DNA of 64,000 nucleotides, from NCBI GenBank assembly GCA_947561585.1, contig CANNZV010001136.1, positions 332,009-396,008 on the forward strand, written 5' to 3'. Both the position numbers and the translations under genes were made by a program. Source of the DNA: Caprella mutica (Eukaryota; Arthropoda; Malacostraca; Amphipoda; Caprellidae). The notes below the pieces were generated by a model, which saw nothing but the letters and a program-made list of their open reading frames with translations, did not search any database and was not told where the DNA came from. Shown piece after piece: positions 1 through 64,000 of this stretch. Every line of letters begins with the position of its first letter. The first letter of the stretch is position 1.

Positions 1-591
1 CATTCGGTACAATTCGGTAAATAGTCCCATCAAACTACCGGTCTTGATGCGCAGTACGAGTGAGTAGAGTAGGACCATAGTAAACAGAATAGTATAGTAC
101 CCCAGTTACATGTATTATTCAAATTTATTCTGGGTAGGCTGTGACGTCATGTATGTAAGCAAGAGGTCACGTCATAGTAATCAGAATTGCTGTAGGTCAC
201 GTGGAATAGAGAATTAAGATGGCGGCCAACGCTACCGATCTGACTAATGATCTAATTATCTTGAATAAATCGTCTTCTTCAAGACTAAAAATTTGTTACT
301 AATTTGGGTGTAAAAAGACCAGTAGCAATTTCATCAACAGTCATTTTTTAATATTCGTCCGTATGACTATAAAGATTGGATAATAGCATGCGGTAATGTG
401 GAATTTAAAAAAATATCACCGAAAACGTTATTTAACAAAAGTTGGGTGTGTTGCAGCCATCTTTTGTGTTTGTACTGTACGTACGAACGTACGCACCATT
501 GTTGACATGTGACGTCACAGCCTACCGGGACACGCGTAATATCCCCCTTATAGCTCTGGGATACTATATCTTCTCTGTACTGTGGTAGGAC
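1..591. other. Noncoding DNA with a mariner-like MITE end
   Basis: Bases 10-27 read as the right end (CGGTAAATAGTCC) of the same TIR family that is complete at 1314-1649. The rest is AT-rich with several TGACGTCA palindromes (about 140, 510). The 75-codon minus-strand ORF here has no recognisable domain and I do not call it a gene. Confidence 0.4.
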
Positions 592-1309
592 CATGAATTA
601 AATAGTTAGAAGGATACTCGCACTTGAAAATGACGTGAAAGTGTGACGTCACGCGAGCGACTCATGACGTCACCTGGTATACAGATACTCGCATCGGAAA
701 TATTTGGTTATAGATCTTCATGAAATAACTTTTGATTACTTGGTCAAATAGATAATTAAATGCATCGTAAATGTAAATATATAATTATATATATATACCT
801 AATACTGAAATCATTTATTGAATTTAGCTCAGATGATATTCAATAATAATTGGATTTGTGTCGACTACGATCGATTGTGTATTCTCCAACAATGATTGAA
901 ATTGAAGAACTATAGAGAGTAAATTCTAATATAAAAATGTAGGTAAAAGAACTATTTATCACGATAAAATCGATATGGTGAAATATATATAATTAATATT
1001 TGTCGGCGGATTTCTTCAATTAAGGAATAAATGAAAATCATAGATCACTAACTTTATATTGTTGTTCATAAATCATAATATATACAAATTAACAAAATGA
1101 ATAAGTAAAAGAACTGTATAGAATAAAGTAGCTAATAGCTGTATTCTGAAAACTAGTATTAAGCTACAGAAAAGCTAGTATTGAGCTACAGACTCATAGT
1201 AAACAATACAAGAACCTTAATTCAAATCGTATTCCAAGTGACGTCACCTTCTTTTTTTTTGTCGGTATTTCTGTCGAGTGCGAGTATCCTTCTAACTATT
1301 TAATTCATG
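592..1309. mobile_element. hAT-like MITE, copy 1, with perfect 8-bp target duplication
   Basis: A 718-bp element bounded by inverted repeats CATGAATTAAATAG...CTATTTAATTCATG that continue inward as AAGGATACTCGCAC. It is flanked on both sides by GGTAGGAC (584-591 and 1310-1317). Eight-base duplications are typical of hAT transposons, so the assignment is an inference from target-site size. There is no ORF of note inside. A second copy in the opposite orientation lies at 4497-5172. The target was the left end of the mariner-like MITE that resumes at 1314. Confidence 0.8.
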
Positions 1310-1313
1310 GGTA

Positions 1314-1649
1314 GGACTATTTACCAAATGGCCCCGTATGATACCAAATGAAGGCTTATTTTAAGTTTTAACCGAATGAGGAATACCGATGAACACAGTG
1401 AAAATATCGTTAATAATTTAAAAGATGATTTATTCCTAACCTGATGGCGCTTTGTCAAAATAAAATAATATAATTCTTTAATAAGCAATATTTAGATGAA
1501 CAAAGTATGTATCCTTGCATAATTAAATGCACTGGTTCCGTTAAAATACATATTACCAATTGTTTTATTTTAACTCCTCCCCTTTAGTTAAACAGTAATC
1601 TTACCCGCTCCATTCGGTTAAATATGAGCCTCCATTCGGTAAATAGTCC
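1314..1649. mobile_element. TA-flanked mariner-like MITE
   Basis: A 336-bp element with ends GGACTATTTACC and GGTAAATAGTCC, flanked by TA on both sides (1312-1313, 1650-1651). A second, truncated copy starts head-to-head at 1652, so the two form a hairpin of over 200 bases centred near 1650. There is no coding potential. Confidence 0.65.
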
Positions 1650-1651
1650 TA

Positions 1652-1765
1652 GGACTATTTACCGAATGGAGCGGGTAAGATTACTGTTTAGAGAGGAGGA
1701 GATAAAATTAATCAATATGTAATATATGTATTTTAACGGAACTAGTATATTTAATTATGTAATAT
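1652..1765. mobile_element. Truncated second copy of the TA-flanked MITE
   Basis: Starts GGACTATTTACCGAATGG and follows the reverse complement of the neighbouring copy through the GAGCGGGTAAGATTACTG and TATTTTAACGGAAC segments, then loses similarity near 1765. It shares the TA at 1650-1651 with the complete copy. Confidence 0.55.
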
Positions 1766-2029
1766 TAGTAATCTATCTTGTTGTTGACCTGCAGGGTAGT
1801 GACGGACTGACGGTACAAAGTTTATTATCTTTTGCTACTTTTATCTTTTATTTATTTACATACATTTGTGTTTGCATCATTTGATTATTTAGATACTTAA
1901 TTTCTTTACTATACATACCTAGGTTATATGTGTTTGATTAGGTATCAGTTAATTACCTTCGCAGAATGCGCGGGAAGGTCATATTTTAGCCGTCGTTTAT
2001 TTATTTATTTATTTATATATCATCTTGTT

Positions 2030-2565
2030 ATTCGCTCAACTGAAAAAGTGTTCAACCAAATTGCTTGAAATTTGGTGAAACGAGTGGTCCATGTCCAGTG
2101 ACCTGATGCTAGAATTTTAGGAGTGACCAGGTCAAAGGTCAAGGTCATTTATAATTCAAAAAGTATTGAACCATATATTGCATGAAACTTGGTGGGACGA
2201 TCGGTCAATATACAGGAACCATTTTCTTAGATTTTGGAAGCGATCGGATCAAAGGTCAAAGATCAAGGTCAGGGCCATTTGTAACTCAATAACTCAAAGA
2301 GTAGTCAACCAAATTGTCTGAAATTTAATGGTACAATTAGTCAATGCCCAGGAACCATCTGTTAGAATTTTGGAAGCGATCCGGTTAAAGTTCAAGGTCA
2401 TTCATAACTCAATAACTAAAAAAGTATTGAACCATATTGCATGAAACTTGGTGGGACAATTGGTTATTTTATAGTTAGCAGTTTATTAAATTTTGGGAGG
2501 GAACGGTTCAAAGCAGAGGCGAAGGCATGCGCTCTACCAAGTGCACGTAATCTAGTTATATTTAC
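2030..2565. repeat. Diverged tandem repeat rich in AGGTCA half-sites
   Basis: Three to four diverged direct units of roughly 120-130 bases. Each has a CAACCAAATTG / GCATGAAACTTGGTGG segment followed by GCGATCGGRTCAAAGGTCAAGGTCA. The block ends with GGCATGCGCTCTACC...CTAGTT, which resembles the hairpin plus CTAG of a non-autonomous Helitron 3' end. That family assignment is tentative. The flanks (1766-2029 and 2566-3060) are AT-rich with nothing recognisable. Confidence 0.4.
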
Positions 2566-3084
2566 ATTACAGATAATATCATTGTCGTACTGTCTAAATA
2601 AACGTATGCACAAATAGTGATTCTTATTTATGATATTATCAAGAAAGTGAAGTGAAATAATTAATAGAAAAGTGAATTGAAATGCTTGCTGTCCAATACC
2701 TAATTGTGATTACGCAACGCTTGATTTATAGGCGGGGCTATCGTCGCAACTCTTATTATAGTCTGGTCAAATTAGAGAAAAGTATGGGGGAAAAATATTA
2801 GAAAGCTAATTTTCACATACGTTACTTTATAGGTGTAGTTATATCACAGAAAAAAGTTTACCACTTTATTTCATTGGATTTCGAAATTATTGAAGAAATT
2901 CATTTTTGAATGTTTGAAAACAGTGTTTCAATATCAGTGGAGTTATTTGAAGCACCTTTCTGGTTAAATTATTAATTATTTTATTCCTTTGCTAATTGCA
3001 GTTAATGAAACGCATTTTATTTAAATATTACGTATAACTCTAGACAGTAATATCATTTATATCATATTCCATACAATTATGGCA

Positions 3085-3385
3085 TGATACTCATCTGCAT
3101 TGACCACAAATATTGGAGCATCGCAACGAATATCTGAAGCAGGTTCAACTTTTGGTAGATACTACAATTCCCTTCACAGTTGCATCTGATCATTTTCAAG
3201 AGGGAATATGGAGCAGGGGGTTTGGAAGTGTAAATTGTCATCAGCCTTTCATTTAATATCCTCCACCTAAGTTCAAGAGGATTCAAATCATTCCCTATCC
3301 TTGCTTGAACCTGATGGAAAACTCTCACCGAATGGAATGTTGGGCAGAGCATCTCAGGCTGGAGAGGTTTATTCCCAGTACACAC
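3085..3385 (-). pseudogene. Cysteine-cluster ORF fragment, probably of transposon origin
   Basis: The minus strand is open from 3385 to 3077 and includes the segment PPAPYSLLKMIRCNCEGNCS. A one-base frame change then gives a further cysteine run (TCFRY, LRCSNICGQCR) ending at a stop near 3100, with an in-frame stop between the two halves. The spacing C-x-C-x3-C ... C ... C-x3-C-x2-C resembles small zinc-binding clusters found at the C-terminus of some transposon-encoded proteins. The frame break and the lack of upstream exons argue for a relic. I cannot name the family. Confidence 0.3.
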
Positions 3386-3389
3386 TTTA

Positions 3390-4205
3390 TTAATGTACCC
3401 CTATAATCAATAATCAATGGTGATCGAGATTCAGTGATTTTGTTCCTCCATGTAATAGTAAAAGCAATCTCTTACCAGCATGCAAGGGATATATCATCTT
3501 TTTGAGGTATACTGTTGAGAAAAGGCATCATATCTTTTTGAAATTAGGATCAGTTCTTTACTTTTTCAGTGCTGCTCCCTTCTCAATGGAAAGTACCCTA
3601 GAGGTTGTATCGCATCCTAGAAGTGCATGTATTGGCAATATTAGTTTGGCAATGTTTAGTCACACGTGTTCCGGTTACATGCTTCATATTCCATATCTTA
3701 CATGAATCACTTTTGTCCGATATTAATATGATGTCATGTAAACCAGGAGAAGTGACATTCATGATATGGATCAGTAGCACTAACAGATCAGTATCCTCTC
3801 AATAACCACAGTGAGTTTCAGATGTTCTTAGAGTTTTTAATACAATCAGGAAATCCGTGTCATCCGTTGCCTGAAGTGTCTTCATGTCATTGCTATTGAA
3901 GTCTTCTAGAAGCGATTTAATGATTGTTCTTTATTGCTCTCATTCTTTAAAAAATCTTCTTTCTTAATAAAATTCAGCACCGCATTTTTTCTGACTTCTA
4001 TATTTCAACAACTGGCTTTTCCCTTTCAATGCCGGAAATGTGTCACATCTTTGGTTGAGAGCTTACTTGTATAACATCAAAAGCGAGTTACATTTGTGAA
4101 AGTTATAAGCACATAGTTTGTAAATTGCGTACTATTTCTTAATTCAAAGGAGAGACCCTTCTGCCACGAGATTCGATGTATCAATGAGCCTTAAACCTTA
4201 AGAAG
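3390..4205. other. No recognisable feature
   Basis: Contains several short ORFs on both strands (60-67 codons) that overlap one another and show no domain. I see no splice-consistent coding pattern. Confidence 0.5.
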
Positions 4206-4209
4206 AAAA

Positions 4210-4496
4210 TTTTGAGATACTGTTTTCGCATGATTTATATACCAGGGGCAAAACACAAAGCAGCTGACACCATTTCTCGCTATTCCACAGGTGACCAAAA
4301 ACATAAGCAGTTAGTACTGCATGACGATGTTGCTACAATATGCAGAAAGGAGGATTCCGTTGAAATCTTTGAAGACAGCATCCGATTTGAATCCCATTGC
4401 TCTCACTTTAATCCAGTCAATAACTTGGGATAAGGTCAAAGTTGCCACTAACAACAATCCAGAATTGCTGCAGCTCATGGAATTGATAGCTAGAGG
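4210..4496 (+). pseudogene. Ty3/Gypsy pol relic, RNase H tail and tether
   Basis: Encodes the motif YIPGAKHKAADTISR (about 4239-4283), the end of the RNase H domain in many Ty3/Gypsy polymerases. A frame change near 4340-4380 leads into a second open segment that runs to the MITE inserted at 4497. The same frame resumes at 5181, so the host element was once continuous across the insertion. Further pieces lie at 5181-5245, 6378-6570 and 6888-7620. The copy is dead (frameshifts, three insertions). Confidence 0.65.
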
Positions 4497-5172
4497 CATG
4501 AATTAAATAGTTAGAAGGATACTCGCACTCGACAGAAATACCGACAAAGAAAAAGAAGGTGACATCACTTGGAATACGATTTCAAGGTTCTTGTATTGTT
4601 TACTTTGAGTCTGTAGCTCAATACTAGCTTATATGTAGCTCAATACTAGCTTTACAGAATTCAGCTATTAGCTACTTTATTCTATACAGTTTTCTTTTTT
4701 TATTCATTTTGTTTATTTGTATATATTATGAACAACAATATAAAGTTAGTGATCTATGATGTTCAGTCATTCCTTAATTGAAGAAATCCGCCGACAAATA
4801 TTAATTAAATATATCACCGTATCGATTTTATCGTGATAATTAGTTCATGTACCTACATCTTTATATTATAATTGACTCTCTATAGTTCTTCAATTTCAAT
4901 CATTGTTGGAGAATACAAAATCGATGGTAGTCGACACAAATCCAATTATCATTGAATACCATCTGAGCTAAATTCAATAAATTGATTTCAGCATTAGGTA
5001 TATATACGATGCATTTACAATGTATTTAATTATATATTTGTCATTTGACCAAGTAATCAAAAGTGATTTCATGAAAATCTATAAACAAATATTTCCGATG
5101 CGAGTATATCTGTGACGTCACACTTTCGTACCATTTTCAAGTGCAAGTATCCTTCTAACTATTTAATTCATG
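4497..5172. mobile_element. hAT-like MITE, copy 2, with perfect 8-bp target duplication
   Basis: A 676-bp element with the same ends as 592-1309 (CATGAATTAAATAG / CTATTTAATTCATG) but inverted relative to it. It is flanked by GCTAGAGG on both sides (4489-4496 and 5173-5180). It sits inside the Ty3/Gypsy relic and therefore moved after that element. Confidence 0.85.
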
Positions 5173-5180
5173 GCTAGAGG

Positions 5181-5247
5181 TATCCCTGATAACAAGTCTG
5201 TGATACCGTCATCACTCCTCAATTTTCATAAGTTCAGGCACGAACTA
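5181..5247 (+). pseudogene. Ty3/Gypsy pol relic, short segment between two insertions
   Basis: Continues the reading frame of the relic that stops at 4496 and is cut again by the mariner copy at 5248. It belongs to the linker between RNase H and the integrase zinc finger. Confidence 0.55.
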
Positions 5248-6375
5248 CAGAGTGCGGAGAAAGTCCCCAATCAAATTTTATTTTTTAAATTAAAGATGTT
5301 ATTTATTTACTAAATTTATTCATATATCTCATTCTCTTCCTATAATCATATACTTTAATGTTCCAGGTCTAAATTTTGATAAATTTACATTGTCTTTGGT
5401 AAAAAATGAGTTACACTGCGCAGGGAAGACAAACCCAGAGATGGTTAAGCTGTTAAAAGCACCGAAATCGACTGTTAGGGATGCTGTTAAACACTACCAA
5501 GAACTGGGGACAAAAGGTGATCGACCCAGGTGTGGGTGACCTCGCACTGCACGCACTCCAACCAAAATCAAAGCCATTAGTGAGAGGATAAGGAGGAACC
5601 CCAAGCGAAGCATGAGAAAGATGGCTAAGAGTATGGATATCTACGAAAAAAGTGTGAGAACCATCGTCAAAGAAGACCTCAAGTTGTCCTCCTTCAAAAT
5701 GACCAACATGCAACAGCTCACGGGCTTGCAGAAAAAAAAGAAGCTGGACAGATCAAAAATTCTTTTGAATGCAATGAAAGATGGCACGTAGGCTAGTGAG
5801 ATCGTCTTTTCGGATGAGAAAATGTTCAATGTGAAGGCCAAATTCAACTCCCAGAACGACAGAATTTTGACAAAAAGTGCTGACAGTATCCCTCCATCCA
5901 TAGAATATTTTGACTCCAGGACAAGTCGAGAAGAAGAAGCACTTCAAGGACAGGACTTATACCTTCTCAGCCCTCGTACACAGCGAACAAAATTCAGGAT
6001 TGGTGTGAGCGTCACTTCCCTGCGTTTTGGAGGAAGGAATTGTGGCCACCTTCATCGCTTGACCTGAACCCTCTGGACTTTTGTGTGTGGTCCATCTTGG
6101 AGAAAGAAGCGTGCCCTACAGCTCATGATAGTACGGAAACTCTGAAGAAGTCCCTCGAGCTACAATGGGCCAAAATTAAAGCAGTAAAGAGCTTCAGAGG
6201 TAGCAGAGGTAGACTCGAGAGAGTAATCGCCGCCAATCGTGGTCATATTGAAAAATAATTGGTAGAACTGTTAAATGGGTTTATTGAAATATTGTGAGAT
6301 ATGTTGTTTTATTTCATCCATCACAACTCATTAAATTAACCTTTTTATATGATCGGGGACTTTCTCCGCACCCTG
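5248..6375 (+). mobile_element. Tc1/mariner-type transposon, inactivated
   Basis: Ends CAGAGTGCGGAGAAAGTCCCC and GGGGACTTTCTCCGCACCCTG are near-perfect inverted repeats, with TA on each side (5246-5247, 6376-6377). This is the canonical Tc1/mariner target duplication. It contains the transposase relic 5459-6258. It was inserted into the Ty3/Gypsy relic. Confidence 0.85.
5459..6258 (+). pseudogene. Tc1/mariner transposase relic
   Basis: The N-terminal DNA-binding part is readable (STVRDAVKHYQELG, then RIRRNPKRSMRKMAK), as is the first catalytic motif FSDEKMF near 5812 and the third, WPPSSLDLNPLDF near 6043-6080. In-frame stops occur at 5537-5539 (TGA) and 5789-5791 (TAG). Roughly the middle 90 codons, which should carry the second catalytic aspartate, are missing and the frame changes across the gap. 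The protein is of the same type as the intact transposase at 39278-40339. Confidence 0.8.
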
Positions 6376-6377
6376 TA

Positions 6378-6570
6378 TATGCAGTTGATGGTGTCATCAT
6401 CTACAAGGGCAGAATAATTATGATACCTTCGTGCCTACGTACAACTATTCTAAAGTCATTACACGCTGCACATCAAGGAGTGAAATCAATGATCGCTAGA
6501 GCAGAGAGCTCTGTTTTCTGGTCTGGCATCACAGGTCAAATTACTGAAGTGCGTCAACGATACAATCATT
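6378..6570 (+). pseudogene. Ty3/Gypsy pol relic, integrase zinc-finger segment
   Basis: Open reading with VDGVIIYKGRIIMIP, then LHAAHQGVKSMIARA and VFWSGI, matching the HH part of the integrase HHCC domain. It is cut by an inverted-repeat element, after which the frame continues at 6888. Confidence 0.65.
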
Positions 6571-6875
6571 TGATGGAAAAGATTCAAACTCAACGGCAAA
6601 TCCAAATTATTATGAGGTTATATAAACTCAACGTTGAAGGTTTTATCAGTTTTGAAGCTTTCGAATGGAAAGATTTCTATTCATCATCAGGAGAAAGGTG
6701 TAAAGTTCTATAAACTGTGGTGTAAAGCCTCGATCTGACAATGAATTTTATGACCAATAGTTGTATGTTGGATACCGTCTTTCTATTGCAGCTATCTATC
6801 TTTTTGTTTGTACTTCTATTCGAAAGCTTGAAACTTGATAAAACCTTCAACGTTGAGTTTAAATAACCTCATAAT
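6571..6875. mobile_element. Small inverted-repeat element inside the Gypsy relic
   Basis: Arms of about 60 bases pair (ATTATGAGGTTAT at 6609 with ATAACCTCATAAT ending 6875, including AACTCAACGTTGAAGG). The 12-base sequence GATACAATCATT occurs at 6559-6570 and again at 6876-6887, and looks like a target duplication. About 38 bases on the left (6571-6608) have no counterpart on the right, so the left boundary is uncertain. Confidence 0.55.
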
Positions 6876-6887
6876 GATACAATCATT

Positions 6888-7620
6888 GTAACACAATGGC
6901 TCCATCCCTCCCGTCAGAATCTCCAAATCCTTAAATACCACCTGAATATCCCTTTCAGCAAATATGTTCAGACTACTTCCACTTCAAGGGTGTAAATTAT
7001 TTAGTAATCGTGGATAGATACTCTGAGTCTAACTGGTCAGTTATTGAACGCGCCGCAAATGGAGCCAATGGATTAAATTGTAGTTTACGTAGAATGTTTG
7101 TCCCTTACAGAATTGCAGATGAGTTATCCTCTGACGGTGGCCGCGTCAGCTGCACAGGAGTTCTTAAAAAACTGGTGAGTTGGCCACAGGCTCTCAGCAG
7201 TTGTATTTTCACACTCAAATTGCCTTGCTGAAGTGGCTGTAAAAACTGCAAAACGCCTCATCACTAACAACACCCAACCTAATTGCGATTTGGATATTGA
7301 TTCTTTCCAGTGTGCTATCCTTCAATACCGTAATACACCAGACAAAGAAACGAAAATATCCTCATCTATGTGTATATTTGGCCTACCAATAAGAGACTTC
7401 ATACCAGTACAATGATTTCACGAGAAGAAGCGCTAAGAAGAAATATGCACATTAAAACTTCAGAGTATTGGTCTGAGCATATAGTAAACGTCAACCACCT
7501 CTCGTTGTGGGCAATCATGTTGAAATTCAAAATAAAGTTGGATCCAACCCTCTAAAATGGGACAAGACAGGAATTGTGATAGAGGTGAAACAATTTGACG
7601 GATATGCAGTGAAGGTTGAT
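6888..7620 (+). pseudogene. Ty3/Gypsy pol relic, integrase core and C-terminus
   Basis: Recognisable pieces are CSDYFHFKGVNYLVIVDRYS near 6970 (first catalytic aspartate region), LSSDGG near 7125-7140, AVKTAKRLI and YRNTPDKET (7233-7350), and a C-terminal segment VGNHVEIQNKVG with KWDKTGIVIEV (7505-7600). Several frameshifts separate them. It continues the relic that starts at 4210. Confidence 0.65.
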
Positions 7621-7622
7621 GC

Positions 7623-8325
7623 GTGGATCTCACAAAATTGAACAATCAAATAAAAAGACCATTTCATCCAACCACATCGCCAAGAGAAACCATTGCTGCA
7701 ATAAAAGAAATATCAGAATACTTCACAACCATTTATGCCAAACATGGTTATTGGCAAATAGAACTTGATGAATCATCACAAAATCTGACGACTTTCATGA
7801 CACCTCAAGGAAGATACAAATTTCTTAGAGCTCCAATGGGATTCTCATCAGCAGGCGACGAGCGACATGCAAAAGATATTCTGTTAAACAACGACAATTT
7901 CGAAGAACACGTCAAAAGCGTCAAGAATTTCTTAGAGCTCTGTCTAAAACACATGATAACTCTCAATAAAGAAAAGTTCTGTTTCGGATTGACAGAAGTC
8001 AATTTAGTTGGATATGTTGTTAGTTGGGACTTCAACTAGGAAGTCTTCTGAAAAAGAACATCGTATTTCAATGGTTACCACCACACGAAAAAGCATTCGT
8101 CCAAAATAAATACTTATGCGTCCAAAAATAATGGATTGGAATATATTCTTTTACAAAAACAAGACAATGGATACAAAATAGTTCAATGTGGATCTCGTTT
8201 TCTAACAGAAACTGAAAGCGGATATGCAATCGTCGAGCTGAAACTACTTGCGGTAGTATGGGCGATGGACAAATGTAAGACTTACTTGATAGCAGAGATG
8301 GGTGAAAAGTACATCGAAAGTACTT
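7623..8325 (+). pseudogene. Second Ty3/Gypsy pol relic: RT and RNase H fragments
   Basis: Reads LTKLNNQIKRPFHPT, GYWQIELDE and APMGFSSAGDE of a reverse transcriptase. The catalytic Y-x-DD region is missing, so palm and connection segments are joined directly. A frame change at about 8040 leads to an RNase H segment (GLEYILLQKQDNGYKIVQ, ELKLLAVVWAM). RT and RNase H lie downstream of an integrase, the reverse of the order within one element, so this is a separate partial copy joined near 7620. Confidence 0.65.
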
Positions 8326-8372
8326 AAGTACCAAGTACAAGTACTCGTAAATCGATGTACTTGAAGTACATT
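8309..8372. repeat. Cluster of AAGTAC/GTACTT dyads
   Basis: Within 64 bases the word AAGTAC or its complement occurs about seven times around TTAAGTACCAAGTACAAGTACT. It lies between the RT relic and the 32-bp minisatellite. Confidence 0.5.
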
Positions 8373-8464
8373 TACTATATATTTTAAATACTAATCATTC
8401 ATATAGTCCCCGTTTTTCATTTAAATAACACAAAAATGTTTAGTTGAATTAGATTATAGCAATT

Positions 8465-9768
8465 TCTCTGATCATCACAGTGACTCTACACTGATAGTAC
8501 ATCATCACAGTGACTCTTTTCTCTGATAGTACATCATCACAGTGACTCTTTTCTCTGATAGTACATCATCACAGTGACTCTTTTCTCTGATAGTACATCA
8601 TCACAGTGACTCTTTTCTCTGATAGTACATCGTCACAGTGACTCTTTTCTCTGAAAATACATCATCACAGTGACTCTTTACACTGATTGTACATCATCAC
8701 AGTGACTCTTTTCTCTGATAGTACATCATCACAGTGACTCTTTTCTCTGATAGTACATCACCACAGTGACTCTTTTCTCTGATAGTACATCATCACAGTG
8801 ACTCTTTTCTCTGATAGTACATCATCACAGTGACTCTACACTGATAGTGCATCATCACAGTGACTCTTTTCTCTGATAGTACATCGTCACAATGACTCTT
8901 TTCTCTGATAGTACATCAGCACAGTGACTCTTTTCTCTGATAGTACATCATCACAGTGACTCTTTTCTCTGATAGTACATCATCACAGTGACTCTTTTCT
9001 CTGATAGTACATCATCACAGTGACTATTTACACTGATAGTACATCATCACAGTGACTCTTTACACTGATTGTACATCATCACAGTGACTCTTTTCTCTGA
9101 TAGTACATCATCACAGTGACTCTTTTCTCTGATAGTACATCATCACAGTGACTCTTTTCTCTGATAGTACATCATCACAGTGACTCTTTTCTCTGATAGT
9201 ACATCACCACAGTGACTCTTTTCTCTGATAGTACATCATCACAGTGACTCTTTTCTCTGATAGTACATCATCACAGTGACTCTTTTCTCTGATAGTACAT
9301 CACCACAGTGACTCTTTTCTCTGATAGTACATCACCACAGTGACTCTTTTCTCTGATAGTACATCATCACAGTGACTCTTTTCTCTGATAGAACATCGTC
9401 ACAATGACTCTTTTCTCTGATAGTACATCATCACAGTGACTCTTTTCTCTGATAGTACATCATCACAGTGACTCTTTTCTCTGATAGTACATCATCACAG
9501 TGATTCTTTTCTCTGATAGTACATCATCACAATGACTCTTTTCTCTGATAGTACATCATCACAGTGACTCTTTTCTCTGATAGTACATCATCACAGTGAC
9601 TCTTTTCTCTGATAGTACATCATCACAGTGACTCTTTTCTCTGATAGTACATCATCACAGTGACTCTTTACACTGATAGTACATCATCACAGTGACTCTT
9701 TTCTCTGATAGTACATCATCACAGTGACTCTTTACACTGATAGTACATCATCACAGTGACTCTTCTCA
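8465..9768. repeat. 32-bp minisatellite, about 40 units
   Basis: Head-to-tail units of the form TAGTACATCATCACAGTGAC + TCTTTTCTCTGA. Variants have TTACACTGA in place of TTTCTCTGA, and CACC or CGTC in place of CATC. Variant units recur at several places, suggesting block duplication. There are no spacers, so it is not a CRISPR array, and no coding frame persists. Confidence 0.95.
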
Positions 9769-9870
9769 CTGTACGCGTCCACAAGCTATCTAGGTATCAC
9801 AAAATAATTATATTCAATGTACTTAAATTGGTCAATATAACTCATAGCAGGATATTGCCTAGAGTTGTGA

Positions 9871-9907
9871 AGGGCATTACCCCACAGTGCGGGATAGGTA
9901 ATGCCCT
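9871..9907. other. Perfect 11-bp hairpin
   Basis: AGGGCATTACC pairs exactly with GGTAATGCCCT around a 15-base loop. The surrounding 9775-10660 is AT-rich without a supported gene. A segment near 10279-10320 resembles the left part of the small element at 13600-13724. Confidence 0.5.
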
Positions 9908-10667
9908 GTTTGCTAGGGTAGCATTTTTTTTTAGAAAAAATTGAATAACTATTAACCCACTGGTCATAGGACTGAGCCGTTTAGTCTTTATATAATTAGT
10001 GACTACCTCTTTCTTTTGCATTTTACAGATCTTCTCTATCTTTGATAGTTTTACAGGTAATTGGACTTGTTCACTAAGTGCGGGGCAATGTCCGCGTTGA
10101 CGCTACATTCGTACATTAAATCACTAATAAAATCATTGTTACGGCATTACTATTGCGATTACTATTTAGTTAGTTTCAAATAGTTTTAAAATTTATAAAC
10201 TTTGAATACAGATATTGTATATCATTTTGCCATAATACCAAAGTAGAAAGAAGAACAAAACTAAACTTGCTACATATTAGGGGAAGTTTCGAGTTATCGG
10301 ACAGTTCAACATTTTCAATCGGATAATAAAAAAAAATTAATTTAAAATAGCGGGTTAAGAGGTTAAACTATATACTTTTGTTATATGATCGAAAATTTGA
10401 AACCGTTCAATAACGCAGAACTTATCCAACAGAACTTTAGTACTAATTTGAATTGCATGTAATATAATTTAAACAATTACATTCTCAAATGATCTTAACA
10501 TTTTAACTTATATTTTCTTTCTAAAATAATTCAAGCACTAAAAAAAAAAGCAGAAATATTGAATGATAAAATATTTTTATTCAAATTCACTAGGACTTAT
10601 TTTTAACCTCATTGTTTATTTTTTGAATAGTTTATTTCGTTAATTAACAAAAATTTTAAAGTTGAGA

Positions 10668-11105
10668 ATTGAGTAGTGGTCGAAAATTGAGTAGTGGTCG
10701 AAAATTGAGTAGTGGTCAAAAATTGAGTAGTGGTCGAAAATTGAGTAGTGGTCGAAAATTGAGTAGTGGTCGAAAATTGAGTAGTGGTCGAAAATTGAGT
10801 AGTGGTCGAAAATTGGGTAGTGGTCGGTAATTGGGTAGTGATCGAAAATTGGGTAGTGGTCGGTAATTGGGTAGTGGTCGTTAATTGGGTAGTGGTCGTT
10901 AATTGGGTAGTGGTCGTTAATTGGGTAGTGGTCGGTAATTGGATAGTGGTCAGTAATTGGGTAGTGGTCAGTAATTGGATAGTGGTCAGTAATTTGGGTA
11001 GTGGTCGGTAATTTGGGTTGTGGTCGGTAATTGGGCTGTGGTCGGTAATAGAGTAGCGGTTGGCAATTGAGTAGTGGTCGGTAATTGATTTGTTGTCAGT
11101 AATTA
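10668..11105. repeat. 18-bp minisatellite, about 24 units
   Basis: Units of GAGTAGTGGTCGAAAATT and variants (GGGTAGTGGTCGGTAATT, GGGTAGTGGTCGTTAATT), nearly all 18 bases long. Because 18 is divisible by 3, both strands stay open: the minus strand reads as TTTQFS-type hexapeptides for about 200 codons, the plus strand as VVENWV-type. Left units end in GAAAATT and right units in GGTAATT, a gradient along the array. I regard the ORFs as by-products. Confidence 0.9.
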
Positions 11106-11109
11106 ACCA

Positions 11110-11717
11110 TGACCCCTTTGGCCATGTCGTACCTTGAGAGTGTACCGTAGACTTTGTTTCCTTTTTATGGGAACTGGTCCGATGAATGAATCTCGACCCA
11201 AAACATTGTATAGGCAGCACTTCTTTAGTTCATTAATTTGTAGCTTTAGTTCTGTTGAGGGAAGATGGGTCTGAAAGGGAAGATTTTTCGCTTCATTAAG
11301 GGGTTGTTGTTCAAGTGGGTTTGTGTTCTTCCTTTTGATGAGGAGGAAGATTATTGTTATTTGTAGAAGGTAGAACCAGTATGTCGAGGTTGTTGGATCC
11401 CCACGCCCTTAGGTGATCATGTATGGCAAATTTGTTATCAAGAAGGGTAGAGGGATTCTTCATTACCTTCACCTAATTTGAGGCAGTCAGTGCTCATTAA
11501 GAAGCACAATGCCAGAATTAGGTAGCTGCGGATGCGATCGGTGTGTAAGAATGCCATTTCTTTTCGAAGCCATGGTATTTTTGACATACACCATCAAAGC
11601 TTTGCAACTGCTTAATTCTGAGCAGTCCATTGTATATTAATGACCTGTCTGCATCATATTTGATGAATGTGGTAAATAATTTTGTATTTGTAAATATTTA
11701 TTTGTGTAAATATGTAG
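11110..11717. other. No recognisable feature
   Basis: Unique-looking sequence without a persistent frame. The minus strand carries short open stretches but no domain I can name. Confidence 0.4.
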
Positions 11718-12662
11718 GGGTTTTAAAGGGCGAGTTCACGTAGAAATATATTTCCTCTGAAATACATATTTGACGGAATAATGATTTCTAAAATAGCAAT
11801 GATAACTTTTTGAAGTGAGATGGCTGGTATTTTTGTCAGAAGTAGCTCTTAATTTCCCAGAATATGAATGGTTTAAGTAGCAAGCTAGTTCTTCAAAGCA
11901 GACATACAAAGGTTTTTGGCTCAAAGCTGCTGATGGTCAGTGATACTCTCCCACAAATTAAGGAAGCCGTATGTCAGCCTCTGCTTGCACATCGGCTAAG
12001 AAAACTGGTTTAAAACCCAGTTTCTCTTAGCTTGCGAGGACCGCCAGTATAAAACCTAGTGTTGTCTAAGCAGTGTGTGAGCGAGGAGGGATGACAGATA
12101 CTTCCATCGGCTTTTGTCGATGGAGGAGACTGGTCCCACTCCCGAGCAGTAGCTTGTTTGGGTTTTCATCGTTGGTGGCCCAAGCATTGTCGACCCTATA
12201 CACTCGTTACTTAGTAGGGCTGTAGGACTCTCAGCTTGCTGTTAGTCCAACGTGGGCCGAGAACTCGAATATCCGATCATGGGTAACTTGGAATCAGCCT
12301 TCTCTTGGGGCTGATCCTTGGTAATCCTGGTTCAATATTTTCCAAGTTCTCGGAGCGGGTACCTGGATAGGAGTATGCCCACGAACTCAGCAGCTTTGGT
12401 GCAAAACCTTTGTATGTCCCACTGTACGGGAAGCACCTTGGCTACTCTTTCTGTAGAGTGTTCTGGGGAATTAGGAGTAGGTATGTATAAATGCTAGACT
12501 GAACACTAGCAACTATAATCCTATTAATCTTAGTTGAACCTTTGTTTGATTGTTTTGTGGATAGGTAAAAGTTATCATTGCTATTTTTGATTTTGTTACT
12601 CTGATACCAATGTATGTGTTCCCGAGAAATTGTATTGCAGTATGTGACTCCCTATAAAACCT
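11718..12662. mobile_element. Degenerate TIR element with a nested inverted repeat
   Basis: The outer arms of about 95 bases match imperfectly (GGTTTTAAAGGGCGAGTTCA on the left against the complement of CTCCCTATAAAACC on the right). Both contain AATAGCAATGATAACTTTT. Inside, 11901-12418 is bounded by a second inverted repeat GACATACAAAGG...CCTTTGTATGTC with matching CAAAGCTGCTGA/CAGCAGCTTTGG. A hairpin (about 11994-12032) is formed by CTAAGAAAACTGG and CCAGTTTCTCTTAG. No transposase frame is visible. Confidence 0.55.
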
Positions 12663-12834
12663 CCCACTCCAAAAGGGAGCATCTTGCCGAGGTGGACTGG
12701 CTTGCGTAGCTCAATGATACGAAAGTCTTCACCGGCTCACTTTAAATCATGCAGGGAAGACTCTCGTTGAGAGCTCAGACTAAGTCTCCCTGTGTCTATG
12801 TAAAATGTTCTAAATTAATTAATTCATTTAGTAG

Positions 12835-13190
12835 GGGTTAAACATCTGCTTCGGAATCAAAGGCCATATTGCTGACGTCAAAAGGAAATTAAATACAAGG
12901 GACTGGAAAAATAAGCCAAAAAACAAAGTGACTCCATGAACAAAGTCAATTACCACCGTCTGTGAAGATGCTATACAGAAAAGTTACACCGTGAATGCAG
13001 TCACTTACATTGGAATGTGACGAAAAAGAACACAAGCACCGGACTGTGCTCCCGGATGGAAAAGGAAAATGAAGAGGTGATAGTAAAAGAAGCCTACAAG
13101 CTTACCTAACACAAAAATCTAAGACCTCGTAGTTGAAGAGCATAACCATAGCGCTATCCTCTAAAACTGCAAGTAGCGTTAAAAAAAATG
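12835..13190. repeat. Dispersed repeat family P, copy 1
   Basis: Contains TGACGTCAAAAGGAAATTAAATACAAGG, GTGACTCCATGAACAAAGTC and GTGAATGCAGTCACTT. These reappear in reverse complement at 16845-17025, and in eroded form at 43572-43690 inside a BORCS6 intron. Its right part (CTCTAAAACTGCAAGTAGCG) matches 18995-19045. Family unknown. Confidence 0.6.
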
Positions 13191-13599
13191 ATAAACACGG
13201 TTGAATGAGAAAAGGAAGACCTAATCCAAATTACAACAGTTCAGGACCTATAGGATGCTACCCCCTTCTTTTCCATTCACCACAGACAGCTTCAAGATAG
13301 AGCCCCTGGGGGCGATAAATACTTAATAATGAGCGATCAGTTATTGTTGAATTTAAAGTATAGCTGATGCACCATTTATTATACTCACTATCTATTGTAT
13401 TGTTGAATCAAATGAAATTAGAGCTATATTATCAAATAAATGTTGATTTATTTGCATCTTTTAGAATAGAATTGAAATTAGAGCTCTAAACTCTCAAGTT
13501 AATTGTACTATTATTTTATCAGATTGAGTAAAAGTATACAAAAGAAATAATTGTTTTGTATATCTGAAGAGATGGCTGTCCTCATATAAATTGCAAGTA

Positions 13600-13724
13600 G
13601 GGTAAGTTCAAAGTTATCGTACAATTCCATATTCTCGATCATAAGTAAAAGCTATATAAATATTAATTAAATATTAACCTTTTCATTAGATGAACTAAAT
13701 TATCCAATAACTGTTAAATTACCC
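13600..13724. mobile_element. Small TA-flanked inverted-repeat element
   Basis: About 125 bases with ends GGGTAAGTTCAAAG and the complement of TTAAATTACCC, flanked by TA on both sides. Immediately to the right, TACAGGGTGACCCTCAAAAA looks like a solitary Tc1/mariner end. The rest of 13191-13905 has no recognisable content. Confidence 0.4.
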
Positions 13725-13905
13725 TATACAGGGTGACCCTCAAAAAAGTTAACCCAACTTTAAATTCGTATATTTCAACAACTGCTTAAGGTACAGTTTC
13801 TGTCAAGAATCATTTTGTTAATTGAACCTTTTTCCATCCCCAAATAACTTTTCAGATTGATATTCATTTTATTTTTGTGAATATAATATCTATTTTATTA
13901 ATGGG

Positions 13906-14560
13906 TGGTGAAAATGGCTTTGCGCGAATGGTCAGAAAACTGACAATGAAGTAAGTTCAAACACTAAAAATTTCTTAATTAGACAACATCCCCATCAGTA
14001 AAACAGATTTATTTCCAGGTTTTAAGACTATTCATATAACTCTTCCTTTTATAAAATATTGACAATATGGAGAAATGTGATTAGGTACAAAAAGGAAGGC
14101 ACAAGTTTAAATTTCAACAAGGGTCGTTCAGACCGGAAGAGGACAGGGCGATCTGAGGGAAAAATCAATTTTGTTCAGAAAATCATTTATTATATATAAA
14201 TTTTTCTGTTACGAAAAAGGGAGAAAATGTAGAGATATTTAATCCATTCCTCTTAACAGAAAAATTTATATTTATTAAAAGGATTTGCTGAACAAAATTG
14301 ATTTTTTTCTCAGATCGCCCTGTCCTCTTGCGGTCTGAACGACCCTTGTTGAAATTTAAACTTGTGAATTCCTTTTTGTACTTAATCACATTTCTCAATA
14401 TTGTCAATATTTCATATAAGGAAGAGTTATATGAATAATCTTAAAACCTGGAAATAAATCTGTTTTACTAATGGGGATGTTGTCTAATTAAGTTATTTTT
14501 TAGGTTTGAAATTACTTCATTGTCAGTTTTCTGACCATTCGCGCAAACTCATTTTCACCA
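13906..14560. mobile_element. 655-bp near-perfect palindrome (foldback-like element)
   Basis: Arms of roughly 300 bases (from TGGTGAAAAT at 13906 and ATTTTCACCA ending 14560) pair along almost their whole length, for example GCGCGAATGGTCAGAAAACTG, TCAGACCGGAAGAGGACAGG and ATCAATTTTGTTCAG. The spacer is only tens of bases. No transposase is present and I found no clear target duplication. The 74-codon minus-strand ORF in the right arm is a by-product. Confidence 0.8.
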
Positions 14561-14956
14561 ACGTAAGGAAACCCAAATGTTAATTATTTGGTCTGTATTT
14601 CTCGAATATATTTAATCTGCGAAAACCAATTTCTTTCAACCTGAATATAATAATACAACTCTGTCTTTCTTATATAATTTATTTTGTCCATCTCTCTGAA
14701 ACATTCACATTGCAGAGGGAGTTTTTATGATCTCAAAGCCTCTGCTTCTTCTTTACCTACAAGTTTTCTCAGATTTTCAATTAAATTATCCATTTTGGAA
14801 AGGAATTCATTTCTGAAAAATCTAATATGAGAAGTAGCTTCATGGCTAATTTGACAAGGATCATTCTTTAATAAATTTTCTAATTTAAACCAAGTGACAA
14901 TACCTCTTCTTTGGCCAAGTGAATTGGTTTGATACCTACACGTGATATGACTTTAA

Positions 14957-15473
14957 AGGTCCTCTCCAGGCTCTGGGAAAAAAATGAGTTTATTACATAA
15001 TTTTATTATTTGCTTTTAAAGTTTTTTAATACTCTGTGAGCAACAATCGAGCGAATCACTAACCTGACGCTGAGAAAGAAGATTGTACACTCTTTGTTTT
15101 GATTTCAAATTTAGATTTTTAAACAAACAATGCGTTTTTGGCCTTCTTTAAAGATATTAATTATTTCTAAGAGTATATAAACGTTTCTATAATAAGTTTG
15201 TCCAAATTTAAACCTTTAAACGAATAATAAATAGATTTATTAAACCAAATACCTAGTTGACAATCAAAACAAATGGTGTACATTCTTTTTCTTCAGACTG
15301 AAAATTAGAAAGTCGGAAGTAAAGCAGGTTTTGTAGAGTTTGGATTATAAAAATATTTAAAAGCATATCAAATTAAAAATATGCTATCAAATTTGATGGG
15401 GTTTGCAGTAAAATAATAAGAAACATTAGCCTCATTGATTTAAGCAATAAAAAAATTTGCTTGGAGGGGACCT
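14957..15473. mobile_element. TTAA-flanked MITE, copy 1
   Basis: A 517-bp element starting AGGTCCTCTCCAGGCTC and ending CTTGGAGGGGACCT, flanked by TTAA on both sides (14953-14956, 15474-15477). TTAA target sites are characteristic of piggyBac-type transposition; the assignment is inferred from that alone. Other copies: 27242-27818 (inverted), 29218-29808, partial at 18659 and 27823. 14561-14952 shows nothing recognisable. Confidence 0.85.
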
Positions 15474-15714
15474 TTAATATTGTGTAGACCCTAAGAGATA
15501 GTAAATAATACAGACTGGATCAATTGTTTATGGGATGGATAATGGGATTAATGGGAAAATATCTATTGGCACATTGCAGTTTCATTTGACAAAGAATTGG
15601 AGACTAGGTTACCTTGTTTAGAAACTTGGCAAGTACATGACCCTGTTTTGAAACTTGGGCGTGGGAGGGATTGTTTTGAAATTTGGCGGAGGGAGGGGGA
15701 GGGAATTGTTTTGA

Positions 15715-16315
15715 AGTTTCTCCGGGCAACATGAGTTACGTTACAAAGTTTCCCCGGAGAACCCGAGTTACGTTAAAGTTTCTCCGGGGAACCCGAGTTA
15801 CGTTAAAGTTTCTCCGGGGAACCTGAGTTACGTTAAAGTTTCTCCAAGGAACCTGCATGAGTTACATTAAAGTTTCTCCGGGAAACATGAGTTTCCCGGA
15901 ACTAACGTAGGTTCTAACGTTAGGGTTGTTTTGAGGAACTGAAGCTACGTTGGGGTTTCTTCCGAGGAAGTTTCGTTTCGTTAGGGTTCCTTCGAGGAAC
16001 TTGCGTAACGTTAGTGTTTCTTCGAGGAACTTGCGTAACGTTAGTGTTTCTTCGAGGAACTTGCGTAACGTTAGTGTTTCTTCGAGGAACTTGCGTAACG
16101 TTAGTGTTTCTTCGAGGAACTTGCGTAACGTTAGTGTTTCTTCGAGGAACTTGCGTAACGTTAGTGTTTCTTCGAGGAACTTGCGTAACGTTAGTGTTTC
16201 TTCGAGGAACTTGCGTAACGTTAGTGTTTCTTCGAGGAACTTGCGTAACGTTAGTGTTTCTTCGAGGAACTTGCGTAACGTTAGTGTTTCTTCGAGGAAC
16301 TTGCATTACGTTAAA
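15715..16315. repeat. 30-bp minisatellite, diverged then near-perfect
   Basis: The left part (15715-15905) has diverged units of GTTACGTTAAAGTTTCTCCG+GGGAACCCGA. The right part (about 15950-16305) has 30-base units TTAGTGTTTCTTCGAGGAAC+TTGCGTAACG, at least nine in a row without a visible change. Since 30 is divisible by 3, decapeptide repeats stay open on both strands (RNLRNVSVSS on plus, QVPRRNTNVT on minus). With three overlapping open frames and no conserved flank, I treat the array as noncoding. Confidence 0.9.
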
Positions 16316-16546
16316 TTTGGAGGAATTAACTTGATAACTCTTTTCTCCCATATTTACAATCCTGGCATTGATGAGTCAAAACTGTGGCTGCGGAGGGCAG
16401 CTGTGAGGATGAATAATAATCCTATAATTTTCTCCATTTGTAATCGTTGTTTTCTTTTAAATAATGATGAGAAATAGTTATAAATGTATGAATAGTAAGT
16501 GAATAGATAAGTTTTCATTTACCACATTTGTAAAGCTGGCATTTAG

Positions 16547-17509
16547 CGTGACTGGACAGTTGCCACCCGTGGACAATTGCCACCCGCGGATAATTGCCAC
16601 CCCCAGACAATTGCTACCCCCGGACAATTGCCACCCAAATATTTATTATCAGGCCTCTTAACTTTAAAAATGGTGATAAATTATGTATATTATTTTTGTA
16701 CGATTAATTATTAATTTTATACATTATAAGATAAAAAAATTCATTCCACATTTAATATTTTTTTATAAAATTAATTATTCCCAATGTTGATATAATAAAT
16801 TATATGTTGTTATTATACGAATTATTGTGTACCTCTTCGTCACATTCCTTTTTAAGTGACTGCATTCACAGAAAAGCTTTTCTGCATCCATGAGCGTTGT
16901 CACTCACGGTGGTAGGTGACTTTGTTCATGGAGTCACTTTCCTTTCTGACTACTTCTTCGAGTCCCTTGTATTTAATTTCCTTTTGATGTCAGTGATATA
17001 GTCAACCAAATGACTGAAGCAGTCGATATTCCATTAATAGAATTAAATTATCTCGCTCGGAATAGGCCTTTATTTATAATTATTTACAAAAGGAAAAACA
17101 AAAGGTATTTATATTACTACCCAGTAAGTTAGAATCCTGACAATATTATTAGGGTTGTGATAATATGTTTTTAAAATCATAAATCCTGAAAAAAGTTATA
17201 GACGAAGGGAATTTAACAGTTTTAAATCGTTCTAAAGAAGTGGTATAGAGTATTCGATAACATAAGATTTAAAAAGTACATTCAGAAACCGAATAATAAT
17301 ATTTTTTTATCTTATAATGTATATAATTAATAATTAATCGTACAACAATAATGTACATATTTTATCACCATTTTTAAGGTTGAGAGGTCCTATATTAAAT
17401 TTTTGGGTGACAATTGTCCGGGGGTGGCAATTGTCCGGGTGGCAATTGTCCGGGGGTGGCTATTGTCCGGGGGTAGCAATTATCCGCGGGTGGCAATTGT
17501 CGTAGCACC
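16547..17509. mobile_element. Element with word-array ends and 9-bp target duplication (GGACAATTGCCACCC type)
   Basis: A 963-bp element flanked by GGCATTTAG on both sides (16538-16546, 17510-17518), a 9-base duplication as made by Mutator-type transposases. Each end is a run of five to seven units like GGACAATTGCCACCCCC in inverted orientation. The arms then continue inward with matching AT-rich sequence (for example AAAAATGGTGATAAA, TACGATTAATTATTAATT). It begins CGTGACTGGACA, the same terminus as the element at 19359-24619. The middle contains repeat P (16845-17025) and no transposase. Confidence 0.8.
16845..17025. repeat. Dispersed repeat family P, copy 2 (inverted)
   Basis: Reverse complement of the repeat at 12835-13060, sharing TGACGAAGAG/TGACGAAAAA, AGTGACTGCATTCAC, GACTTTGTTCATGGAGTCAC and CCCTTGTATTTAATTTCC. 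It lies inside the word-array element, so it was either inserted there or carried as its internal part. Confidence 0.65.
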
Positions 17510-17518
17510 GGCATTTAG

Positions 17519-18658
17519 GACTTTAATATTTTATATATCAGATATATGTATCGTAGGTTATTTTATGGGTAATGCTGTAAACTTATCAAAATTAAATGCA
17601 ATATTGCAAATACAACTTAAGGGCAAAAGTTAATAATGATTTAGGTTAGGCTGGTTGCAAATTTGACAAATATGAAATTTCAAATATTAATGAACGAATG
17701 TATATTTAATTTAATGACTGTATGGCTTTGTTTAATAAAAAATACTATAATAGTTCATAATAAATGGCGGGAAATAATTAAATAAGGAAACTTACGACTG
17801 TTTTAGTTGTAGGAGTCACAAATAATGATAATGCAATTGCAAACAAAGTGTTGCCATATGATTGGTGCAAGATTTCTAAAGATAAATATCGAAATTTTGA
17901 CAACAGACATAAAATTCGATATAAAATAATATGAGATTACTTTTAATATCTATCAAAAACAAAAAAGAACGAACAAAAGAAAATATTTGCTGGAATGACA
18001 GCACACACATGGTTATAACAAAATATCGTCGATATTAGTATTATTTAACAAAAAATTCAGTTGGCCTTTAAAGTAAGAATCGAAATGCCGACCAAACCAA
18101 TATTTCGACCGAATTTTGTTTGTTTAACTTATAATTATTTACTCAGATTTAGGGATGAGGTGAATTGTTATCCTATTTGCTGGTTATTTACGAACATTTT
18201 GATCTATTCAGCGAGGTGAACGCACCATCAGAACTTTAAAAATATAGAATTATGTTTATCATTTGATGAAACGTGAAAAAATGAACCCATTGAAATTTGT
18301 GATCGAGAGTCATAATGTTGACCAAGCTAATTCACTTTATCGACCAGTGAAAAAAGTGTATTTACAATAATAAATAATTATACATATAGATCAATAATAT
18401 TAATGTCAAAATTGAAATAATAAATCACACACACACTAAAAATGATTCGTTAGAAGAAATATCGGATAATTAAAAATAAAACACATTTTGAGATATTAAT
18501 TAAATAAAAAATTCCTAAAACAACACAAGTTGACAGGTTTTTTTATTGATATGGAAATTGGTACGAATTTCTATTAATATTAGTGTGTTGAAACTTTTTT
18601 TTATATAAAAGGGAAAGTATAAATATAGAAACTAATAACATAATCATATCCTACTTAA
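17519..18658. other. AT-rich DNA without recognisable feature
   Basis: No ORF with a domain, no long inverted or tandem repeat seen. Confidence 0.5.
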
Positions 18659-18785
18659 AGTTCCTCTCCAGGCTCCGAGAAAAATGAGTTTGTTTCTTAA
18701 TGTTGAAAATTTTACTCTGAAAATCGCATAAAATTTTATATTGTATATATTTTTCAAATGATTTAAAAGTTTTTAATATTTGTTA
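18659..18785. mobile_element. TTAA MITE, partial copy
   Basis: Follows TTAA at 18655-18658 and starts AGTTCCTCTCCAGGCTCCG like the complete copies. Similarity fades after about 125 bases and no right end is found. Confidence 0.6.
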
Positions 18786-18959
18786 TTAAAGTACGAAGTA
18801 CTAATATTGTACGATTTATTTAATTTTTATTTTACTTTTGATTAGAATTTTAATGAAAGTCCGAGACCGAAATTTCAAGACTGAATATTCCGAGACCGAA
18901 ATTTCCGTTCACCGATTGTGATGTAGGATATCTATTTTTTCTTGCCTTTCAGTAATGTT

Positions 18960-19050
18960 CATATATGAACATTAAGTACGTGACTTTGTCACTGACAAAG
19001 CGTTGTCATCTAAAACTGCAAGAAGCGTTAAAAAATTATAAACATGGTAA
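18960..19050. repeat. Fragment of repeat family P
   Basis: CATCTAAAACTGCAAGAAGCG followed by TTAAAAAATTATAAACATGG matches the right part of the repeat at 13150-13200. Confidence 0.5.
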
Positions 19051-19064
19051 AGTTGAATATAGAG

Positions 19065-19358
19065 AATATATGATTTTTAAATTTTGTATGGTTAATGATC
19101 ACACTTAAGATCGAACCTCAAAGTTATATATAGATATAATTCAGGTGTGTTTTTATTGTTCATTTCTTCAAGTTATCTATAAAAATAGGGTCTTGAACAT
19201 ATGCTACCTATAAGAGCCTAAACAAGTGATAGTTTACTGCTAAATTGTAGTTCTTATGAATAACAATTAAGGAAAAAAATAATGGAAATATTATTTAACC
19301 AATGCTTTGTTAGTAATTGATAAGAAAAATAAATAGATTTAGAAGTAGCTTAATTTAG
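19065..19358. repeat. Dispersed repeat R, left part (interrupted)
   Basis: In reverse complement, this stretch matches 33800-34050: ATATAATTCAGGTGTGTTTT, AATAGGGTCTTGAACAT and TGCTAAATTGTAGTTCTTATGAATAAC. The rest of the same repeat resumes at 24620 after the inserted element 19359-24619. Confidence 0.7.
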
Positions 19359-19612
19359 GTAACAGGACAATAACCCCCCGTGCAAAAAAAAAAACCCGTG
19401 CAATATACCCCCCGGACAAAAACCCCCCGGACAAAAAACCCCCGTACAATAAATCCCCCGGACAAGAACTCCCCAAGCAAAAAACCCCCCGTGCAAAAAA
19501 ACCCCGGTCGATGTAAATAGCATAATTAATTTTAATTGATTTTCATTAATTTTTTATTAATAAAATAACTATATGCTATAAATGTAAAGAGATATAGTGC
19601 ACCTAAAGTTAG

Positions 19613-19883
19613 TGTTATATTCTGTTTCTATCATTTGTATTTATTCTCTTTATTCTTATTCATTAATGTTATTTATATATGTTTATTAAAGTATCCCATG
19701 TAATTTCATTGTATTATAGTTTTCTATGTTCATTAGTTTCTTTTCATATATAGGTGCGTTCATGTGAATGATTAGGATTTTTCAGTAGTTATGTACCAGC
19801 TATGCTCTAGTAAACAACCAGCCCTGACCTGCCTTTCACTGCTCTCCTAATTATTACGTTACAACGTAAATAGTGCTACAACA
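19613..19883 (+). repeat. 5' LTR of the Gypsy element
   Basis: 271 bases, TGTTATATTCTG ... GTGCTACAACA. Same length and, as far as I can read, same sequence as 24025-24295. Confidence 0.95.
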
Positions 19884-19888
19884 TTAAC

Positions 19889-19902
19889 TGGCGACAAGGA
19901 TG
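19889..19902 (+). other. Primer binding site of the Gypsy element
   Basis: TGGCGACAAGGATG begins five bases after the LTR and starts with the TGG that pairs with a tRNA CCA end. I do not assign the tRNA. Confidence 0.7.
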
Positions 19903-20847
19903 GGATCCAACTATCCTCCTTTTGATCCTCAAATTGAACGGATCGATGAATTCATCGAAAGATTCACCGTGCAGAATAGTGATCTTCTAGCAAAGGCAGG
20001 GGATAATGAGTTGAAGAAAGCAGCTGTTTTGTGCAGAGCCTTACCTGTTCACGTCATTACAGATCTCCAGCGACGTTGTAAGCCTATGAAGTTGTCGGCA
20101 GCAACCTATGAGCAAATTGCCACTACGCTACTGGCACAATACAAAGTCAAAAAGTCTGTAGTCGGCGCCGCTGTGAAGTTTCTGAATCGCAAGCAGCAGA
20201 ATGGTGAATCCATTGAGAGTTATGCGAAAACTCTCAATAACTTAGCTGCAGAGTGTGACTACAAAACTTGCTGTCACGACCGTCTTCTTCGAGATATTTT
20301 TGTGAGTGGGTTATGTTCCAGTGCTATAGTCACTAAGCTACTACAAGAGTGTGACGAAGATAAGCAATTCAATGACTACGTTGCCCAAGCTAAGTTACTT
20401 GAACAATTGACTAATGACGCATATGAAATGTCTGCAGAGTCAAGTCAAGTCATTAGTCATAAAGTGTATTCTACAAGAAATCGAAGCCAGGATAAACCTA
20501 CAAGTGAAATTCCAGTTGGCTATGTTTGCATGAGATGCGGTGCAGACAGGAAGCATTTGGCAAAAAACTGCTGGGCAATGGCTCTCAATTGCCGCAAGTG
20601 TGGAAAGACCGGACACATCGCTAGAGTATGCAAGGCAAAAGCTACACACAGTGTGTATGAACCTGAAGTTGCCATGGTAACGTCCTTGACCTCTGAGAAT
20701 GGAAATTACACGCACAGTCAACCACTTTCAAAACCAATGACGTCATCGCATTCAACTCAGGAACATTTCGAATGCTCAGACTGCGTTTCAAATTCAAATG
20801 TGGAGGGTATGAGTTATAATCATTTCGATGATTCTTTTTTACTGTAA
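19900..20847 (+). CDS. gag: Gag polyprotein of the Ty3/Gypsy element
   Basis: 315 codons starting 17 bases after the 5' LTR. It is the structural protein that forms the cytoplasmic particle packaging the element RNA. The N-terminal two thirds have the helical, charged character of a retrotransposon capsid (KFLNRKQQNGESIESYAKTL near residues 88-107). The nucleocapsid end has two zinc knuckles. The second, CRKCGKTGHIARVC (about 231-244), has the standard C-x2-C-x4-H-x4-C spacing. The first, CMRCGADRKHLAKNC (about 210-224), has one extra residue before the histidine. The frame ends TTA-CTG-TAA and contains the slippery heptamer at 20835-20841 just before the stop, so most ribosomes should end here and a minority enter pol. 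Confidence 0.92.
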   Translation: MGSNYPPFDPQIERIDEFIERFTVQNSDLLAKAGDNELKKAAVLCRALPVHVITDLQRRCKPMKLSAATYEQIATTLLAQYKVKKSVVGAAVKFLNRKQQNGESIESYAKTLNNLAAECDYKTCCHDRLLRDIFVSGLCSSAIVTKLLQECDEDKQFNDYVAQAKLLEQLTNDAYEMSAESSQVISHKVYSTRNRSQDKPTSEIPVGYVCMRCGADRKHLAKNCWAMALNCRKCGKTGHIARVCKAKATHSVYEPEVAMVTSLTSENGNYTHSQPLSKPMTSSHSTQEHFECSDCVSNSNVEGMSYNHFDDSFLL

Positions 20848-23800
20848 ATGCCACTGTTGTCCCTATAACTTTTGAACCAACCTTTTTAAATTGTAATGTC
20901 AATGGTACCAATATTAGGTTTGAATTGGATACAGGTTCACATATCTCTACAATTTCTATTACTGATGCCCAGAATATTTGTAATGAAATTAGACCTACAT
21001 CAGTTAAAGCAAAGGGATACAGTGGCAGTGAGATTAAGTTTCTTGGCAAAGTTTCAGCTAAGCTCACATATAATAATATAACTATTTTTCATGATTTTTT
21101 GATTGTAGATTCAAAATTTGTTCCATTACTAGGGAGAGATGTATGTTCCAAGCTGAATATTAACTTTTCTCTACCAGTTAGTTCTAGGATTGCTAATGTA
21201 AAATGTCAAAACAATGTATTAAAGGAATTTGATGGTTATTTGTGTAGTGAATTTCAGTCTAATGTTACAGAAACTGTTAGTTTTAGAGTAGATGAGAATG
21301 CTATGCCAATATTTTCGAAATCTCGATCAGTCCCTTTAAGATTACAAGATAAGGTTAAGATAGAGTTGAAGCGATTAGAGAATACAGGTCGTATCACTAA
21401 AGTGTTTCAGAGTGATTGGGCTTCACCCACAGTGAATGTACTGAAAAGTGATGGGTCTGTACGCATATGTGGTGATTTTTCACCAACGGTTAATAGACAT
21501 CTTAAGGCGGTAAATTATCCATTACCAACTATTGACGATGTTATATCACAAGTAGGTAACTCTAAATTTTTCTCTAAGGTAGATTTAGCTAATGCTTTTT
21601 TACAAATTCCTTTAGACGAATACTCTAAACAATTTACAACCATTAATACTTGCGAAGGACTGTTTAGATATAATTACTTACCATTTGGTTTCAGTGTTTC
21701 ACCAGGTATATTTCAGTCTTTCATGTGTAAAACTTTAAACAATATCAATCATGTTATTATTTATCAAGATGATATTTTGATATTGACCCCAACTTTAGAT
21801 CTTCACTTTAAAGTATTGAGAGATGTACTATCAGCTCTTAAAGATAAAGGAATTAAGCTTAACGTAAAGAAATGTACATTTTTTTCTGATTCGGTGAACT
21901 ATCTTGGTCATGTGTTCGATAAAGAGGGAGTACACCCTAATCCAGAAAAAATTAGGGCAATAATAGATGCTCCTTATCCTAAAGATTTAAAGCAATTGCA
22001 AGCTTTCATTGGTTTATGCAATTTTTACTGCAGATTTCTACCTGACTTCAGTACGGTATTGGCACCGCTCTACAAATTACTAAAGAAGAACTCAAAGTTT
22101 ATTTGGGGATCTGAACAGATAACTGCTTTCAATGCAGTTAAAAACTTGTTCAATTCCAATAATGTACTTAAATTGTATGATCCTTCTTTTGAAACGTTAT
22201 TGGAAACTGACAGTTCTTCATATGGTATTGCTGCAGTTTTGATGCAACGTAAAAGTACAGAAAGCATGTGGCTACCTGTACTATTTGCATCGCGCACTTT
22301 AAACGATAGTGAGCGAAATTACTCTAACATAGAGAGGGAGGGGCTTAGTGTAGTTTTCGGTTGCGACAAATTTAGAAAAATTTTGTTAGGCACAAAATTT
22401 ATCATTCGTAATGATCAGCAACCATTGAGAAAACTACTAGCTCATAACAATGCGGTACCAACTACATGTTCTTCTCGCCTTCAGCGGTGGGCATTACGAC
22501 TTTCACAATTTCAGTATGAGTTTCAATATTCACGAGGTGAAAATAACGTGAACAGCGATTGTCTGAGCCGCCTCCCTTTACCCGATACAATTCAAACATG
22601 TGAACCTTATGAGCTAATTTTCACTTTGGAAACTTTTGATAGGTCCATTGTATCTTGTTCTGATGTACGCAACGAAACTGATCTAGACTCAGATTATTCA
22701 ACTCTTAAGCATTATATTAGGTACGGTTTCCCTGATGTGATTGATAATCCTAAACTATCTAGGTACAAGGGATATGCAGCAGAGATGACTCTCATGAAGG
22801 GTTGTATACTCTATAAAAACAGAGTTTTAATTCCAGAGGCACTGCGTGCCAAAGTATTAATGCAGCTTCATGAGAGTCACGCGGGTATGTCCGCTATGAA
22901 ATCTATGGCTAGGAATCTTATGTGGTATCCAGGTATCGATAGTGATATAGTAAACCTTGTTAATTCTTGTTCTCAATGTAAATCTGTTGCTTCTAAACCC
23001 CCACAAAATTCTTCTGTTGAATGGCCAACTCCTGATCGTAGTTGGTCACGTATTCATATTGATCATTTTTTTGTAGAAAATAAAATATGTTTAATCGCTA
23101 TTGATGCTCTTTCTAAATATATTGAATGTGAAGTAGTACCTAGTGTTAGTGTAGTTGATACCATAGATGCTTTAAGAGTTATATTTAGTAGGCATGGTCT
23201 ATGTGACACTATAGTTAGCGATAATGCAACGTGTTTTACTGCATCACAGTTCAAAGAGTATTTGATGAGTATTGGCATTCATCATCTAACGTCTAGTCCA
23301 TACATGCCCTCTAGTAATGGTCAGGCTGAGAGGGGAGTGAGAGTAATAAAAGATTTATTAAAGAAAAACACTGTAGGTTCTTTCAAATCTAGATTAGCTA
23401 AAGTGTTACTTTATTATAGGTGTGTTCCGCATAGTGTTACACAATTGGCCCCTTGTGTATCACTCAATAAAAGGAAATATGTAACTGTGACTGATAGAAT
23501 AAATCCTAGATTTGTTCCTCGTGTAAAAACTCCTACAGGTAAAAATATGCGGCAGTTTGAAGAAGGAGACTCGGTACTTGCTTTGAACTTGAGAGAAGGT
23601 GCAAAGTGGCTTATAGGTACGATTGTTGATAAAATTGCTGTAAATGTTTATTTAGTTCACATTCATGAGTTAGGAGTAGTATGGAAGAGGCATTTACATC
23701 AACTCCTACCTAGCTCTATCAAGTCTAGAGATACCCGTATCGGTTCTGGTAATGAAGGTAAAACTGTTGTATTTCCTGATGAGCACATTCGAATAAAGCC

Positions 23801-23984
23801 TTCTACAGTATATTCTGAGAACTTTGTACCACCTGTGGTTCCTGTTTTGGTACCGGAACATTGTCCAGTACAGCCAGACGCAAAAGTAGATACTCCTTCT
23901 TCCAGCGGTACCCCCACTGATGAACCGGTACTTAGACGTTCTACCAGAGTAAGGAATCCCGTTGATAGATATGGACTCGATTAG
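20832..23984 (+). CDS. pol: Pol polyprotein of the Ty3/Gypsy element (PR-RT-RH-IN)
   Basis: Open from 20832 and expected to be made as a gag-pol fusion by -1 frameshifting at 20835. The first long start-like codon (TTG, 20925) is really the leucine of the protease motif LDTGSH, so it is not the true start. Order counted from 20925: protease LDTGS (1-5); reverse transcriptase with FSKVDLANAF (about 217) and IIYQDDILIL (about 277-286), YQDD being the catalytic box; RNase H ETDSSSYG (about 428); integrase zinc finger HESH...CSQC (about 648-690); DDE core with D in HIDHF (about 711), D in VSDNA (about 765) and E in SNGQAERG (about 801). All catalytic residues are present and there is no internal stop. 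The C-terminal tail is Pro/Ser-rich. It copies and integrates the element. Confidence 0.93.
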   Translation, partial: FFFTVNATVVPITFEPTFLNCNVNGTNIRFELDTGSHISTISITDAQNICNEIRPTSVKAKGYSGSEIKFLGKVSAKLTYNNITIFHDFLIVDSKFVPLLGRDVCSKLNINFSLPVSSRIANVKCQNNVLKEFDGYLCSEFQSNVTETVSFRVDENAMPIFSKSRSVPLRLQDKVKIELKRLENTGRITKVFQSDWASPTVNVLKSDGSVRICGDFSPTVNRHLKAVNYPLPTIDDVISQVGNSKFFSKVDLANAFLQIPLDEYSKQFTTINTCEGLFRYNYLPFGFSVSPGIFQSFMCKTLNNINHVIIYQDDILILTPTLDLHFKVLRDVLSALKDKGIKLNVKKCTFFSDSVNYLGHVFDKEGVHPNPEKIRAIIDAPYPKDLKQLQAFIGLCNFYCRFLPDFSTVLAPLYKLLKKNSKFIWGSEQITAFNAVKNLFNSNNVLKLYDPSFETLLETDSSSYGIAAVLMQRKSTESMWLPVLFASRTLNDSERNYSNIEREGLSVVFGCDKFRKILLGTKFIIRNDQQPLRKLLAHNNAVPTTCSSRLQRWALRLSQFQYEFQYSRGENNVNSDCLSRLPLPDTIQTCEPYELIFTLETFDRSIVSCSDVRNETDLDSDYSTLKHYIRYGFPDVIDNPKLSRYKGYAAEMTLMKGCILYKNRVLIPEALRAKVLMQLHESHAGMSAMKSMARNLMWYPGIDSDIVNLVNSCSQCKSVASKPPQNSSVEWPTPDRSWSRIHIDHFFVENKICLIAIDALSKYIECEVVPSVSVVDTIDALRVIFSRHGLCDTIVSDNATCFTASQFKEYLMSIGIHHLTSSPYMPSSNGQAERGVRVIKDLLKKNTVGSFKSRLAKVLLYYRCVPHSVTQLAPCVSLNKRKYVTVTDRINPRFVPRVKTPTGKNMRQFEEGDSVLALNLREGAKWLIGTIVDKIAVNVYLVHIHELGVVWKRHLHQLLPSSIKSRDTRIGSGNEGKTVVFPDEHIRIKPSTVYSENFVPPVVPVLVPEHCPVQPDAKVDTPSSSGTPTDEPVLRRSTRVRNPVDRYGLD
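20835..20841 (+). promoter_or_regulatory. -1 ribosomal frameshift site, T-TTT-TTA
   Basis: In the gag frame the codons are TCT TTT TTA CTG TAA, giving the classic X-XXY-YYZ heptamer T TTT TTA two codons before the gag stop. A -1 slip continues at ACT (20841) in the pol frame, which is open from 20832 (after a TGA at 20829-20831) to 23984. This accounts for pol having no ATG near its start. Confidence 0.8.
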
Positions 23985-24010
23985 TTAATTTGAATTATAT
24001 GTCCTTAACT

Positions 24011-24023
24011 AAAGAGGGGGAAG
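24011..24023 (+). other. Polypurine tract of the Gypsy element
   Basis: AAAGAGGGGGAAG directly before the 3' LTR, the usual primer for plus-strand DNA synthesis. Confidence 0.8.
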
Positions 24024-24024
24024 T

Positions 24025-24295
24025 TGTTATATTCTGTTTCTATCATTTGTATTTATTCTCTTTATTCTTATTCATTAATGTTATTTATATATGTTTATTA
24101 AAGTATCCCATGTAATTTCATTGTATTATAGTTTTCTATGTTCATTAGTTTCTTTTCATATATAGGTGCGTTCATGTGAATGATTAGGATTTTTCAGTAG
24201 TTATGTACCAGCTATGCTCTAGTAAACAACCAGCCCTGACCTGCCTTTCACTGCTCTCCTAATTATTACGTTACAACGTAAATAGTGCTACAACA
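24025..24295 (+). repeat. 3' LTR of the Gypsy element
   Basis: 271 bases, indistinguishable by eye from the 5' LTR, followed by the target duplication GTTAG. Confidence 0.95.
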
Positions 24296-24619
24296 GTTAG
24301 GTTAGCGGTCCGATTGGGGGGGGGGGGGGGGTTTGTATACTGTACTTATTTTCACTATAAAATAGGTAATTGGGTATACCTTATTTTGCAAAAAAATTGT
24401 CATATTTAAAAAAAATGTAATAATTATTGGTTCGCATTGAATAATGTTTAATATATTAATAAAAATGTATTATGCTATTTATATCGACCGGGGGTTTTTT
24501 TCTTGGGGGGTTCTTGTCCGGGGGGTTTATTGTACGGGGGTTTTTTGTCCGGGGGGTATATTGCATGGGGGTTTTTTGACCGTGGGTTTTTTTTTGCACG
24601 GGGTTTATTGTCCAGTCAC

Positions 24620-24690
24620 CCGGTGGTCACGTCAAACTAGATTCGATCAGCTGATTACCATACCCTATGTTACTGTATCCTGGGCCTACC
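24620..24690. repeat. Dispersed repeat R, right part
   Basis: CGGTGGTCACGTCAAACTAG and GATCAGCTGATTACCATACC, then CTATGTTACTGTATCCTGGG, are the reverse complement of 33690-33755, the same repeat whose left part ends at 19358. Confidence 0.75.
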
Positions 24691-24699
24691 AAACAAAAA

Positions 24700-25714
24700 A
24701 AAAAGAATGACGAGGAATCAGAGAATAGCCAAAAAAAGTAGCCTATACAAGAACCTAATTAAAAATTCTCCAGAATAATTCATGACTAGTAAACCAGAAT
24801 TGTTCAGATTTTGAAGTAATATCTGCTTTAAATTCAGAATGCATAGGTATTTAGAAAAATACTAATGGAATTGACAGATACTCTGTAGGCACTAACTAAT
24901 TTCTTAGTATTAAAATCAATACATTTTCCCTAGATCCTACTTCACTTTAAACACTCTTTTCTTTTTATTTCTTCAAAAAGATAAATTTAAAAATCTTACC
25001 TTCAATCTCCTGTTAGAATCTTCTAAAGCGCACACACGGACACAAGTGAATGAGAATGGCCAAACTCAGGACTAGCTAGACCAGAGTGAACCACGGTAGA
25101 AATGGGCGGAGATCAGATCATATAATAATATTGTTACAATAAATGTATTTATGAATTTTAACTATATAATTTAACTGCAAATGTCTTGCAATAGAATATA
25201 TTTAGAAATTTTTCAATATAATCTAATCATCAAAGAAACTGTTTTATTAACTAGAAAAACCATGTGTAGGTAAGTCTATAAGCTGAATCAAAGTCCAGAC
25301 AAAGATTGAAAGATTTTTATGATGAATAGAGATATGAATTAGGTATATAATAATTGAATATTTTGGTAAATTTTATGAGGCAATTTTTAAAATCCTAAAA
25401 ATAATTCCCAGTAATGAATAAGTTATTATCGTAATTATGGGGTCATTCATGTGCATCAGACAATTCTTGTGCACCTCCTCCATGTTCCAATTCAAAGCGG
25501 CTGATTCAGAAAGATCACGTGTGAAACCAAAATAATGATGTAATTTGACATTATCAAATATAGATATAGGTAATATTATTACACCAAACTATGAAGACAT
25601 TGTAGCCATCGTAAATGTAAAATATTAATCGTAACAAATTATTCGAAATAAAACGCAAGCATAAAAAATGGAATTTAACAACGAGAGATAAGATATCTGA
25701 TAAGAGATACTGTC
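24700..25714. other. No supported gene; possible minus-strand leader exon
   Basis: AT-rich. On the minus strand, 25010-25130 contains a GC-richer stretch ending GAGATTGAAG|GTAAGATTT (donor about 25004), which would suit a noncoding first exon. There is no ORF or promoter motif to support it further. Confidence 0.25.
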
Positions 25715-25830
25715 GCGACCTTAGGCTGGGTCGCATATATATTGGGGAAGCACAGGCCCGACGTTGGCCCAACTCACGGATGTCAACCGGCCCAGAACGG
25801 TAAAAGGCTACGGTTACTATATTCAAACGA
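25715..25830. repeat. Fragment with GGGCCAACG-type words
   Basis: Contains CCCGACGTTGGCCCAACTCA and CAACCGGCCCAGAAC, related in composition to the repeats at 27870-28980 and 30650-30880. Confidence 0.45.
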
Positions 25831-26218
25831 TTTTGCGCACTGACGATATCGTCAGAGCAAGGTGGTTACACTGTACGTTTTTCTGATCGTAAGTATATTT
25901 CAGTCCAATTAATTTTGGGGTCTTAACTATTTTTTCGATGTAATGTTTGGGAGGAATTAAACATCTACCTGTGTGACTCTGAAATAATAGACGCGACGTT
26001 ACTTCGGTTATCATTTTCACTGGACCACAAAATTTTTAATATAACTATGTATAAGGATATACAATTTCATTGAAAAATATGTTCACAGAAACAACCAATT
26101 TAAGCCATTATATAAACAAATATATATTATATAATATATATACTTAAATAATATATTTATTATTTCTGATAGGTATTTTCAAATAATATATTTCCAAAAT
26201 GAATGGGTAAACAGTAAT

Positions 26219-26925
26219 AGCAAAGTTATTATACTTCAATAAGATACACTACTCTCGATAATTTCTGGTTTCAAAAGCCATCTGGTTTCAAAAGCGGGAA
26301 CTAGAATTGAAATATAGTAAGGACAATCGAAGTATGTTTGGTTGTTATAACAACGTCATAACAGCAACACTTAAAATCATATTTAAAACAATTGAAGAAG
26401 GTAAATTTATAAAAAAATAGTTAATAAATTTGTATAATATAATAAATAAATATATATGTTAAATAAATTATTTGACCTGCTAAACCCCTGATTGTCTCTT
26501 CAAATTTGTTCCCTTGCTTATGTCACGTTACAAATCACTCAATTGTTGCAACCTAGGTGTTGAATTGAAGAATAAAGCTTTCTTTGTGAGCTGTGTCACA
26601 AATCGAGTAATTTGTGACCTTGACGTCAACAAGACAACACACATAAATAGAAAATTAAGGTTAAGCAATATGAATAACATAAATGGATTCATCACTGTTT
26701 CTTATAATGGATATAAATAAACAGTTTTCATAATGTTACGTTTTTTAGTTGTCTTAAATATGATTTTAGAGTGTTGCTGTTATGACGTCACGCAAACAAC
26801 ATAGGCTACCTCGATTGTCCTTACTATATTTCAATTCTAGTTCCCGCTTTCGAAACCAGGGGGCAGAGAAAATAGAAGTTGTGGAGAGTAGTGTATCTTA
26901 TTGTAGTATAATATCTTTGGATATA
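26219..26925. mobile_element. TIR element with arms of about 170 bases
   Basis: 26219-26395 pairs with 26745-26925: AAGATACACTACTCTC with its complement near 26890, TTTCAAAAGCGGGAACTAGA with TCTAGTTCCCGCTTTCGAAA, and TAAGGACAATCGA. The interior (26396-26744) is short and noncoding. The left arm has an extra duplication of CTGGTTTCAAAAGC. Confidence 0.65.
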
Positions 26926-27237
26926 GCAATCGAAAAAAAGAGAATTCAACACAAAAATTACCGAAATCTGTCGTTAGTCGCATAAAAAAATCGAACTTGT
27001 TTGAACGCTGAAGTTGTTCTGACGACTTCGTACATATTCTGACGACTAAATCGCCGCCACTGTAACCACTCTCATTGGAAAGTGTGAGTTTATTTTTCAT
27101 CCGATCTTGTCAAAAGTCGTCAGTTCGAAAAATCGCTCGAATACGCACCCATAGTGAGCGTACCCTAAGCCCGTATAAGTTATAATCGGCTTGTTTCTGG
27201 TGTTCGGCCAGTGGAAATCCGACGTTTTGTCAAATCA
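26926..27237. other. No recognisable feature
   Basis: Contains scattered GACGACT words (about 27020-27045) and no gene. Confidence 0.4.
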
Positions 27238-27241
27238 TTAA

Positions 27242-27818
27242 AGGTCCCCTCCAAGTAAATATTTTTATTGCTTAAATCAACGAGGCTAAAGTTTCTTATC
27301 ATTTTACTGCAAACCCCATGAAATTTGATAGCACATTTTTAATTTTATATGCTTTTAAAGATTTTTATAATCCAAACTCTACAAAACCTATTTTACTTCC
27401 GACTTTCTAATTTTCAGTCTGAAGAAGAAGAATGTACACCATTTGTTTTGATTGTCAACTAGGTATTTGGTTTAATAAATCTATTTATTATCCATTTAAA
27501 GGTTTAAATTTGGATACATTTATTAAAGAAACGTTTATATACTTTTAGAAACAATGAATATCTCAAAAGAAGGCCAAAAACGCATTGTTTGTTTAAAAAT
27601 CTAAATTTGAAATCAAAACAAAGAGTGTACAATCTTCTTTCTCGGCGTCAGATTGGAGATTCGCTCGATTGTTGCTCACAGAGTAATAAAAAACTTTAAA
27701 ATAAAATATATACCTACTGAACTGAATTGTATTCAGTTTGCGGAATAATGATCGTAGACCTTAGTTCTATAATAATATGTAATAAACTCAATTTTTTCCC
27801 GGAGCCTGGAGAGGACCT
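27242..27818. mobile_element. TTAA-flanked MITE, copy 2 (inverted)
   Basis: 577 bases starting AGGTCCCCTCCAAG and ending GGAGCCTGGAGAGGACCT, with TTAA at 27238-27241 and 27819-27822. The interior matches the copy at 14957-15473 in reverse complement. Confidence 0.85.
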
Positions 27819-27822
27819 TTAA

Positions 27823-27855
27823 AGGTCCTCTCCAGGCTCCGGGGAAAGCGGATTA
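27823..27855. mobile_element. TTAA MITE end abutting copy 2
   Basis: AGGTCCTCTCCAGGCTCCGG starts directly after the shared TTAA 27819-27822, so two element ends meet back to back. Only the first 30 or so bases are recognisable. Confidence 0.7.
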
Positions 27856-27869
27856 TATACTTAATTGAG

Positions 27870-28980
27870 TGTATTAATTTGGCAATTTAATGTTATTAAT
27901 GTTTAGATAGATGATAGATCCGTTTACACTTATCCTCTCTGATTTGCTAACGATAATAATTGTCCATTAGAACCGGTAGACCAGTACAATAAATGTACTG
28001 ATACATCGAAAAATCAATGGATTGGTTAACAAGTGTTTCAAAAGATCAGTGCAGTTGGACAACCCTTGGCCAAATGACGTTTTCATTTCATTGGCACAAC
28101 ACTGTTCAACAACCGTTATTCCAGTGTCGCTCACCTTACATTGGCCCAGTGTATAATCGCACTGACGTGCAATTTCCCGATCGTGCCTTTACTTTTCCTA
28201 CGATTACCGACGATGGCCCGTAAGTGCAATATTATCAGGGTGCATGGGATGAAAGGAAGAGATTGATAGGATTAGCGTAAGATAGGCTTATAGGTAGGAA
28301 GACGTTGTGAATATCATTAACCCAAAAAGAAACTCTGTGTCAGAACGATAGTTCTGGATGGTGAAGTGTCATCAAGTAATCCCAACGTTGGCTCAATTCA
28401 TAATGAAATTCCGGGCCAACGCTGTCATGCCTATCTCGATGTATTGGGCCACAATACTCAGAAGCATTGCAGTGTTGGGCCAACGTAGGACCATTACGGC
28501 CGGCCGTTGAATAAGGCGGTGGGCCAACGTCGGCAAACCAACCGTGCAAGATCGGGCCACCTCTGTGTCAACGTCGTGCCAATGCCTTTTGCACCGCTAG
28601 GCAGCATTGGCCCATGCTGGCATATCAACGGCTGACAATGGCTAGCGACGGCATGCCGATGCTAACCACTCTAAAGCCAACTGTAATTTAATTGTTGGGC
28701 CAGCATTGACCCATGATGGCATAGCTACGGCTGACGACGGCATGCCAATGTTAACCGCACTAAAGCCAACCGTATTTTACTGTGGGCCAGCACTGGCCCA
28801 TGATGGCATAGCTACGGCTGACGACGGCATGCCAATGTTAACCGCTCTAAAGCCAACTGTATTTTACTGTGGGCCACCACTGGCCCATGATGGCATAGCT
28901 ACGGCTGACGGCGGCATGCCGTTGCTAACCGCTCTAGTCCAAACTAGGATTTATCTTTACAATGAATCTCAATTAGGAAA
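27870..28980. repeat. GGGCCAACG-type repeat block, copy 1
   Basis: 27925-28245 matches 31255-31570 (for example GGTAGACCAGTA, GGATTGGTTAACAA and CATTGGCCCAGTGTA). From 28390 onward the block is packed with GGGCCAACG / GCCCATGATGGCATAGCTACG words. About four tandem units of roughly 87 bases lie at 28605-28945, each with GGCTGACGACGGCATGCC and TAAAGCCAACYGTATTTTACT. The open frames here (68-92 codons) follow the repeat and are not convincing genes. Confidence 0.65.
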
Positions 28981-29217
28981 ATAAAAGTACACATTTTAAC
29001 CAGACATTTTAATATATGAAATCAACATGGAAATGATAAAATGATAACCTACACAATCATCTCGATATTTAAATAATAAAAATTTTATAACAAAAAAATA
29101 TACTTAGTCAATAAAATAGAAGAAAACAGTTTATAGTAGAACTCCTTTATAGTAAATGAATTATGATTCAGCCTGACTATTGAGCAGATGAAGTGCTATC
29201 TGTTTTAGAAAACTTAA

Positions 29218-29808
29218 AGGTCCTCTCCAGGCTCCGGGAAAAAAATGAGTTTATAACATAATATAATAGAACTAAGGTCTACGATCATTATTCTGCAAAC
29301 CGCATACAATTCGGTTCAGTATATATTTTATAATTTGTTTTTAAAGTTTTTTAGTACTCTGTGAGCAACAATTGAGCGAATCACTAATCTGATGCTCAAG
29401 AAGAAGATTGTACACTCTTTGTTTTGATTACAAATTTGAATTTTATAAACAAACCATGCGTTTTCGGTCATTATTTTAGATATTAATTGTTTCCTAAAGT
29501 ATATAAACGTTTCTATAATAAGTTCAATCAATTTTATACCTTTACACGAATATTAAATGGATTTATTAAACCTAATACCTAGTTGACAATCAAAACAAAT
29601 GGTGTACATTCTTTTTCTTCAGGCTGAAAATTTCTTAAATTAGTAAGTCGGAAGTAGAATAGGTTTTGTAGAGTTTTGATTATAAAAATCTTTAAAAGCA
29701 TATAAAATTAAAAATATGCTACCAAATTCGATGCGGTTTGCAGCAAAATGATAAGAAACATTAGCCTCGTTGAATAAGACAATAAAAATAGTTGCTTGGA
29801 GGGGACCT
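29218..29808. mobile_element. TTAA-flanked MITE, copy 3
   Basis: 591 bases, AGGTCCTCTCCAGGCTCCGG ... TTGGAGGGGACCT, flanked by TTAA at 29214-29217 and 29809-29812. Same orientation as copy 1. Confidence 0.85.
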
Positions 29809-29812
29809 TTAA

Positions 29813-30649
29813 GGCTATTTTTCGCAGAATAAAGAAAATCTAAATAAAGCAGAAATAAAGCAGGTAAATTGCGGAACACTAACTAACTGCGGCCTTTAAC
29901 AACAGAAACATCATAGCTTCAAAACACACGTGTAAAACTTAAATTAATGAATTATAACGTGCACTGCGTTTCTTTTGATAGCTATGCAATATTTTATTGT
30001 AATTTCGGTTCAAATTGATTTAGAGACTCTTGAGAGGGCTGCAATTAGAAATTAAAGGACCGCAATTTACCTGCGTGACCCTAAGTACTATATTAATCTA
30101 CAGCATGCTTAGAAGTTAGGTACTCAGCGCTACAGCCTACCTACAAAAATGACCTGATGCCTACTATAAAAAAAATTATTCCGTTTTTTTGAGGATGTAT
30201 TCAGGATATGATAGTATGTTAACTCTCTCATTTTCTGTTTAACGAGTTCTTGGTTCGCTCAAAAATGCAAGTGTGAAGAACCATGTGCCTCCATATTCTA
30301 TAATATGTTCCTCAGACCTCAGGTCTAAAATCTTATGAAAATGGCGCCAATTCTCTCCCCTAAAATATGAAATCTTCATTGACGATTCGGTATACAATTC
30401 GATTAATTTAATCATGTTATTAATCATTTCAATTATCAATATACTGTTCAGGTATTACATCATAATATATTAATAAACTACCATTAGTATTCTTATATGA
30501 CAAACACGAATATTATAAATTTGATTAGGCTATAACTTTATCTAAATAATTTTAAAAAATACATTACAATATTAAAATTAATTATTTATAATCAATTTTA
30601 TGTAACATGTCAACAATATCACAGATTAAAAAAGACTCATTAATATACA
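29813..30649. other. No recognisable feature
   Basis: AT-rich. The short ORFs on the minus strand are without domains. Confidence 0.45.
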
Positions 30650-30885
30650 TTTCATGTGGATGCTAGCCAACGTTGGGCCGATGATGGCTACAATGTCAAT
30701 TGGCTATGATCTGGCAGCCAACATTGGGTCAATGAAGGATAGGATCGTGTTGGTTAAGCATCGGCAGCCAGCATTGGGCCAATGCCTCTTAGCACCGGTA
30801 AGCCATCGCCCGTTGCTGCCACTGTTGAACCAATGGTACCCGTATAGTTGGGCCAACCATGCAATGTTTCTTGGGATATAGTAAC
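30650..30885. repeat. GGGCCAACG-type repeat fragment
   Basis: Words such as GCCAACGTTGGGCCGATGAT, GCCAACATTGGGTCAATGAA and CAGCATTGGGCCAATGCC recur at spacings of about 40-60 bases. Confidence 0.55.
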
Positions 30886-31239
30886 CGTCCTACAAATACA
30901 TTTTATAGATCAAAGTCAAGGAGAAAAATATATAGCAGTTATTTTTTCAAACAATCTATATTATTCCGCCTATTTTAATTTAACCAAATAATAATGATAT
31001 TATAATTTAAAATTGATTAGAAAGTTTCATTATTAATCTGAATGATTATTTCAATCGGAAAAATAATTTTTTATACTATATACATAGATTAATTAGAGGG
31101 CCAGGCTCTTTTTTATAAATGAAAATATTTACGTGTTAAAATAAAAGATTAAAGGGATAAAAGGCCCAATCAGATAGAAACGGCTACAATTTCAAAGATA
31201 TACAAAATTGATGGTATTAACAGATCGTTTACAAAATAA

Positions 31240-31575
31240 CACCTAACCTCTCGGATTGTCTAACAACAACTGGCAAATAGAACTGGTAGACCAGTATTAT
31301 AAATGAACCTAATGGTAAATCGAAAAATCACTGGATTGGTTAACAAATGTTTTCCTTCATTGGGCCAGTGTTGTTTGGCAACCGTTGACCAAATTTCCTT
31401 TTCACTGCAATGGCACAATGCTATTCAACAGCCGTCATTCCAGTATCGCTTACATTACATTGGCCCAGTGTAGGTATAATAAATTAATAACACTGGCGTG
31501 CCAATGCCGATCGTGCACTTGCTTTGCCAACGTTAACCGACGTTGGCACGTGACTGCAATGTTATCAGGGAAGTA
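31240..31575. repeat. GGGCCAACG-type repeat block, copy 2
   Basis: Parallel to 27925-28245: AACTGGTAGACCAGTATTAT, GGATTGGTTAACAAATG, TGGCACAATGCTATTCAACA, ACATTGGCCCAGTGTA, CCGATCGTGC, then GCAATGTTATCAGGG. 30886-31239 has nothing recognisable. Confidence 0.65.
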
Positions 31576-31798
31576 AGTATATATGGAAATGAGTCGAATA
31601 TCTGATTTCAAATGGCAATTAAATTCCTGTAAGTTGTGAATGGTTGAGAAGCAAGAATGGCCAATCATTATTGTTTCAGCAGGGTAGTAAATATAAATGA
31701 GGTCCAATTATACTACCTATTTCCATCATATTTAGAGATGGAGATTTCTTCTCAGAGATTGTCAATTCTTCAAAATATCTCTCAGCTTAATTCCATGT

Positions 31799-31877
31799 TT
31801 TAGATTTAGAGGCTAGTGTCTAGTGCCTGGATACATTTAGATTTAGAGGCTAGTGTCTAGTGCCTGGATACATTTAG
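31799..31877. repeat. 37-bp tandem duplication
   Basis: TAGATTTAGAGGCTAGTGTC + TAGTGCCTGGATACATT occurs twice without a difference. Confidence 0.9.
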
Positions 31878-32071
31878 GATATAGAGAGTATTTCTGTCCA
31901 TTGAAGGTGATGGGTATGTCAGCATATAAATGATGACATACTCTTTCTGTTAACTCACACTCCATGACTATTCTCAGTGAACAGCTACATTGTTCATAAA
32001 ATTTAATAAAGAAAATTTCTATAGGAAATTGATTTTCTCAGAATCAAAGGACATCTGAAAGAGCCAGATTG

Positions 32072-32331
32072 CCAGTCTGCAGAATATGGAACATTTTTCC
32101 AAGACTCTCTGCGGGAGTTTTTGATTGAATTTTAGAAATTTGAGATCTCTGCGGGAGATCTTGAATTAATTCCTATGTTACCATTAATTTAGCTGTGGGA
32201 GATTTTGAATTAATTCCTATGTTACCATTAATTAAGCTGCAGGAGAATCTGAATCTGCTACTGTGAGTCAGAGAGTAACTGTCTCTCAGATTAAAATCTC
32301 TGCGGGATAAGAGACACATTCTGCAGACTGG
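32072..32331. mobile_element. CCAGTCTG-ended MITE, word CTGCGGGAG (element A)
   Basis: 260 bases with perfect 14-base ends CCAGTCTGCAGAAT / ATTCTGCAGACTGG, flanked by CCAGATTG on both sides (32064-32071, 32332-32339). The word CTSYGGGAG or close variants occurs five times on one strand. A core GAATTAATTCCTATGTTACC+ATTAATT occurs twice. A truncated, inverted copy lies at 34233-34467. Confidence 0.85.
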
Positions 32332-32636
32332 CCAGATTGGCTGTTATCATTTTGGAGGGTTAATAATTCAGGAGCTCAAAAGCAAAACCATGATGAACTT
32401 ATCTGTAGCTGACCTAAAGGAGGGAATTTTTTCTGGCAGTATCTGTTGATTCCGCTGAAGTTATAATCTATCCTGAGTCTTGACATATGTCTTTTCCTTT
32501 CTAAAACCAAAAAGTAAACTAGTGATACTGAGTAAGATCTAAATCGTTTCTACGTTTCTTATCTCATCCTGTTACTGTGATGATCTTTGCTATTTTTAAT
32601 TTAGTTCAATTATTGTATTGAAACAATGACATTCAC

Positions 32637-32852
32637 CCAAGTAATAAAGCATGTCCAAACTCGCCATTTTAATGGCGAGTTTGTGACAGTTATTTTGAGC
32701 CCTTCAATTGCAAATGGCGAGTTTTATCTATTTTTCTCCTATGCTACAATGTTATTTTGGAGAGAATTTATGAAGATTTGATCATTTTGGAGAGAATTTG
32801 TTGAATTTTGGAGAGACAAATGGCGAGTTTATGAGACATACTATTTTACTTA
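32637..32852. mobile_element. MITE with word ATGGCGAGTTT (element E, copy 1)
   Basis: 216 bases. The left end CCAAGTAATAAAGCATGTCC matches the complement of the right end, including AACTCGCC. GACATTCAC flanks both sides (32628-32636, 32853-32861). The word GGCGAGTTT appears three times on one strand and once inverted; GGAGAGAATTTRTKRA appears twice. Confidence 0.75.
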
Positions 32853-33253
32853 GACATTCACTTGGTCTCTTAGCTAACATTGATTAATATGTGATGAATA
32901 TAACAAATTTACTTGAAATAGGAACACTAATCTGACCTTCAGTTACCATTTTAATGAGGGGCTATGGTATATGTGAAAAAAAATAATAATATAAATGCAA
33001 CTGAGTTCTCCCATAATCAGCTTTTTGTGTCAAGATTAGTAAGTTGAAATATAACATAGATATAAATATAATGATCTGGTTGTATTTTTCAGAAAGTTTG
33101 CTGTATACCCTGAAATTCTCAAAAAGAAGCAATAATAATTTCTACTTAACCATGACTCATAATAAATCCTTCTTCCTTCAGAAAAGAGGAAGAAAGAAAT
33201 CCTGTGACAGGAGGCAGGAGCCATATGGTATCAACCGGTGCTCCTACAAACTG

Positions 33254-33276
33254 AAAAAAAAAAAAAAAAAAAAAAA
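33254..33276 (+). repeat. Poly(A) tract of 23 bases
   Basis: A23 after CTCCTACAAACTG. It could be the tail of a retroposed sequence, but I see no target duplication. 32862-33253 and 33277-33650 hold no supported gene. Confidence 0.7.
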
Positions 33277-33650
33277 GACATGACATTATGGTGCGTTCCT
33301 GTGATGAAGAACTCGAAGGACGTCCTCAATTCTACGAGAACAAACCGTTCCCGTGATGAAGAACGTTCGTCAAGTTCGTGGAACTCGACGACACGGTAGG
33401 TAGTACGTGGAGCTGTCCCTCTTGGCAGCCGTGACGTCACAAACGTAAACGAACAAACGAATAGGGCGGGAGAAACACCTGTTCTTATTTGTAAATTAAT
33501 AAAATTCATAATTGACATAATATTACATGTTTTGAGATTGATTGATAATTAATTAAACCAACCAAAACAAATTATTGATTGTTAATATCCCTAATTAATT
33601 AGTGATATTAATTCCTAAACCACGGAATCGTACACCATTAAAAATTTAAA

Positions 33651-33681
33651 ATGGCAAGTTTGAACATGCTTTATTACTTGG
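33651..33681. mobile_element. Isolated end of element E family
   Basis: ATGGCAAGTTTGAACATGCTTTATTACTTGG, in two parts ATGGCAAGTTTGAACATG and CTTTATTACTTGG, is the right end of the E family with GGCAAGTTT in place of GGCGAGTTT. An inverted partner is at 35932-35975. Confidence 0.55.
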
Positions 33682-33685
33682 CTCC

Positions 33686-34050
33686 AGGATACAGTAACAT
33701 AGGGTATGGTAATCAGCTGATTGAATCTATAGTTTGCCGTGACCACCGGGTGACTCAAAATGGCGACTCTGACCACACTTTGAAACATGGAAAAACCTAC
33801 TTAAACTTAATCACTTTTAAATTGAATTTTTTCTTATCAATTACTAATTAGAAATTGTATTTCCACTATTTTTTTTCTTATTTGTTATTCATAGGAACTA
33901 CAATTTAGCAGTTAACTAGCACTAGTTTAGGCTCCTAGGTAGCCTATTTTCAAGACCCTATTTTTTATACTAGATAAGTTAAAGAAATGAACAATAAAAA
34001 CACACCTGAATTATATCTATATAATCAACTTTAAGGTTCAATCGCCATTT
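33686..34050. repeat. Dispersed repeat R, uninterrupted copy
   Basis: Contains in one piece the sequences that flank the element at 19359-24619: CCAGGATACAGTAACATAGG, GGTAATCAGCTGATTGAAT and GTGACCACCGGGTGACT, then TAGTTAACTGCTAAATTG-like and CAAGACCCTATTTTTTATAC segments, in reverse complement relative to the other copy. It also has about 40 bases (near 33757-33800) absent from the interrupted copy. Confidence 0.7.
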
Positions 34051-34232
34051 CCGTTTTTCTTTTGCACGAAACCCCTATAAAATGACTTCAAACTTCTCGA
34101 AATTAACATGCAAATACGAGGAATTATGAGCCGCTCGGTCACAAACAAGGAATGTGTTGTTGTGGTGACGTCATATTTTTGTGTCGTCTACTAGGTACTA
34201 TACCCGTTTATGTTCCTGTACCCTGCTTGGCT

Positions 34233-34467
34233 CCCACAGAGATTTCAATTTGAGAGACAGTTACTCTCTGACTCTCCGTAGCAGATTCAGAATCTCCCGC
34301 AGCTAAATTAATGGCAACATAGTAATTAATTCAAAATCTCCCGCAGCTAAATTAATGTTAACATAGGAATTAATTCAAGATCTCCCGCAGAGATCTCCAA
34401 TTTCTAAAATTCAATCAAAAACTCCCGCAGAGAGTCTTGGAATAATGTTCCATATTCTGCAGACTGG
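34233..34467. mobile_element. Element A, second copy (inverted, left end lost)
   Basis: Follows element A in reverse complement (GAGAGACAGTTACTCTCTGA, CTCCCGCAGCTAAATTAATG twice, CTCCCGCAGAGA) and ends ATTCTGCAGACTGG. The opposite terminus is missing. Confidence 0.75.
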
Positions 34468-34681
34468 TCATACCTATATAGGGTAGCGTCAGACCGGGTG
34501 GCCTTGCGCACCTCCCAGACTGTACTATTTCATGGTAAATTCCACCGACTTGTTGGTGGAATTTTTCTGCATTGAAAATAATATTCTAGCTAAGTCGGTG
34601 GATTTTTAGCTATTTATTCCTATATTACCATTAATTTTCGGTGGAAAAATGGGTAAAATGTTGTTGGATCAGCCAAAATAG

Positions 34682-34846
34682 CAAAGTAATAAAGCATGTC
34701 CAAACTCGCCATTTTAATGGCGAGTTTGTGACTGTTATTTTGGTGAGAATTAATGATGATTTGATCATTTTGGAGAGAATTTGTTGAATTTTGGAGAGAG
34801 CTGGAGAGACAAATTGTGAGTTTGTGAGAGATACTAATTTACTTGG
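34682..34846. mobile_element. Element E, copy 2, nested in C1
   Basis: 165 bases from CAAAGTAATAAAGCATGTCC to TTTACTTGG, flanked by CAAAATAG (34674-34681, 34847-34854). It has the GGCGAGTTT / GTGAGTTTGTGAG word and the GGAGAGAATTTGTTGA segment of copy 1, but is shorter. Confidence 0.75.
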
Positions 34847-34915
34847 CAAAATAGTGGAAATTTATGGTGCATTTTTTAAACTTTTTCAAAAAGTCAGTGG
34901 AATTTTGTGCACCGA

Positions 34916-35182
34916 CCATGTTTTAAAGCATGGACAAAGTCGCCAGTATATTGGCGACTCTTGAGGGGTTAGATAAGTTGGAAAACTTGTAAATAACAAG
35001 TAAATCAATCCTAAAATAGTCTCAAGAGATACACATGCATCAGCCATGAAGCATAAGGATGTTACCAAGTGTAAAATCTTCACTAGGAAGCCAAATTTCT
35101 CCTTTAAAGTATCTTAAATGTGGCGACCTTGATCCATTTTCTCACTAAAGTGGCGACTTCCCTACCACAGTTTAAAACATGG
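34916..35182. mobile_element. MITE with word GTGGCGACTT (element F), nested in C1
   Basis: 267 bases with ends CCATGTTTTAAAGCATGG... and ...CAGTTTAAAACATGG, flanked by TGCACCGA on both sides (34908-34915, 35183-35190). The word GGCGACTT or its variants occurs about four times (AGTCGCCAGTATATTGGCGACT, GTGGCGACC, GTGGCGACTTCC). Confidence 0.8.
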
Positions 35183-35211
35183 TGCACCGAATACAGACTG
35201 GCACACCTCAA

Positions 35212-35454
35212 CCAGACTGTATTTCATGGTAAATTCCACCGACTTGTCAGTGGAATTTTTCAACATTTAAAATAATATTCTGGCAAAGTTGGTGTATTTT
35301 TAGCTATTTATTGATTATTCCTATGTTACCATTAATTTTCGGTTGAAAAATGGGTAAAATGTTGGTGGATCAGCCAAATAACTGGAAATCTATGGTGGAA
35401 TTTTTCAGCTTTTTCTAAAAGTCAGTGGAATTTTGTGCCGCAATTACAGACTGG
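35212..35454. mobile_element. Element C2, clean copy with 8-bp duplication
   Basis: 243 bases from CCAGACTGTATTTCATGG to TTACAGACTGG, flanked by CACCTCAA (35204-35211, 35455-35462). Its left duplication overlaps that of C1, so the two lie back to back. Core: TTATTCCTATGTTACCATTA. Confidence 0.85.
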
Positions 35455-35593
35455 CACCTCAACATTCCAGGTGAAGTTGTGCATTGGTAATTGACGGCGA
35501 ATGCGTGAAAATATTTCAAATCTGACAACACCATTGGAAAGAGCAGCTCTTAAACCCCTTAGTCACGAAAATTGTAAGAGATTAAGTATAGAT

Positions 35594-35736
35594 CAGTCTG
35601 CAGAATATGGGACATTTTTAACATTTTCTGTGCGAACAATCCCTAATTTCTTCCTATGTTTACATGTATTTTACTGAGAACAGAAGCCAAAGTAGAGGTT
35701 TTCTTGTTTAACAGTTTACCAGTTCCTGCAGTCTGG
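35594..35736. mobile_element. Short CAGTCTGCAG-bounded element
   Basis: Begins CAGTCTGCAGAATATGGGAC and ends CCTGCAGTCTGG, with a TTCCTATGTTTACATG core as in elements A and C. A related piece is at 40829-40962, and a half copy begins near 41727. Confidence 0.5.
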
Positions 35737-35931
35737 AGTATAGATATTAACTGTAAACAGAGCCCTATGTTTTTTATAGCAAAATAATTATTTTGAACTA
35801 GAATCAAATCTCCGCAAACTTTGCTGTAGTGTTGATAATTATGCTCAAATTTGAGTGCAATTTACGTTGGACACGCATAATTTACTGTAGATTAACGTCA
35901 TGCAAGATGATTTTAATAATAATTATAAATT

Positions 35932-35975
35932 CCAAGTAATAAAGCATGTCCAAACTTGCCATTTTAATGGCAAGT
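35932..35975. mobile_element. Isolated end of element E family
   Basis: CCAAGTAATAAAGCATGTCC followed by AAACTTGCCATTTTAATGG. It abuts the 3' end of the LINE fragment and is inverted relative to 33651-33681. Confidence 0.55.
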
Positions 35976-37540
35976 AGTCCTGTGTAGGTGTAGTGACAGA
36001 CATTGTGTGAGGATGTGAGAGATCGTGCCCTGATCGGCTTGACAGAAGTCGCACCGATCAGAGTCCGATCTCCCAATCCTGTGCGTGTAGTGAGGAAGAG
36101 AAGGATGGTGGCCACATCTCGAGACGTGCTAGGGTAACCCTATCACGACGAGACATGGCCGACTCACTAGGGTCGATGGCTGGAGGCCTAGACCCAAGGA
36201 GTCTGTTAGGAGGGAAGGAGACTAGAGCTCGTTGTGTGAATGTGGTGTGTATGTGTTTGTGAATAGAAGTGTTGTCGGGGGTGGGAGGAAGAGTGGTGTA
36301 GAAGTGTGTGGAGGGAGTGGTGTGTAGTGTGCATGGTGTCCTCCTCTCAGTTTGCATGTAGTGTAGGGGATGTGAGGGGTCTAGTGTGGAAGTGTAAAAA
36401 TGTGTGCCCCTCATGTCCATGTGTGAGGTGAGAGGAGCACTCGTGTTTCTGTGTGTAGGTGGTGTGTGGGTGTTGATTGTGTACAACCGGTGGCAATGCG
36501 GAGTGCAGTGTTTTGTGTTTTTTGGAGTGTCTGTAGGTGGGTGTTGGAGATGTCAGGTGACCAGGCTGTGTGGGTGTTAGTGAGGATGGGTCTGATGAAC
36601 TGTTTGTAGAGTGTTGTTATGTCTTCCTTGGAGTGTCCGTAAGTTGTGTGAGTGAGTGCGCGGAGGATGTTCAGTCTTTGATGGCTCTGTTGTTAATGTC
36701 AGTTATGTGGTGTTTGAACGTCCAGCCGTGTTTGAGTGTATCTCTAAGGATTTTCGGCGTGTTGTTAAGGGGAAGGGGAGTGTTGTTGAGTGTAATGTTT
36801 GGATGGGTTCTGTATTCAAGGGTGTAAGGTAACTAAGGTGACAGAAGATTTGTTTGCGGAGACCTTTAATCTGTTTGTTTCTAGCCAGTCTTCTAATGAG
36901 TACATGTATGTTTGTAAATTGTTGGCAGTGGTCTCGTGTTTGGGATGTTGTGAGATGATGGTGACATCATCTGCGTATGAAGGAGTGTAAACCGAGGTGT
37001 GTGTTGGCATAGGGAGGTCGTGAAGGTATAGGTTGAAGAGTGTAGGTGAGAGTACAGAGCCCTGCAGTACCCCATCAGTGTAGTGAAGTGTTCTGAAGGA
37101 CTTGCTGTTGTAAAGTGTTTTGCCAGAGCAGCCTGAGAGATAATTGGCAAGCCATTTTTTATATGAGTTGTGGATGTGTGTGTTGAGTATTTTGTTAATG
37201 AGTAGGTGTCTAGGTACCGTATCGAAGGCTTTACTAATCTCTATGGCAGCTATAATTGTCCTATCCGCAAGTTTGTTGGAGTTCAAGCCTTCGAGTGTTG
37301 TCTGTGAGGGGTGGGTAAGAAGAGTAGATGTGGAGTGTTTGGATCTGAAGCCGTGTTGTGAGGGGGATAGTGGGATGTGTGGTGAAATGTTGTTTAGAAC
37401 TAGCCTCTTGAGTATTTTGGATGGGGTGGAGAGGAGTGATATAGGTCTGTATGAGGCCAGTTCAGTGGGGGGTTTGTTGGGCTTCAGGATCAGGATGATT
37501 TTGGCTAGTTTCCAGGTGTTGGATATACTATTTTTCTAGT
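35976..37540 (-). pseudogene. 5'-truncated Jockey/CR1-like LINE, reverse transcriptase and C-terminus
   Basis: Minus strand, in order from 37540 down. An early RT segment ELASYRPISLLSTPSKIL comes first. The palm block 37286-36816 has AIEISKAFDTV, where the usual catalytic aspartate of motif A is glutamate, then YADDVTI (intact motif C) and LKVSANKS. A thumb/C-terminal part follows (36486-36105). After a frame change near 36105 come RCGHHPSL and a zinc knuckle CDFCQADQGTISHILTQC (C-x2-C-x8-H-x4-C, about 36000-36055). At least three frame changes and the D-to-E change make it inactive. The endonuclease and the 5' part are absent. Confidence 0.85.
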
Positions 37541-38242
37541 TTTTCTGGTATTGTACCATTTTTAAATGGTAGGTACTGCTGGTGGAACAATGATCTTTCC
37601 ATCTGAGCCCTGACCTGATCTTTGCTTGGACGCTGTTATTGCAACTAAGATAAATATATATGATATAGATATATTGTGACTTAGAATCTCTATTTGAGTG
37701 CTAATAAACATAGCTTTACTCCTGACAAAAAGTCATACAAAGAATAAGTCATACAAAGGATGGTGGACCGAGTAAGGTACTGCGCTCTAAAGTCTAATAT
37801 AGTAACCTCACCCGCAAACGAGTGTCAGTGTCATAGGTATATTTGGTTTCTAAATTTTTTATTTGGGCAGCTATCAAGTTTAAACTTAATGATGTTTGAA
37901 CTATACTAATACCGATAATATCCATTGAAAATCCATGTTAATAATACTATAGAGTATGTCAGTTTTTCAAAAGGTCAAAACTCAGATATGTCTAATTAGC
38001 TTTAAATTTTGAATTAATTCATATGTTCCCATGTTTATTTGGCTTGAAATCTTCAAAATACGAGCCAAATTGGCTTGGCTCTAAATTTTAATGAAATTTT
38101 GGCTCAAAAATTGGCTTACAATTTTTCATCCTATGAAACAGAAACATGGGCACGGAAAATATTGTAAATTAATAGAAATTCGAATTAGTAATAACTAATA
38201 AGCAAAACAAACTTCGAAAAATGATGTACCTGAGACACCCGA
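37541..38242. other. Noncoding; part carries a TTGGCT word array
   Basis: 37925-38150 has a GAATTAATTCATATGTTCCC+ATG core like elements A/C, followed by repeated TTGGCTT / TTGGCTCA / GAGCCAAATTGGCTTGGCTC words. It resembles another member of the word-array MITE group with unclear ends. The rest shows nothing. Confidence 0.4.
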
Positions 38243-38444
38243 CCAGTCTGTATTTGGTGCACAAAATTCCACTGACTTTTTGAAAAAGCTGAAAAAATCC
38301 ACCATAAATTTCCACTAATTTGGCTGATCCACCATCATTTTAACCATTTTCCACCGAAAATTAATGGTAACATAGGAATAAATAGTTAAAAATCCACCGA
38401 CTTAGCCAGAATATTATTTTCAATGGAGAAAAATTACAGACTGG
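38243..38444. mobile_element. Element C3 (inverted relative to C1 and C2)
   Basis: CCAGTCTGTATTTGGTGCAC ... AATTACAGACTGG, with AATCCACC, ATCCACCATCATTTT and TTTTCCACCGAAAATTAATG words. It has no clear target duplication on the right because its end merges with the palindromic element that starts there. Confidence 0.7.
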
Positions 38445-38683
38445 GAATCTTTCCCATTTGATGACACCCACCAAATTTAATTAAAATTATTTTTTTCTTA
38501 TGTAATTTTGTTCATAGAATCCCAAAATCAAAACCGTTTTTTGTAAAAACTGATAGTTTTTTGAGATATGAGGATTTAAAGTTATTTATTTCCTATGTAT
38601 TACTGAAGGATCGAGAACTTAGAAAAAATTCGTGTTTTCATTGAAATTACTCAAACAATATATATTTTTGGCATGAAACAGTA

Positions 38684-38892
38684 TTGTAGTTTGTTGTATC
38701 TGCTAGTTTGTTGTACTGCACACTCCCGAAATACATATATCAAATATATTTCCAATTTCCGTGATATTTTCAAATTATTACTTCAATACTGATATGTGTA
38801 ATGGAAGACGTGCTTCCCCCATACCTCCCTGCTAGGTCATTAAACAATCATGAAGTGTGCAGTACAACTAACTAGCGGATACAACAAACTAC
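38684..38892. mobile_element. Small inverted-repeat element (AGTTTGTTGTA type)
   Basis: TAGTTTGTTGTATCTGCTAG and GTTGTACTGCACAC pair with GTGTGCAGTACAAC and CTAGCGGATACAACAAACTA. A degenerate relative (TAGGTCATTAAACAGTCATG, AGCGGATC) lies at 40660-40795. Confidence 0.65.
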
Positions 38893-39123
38893 ATTACGAA
38901 AAGAAAGAAGAAAATTCAATGTGGAACAAGTAGAGGCATGATAGATTCCTATTTGTGTGAATTCATCTGGAGGCACAGGCACGCTGAAAAGAACCTTTTT
39001 GTCGAAATAGTGAGAAATATTGTTATTTTTCTTGAAAAATAGCTAAAATAACAATGTGTGTTACTGTTTATTAAATTATTCCCTTTTTTTATTAATTTTG
39101 TACTACTCTTTGTATTTATTATA

Positions 39124-40416
39124 CAGGGTGGGGCATAAGTTTGGAAGCAATTTTTCAAACATTAATATAATTCTTAAAAATAAGTTCCTAAGTAGGTGAT
39201 AGGATTTGAAATATAGTAGAGACACTACATTATGACGTGGCAGTGTTATATTTTACAAAAATTTAGTCAATTTAAAAATGTCAGACAAAAGAGAAGCCAT
39301 TATTGCTCTACACCGTGCCGGGAAGTCAGATTCCGTCATTTCAAAGACTCTCTCAATAGCAAGATCGACTGTTTGGAAGAGTGTGAAGCGTTTTAATGAG
39401 AGAGGAGACTTGACTGATTGTCCAAGAAGTGGTAGACCACGCCCACAATGCACCAAACAACTGATAAAATGTGCCCGAGAGAAGATCAGGAGGAACCCGA
39501 AAAGGTCAATACGATTGTTAGCCAAAACAGCTAATGTGAGTCCCAGAACAATGAGAAGAGTTGTCAAAGAAGACCTAAAGATGTCCTCTTTCACCCTCCA
39601 AAAGAGACAGACTCTGTCAGAAGCTGTAAAGAAAAAGAGATTGGAGAGAAGCAAAGCACTTCTGAGAGAATTGAAGTCTGGCACGGCTGGTGAAATTGTT
39701 TGGTCTGACGAAAAAAATTTCACAGTGGAAATGGCTCACAACCGGAGGAATGTCAGAATAATTGGTAAAAGTGCAAAAGACATCCCATACAACCAAAAAA
39801 CCGTCCACAGAACCATGAAACCTGCAAAAGTAATGGTCTGGGCCGCCGTTTCAGAAACTTGGAGATCTTTAATTTTTGTGGAACAAGGCTCCAAAATCAA
39901 TGCTAAATGTTATATTGAGAATATTTTGACGCCAATGTTGGAGTCAGCTAAGGATCACTTCGGTAATGACACTCTATGGACATTTCAGCAAGACGGCGCG
40001 ACTTCACATACTGCAAATGTCACTCAAAACTGGTGCCATGACCATCTTCCACGGTTTTGGTCCAAAGAAATGTGGCCTCCCTGCTCCCCAGATGTTAATC
40101 CTATGGACTTTTCGGTATGGTCCATTCTTAAATCAAAGGCCTGTGGTAAATTCCATCGCAGTGTGGATGATTTAAAGCGTTTGCTAAAGAGATCTTGGAA
40201 GGAAATTTCACAAGAACAGTTGCGTGCCGCAGTAGGAGGAGTTCGGAGGAGATTTGAGGCTGTTTTTAAAAACAAGGGGGACATTTTGAATACATTTATG
40301 ATTTTTGAATTCTTAAAACCCTTATGTAATAATACATAACTGTAAATTATTAAATATATTTTTCGTTGGATTATAATATGCACTTTCATTTGCTTCCAAA
40401 CTTACGCCCCACCCTG
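39124..40416 (+). mobile_element. Complete Tc1/mariner-superfamily transposon (DD37D type)
   Basis: 1293 bases with 27-base inverted repeats CAGGGTGGGGCATAAGTTTG... / ...CAAACTTACGCCCCACCCTG that differ at one position. The usual TA duplication is not evident: AT-A on the left and TTCA on the right. So one flank has changed or the exact ends differ by a base or two. It carries one uninterrupted transposase ORF. Confidence 0.9.
39278..40339 (+). CDS. Tc1/mariner-type transposase, DD37D (maT-like)
   Basis: 353 codons, uninterrupted, and close to the usual 340-360 of the superfamily. The N-terminal paired-like DNA-binding region has a helix-turn-helix (SDSVISKTLSIARSTVWKSV, residues about 17-36), a GRPR AT-hook-like motif at about 52-55, and a second HTH around SIRLLAKTANVSPRTMRRV. 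The catalytic triad is D144 (VWSDEKNF), D239 (FQQDGATSH) and D277 (VNPMDF). The 37 residues between the second and third aspartates define the DD37D signature associated with maT elements. It cuts and reinserts its own element via the flanking inverted repeats. All three catalytic residues and the linker WPPCSPD are intact. The related copy at 5459-6258 is dead. The start ATG lies about 150 bases inside the left repeat, normal for this family. Confidence 0.92.
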   Translation: MSDKREAIIALHRAGKSDSVISKTLSIARSTVWKSVKRFNERGDLTDCPRSGRPRPQCTKQLIKCAREKIRRNPKRSIRLLAKTANVSPRTMRRVVKEDLKMSSFTLQKRQTLSEAVKKKRLERSKALLRELKSGTAGEIVWSDEKNFTVEMAHNRRNVRIIGKSAKDIPYNQKTVHRTMKPAKVMVWAAVSETWRSLIFVEQGSKINAKCYIENILTPMLESAKDHFGNDTLWTFQQDGATSHTANVTQNWCHDHLPRFWSKEMWPPCSPDVNPMDFSVWSILKSKACGKFHRSVDDLKRLLKRSWKEISQEQLRAAVGGVRRRFEAVFKNKGDILNTFMIFEFLKPLCNNT

Positions 40417-40828
40417 TTCAATTTTTCAATGAAAACACGTGTTTTTTCAAGTTCCCAATCCTTCAGTAATACATAGGAAATAAATAACTTTAAACCCACA
40501 TATCTCAAAAACTATTAGTTTCTACAAAAAAGGTTTTGATTTTCAGATTCTATGAACAAAAATACATATAAAAAATTAATTTAAATTAAATCTGGTGGGG
40601 ATCGTCAAATGGGAAAGATCCCAGACTGGCACCCAATCGGGTGTCACAGGTACATTTGCAGTTTATTTTTGATAAATCTACTGATATATGTATATCGGGG
40701 GATGTGCCGGCCCCCAAACCCTCCTGCTAGTGCTAGGTCATTAAACAGTCATGAACTAACATAACAGAACCATAGCGGATCAAAAATCTACATAACAAAA
40801 TTCTAAAAGCCGGAAATGTTACAGTCCA

Positions 40829-40962
40829 GTCTGCAGAAACTGGTAAAGTTTTTGTAGAGATCTCTTATTCTGTTTGTAGCAAAATTAATGTAAATATAGG
40901 AATTAATTCAATATTGTTCGAAGAGAATATCCCAAATATCTTCCATATTCTACAGACTGGCG
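40829..40962. mobile_element. CCAGTCTGCAG-bounded element, degenerate
   Basis: From CCAGTCTGCAGAAACTGG to ATTCTACAGACTGGC, with an AATATAGGAATTAATTC core (complement of the core in elements A and C). Confidence 0.55.
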
Positions 40963-41158
40963 CTGTACTTCGAAACTAATTAGTTACACTGTGCTTCGAA
41001 ACTAAGTAGGTACACTATAGTTCGAAACTAACTAGGTACACTGTAGTTCGAAACTAGGTACACTGTAGTTCGAAACTAGGTACACTGTAGTTCGAAACTA
41101 GGTACACTGTAGTTCGAAACTAGGTATACTGTAGTTCGAAACTAGGTACACTGTAGCT
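40963..41158. repeat. 22-bp tandem repeat, about 9 units
   Basis: Units of GTACACTGTAGTTCGAAACT+AG. The first three are longer and more diverged (AAACTAATTAGTTACACTGT, AAACTAAGTAGGTACACTAT), the rest nearly identical. Confidence 0.9.
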
Positions 41159-42158
41159 AATTTCAATAACACAAAAATGTTCTAATAAAGGAAATATATA
41201 GGTATTACATTGAGCAAGTAACACCTGTGGCTGTGGAGTGCACTTCTAACGTTAGACATTGAATCGTTATATAATTATGATGTCAAGATGCATTATTGCA
41301 TAGGCAGTATACTTGTAAACACCTTGGCAACAATCCTATCCCACGAAGATCGTAAAGACCTTGGTAGCTACATGTAAACTTTATAAATTAGTGGTAAATT
41401 TAACCACAGATACCTACCTAGATTTAATATTTTTGGTGTCTTTGGCTTGACTATTGTACTTTGAAAAAATAACTGGTATCGGTATCTGTTACAAGGATTT
41501 TAAAATAATTGTAATTGGTACTGGTATCGGTCCATCTCTACCAAAGATTTTCAAATTTCTCTCCAAAATGACTAAAAATCTCAAAATACTCTACAATAAT
41601 TACATATAAATATAGAAATTAATTAGGAAATTTTTGCCGTATAATACAGGAGACTAATTTCAAGGCCTCAATAGTCGCCAGATAAACTTCACAACTTCAT
41701 GCATCTTTTGTAGACTGGGTCATATCAGACTGCAGGAACTGGTAAACTGTTCTCCAATAAATCCTCTATTTTAGCTTCTGTTCTCTGTAAACTACATGTA
41801 AATAATGCTCTTAGCCTAAATGTTTTCTACAATTCTCATTATGACAGTATGTAGGTAAAATGTAGTTATTGCTATTGTCTAAAGACTGAAGTCTATTATT
41901 GCCTATATAGCAGTATATTGCCATTGACTGTGATATTGTTATTGGGCTGGGACTGCTAAGCTATAAGGAAGGGATGACACAAGCCCCATAAGAATGGCCT
42001 CTTAGTGACTGTGTGAATACGATAGAATAAAATTCAAAAAGCTAACTTCTGTTCTTTCAGTACTGTTTTATTTTAAAAGAAATGAAAGCTTCATATTTAG
42101 ATAAAATTTATTGTGAATAATTTTTGAACCTTTAATTACAAAATTTTAAATTATCAAG
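41159..42158 (+). other. Upstream region of the BORCS6 gene
   Basis: Contains a half MITE (ATCAGACTGCAGGAACTGG near 41727) and AT-rich sequence. TTCTGTTCTTTCAG at 42047-42060 looks like a splice acceptor, so the coding exon may be preceded by a spliced 5' UTR exon. I cannot locate the transcription start. Confidence 0.4.
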
Positions 42159-45100
42159 ATGGCTGATGACACTACTAATGCACAGCAGTCGAGTACTGCT
42201 CTTCCAGTCAAGCAATCCACCAGTCAACCCTCTTCTGATGTACAAGAAGAAATGGTAAGTTTCTTTGTACTTTTTATTAAATGATTTAATGGTTTGTAAC
42301 ACATTAACACCTGGCTGTGTATTATTTTACATTTGTATAACTTTGAAATTTGAATATTTAATTTCTATTAACCAAGTATTGTGAATATAATATTATTTTA
42401 GTTAATAATACCTCCTAAATCTATATTGCTCGCTACTCATCACTCATTAATTATTTAATTCCAATAATGCTATCAGATGCCACAAATGACTGAGTCGTAT
42501 TCTGAAATTTTAGGCAAACCTCTACAAATGAAAATACCCGACTACTTCCCTCAAAACACTTCTAGACAATTGGTTGAAAACACTACTACAGGAAAACCTG
42601 AATCAGTGTGCAATGACAGTATTGACTCTGATAATGTAAATGTTGACAGCAAGACTGAAAATGACAATTCTCCCCAAGTTTCCCCCAACAAAATTCACAA
42701 ACAAACCAAACCCACATCACTTCCCTGTCTGTCTACTGTGACAGAGGGGAGGTACATACAATACTATTCCAATACTTCATTTGATGAAGAGGTGGAGGTA
42801 AGGCATTTATTATTGGTCTTTTGCATTGCTTAATGTTGGTGGAATGTACACACCTCTCCTAGAAATGAGATAGTCCATTTGTAGCTACATCAAATGATTC
42901 ATTTGAATTTTTATCTTTGAAATTTCTGACCTAGATTATGTAATAGATATCTCTTACATAATCAGTTTACTGTGATTTTTATCATGTGATGATAAATTAC
43001 TGATTTTTTCCAAGCTCCTTATATTCTCTATTTTTATAGATTCTCTTGCTATTTTTATTACCTGCTCTCCTTCATTAGTTTTATATTGTAAGAATGCTTT
43101 AGGCTATTTAAGATAATAAGCTACATTCTTTGTCTCTCTCTCTCTCTCTCTCTCTCGCTCATTTTATTTCTGTCATTTTATCATCAACTGCAATGAATTT
43201 TTTATGCTTGATTGTTTGATATATTGAAATTTTCTTCCTGCATGCATATGATGCTTTTAATAATCTTCAATTTGAAATAGGTAGCTAGATATGTTTGTGC
43301 AACATTTACTAATTTTGAGAAATATGTACTGGAAATGTTTTAAAATTTTAAAATTTCTGTAAGTTTTCCTTTATAGTTGCTAATTTGAATACAGTTGATT
43401 TTCTTACTTAATTTGAATTACCATGTCCATTGAATATTTATATTTACATGGTTTCTTCAAATTTCTCCATCAGAAAGTTTGATGCCTGTTAATATAGTTA
43501 TATATACTTAGATATATTAGGACTAATTAGTAATACAATATCTGATAACAGTAGGTAACAAATTATTTGTCAGTGAATGGTGGTAGGTGATTTTGTTTAT
43601 GAAGCCACTTTTCTTATTTAATTTATTTTTGTTGTCAGTGATATGGCCTTTGGTTCTGAAGCAGCACTAAGCACCCACTAAATAAATTAATATTTCTCTA
43701 ACTGGCAAATTTTCAATAAACAAGGGTTATATGTAGTTACTTTGTGTATCATTAGGCTTTTTTCTATATCTATGCCATTGCTGCAGGGTGAGGCCAAGAC
43801 TCCAGTGTATGAAGACATAGACCCTGCACAAGCTATTCTCAGTCGGCACAGACTGGCGGCTTACTTGGCATCTCCTGACTACTCAGAGGAAGAGTCCCAT
43901 GATCTGGGGCGTGAGAGACTCAATTTCGACTCTTCTGCTGTGGGTTGCCTTAGATGTGAAAAATAATTTGATCATGTTACTTGAATTCACTTTAAACTTT
44001 AAATTTCTCTTTTCGTAATACTATTTTGTTGCTTGTTTCACTAGGCTGCTCTCCCTGTTGGCAAGTGTGGGCCAGAACTAGCAGAAGCTGCTTTACGATC
44101 AGCTGGCACTGTCACTAGACTACCTAACAACACAGTCTCTTTTGTGGCAGATGATCTGCTGCAGAAGATAAAACTAACCAGTCCAACTTCTCTTGGTAGG
44201 TTCAACAGATAATCATATTAATAACTACGGTACATAAAAAATTAGTGTATTTGCTGTAATTGTAAATTTTGTTTCTATTTGTTAAATGTAAAAATAAAAA
44301 TATTGCTCCTAAATCTCAAAGTTTATTTATTAGAAATTCCTAGGGGCTCTATGATGAAACTGTCTGTGTGAATGGAAGAGTTAGAGCATGGAGTACTTTA
44401 GATCCAGAACTGTTGTAATTTGGATTCTGGATAGTCTTGGTTCCTCAGATTATAAACCTTTTACTAAATTAGATTATATAGCTTGCTATTTGAATTATAA
44501 ATTAGTTACATTTATTATAATATTATTTCCAAGCTATGGAATCAACTTGGTCTGACATTGTGTTTAAAATGACTTAGTTTTATTATTTTTATTTTAGGTT
44601 CTGGTGCTTCAACCCCCAAGTTTTCTTACCCCTATCAGCAGTACTACAGTGGAGGGTCAAACGCATCCGCCCCCCTCTCTCTGCCCCGCAGACCCCCTCC
44701 TCTAGACCCCACCCTTCTCAATGACATAGAGCGTCATGCCCGCAGACTGGCCACCAATGTGGACAGTCTCATTGAGAGTCTCACTGACGCACTGCATGGG
44801 GTGAGAAAGACGCAACCTATCTACAGTATTAATTTGGAATTATTCTCTGACCCATTCTATACTAACAGATAAAACTTCGCGTTTTTACAGTCCAGTTTAC
44901 ACCTCTTCAATTAATCACAGTTAGATGAATATAAATCAAATTTGCAATGTATAGCTACTAGCTTTTCTAACGCCTTCCATTCATATAACTGTGATTAGTT
45001 GAAGAGGTGTTATCTGAGCGGAAAAAAAGGGCATATTATCTGCTAGTATAGAATGGGCATAAGAATAATGACCATAAAATGCCACCTGTAGCAACTGTAA

Positions 45101-45790
45101 AATTGAGGAAAGGAGAATTCTTATTTCTCTGTCATTGCTTTATGTTGGTGATAATATAATTTTGATTGTATGTGTTAATATTATTTTTCATTTAAACCTC
45201 TAATAGCTACTTTCTGTAAATGACTGTTTCAGCTGACTCAAAGTTGAGCTCCATAACCTGAGTGTGATTGTTGTTATAGCTCTGTAAAATAATTTTACCT
45301 CTGACCTTATAACACACTCTTATATATTTTTATACAGGATTAGATTAACTGAATGAAAAATATATTTATTTTATATTCTAGGTAGCTATGAGCCGATTAT
45401 TGTTAAAATTTGAGTTTTAGTGATGAAGTAGGTAGGTTTGGGATATATATTTACAAATTGAGGTAAAGGCATAACTTTTAAAATAGTATTTAATACATCA
45501 ATTTAGTCTTATTATAATTTTTGAAAGAGAACCGCACTTTGTTTATATTTCCTGGGCGCCTAGTTATAAATCATTTATTTTCTTCAGAAATTAACTTCTA
45601 ATGACTTTTATGCTGGTTAGTACTTAATAAATTACTTTAAATATTAAGAGATTCATCTGTTGATTCAGTAGTTAATGGTTATCCTAAATGTTTTTCTATG
45701 TTTCAGATCTCTGCCCTGACTGTGGACTGTGTGGAGACATACAGAGACACTGTGTGTAAAACATGTGACTCTGTGGATGCTAATATCAAG
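42159..45790 (+). CDS. BORCS6: BORCS6 (lyspersin)-like BORC subunit, 5' six coding exons
   Basis: Coding exons 42159-42254, 42477-42797, 43787-43939, 44045-44195, 44598-44800 and 45707-45790, with phases that join without a break (about 336 codons so far). The start ATG has a good context (AAG ATG G). Exons 1-2 are Ser/Thr/Gln-rich and disordered. Exons 3-4 hold LNFDSSA, RLPNNTVSFVADDLLQKI and LTSPTSLG. Exons 5-6 form the start of the helical domain: IERHARRLATNVDSLIESL, then VDCVETYRDTVCK and SVDANIK. This layout (disordered N-terminus, VSFVADDLL motif, then the helix reading into VD-NIK) is what I know of BORCS6, a subunit of BORC, which recruits ARL8 to lysosomes for kinesin-driven positioning. 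The exon 3 donor (GCT|GTGGGT) is the weakest of the junctions. The remaining exon(s), with the rest of the helix, lie beyond 64000 after the satellite-filled intron. Confidence 0.78.
43133..43156. repeat. (TC)12 microsatellite
   Basis: Uninterrupted TC run in the second intron of the BORCS6 gene. Confidence 0.9.
43572..43690. repeat. Eroded copy of repeat family P in BORCS6 intron 2
   Basis: GGTGGTAGGTGATTTTGTTT, GAAGCCACTTTTC, TTGTTGTCAGTGATATGGCC and CTGAAGCAG follow the order of 16905-17025 with many changes. Confidence 0.55.
44851..45057. mobile_element. Small TIR element in BORCS6 intron 5
   Basis: 207 bases. CCCATTCTATACTAACAGAT, ACACCTCTTCAATTAATCAC+AGTTA pair with the complementary sequences ending at 45057 (GAATGGG). 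The ends are clear but no target duplication is evident. Confidence 0.7.
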
Positions 45791-47030
45791 GTGTGTAACA
45801 TGTGACTCTGTGGATGCTAATATCAAGGTGTGTAACATGTGACTCTGTGGATGCTAATATCAAGGAGTGTGTAGAATATGTGACTCTGTGGATGCTAATA
45901 TCAAGGTGTGTAACATGAGACTCTGTGGATGCTAATATCAAGGAGTGTGTAGAACATGTGACTCTGTGGATGCTAATATCAAGGTGTGTAACATGAGACT
46001 CTGTGGATGCTAATATCAAGGTGTGTAACATGTGACTCTGTGGATGCTAATATCAAGGTGTGTAACATGTGACTCTGTGGATGCTAATATCAAGGTGTGT
46101 AACATGCGACTCTGTGGATGCTAATATCAAGGTGTGTAACATGTGACTCTGTGGATGCTAATATCAAGGTGTGTAACATGAGACTCTGTGGATGCTAATA
46201 TCAAGGTGTGTAACATGTGACTCTGTGGATGCTAATATCAAGGTGTGTAACATGTGACTCTGTGGATGCTAATATCAAAGAGTGTGTAGAACATGTGACT
46301 CTGTGGATGCTAATATCAAGGTGTGTAACATGAGACTCTGTGGATGCTAATATCAAGGAGTGTGTAGAACATGTGACTCTGTGGATGCTAATATCAAGGT
46401 GTGTAACATGTGACTCTGTGGATGCTAATATCAAGGTGTGTAACATGAGACTCTGTGGATGCTAATATCAAGGTGTGTAACATGTGACTCTGTGGATGCT
46501 AATATCAAGGTGTGTAACATGTGACTCTGTGGATGCTAATATCAAGGTGTGTAACATGCGACTCTGTGGATGCTAATATCAAGGTGTGTAACATGTGACT
46601 CTGTGGATGCTAATATCAAGGTGTGTAACATGTGACTCTGTGGATGCTAATATCAAGGTGTGTAACATGTGACTCTGTGGATGCTAATATCAAGGAGTGT
46701 GTAGAACATGTGACTCTTTGGATGCTAATATCAAGGTGTGTAACATGAGACTCTGTGGATGCTAATATCAAGGAGTGTGTAGAACATGTGACTCTGTGGA
46801 TGCTAATATCAAGGTGTGTAACATGAGACTCTGTGGATGCTAATATCAAGGTGTGTAACATGTGACTCTGTGGATGCTAATATCAAGGTGTGTAACATGT
46901 GACTCTGTGGATGCTAATATCAAGGTGTGTAACATGAGACTCTGTGGATGCTAATATCAAGGTGTGTAACATGTGACTCTGTGGATGCTAATATCAAGGT
47001 GTGTAACATGAGACTCTGTGGATGCTAATA
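45786..47030. repeat. 415-bp higher-order repeat within the array
   Basis: The same series of unit variants restarts at 45786, 46201 and 46616, exactly 415 bases apart, which equals nine 37-base plus two 41-base units. It is marked by AACATGAGACTC and AACATGCGACTC variants at fixed places. Confidence 0.8.
45791..45796 (+). promoter_or_regulatory. 5' splice site of BORCS6 exon 6
   Basis: AAG|GTGTGT. Using it keeps phase 0 after the codon AAG. Failure to use it would add V-C-N-M and then a TGA at 45803-45805. The same junction recurs in most of the downstream repeat units. Confidence 0.75.
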
Positions 47031-50000
47031 TCAAGGTGTGTAACATGTGACTCTGTGGATGCTAATATCAAGGTGTGTAACATGTGACTCTGTGGATGCT
47101 AATATCAAGGTGTGTAACATGCGACTCTGTGGATGCTAATATCAAGGTGTGTAACATGTGACTCTGTGGATGCTAATATCAAGGTGTGTAACATGTGACT
47201 CTGTGGATGCTAATATCAAGGTGTGTAACATGTGACTCTGTGGATGCTAATATCAAGGAGTGTGTAGAACATGTGACTCTTTGGATGCTAATATCAAGGT
47301 GTGTAACATGAGACTCTGTGGATGCTAATATCAAGGAGTGTGTAGAACATGTGACTCTGTGGATGCTAATATCAAGGTGTGTAACATGAGACTCTGTGGA
47401 TGCTAATATCAAGGTGTGTAACATGTGACTCTGTGGATGCTAATATCAAGGTGTGTAACATGTGACTCTGTGGATGCTAATATCAAGGTGTGTAACATGA
47501 GACTCTGTGGATGCTAATATCAAGGTGTGTAACATGTGACTCTGTGGATGCTAATATCAAGGTGTGTAACATGTGACTCTGTGGATGCTAATATCAAAGA
47601 GTGTGTAGAACATGTGACTCTGTGGATGCTAATATCAAGGTGTGTAACATGAGACTCTGTGGATGCTAATATCAAGGAGTGTGTAGAACATGTGACTCTG
47701 TGGATGCTAATATCAAGGTCTGTAACATGTGACTCTGTGGATGCTAATATCAAGGTGTGTAACATGAGACTCTGTGGATGCTAATATCAAGGTGTGTAAC
47801 ATGTGACTCTGTGGATGCTAATATCAAGGTGTGTAACATGTGACTCTTTGGATGCTAATATCAAGGTGTGTAACATGCGACTCTGTGGATGCTAATATCA
47901 AGGTGTGTAACATGTGACTCTGTGGATGCTAATATCAAGGTGTGTAACATGTGACTCTGTGGATGCTAATATCAAGGTGTGTAACATGTGACTCTGTGGA
48001 TGCTAATATCAAGGTGTGTAAAACATGTGACTCTGTGGATGCTAATATCAAGGTGTGTAACATGTGACTCTGTGGATGCTAATATCAAGGTGTGTAACAT
48101 GTGACTCTGTGGATGCTAATATCAAGGTGTGTAACATGTGACTCTGTTGATGCTAATATCAAGGTGTGTAACATGTGAATCTGTGGATGCTAATATCAAG
48201 GTGTGTAACATGTGACTCTGTGGATGCTAATATCAAGGTGTGTAACATGTGACTCTGTGGATGCTAATATCACGGTGTGTAAAACATGTGACTCTGTGGA
48301 TGCTAATATCAAGGTGTGTAACATGTGACTCTGTGGATGCTAATATCAAGGTGTGTAACATGTGACTCTGTGGATGCTAATATCAAGGTGTGTAACATGT
48401 GACTCTGTTGATGCTAATATCAAGGTGTGTAACATGTGAATCTGTGGATGCTAATATCAAGGTGTGTAACATGTGACTCTGTGGATGCTAATATCAAGGT
48501 GTGTAACATGTGACTCTGTGGATGCTAATATCACGGTGTGTAACATGTGACTCTGTGGATGCTAATATCAAGGTGTGTAACATGTGACTCTGTGGATGCT
48601 ATTATCAAGGTGTGTAACATGTGACTCTGTGGATGCTAATATCAAGGTGTGTAACATGTGACTCTGTGGATGCTAATATCAAGGAGTGTGTGGAACATGT
48701 GACTCTGTGGATGCTAATATCAAGGTGTGTAACATGTGACTCTGTGGATGCTAATATCAAGGAGTGTGTAGAACATGTGACTCTGTGGATGCTAATATCA
48801 AGGTGTGTAACATGTGACTCTGTGGATGCTAATATCAAGGAGTGTGTGGAACATGTGACTCTGTGGATGCTAATATCAAGGTGTGTAACATGTGACTCTG
48901 TGGATGCTAATATCAAGGTGTGTAACATGTGACTCTGTGGATGCTAATATCAAGGTGTGTAACATGTGACTCTGTGGATGCTAATATCAAGGAGTTTGTA
49001 GAACATGTGACTCTGTGGATGCTAATATCAAGGTGTGTAACATGTGACTCTGTGGATGCTAATATCAAGGTGTGTAACATGTGACTCTGTGGATGCTAAT
49101 ATCAAGGAGTGTGTAGAACATGTGACTCTGTGGATGCTAATATCAAGGTGTGTAACATGTGACTCTGTGGATGCTAATATCAAGGTGTGTAACATGTGAC
49201 TCTGTGGATGCTAATATCAAGGTGTGTAACATGCGACTCTGTGGGTGCTAATATCAAGGTGTGTAACATGTGACTCTGTGGATGCTAATATCAAGGTGTG
49301 TAACATGTGACTCTGTGGATGCTAATATCAAGGTGTGTAACATGTGACTCTGTGGATGCTAATATCAAGGAGTGTGTAGAACATGTGACTCTGTGGATGC
49401 TAATATCAAGGTGTGTAACATGTGACTCTGTGGATGCTAATATCAAGGAGTGTGTAGAACATGTGACTCTGTGGATGCTAATATCAAGGTGTGTAACATG
49501 TGACTCTGTGGATGCTAATATCAAGGTGTGTAACATGTGACTCTGTGGATGCTAATATCAAGGAGTGTGTAGAACATGTGACTCTGTGGATGCTAATATC
49601 AAGGTGTGTAACATGTGACTCTGTGGATGCTAATATCAAGGTATGTAACATGTGACTCTGTGGATGCTAATATCAAGGTGTGTAACATGTGACTCTGTGG
49701 ATGCTGATATCAAGGTGTGTAACATGTGACTCTGTGGATGCTAATATCAAGGTGTGTAACATGTGACTCTGTGGATGCTAATATCAAGGTGTGTAACATG
49801 CGACTCTGTGGGTGCTAATATCAAGGTGTGTAACATGTGACTCTGTGGATGCTAATATCAAGGTGTGTAACATGTGACTCTGTGGATGCTAATATCAAGG
49901 TGTGTAACATGTGACTCTGTGGATGCTAATATCAAGGTGTGTAACATGTGACTCTGTGGATGCTAATATCAAGGTGTGTAACATGTGACTCTGTGGATGC

Positions 50001-53000
50001 TAATATCAAGGTGTGTAACATGTGACTCTGTGGATGCTAATATCAAGGTGTGTAACATGTGACTCTGTGGATGCTAATATCAAGGTGTGTAGAACATGTG
50101 ACTCTGTGGATGCTAATATCAAGGTGTGTAACATGTGACTCTGTGGATGCTAATATCAAGGTGTGTAACATGTGACTCTGTGGATGCTAATATCAAGGTG
50201 TGTAACATGTGACTCTGTGGATGCTAATATCAAGGTGTGTAGAACATGTGACTCTGTGGATGCTAATATCAAGGTGTGTAACATGTGACTCTGTGGATGC
50301 TAATATCAAGGTGTGTAAAACATGTGACTCTGTGGATGCTAATATCAAGGTGTGTAACATGTGACTCTGTGGATGCTAATATCAAGGTGTGTAACATGTG
50401 ACTCTGTGGATGCTAATATCAAGGTGTGTAAAACATGTGACTCTGCGGATGCTAATATCAAGGTGTGTAACATGTGACTCTGTGGATGCTAATATCAAGG
50501 AGTGTGTAGAACATGTGACTCTGTGGATGCTAATATCAAGGTGTGTAACATGTGACTCTGTGGATGCTAATATCAAGGAGTGTGTGGAACATGTGACTCT
50601 GTGGATGCTAATATCAAGGTGTGTAACATGTGACTCTGTGGATGCTAATATCAAGGTGTGTAACATGTGACTCTGTGGATGCTAATATCAAGGTGTGTAA
50701 CATGTGACTCTGTGGATGCTAATATCAAGGAGTGTGTAGAACATGTGACTCTGTGGATGCTAATATCAAGGTGTGTAACATGTGACTCTGTGGATGCTAA
50801 TATCAAGGTGTGTAACATGTGACTCTGTGGATGCTAATATCAAGGAGTGTGTAGAACATGTGACTCTGTGGATGCTAATATCAAGGTGTGTAACATGTGA
50901 CTCTGTGGATGCTAATATCAAGGTATGTAACATGTGACTCTGTGGATGCTAATATCAAGGTGTGTAACATGTGACACTGTGGATGCTGATATCAAGGTGT
51001 GTAACATGTGACTCTGTGGATGCTAATATCAAGGTGTGTAACATGTGACTCTGTGGATGCTAATATCAAGGTGTGTAACATGCGTCTCTGTGGGTGCTAA
51101 TATCAAGGTGTGTAACATGTGACTCTGTGGATGCTAATATCAAGGTGTGTAACATGTGACTCTGTGGATGCTAATATCAAGGTGTGTAACATGTGACTCT
51201 GTGGATGCTAATATCAAGGTGTGTAACATGTGACTCTGTGGATGCTAATATCAAGGTGTGTAACATGAGACTCTGTGGATGCTAATATCAAGGTGTGTAA
51301 CATGTGACTCTGTGGATGCTAATATCAAGGTGTGTAACATGTGACTCTGTGGATGCTAATATCAAAGAGTGTGTAGAACATGTGACTCTGTGGATGCTAA
51401 TATCAAGGTGTGTAACATGAGACTCTGTGGATGCTAATATCAAGGAGTGTGTAGAACATGTGACTCTGTGGATGCTAATATCAAGGTCTGTAACATGTGA
51501 CTCTGTGGATGCTAATATCAAGGTGTGTAACATGAGACTCTGTGGATGCTAATATCAAGGTGTGTAACATGTGACTCTGTGGATGCTAATATCAAGGTGT
51601 GTAACATGTGACTCTGTGGATGCTAATATCAAGGTGTGTAACATGCGACTCTGTGGATGCTAATATCAAGGTGTGTAACATGTGACTCTGTGGATGCTAA
51701 TATCAAGGTGTGTAACATGTGACTCTGTGGATGCTAATATCAAGGTGTGTAACATGTGACTCTGTGGATGCTAATATCAAGGTGTGTAAAACATGTGACT
51801 CTGTGGATGCTAATATCAAGGTGTGTAACATGTGACTCTGTGGATGCTAATATCAAGGTGTGTAACATGTGACTCTGTGGATGCTAATATCAAGGTGTGT
51901 AACATGTGACTCTGTGGATGCTAATATCAAGGTGTGTAACATGTGACTCTGTGGATGCTAATATCAAGGTGTGTAACATGTGACTCTGTGGATGCTAATA
52001 TCAAGGTGTGTAACATGTGACTCTGTGGATGCTAATATCACGGTGTGTAACATGTGACTCTGTGGATGCTAATATCAAGGTGTGTAACATGTGACTCTGT
52101 GGATGCTATTATCAAGGTGTGTAACATGTGACTCTGTGGATGCTAATATCAAGGTGTGTAACATGTGACTCTGTGGATGCTAATATCAAGGAGTGTGTGG
52201 AACATGTGACTCTGTGGATGCTAATATCAGGGTGTGTAACATGTGACTCTGTGGATGCTAATATCAAGGAGTGTGTAGAACATGTGACTCTGTGGATGCT
52301 AATATCAAGGTGTGTAACATGTGACTCTGTGGATGCTAATATCAAGGAGTGTGTGGAACATGTGACTCTGTGGATGCTAATATCAAGGTGTGTAACATGT
52401 GACTCTGTGGATGCTAATATCAAGGTGTGTAACATGTGACTCTGTGGATGCTAATATCAAGGTGTGTAACATGTGACTCTGTGGATGCTAATATCAAGGA
52501 GTTTGTAGAACATGTGACTCTGTGGATGCTAATATCAAGGTGTGTAACATGTGACTCTGTGGATGCTAATATCAAGGTGTGTAACATGTGACTCTGTGGA
52601 TGCTAATATCAAGGAGTGTGTAGAACATGTGACTCTGTGGATGCTAATATCAAGGTGTGTAACATGTGACTCTGTGGATGCTAATATCAAGGTATGTAAC
52701 ATGTGACTCTGTGGATGCTAATATCAAGGTGTGTAACATGTGACTCTGTGGATGCTAATATCAAGGTGTGTAACATGTGACTCTGTGGATGCTAATATCA
52801 AGGTGTGTAACATGTGACTCTGTGGATCTTAATATCAAGGTGTGTAACATGCGACTCTGTGGGTGCTAATATCAAGGTGTGTAACATGTGACTCTGTGGA
52901 TGCTAATATCAAGGTGTGTAACATGTGAATCTGTGGATGCTAATATCAAGGTGTGTAACATGTGACTCTGTGGATGCTAATATCAAGGTGTGTAACATGT

Positions 53001-56000
53001 GACTCTGTGGATGCTAATATCAAGGTGTGTAACATGTGACTCTGTGGATGCTAATATCAAGGTGTGTAACATGTGACTCTGTGGATGCTAATATCAAGGT
53101 GTGTAACATGTGACTCTGTGGATGCTAATATCAAGGTGTGTAACATGTGACTCTGTGGATGCTAATATCAAGGAGTGTGTAGAACATGTGACTCTGTGGA
53201 TGCTAATATCAAGGTGTGTAGAGCATGTGACTCTGTGGATGCTAATATCAAGGTGTGTAACATGTGACTCTGTGGATGCTAATATCAAGGTGTGTAACAT
53301 GTGACTGTGGATGCTAATATCAAGGTGTGTAGAACATGTGACTCTGTGGATGCTAATATCAAGGTGTGTAACATGTGACTCTGTGGATGCTAATATCAAG
53401 GTGTGTAACATGTGACTCTGTGGATGCTAATATCAAGGTGTGTAACATGTGACTCTGTGGATGCTAATATCAAGGTGTGTAGAACATGTGACTCTGTGGA
53501 TGCTAATATCAAGGTGTGTAACATGTGACTCTGTGGATGCTAATATCAAGGTGTGTAAAACATGTGACTCTGTGGATGCTAATATCAAGGTGTGTAACAT
53601 GTGACTCTGTGGATGCTAATATCAAGGTGTGTAACATGCGACTCTGTGGATGCTAATATCAAGGTGTGTAAAACATGTGACTCTGTGGATGCTAATATCA
53701 AGGTGTGTAACATGTGACTCTGTGGATGCTAATATCAAGGAGTGTGTAGAACATGTGACTCTGTGGATGCTAATATCAAGGTGTGTAACATGTGACTCTG
53801 TGGATGCTAATATCAAGGAGTGTGTGGAACATGTGACTCTGTGGATGCTAATATCAAGGTGTGTAACATGTGACTCTGTGGATGCTAATATCAAGGTGTG
53901 TAACATGTGACTCTGTGGATGCTAATATCAAGGTGTGTAACATGTGACTCTGTGGATGCTAATATCAAGGAGTGTGTAGAACATGTGACTCTGTGGATGC
54001 TAATATCAAGGTGTGTAACATGTGACTCTGTGGATGCTAATATCAAGGTGTGTAACATGTGACTCTGTGGATGCTAATATCAAGGAGTGTGTAGAACATG
54101 TGACTCTGTGGATGCTAATATCAAGGTGTGTAACATGTGACTCTGTGGATGCTAATATCAAGGTATGTAACATGTGACTCTGTGGATGCTAATATCAAGG
54201 TGTGTAACATGTGACTCTGTGGATGCTGATATCAAGGTGTGTAACATGTGACTCTGTGGATGCTAATATCAAGGTGTGTAACATGTGACTCTGTGGATGC
54301 TAATATCAAGGTGTGTAACATGCGACTCTGTGGGTGCTAATATCAAGGTGTGTAACATGTGACTCTGTGGATGCTAATATCAAGGTGTGTAACATGTGAC
54401 TCTGTGGATGCTAATATCAAGGTGTGTAACATGTGACTCTGTGGATGCTAATATCAAGGTGTGTAACATGTGACTCTGTGGATGCTAATATCAAGGTGTG
54501 TAACATGTGACTCTGTGGATGCTAATATCAAGGTGTGTAACATGTGACTCTGTGGATGCTAATATCAAGGTGTGTAACATGTGACTCTGTGGATGCTAAT
54601 ATCAAGGTGTGTAGAACATGTGACTCTGTGGATGCTAATATCAAGGTGTGTAACATGTGACTCTGTGGATGCTAATATCAAGGTGTGTAACATGTGACTC
54701 TGTGGATGCTAATATCAAGGTGTGTAACATGTGACTCTGTGGATGCTAATATCAAGGTGTGTAGAACATGTGACTCTGTGGATGCTAATATCAAGGTGTG
54801 TAACATGTGACTCTGTGGATGCTAATATCAAGGTGTGTAAAACATGTGACTCTGTGGATGCTAATATCAAGGTGTGTAACATGTGACTCTGTGGATGCTA
54901 ATATCAAGGTGTGTAACATGTGACTCTGTGGATGCTAATATCAAGGTGTGTAAAACATGTGACTCTGTGGATGCTAATATCAAGGTGTGTAAAACATGTG
55001 ACTCTGTGGATGCTAATATCAAGGTGTGTAACATGTGACTCTGTGGATGCTAATATCAAGGAGTGTGTAGAACATGTGACTCTGTGGATGCTAATATCAA
55101 GGTGTGTAACATGTGACTCTGTGGATGCTAATATCAAGGAGTGTGTGGAACATGTGACTCTGTGGATGCTAATATCAAGGTGTGTAACATGTGACTCTGT
55201 GGATGCTAATATCAAGGTGTGTAACATGTGACTCTGTGGATGCTAATATCAAGGTGTGTAACATGTGACTCTGTGGATGCTAATATCAAGGAGTGTGTAG
55301 AACATGTGACTCTGTGGATGCTAATATCAAGGTGTGTAACATGTGACTCTGTGGATGCTAATATCAAGGTGTGTAACATGTGACTCTGTGGATGCTAATA
55401 TCAAGGAGTGTGTAGAACATGTGACTCTGTGGATGCTAATATCAAGGTGTGTAACATGTGACTCTGTGGATGCTAATATCAAGGTATGTAACATGTGACT
55501 CTGTGGATGCTAATATCAAGGTGTGTAACATGTGACACTGTGGATGCTGATATCAAGGTGTGTAACATGTGACTCTGTGGATGCTAATATCAAGGTGTGT
55601 AACATGTGACTCTGTGGATGCTAATATCAAGGTGTGTAACATGCGTCTCTGTGGGTGCTAATATCAAGGTGTGTAACATGTGACTCTGTGGATGCTAATA
55701 TCAAGGTGTGTAACATGTGACTCTGTGGATGCTAATATTAAGGTGTGTAACATGTGACTCTGTGGATGCTAATATCAAGGTGTGTAACATGTGACTCTGT
55801 GGATGCTAATATCAAGGTGTGTAACATGTGACTCTGTGGATGCTAATATCAAGGTGTGTAACATGTGACTCTGTGGATGCTAATATCAAGGTGTGTAACA
55901 TGTGACTCTGTGGATGCTAATATCAAGGTGTGTAACATGTGACTCTGTGGATGCTAATATCAAGGAGTGTGTAGAACATGTGACTCTGTGGATGCTAATA

Positions 56001-56859
56001 TCAAGGTGTGTAGAACATGTGACTCTGTGGATGCTAATATCAAGGTGTGTAACATGTGACTCTGTGTATGCTAATATCAAGGTGTGTAACATGTGACTGT
56101 GGATGCTAATATCAAGGTGTGTAGAACATGTGACTCTGTGGATGCTAATATCAAGGTGTGTAACATATGACTCTGTGGATGTTAATATCAAGGTGTGTAA
56201 CATGTGACTCTGTGGATGCTAATATCAAGGAGTGTGTAAAACATGTGACTCTGTGGATGCTAATATCAAGGTGTGTAACATGTGACTCTGTGGATGCTAA
56301 TATCAATGTGTGTAACATGTGACTCTGTGGATGCTAATATCAAGGTGTGTAACATGTGACTCTGTGGATGCTAATATCAAGGTGTGTAGAACATGTGACT
56401 CTGTGGATGCTAATATCAAGGTGTGTAACATGTGACTCTGTGGATGCTAATATCAAGGTGTGTAAAACATGTGACTCTGTGGATGCTAATATCAAGGTGT
56501 GTAACATGTGACTCTGTGGATGCTAATATCAAGGTGTGTAACATGTGACTCTGTGGATGCTAATATCAAGGTGTGTAGAACATGTGACTCTGTGGATGCT
56601 AATATCAAGGTGTGTAACATGTGACTCTGTGGATGCTAATATCAAGGTATGTAACATGTGACTCTGTGGATGCTAATATCAAGGTGTGTAACATGTGACT
56701 CTGTGGATGCTAATATCAAGGTGTGTAACATGTGACTCTGTGGATGCTAATATCAAGGTGTGTAACATGTGACTCTGTGGATGCTAATATCAAGGTGTGT
56801 AACATGTGACTCTGTGGATGCTAATATCAAGGTGTGTAACATGTGACTCTGTGGATGCT

Positions 56860-59800
56860 AATATCAAGGTATGTAACATGTGACTCTGTGGATGCTAATA
56901 TCAAGGTTTGTAACATGTGACTCTGTGGATGCTAATATCAAGGTGTGTAACATGTGACTCTGTGGATGCTAATATCAAGGTGTGTAACATGTGACTCTGT
57001 GGATGCTAATATCAAGGTGTGTAACATGTGACTCTGTGGATGCTAATATCAAGGTGTGTAACATGTGACTCTGTGGATGCTAATATCAAGGTGTGTAAAA
57101 CATGTGACTCTGTGGATGCTAATATCAAGGTGTGTAACATGTGACTCTGTGGATGCTAATATCAAGGTGTGTAGAACATGTGACTCTGTGGATGCTAATA
57201 TCAAGGTGTGTAACATGTGACTCTGTGGATGCTAATATCAAGGTATGTAACATGTGACTCTGTGGATGCTAATATCAAGGTGTGTAACATGTGACTCTGT
57301 GGATGCTAATATCAAGGAGTGTGTAGAACATGTGACTCTGTGGATGCTAATATCAAGGTGTGTAACATGTGACTCTGTGGATGCTAATATCAAGGAGTGT
57401 GTGGAACATGTGACTCTGTGGATGCTAATATCAAGGTGTGTAACATGTGACTCTATGGATGCTAATATCAAGGTGTGTAACATGTGACTCTGTGGATGCT
57501 AATATCAAGGTGTGTAACATGTGACTCTGTGGATGCTAATATCAAGGAGTGTGTAGAACATGTGACTCTGTGGATGCTAATATCAAGGTGTGTAACATGT
57601 GACTCTGTGGATGCTAATATCAAGGTGTGTAACATGTGACTCTGTGGATGCTAATATCAAGGAGTGTGTAGAACATGTGACTCTGTGGATGCTAATATCA
57701 AGGTGTGTAACATGTGACTCTGTGGATGCTAATATCAAGGTATGTAACATGTGACTCTGTGGATGCTAATATCAAGGTGTGTAACATGTGACTCTGTGGA
57801 TGCTGATATCAAGGTGTGTAACATGTGACTCTGTGGATGCTAATATCAAGGTGTGTAACATGTGACTCTGTGGATGCTAATATCAAGGTGTGTAACATGC
57901 GACTCTGTGGGTGCTAATATCAAGGTGTGTAACATGTGACTCTGTGGATGCTAATATCAAGGTGTGTAACATGTGACTCTGTGGATGCTAATATCAAGGT
58001 GTGTAACATGTGACTCTGTGGATGCTAATATCAAGGTGTGTAACATGTGACTCTGTGGATGCTAATATCAAGGTGTGTAACATGTGACTCTGTGGATGCT
58101 AATATCAAGGTGTGTAACATGTGACTCTGTGGATGCTAATATCAAGGTGTGTAACATGTGACTCTGTGGATGCTAATATCAAGGTGTGTAGAACATGTGA
58201 CTCTGTGGATGCTAATATCAAGGTGTGTAACATGTGACTTTGTGGATGCTAATATCAAGGTGTGTAACATGTGACTCTGTGGATGCTAATATCAAGGTGT
58301 GTAACATGTGACTCTGTGGATGCTAATATCAAGGAGTGTGTAGAACATGTGACTCTGTGGATGCTAATATCAAGGTGTGTAGAACATGTGACTCTGTGGA
58401 TGCTAATATCAAGGTGTGTAACATGTGACTCTGTGGATGCTAATATCAAGGTGTGTAACATGTGACTGTGGATGCTAATATCAAGGTGTGTAGAACATGT
58501 GACTCTGTGGATGCTAATATCAAGGTGTGTAACATGTGACTCTGTGGATGTTAATATCAAGGTGTGTAACATGTGACTCTGTGGATGCTAATATCAAGGA
58601 GTGTGTAAAACATGTGACTCTGTGGATGCTAATATCAAGGTGTGTAACATGTGACTCTGTGGATGCTAATATCAATGTGTGTAACATGTGACTCTGTGGA
58701 TGCTAATATCAAGGTGTGTAACATGTGACTCTGTGGATGCTAATATCAAGGTGTGTAGAACATGTGACTCTGTGGATGCTAATATCAAGGTGTGTAACAT
58801 GTGACTCTGTGGATGCTAATATCAAGGTGTGTAAAACATGTGACTCTGTGGATGCTAATATCAAGGTGTGTAACATGTGACTCTGTGGATGCTAATATCA
58901 AGGTGTGTAACATGTGACTCTGTGGATGCTAATATCAAGGTGTGTAGAACATGTGACTCTGTGGATGCTAATATCAAGGTGTGTAACATGTGACTCTGTG
59001 GATGCTAATATCAAGGTATGTAACATGTGACTCTGTGGATGCTAATATCAAGGTGTGTAACATGTGACTCTGTGGATGCTAATATCAAGGTGTGTAACAT
59101 GTGACTCTGTGGATGCTAATATCAAGGTGTGTAACATGTGACTCTTTGGATGCTAATATCAAGGTGTGTAACATGTGACTCTGTGGATGCTAATATCAAG
59201 GTGTGTAACATGTGACTCTGTGGATGCTAATATCAAGGTATGTAACATGTGACTCTGTGGATGCTAATATCAAGGTTTGTAACATGTGACTCTGTGGATG
59301 CTAATATCAAGGTGTGTAACATGTGACTCTGTGGATGCTAATATCAAGGTGTGTAACATGTGACTCTGTGGATGCTAATATCAAGGTGTGTAACATGTGA
59401 CTCTGTGGATGCTAATATCAAGGTATGTAACATGTGACTCTGTGGATGCTAATATCAAGGTTTGTAACATGTGACTCTGTGGATGCTAATATCAAGGTGT
59501 GTAACATGTGACTCTGTGGATGCTAATATCAAGGTGTGTAACATGTGACTCTGTGGATGCTAATATCAAGGTGTGTAACATGTGACTCTGTGGATGCTAA
59601 TATCAAGGTGTGTAACATGTGACTCTGTGGATGCTAATATCAAGGTGTGTAAAACATGTGACTCTGTGGATGCTAATATCAAGGTGTGTAACATGTGACT
59701 CTGTGGATGCTAATATCAAGGTGTGTAGAACATGTGACTCTGTGGATGCTAATATCAAGGTGTGTAACATGTGACTCTGTGGATGCTAATATCAAGGTAT

Positions 59801-62800
59801 GTAACATGTGACTCTGTGGATGCTAATATCAAGGTGTGTAACATGTGACTCTGTGGATGCTAATATCAAGGAGTGTGTAGAACATGTGACTCTGTGGATG
59901 CTAATATCAAGGTGTGTAACATGTGACTCTGTGGATGCTAATATCAAGGAGTGTGTGGAACATGTGACTCTGTGGATGCTAATATCAAGGTGTGTAACAT
60001 GTGACTCTGTGGATGCTAATATCAAGGTGTGTAAAACATGTGACTCTGTGGATGCTAATATCAAGGTATGTAACATGTGACTCTGTGGATGCTAATATCA
60101 AGGTGTGTAACATGTGACTCTGTGGATGCTGATATCAAGGTGTGTAACATGTGACTCTGTGGATGCTAATATCAAGGTGTGTAACATGCGACTCTGTGGA
60201 TGCTAATATCAAGGTGTGTAACATGCGACTCTGTGGGTGCTAATATCAAGGTGTGTAACATGTGACTCTGTGGATGCTAATATCAAGGTGTGTAACATGT
60301 GACTCTGTGGATGCTAATATCAAGGTGTGTAACATGTGACTCTGTGGATGCTAATATCAAGGTGTGTAACATGTGACTCTGTGGATGCTAATATCAAGGT
60401 GTGTAACATGTGACTCTGTGGATGCTAATATCAAGGTGTGTAACATGTGACTCTGTGGATGCTAATATCAAGGTGTGTAACATGTGACTCTGTGGATGCT
60501 AATATCAAGGTGTGTAACATGTGACTCTGTGGATGCTAATATCAAGGTATGTAACATGTGACTCTGTGGATGCTAATATCAAGGTTTGTAACATGTGACT
60601 CTGTGGATGCTAATATCAAGGTGTGTAACATGTGACTCTGTGGATGCTAATATCAAGGTGTGTAACATGTGACTCTGTGGATGCTAATATCAAGGTGTGT
60701 AACATGTGACTCTGTGGATGCTAATATCAAGGTGTGTAACATGTGACTCTGTGGATGCTAATATCAAGGTGTGTAAAACATGTGACTCTGTGGATGCTAA
60801 TATCAAGGTGTGTAACATGTGACTCTGTGGATGCTAATATCAAGGTGTGTAGAACATGTGACTCTGTGGATGCTAATATCAAGGTGTGTAACATGTGACT
60901 CTGTGGATGCTAATATCAAGGTATGTAACATGTGACTCTGTGGATGCTAATATCAAGGTGTGTAACATGTGACTCTGTGGATGCTAATATCAAGGAGTGT
61001 GTAGAACATGTGACTCTGTGGATGCTAATATCAAGGTGTGTAACATGTGACTCTGTGGATGCTAATATCAAGGAGTGTGTGGAACATGTGACTCTGTGGA
61101 TGCTAATATCAAGGTGTGTAACATGTGACTCTATGGATGCTAATATCAAGGTGTGTAACATGTGACTCTGTGGATGCTAATATCAAGGTGTGTAACATGT
61201 GACTCTGTGGATGCTAATATCAAGGAGTGTGTAGAACATGTGACTCTGTGGATGCTAATATCAAGGTGTGTAACATGTGACTCTGTGGATGCTAATATCA
61301 AGGTGTGTAACATGTGACTCTGTGGATGCTAATATCAAGGAGTGTGTAGAACATGTGACTCTGTGGATGCTAATATCAAGGTGTGTAACATGTGACTCTG
61401 TGGATGCTAATATCAAGGTATGTAACATGTGACTCTGTGGATGCTAATATCAAGGTGTGTAACATGTGACTCTGTGGATGCTGATATCAAGGTGTGTAAC
61501 ATGTGACTCTGTGGATGCTAATATCAAGGTGTGTAACATGTGACTCTGTGGATGCTAATATCAAGGTGTGTAACATGCGACTCTGTGGGTGCTAATATCA
61601 AGGTGTGTAACATGTGACTCTGTGGATGCTAATATCAAGGTGTGTAACATGTGACTCTGTGGATGCTAATATCAAGGTGTGTAACATGTGACTCTGTGGA
61701 TGCTAATATCAAGGTGTGTAACATGTGACTCTGTGGATGCTAATATCAAGGTGTGTAACATGTGACTCTGTGGATGCTAATATCAAGGTGTGTAACATGT
61801 GACTCTGTGGATGCTAATATCAAGGTGTGTAACATGTGACTCTGTGGATGCTAATATCAAGGTGTGTAGAACATGTGACTCTGTGGATGCTAATATCAAG
61901 GTGTGTAACATGTGACTTTGTGGATGCTAATATCAAGGTGTGTAACATGTGACTCTGTGGATGCTAATATCAAGGTGTGTAACATGTGACTCTGTGGATG
62001 CTAATATCAAGGAGTGTGTAGAACATGTGACTCTGTGGATGCTAATATCAAGGTGTGTAGAACATGTGACTCTGTGGATGCTAATATCAAGGTGTGTAAC
62101 ATGTGACTCTGTGGATGCTAATATCAAGGTGTGTAACATGTGACTGTGGATGCTAATATCAAGGTGTGTAGAACATGTGACTCTGTGGATGCTAATATCA
62201 AGGTGTGTAACATGTGACTCTGTGGATGTTAATATCAAGGTGTGTAACATGTGACTCTGTGGATGCTAATATCAAGGAGTGTGTAAAACATGTGACTCTG
62301 TGGATGCTAATATCAAGGTGTGTAACATGTGACTCTGTGGATGCTAATATCAATGTGTGTAACATGTGACTCTGTGGATGCTAATATCAAGGTGTGTAAC
62401 ATGTGACTCTGTGGATGCTAATATCAAGGTGTGTAGAACATGTGACTCTGTGGATGCTAATATCAAGGTGTGTAACATGTGACTCTGTGGATGCTAATAT
62501 CAAGGTGTGTAAAACATGTGACTCTGTGGATGCTAATATCAAGGTGTGTAACATGTGACTCTGTGGATGCTAATATCAAGGTGTGTAACATGTGACTCTG
62601 TGGATGCTAATATCAAGGTGTGTAACATGTGACTCTGTGGATGCTAATATCAAGGTGTGTAACATGTGACTCTGTGGATGCTAATATCAAGGTATGTAAC
62701 ATGTGACTCTGTGGATGCTAATATCAAGGTGTGTAACATGTGACTCTGTGGATGCTAATATCAAGGTGTTAACATGTGACTCTGTGGATGCTAATATCAA

Positions 62801-64000
62801 GGTGTGTAACATGTGACTCTTTGGATGCTAATATCAAGGTGTGTAACATGTGACTCTGTGGATGCTAATATCAAGGTGTGTAACATGTGACTCTGTGGAT
62901 GCTAATATCAAGGTATGTAACATGTGACTCTGTGGATGCTAATATCAAGGTTTGTAACATGTGACTCTGTGGATGCTAATATCAAGGTGTGTAACATGTG
63001 ACTCTGTGGATGCTAATATCAAGGTGTGTAACATGTGACTCTGTGGATGCTAATATCAAGGTGTGTAACATGTGACCTCTGTGGATGCTAATATCAAGGT
63101 ATGTAACATGTGACTCTGTGGATGCTAATATCAAGGTTTGTAACATGTGACTCTGTGGATGCTAATATCAAGGTGTGTAACATGTGAATCTGTGGATGCT
63201 AATATCAAGGAGTGTAACATGTGACTCTGTGGATGCTAATATCAAGGGTTGTAACATGTGACTCTGTGGATGCTAATATCAAGGTGTGTAACATGTGACT
63301 CTGTGGATGCTAATATCAAGGTGTGTAACATGTGACTCTGTGGATGCTAATATCAAGGTGTGTAACATGTGACTCTGTGGATGCTAATATCAAGGTGTGT
63401 AGAACATGTGACTCTGTGGATGCTAATATCAAGGTGTGTAACATGTGACTCTGTGGATGCTAATATCAAGGTATGTAACATGTGACTCTGTGGATGCTAA
63501 TATCAAGGTGTGTAACATGTGACTCTGTGGATGCTAATATCAAGGAGTGTGTAGAACATGTGACTCTGTGGATGCTAATATCAGGTGTGTAACATGTGAC
63601 TCTGTGGATGCTAATATCAAGGAGTGTGTGGAACATGTGACTCTGTGGATGCTAATATCAAGGTGTGTAACATGTGACTCTGTGGATGCTAATATCAAGG
63701 TGATGTTAACATGTGACTCTGTGGATGCTAATATCAAGGTTGTAACATGTGACTCTGTGGATGCTAATATCAAGGTGTGTAACATGTGACTCTGTGGATG
63801 CTGATATCAAGGTGTGTAACATGTGACTCTGTGGATGCTAATATCAAGGTGTGTAACATGCGACTCTGTGGATGCTAATATCAAGGTGTGTAAACATGCG
63901 ACTCTGTGGATGCTAATATCAAGGTGTGTAACATGTGACTCTGTGGATGCTAATATCAAGGTGTGTAACATGTGACTCTGTGGATGCTAATATCAAGGTG
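56860..64000. repeat. 3678-bp direct duplication within the array
   Basis: Rare variants recur at a constant offset of 3678 bases: GACTCTATGG (57449/61127), GACTTTGTGG (58237/61915), the 34-base unit with TGTGACTGTGG (about 58463/62141), ATCAATGTGTG (58671/62349) and GGTTTGTAAC (56904/60582). The second copy has a few extra indels after about 62700. Confidence 0.85.

Follow-up and report, generated by a model that had tools for sequence, protein, structure and literature searches.

A minisatellite of exon-end copies carrying 5′ splice sites at the start of BORCS6 intron 6 in Caprella mutica

In the amphipod Caprella mutica, intron 6 of the lysosome-positioning gene BORCS6 opens with an array of about 700 sense copies of the end of the preceding coding exon, nearly all of which carry a GT at the copied exon border, while the coding exons on both sides of the array remain open. 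Taking the data as a whole, we consider it probable that the array is a passive intronic expansion, tolerated since the first donor wins by its position.

Results

The array and the gene extend over two contigs

The window analysed is a stretch of 64,000 nucleotides whose end coincides with the end of its contig, C1136 (396,008 bp); the array therefore breaks the assembly. A DNA search of the assembly identified contig C3240 (68,941 bp) as the array's other side (Table 1). There, 681 bp of intron separate the last array junction from exon 7, entered at TTTTTTGCAG/TCAATGTACC (here and below, the slash marks a splice junction), and 608 bp lie between exons 7 and 8. Since the gene is split across C1136 and C3240, we infer that these contigs hold opposite sides of a single array, their tips not being joined in the assembly. 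In the best register, a tip-to-tip comparison gave 48% unit identity (15/69 informative units), and the DNA aligned at 97.2% over 3.9 kb; as this is below the 99.6% seen within C3240, the tips may or may not overlap. The visible array as assembled measures 26,447 bp (18,210 + 8237), or 703 units plus the exonic copy, and would total about 22.5 kb if the tips overlap.

A 27-mer of the unit, searched in the 903-Mb assembly with up to two mismatches, had 691 matches, of which 478 were forward in the window and 213 reverse on C3240; the backward control pattern had 0 in the same 903 Mb. With every match in the window or on C3240, a dispersed satellite is ruled out, and the array is a single locus in this assembly. 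Furthermore, the flank holding exons 5 and 6 had one full-length match among the best 40 of 1015 candidates and the flank holding exons 7 and 8 one among the best 40 of 8042; no second full-length match, as a second haplotype would give, was found among these two sets, and the remaining flank matches among the scored candidates were dispersed repeats within introns.

Table 1. Coordinates of the BORCS6 exons and of the array (window positions unless a contig is named)
Feature	Position	Strand	Remarks
BORCS6 exon 1, coding part	42159..42254	+	ATG-started open frame; donor ATG/GTAAGT
BORCS6 exon 2	42477..42797	+	splice sites and phase
BORCS6 exon 3	43787..43939	+	splice sites and phase; donor GCT/GTGGGT picked to hold the frame
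BORCS6 exon 4	44045..44195	+	splice sites and phase
BORCS6 exon 5	44598..44800	+	splice sites and phase; PF10157 match begins here
BORCS6 exon 6	45707..45790	+	84 nt, 28 codons, phase 0; ISALTVDCVETYRDTVCKTCDSVDANIK
Exonic 39-mer from which the array unit derives	45752..45790	+	encodes VCKTCDSVDANIK
37/39-bp array of exon-end copies	45791..64000	+ (sense)	starts at donor 1 (AAG/GTGTGT), cut by the contig end
Array continuation	C3240:60705-68941	minus	8237 bp, ends ATATCAAG/GTGTGACTTC
BORCS6 exon 7	C3240:60023-59947	minus	77 nt, past the far side of the array
BORCS6 exon 8	C3240:59338-59278	minus	61 nt, with stop codon

BORCS6 is open across the array

Exons 1–8, spliced in silico (1–6 from the window, 7 and 8 from C3240), yield 1146 nt with 381 open codons and a stop. 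The earlier note had named the gene BORCS6, and the protein joined from the two contigs bears this out, matching Pfam PF10157 (BORCS6) with an E-value of 1e-41 (141.6 bits, cut-off 35) over essentially the full profile (100 residues, 34–133, against 100 profile positions, 2–101 of 101). The BORC subunit 6 chain of a solved structure, 9tqb_B, matches with an E-value of 7.8e-22, and the exon 6/7 junction is ungapped in this alignment. As exons 1–8 join into an open frame, 100 residues match 100 profile positions and the 9tqb_B alignment passes from exon 6 to exon 7 without a gap, nothing of the array belongs in the protein.

Exon 6 itself had been proposed as a real, in-frame exon with a clean acceptor; its borders (TTTCTATGTTTCAG/ATC and CAAG/GTGTGT) and phase agree, and the discovery of exons 7 and 8 beyond the array strengthens the assignment. 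The exon 6 stretch aligns in 13 of 15 homologues, and DANIK/SMYQ, which spans the exon 6/7 junction, is unbroken in 13 of the 15 aligned homologues, the region being absent from fragment P0053. One Homarus protein (P0034) departs from the alignment immediately after DANIK, which fits an exon boundary at this point. The best matches of BORCS6 are decapod proteins (Scylla: 53% over 64%); within the 73 residues of exons 6–8 the domain is 75% identical to that of Scylla, and in a comparison by eye the N-terminal part has words in common with an amphipod fragment from Trinorchestia. The other introns of the gene measure 105–989 bp. Minus the array, intron 6 is, at 681 bp, similar to its neighbours; with it, the intron is at least ~23 kb long and, should the contig tips not overlap, ~27 kb.

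Units and junctions of the array

Tandem Repeats Finder (TRF) reports the array at 45760–64000, with a period of 37, 485 copies and 95% matches, in agreement with the sense array of more than 18 kb originally described, which C3240 extends by 8237 bp. The repeat has the form of a minisatellite (VNTR), whose highly alike units of 10–100 bp stand head to tail: counting the exonic copy as the first, the window holds 485 full units; C3240 holds 219, and 346 of these 704 equal the 37-bp consensus exactly. A unit length of 39 bp had been given; such units do occur (154 of the 486 pieces into which the window part was decomposed), but the commonest unit is 37 bp (322 of 486). Across the window and C3240 we count 58 distinct unit sequences, and the order of the variants differs between the two. 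On C3240, blocks of units recur, a 102-unit shift retaining 87% of the units and 99.6% of the bases over 4.4 kb; the window half has a weaker, 98-unit register in which 43% of the units are retained. Units that occur only once number 8 of 61 in the last eighth of the window units and 0–3 of 60–61 in every other eighth, an excess near the tip that may reflect base errors at the contig end.

The units carry a donor at the exon border. With donor 1 counted, GT is present at 702 of the 704 junctions of the window and C3240, AG/GT at 616 and AAG/GTGTGT at 569; within the window, 482 of 484 have GT at +1/+2 and 386 match AAG/GTGTGT exactly, which upholds the claim of hundreds of near-identical donors. 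At 68 of 704 junctions (53/484 in the window, 15/220 on C3240) an extra GA precedes the GT (GGA/GT); GA is the commonest insertion in array units, and its position is the junction. The donor core varies by 0.40% per position and the rest of the unit by 0.76% in a count that excludes insertions. Since insertions fall outside this count and the commonest of them sits at the junction, we make no claim of selection on the donor. The poly(A) signals AATAAA and ATTAAA are absent from both array halves, which gives no sign that U1 protection against early polyadenylation would be needed.

The unit was copied from a conserved coding exon

The exonic 39-mer at the end of exon 6 recurs unchanged in 31 array units, 19 of them in the window and 12 on C3240. 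The peptide that it encodes is conserved in arthropods, and its CKTCD is retained in 13 of the 15 aligned homologues (the exceptions are a starfish, where it is not kept, and fragment P0053, in which it is missing); the exon is therefore of long standing, and the array was copied from it.

The word GTGTG is common to both edges of the 39-mer: it occurs as GTGTGT in the exon, where it forms Val-Cys codons, and as GTGTGA after the last unit. GTGTGA is found at 1 of the 704 junctions, the last (AAG/GTGTGA), which leads into unique intron, and probably represents the original start of intron 6. Because GTGTGT matches exonic codons and GTGTGA is confined to the last junction, the bases on the intron side of every decoy donor appear to be former coding sequence. 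Thus the earlier description of the unit, as the last 39 bases of the exon plus its donor, is right about the exon end and not about the donor, the native one probably standing at the last junction alone.

Consequences of donor choice

Read-through past donor 1 adds VCNM and then a TGA, as had been noted (a stop after four codons). Joining a later unit end to exon 7 was computed for the 484 in the window, and all of them (484/484) gave one and the same 340-residue protein, which ends in KVCNM and lacks what exons 7 and 8 encode; the first array unit already contains the stop. Since all later window unit ends give this early stop, only donor 1 yields full BORCS6. With donor 2, the last exon junction follows the stop at a distance of 99 nt; under the mammalian rule, a message with a stop in such a position is expected to decay.

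Donor 1 has no advantage of sequence, its nine bases being identical in 569 of the 704 junctions (itself counted). The predicted U1 duplex is −5.9 kcal/mol for donor 1 and −6.5 kcal/mol for the 30 GTATGT junctions, and ranges from −4.4 to −10.1 kcal/mol for the gene's other native donors. Nor is predicted RNA folding that would hide the decoys supported, the three constructs folded being less stable than their shuffles (z +2.5 to +4.8). Donor 1 closes an exon of 84 nt whose acceptor is ordinary, donors 2–6 would give exons of 121–277 nt, and from donor 7 onward the exon would exceed 300 nt; with five further donors giving exons under 300 nt, exon definition would not by itself necessarily favour donor 1. 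Beyond possible donor competition, exon extension and slow splicing, sequestration of U1 by the array had been raised as a further consequence. Human cells hold roughly a million U1 particles each, and with ~700 sites per transcript such an effect looks unlikely on numbers.

Other repeats and features

Intron 5 contains a palindromic, MITE-like element of ~215 bp (44849–45065), which occurs on many other contigs and on both strands at 78–83% identity on the better strand (at least; among the best 40 of 1015 candidates). In the tail of intron 6, between the array and exon 7, C3240 has a dispersed repeat of ~310 bp (segment L011:5117-5439), found on many contigs at 87–89% identity (at least; among the best 40 of 8042 candidates). 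Upstream of the gene, the window holds an open transposase frame of 353 codons (39278–40339) with DDE_3 and HTH domains, which we read as Tc1/mariner-like and whose inverted ends were located by eye near 39125 and 40418, and a retroelement (19900–23984) with Gag-like and pol-like frames (reverse transcriptase, RNase H, integrase). TRF detects smaller minisatellites at 8471–9771 (32 bp x 41) and 10667–11087 (18 bp x 23), and no tandem repeat at 36001–38000, where GC skew is strong (0.40) and GC content is raised to 0.44.

In the assembly at large, COX1-family frames without internal TGA and of bacterial appearance are present on C2, C8, C4109, C5186 and other contigs; many COX1 frames are of this kind, which suggests that bacterial contigs are part of the assembly. 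A COX1 that bears TGA, and requires TGA to be read as Trp, occurs twice on C5068, 15,426 bp apart. It shares 94% identity with COX1 of the whale louse Cyamus ovalis (Amphipoda, Caprelloidea, Cyamidae), other amphipods being the next named matches, which places the source animal among amphipods close to Cyamidae.

Discussion

Origin and tolerance of the array

The two edges of the exonic 39-mer suggest how the array may have begun. Slippage or unequal exchange between the GTGTG in the exon and the GTGTG opening intron 6 would double exactly 39 bases in tandem, placing GTGTGT inside and leaving GTGTGA last, which fits the data. A 37-bp copy, arising by a 2-nt deletion, would then have spread through the array, and whole blocks of units would have been amplified by unequal exchange to more than 20 kb. 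Every new copy would come to lie downstream of the original exon end, closing in AAG/GT.

Provided that the spliceosome takes donor 1, all later copies are intron and the protein is unchanged, and the array could then grow at little cost. We propose that donor 1 is favoured as the copy nearest to a real 3′ splice site, the one that closes a short, 84-nt exon; since position, and not sequence or structure, sets donor 1 apart, exon definition of the first copy is the favoured route. Later donors would be used rarely, with possible leakage to the next few, and all of them would lead to one truncated and probably unstable mRNA.

Alternative explanations

The array might instead act as a brake on splicing, if the decoys were used often enough to cut BORCS6 output and array length tuned expression between alleles or tissues. 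The same donors do recur every 37–39 nt, the later window unit ends all converge on the one stop after KVCNM, which for donor 2 precedes the last junction by the 99 nt given above, and in IFI6 repeat units further downstream reportedly act as donors (PMC4526556). We nevertheless regard this as unlikely: the coding exons of BORCS6 are still open and conserved, which requires that enough transcripts be correctly spliced, and no upkeep of the donors by selection is seen in the array, where GA, the commonest insertion, hits the junction itself. A more intricate proposal starts from the fact that nearly every unit begins with GT and ends with AG, which would allow a self-correcting cassette, in which the routes from several hundred donors would converge on one mRNA with an efficiency set by array length; we judge such a cassette quite improbable. 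It would require that a transcript spliced at a later donor be respliced from donor 1 to the AAG that has come to lie beside exon 7, regaining the exact message. AG/GT at 616 of 704 junctions would permit this, the unit AG has 8 pyrimidines among the 16 bases from −20 to −5, as few as the acceptor of exon 2 (8/16), and each unit AAG is preceded by TGCTAAT, which we take to be branch-like (yUnAy). However, the gene's other six acceptors hold 11–15 pyrimidines of 16, and only ~8 nt separate the branch-like A from the AG that follows it in the same unit, so that resplicing of this kind seems very improbable.

Two further readings question the locus rather than its splicing. An assembler may have inflated the array from a few units; the contigs break within the array on both sides, and one-off units are denser near the window tip. 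Assemblers collapse arrays more often than they expand them. Against inflation, the two contigs hold independent stretches in which the 58 distinct units follow one another in unlike order, and each is tied to BORCS6 by a unique flank of its own, making this reading highly improbable. Alternatively, the array could already have silenced this copy of BORCS6, leaving a dead gene or allele, and an intron of at least some 23–27 kb among introns of at most 989 bp is in keeping with such a loss. The 381 open codons, the 75% identity to Scylla in the exon 6–8 region and flanks that have no second copy among the scored candidates (best 40 of 1015 and of 8042) all speak against it, and we consider it extremely improbable. 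Passive expansion within the intron, with donor 1 favoured by position, is the reading that we retain.

Significance

If so, the BORCS6 array amounts to a natural experiment in how the spliceosome selects one 5′ splice site among many: as most copies share the nine junction bases and most of the 37-bp context, it is mainly position that can separate the true site from ~700 decoys in a gene that is conserved. It would also exemplify repeat growth from coding sequence without harm to the protein, copies on the intron side leaving with the intron. Should output depend on array length after all, an ordinary gene would possess a hypervariable splicing dial.

Comparison with known systems

The closest small-scale parallel is the minisatellite of the interferon gene 6-16 (IFI6), which has a unit of 12 bp. 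Turri, Cuin and Porter reportedly described it in 1995 as a minisatellite with multiple splice donors. As in BORCS6, a minisatellite lies at an exon end and 5′ splice sites fall within its units; the accessible portion of one source reports two downstream repeat units as donors, giving three mRNA species (PMC4526556). In contrast, BORCS6 has ~700 units of 37/39 bp derived from the end of a conserved coding exon, and its later donors are all predicted to lead to the same early stop, where the IFI6 account, in that portion, has three mRNA species.

Tandem duplication of an AGGT-bearing exon segment has been put forward as a source of introns (Rogers 1989), with ATP2A1 and potato RdRp as examples (PMC4974935, PMC3443670), and fission yeast offers a repeated 24-bp AGGT exon segment (Zhu & Niu 2013, as cited in PMC4974935). 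The likeness is considerable: in BORCS6, too, a coding AG/GT segment, here the end of exon 6 with its conserved peptide, was tandemly duplicated and the copies turned intronic, and, as in the excerpted description of potato RdRp, the donor comes from formerly exonic bases. The BORCS6 case differs in that intron 6 existed beforehand and duplication went on to hundreds of copies; moreover, judged by gene structure alone, intron 6 has its 3′ splice site next to exon 7 and outside the array, whereas in the Rogers type both splice sites come from the duplicates.

Long intronic tandem arrays that must be transcribed and removed are also known from protein-coding genes: the giant introns of the Drosophila Y-linked genes kl-3 and kl-5 contain simple satellites such as AATAT and reach up to megabases, and the available extract of that source, unlike our array, describes no copies of exon junctions (PMC6508621). 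Minisatellites likewise lie within introns of hTERT, as VNTRs (PMC2915984), and of an earthworm metallothionein gene, in intron 1 (PMC12783039); units copied from the neighbouring exon end, as in BORCS6, are not described in the passages available from these two sources. The earlier note knew of no described case of this scale. This stands for scale, as our searches of the open-licence PMC literature yielded no exon-end-derived array of comparable size, but IFI6 and the 24-bp AGGT repeat of fission yeast are small precedents for the principle. Relative to these, what is new here is the scale of the BORCS6 array and its source, the end of a conserved coding exon.
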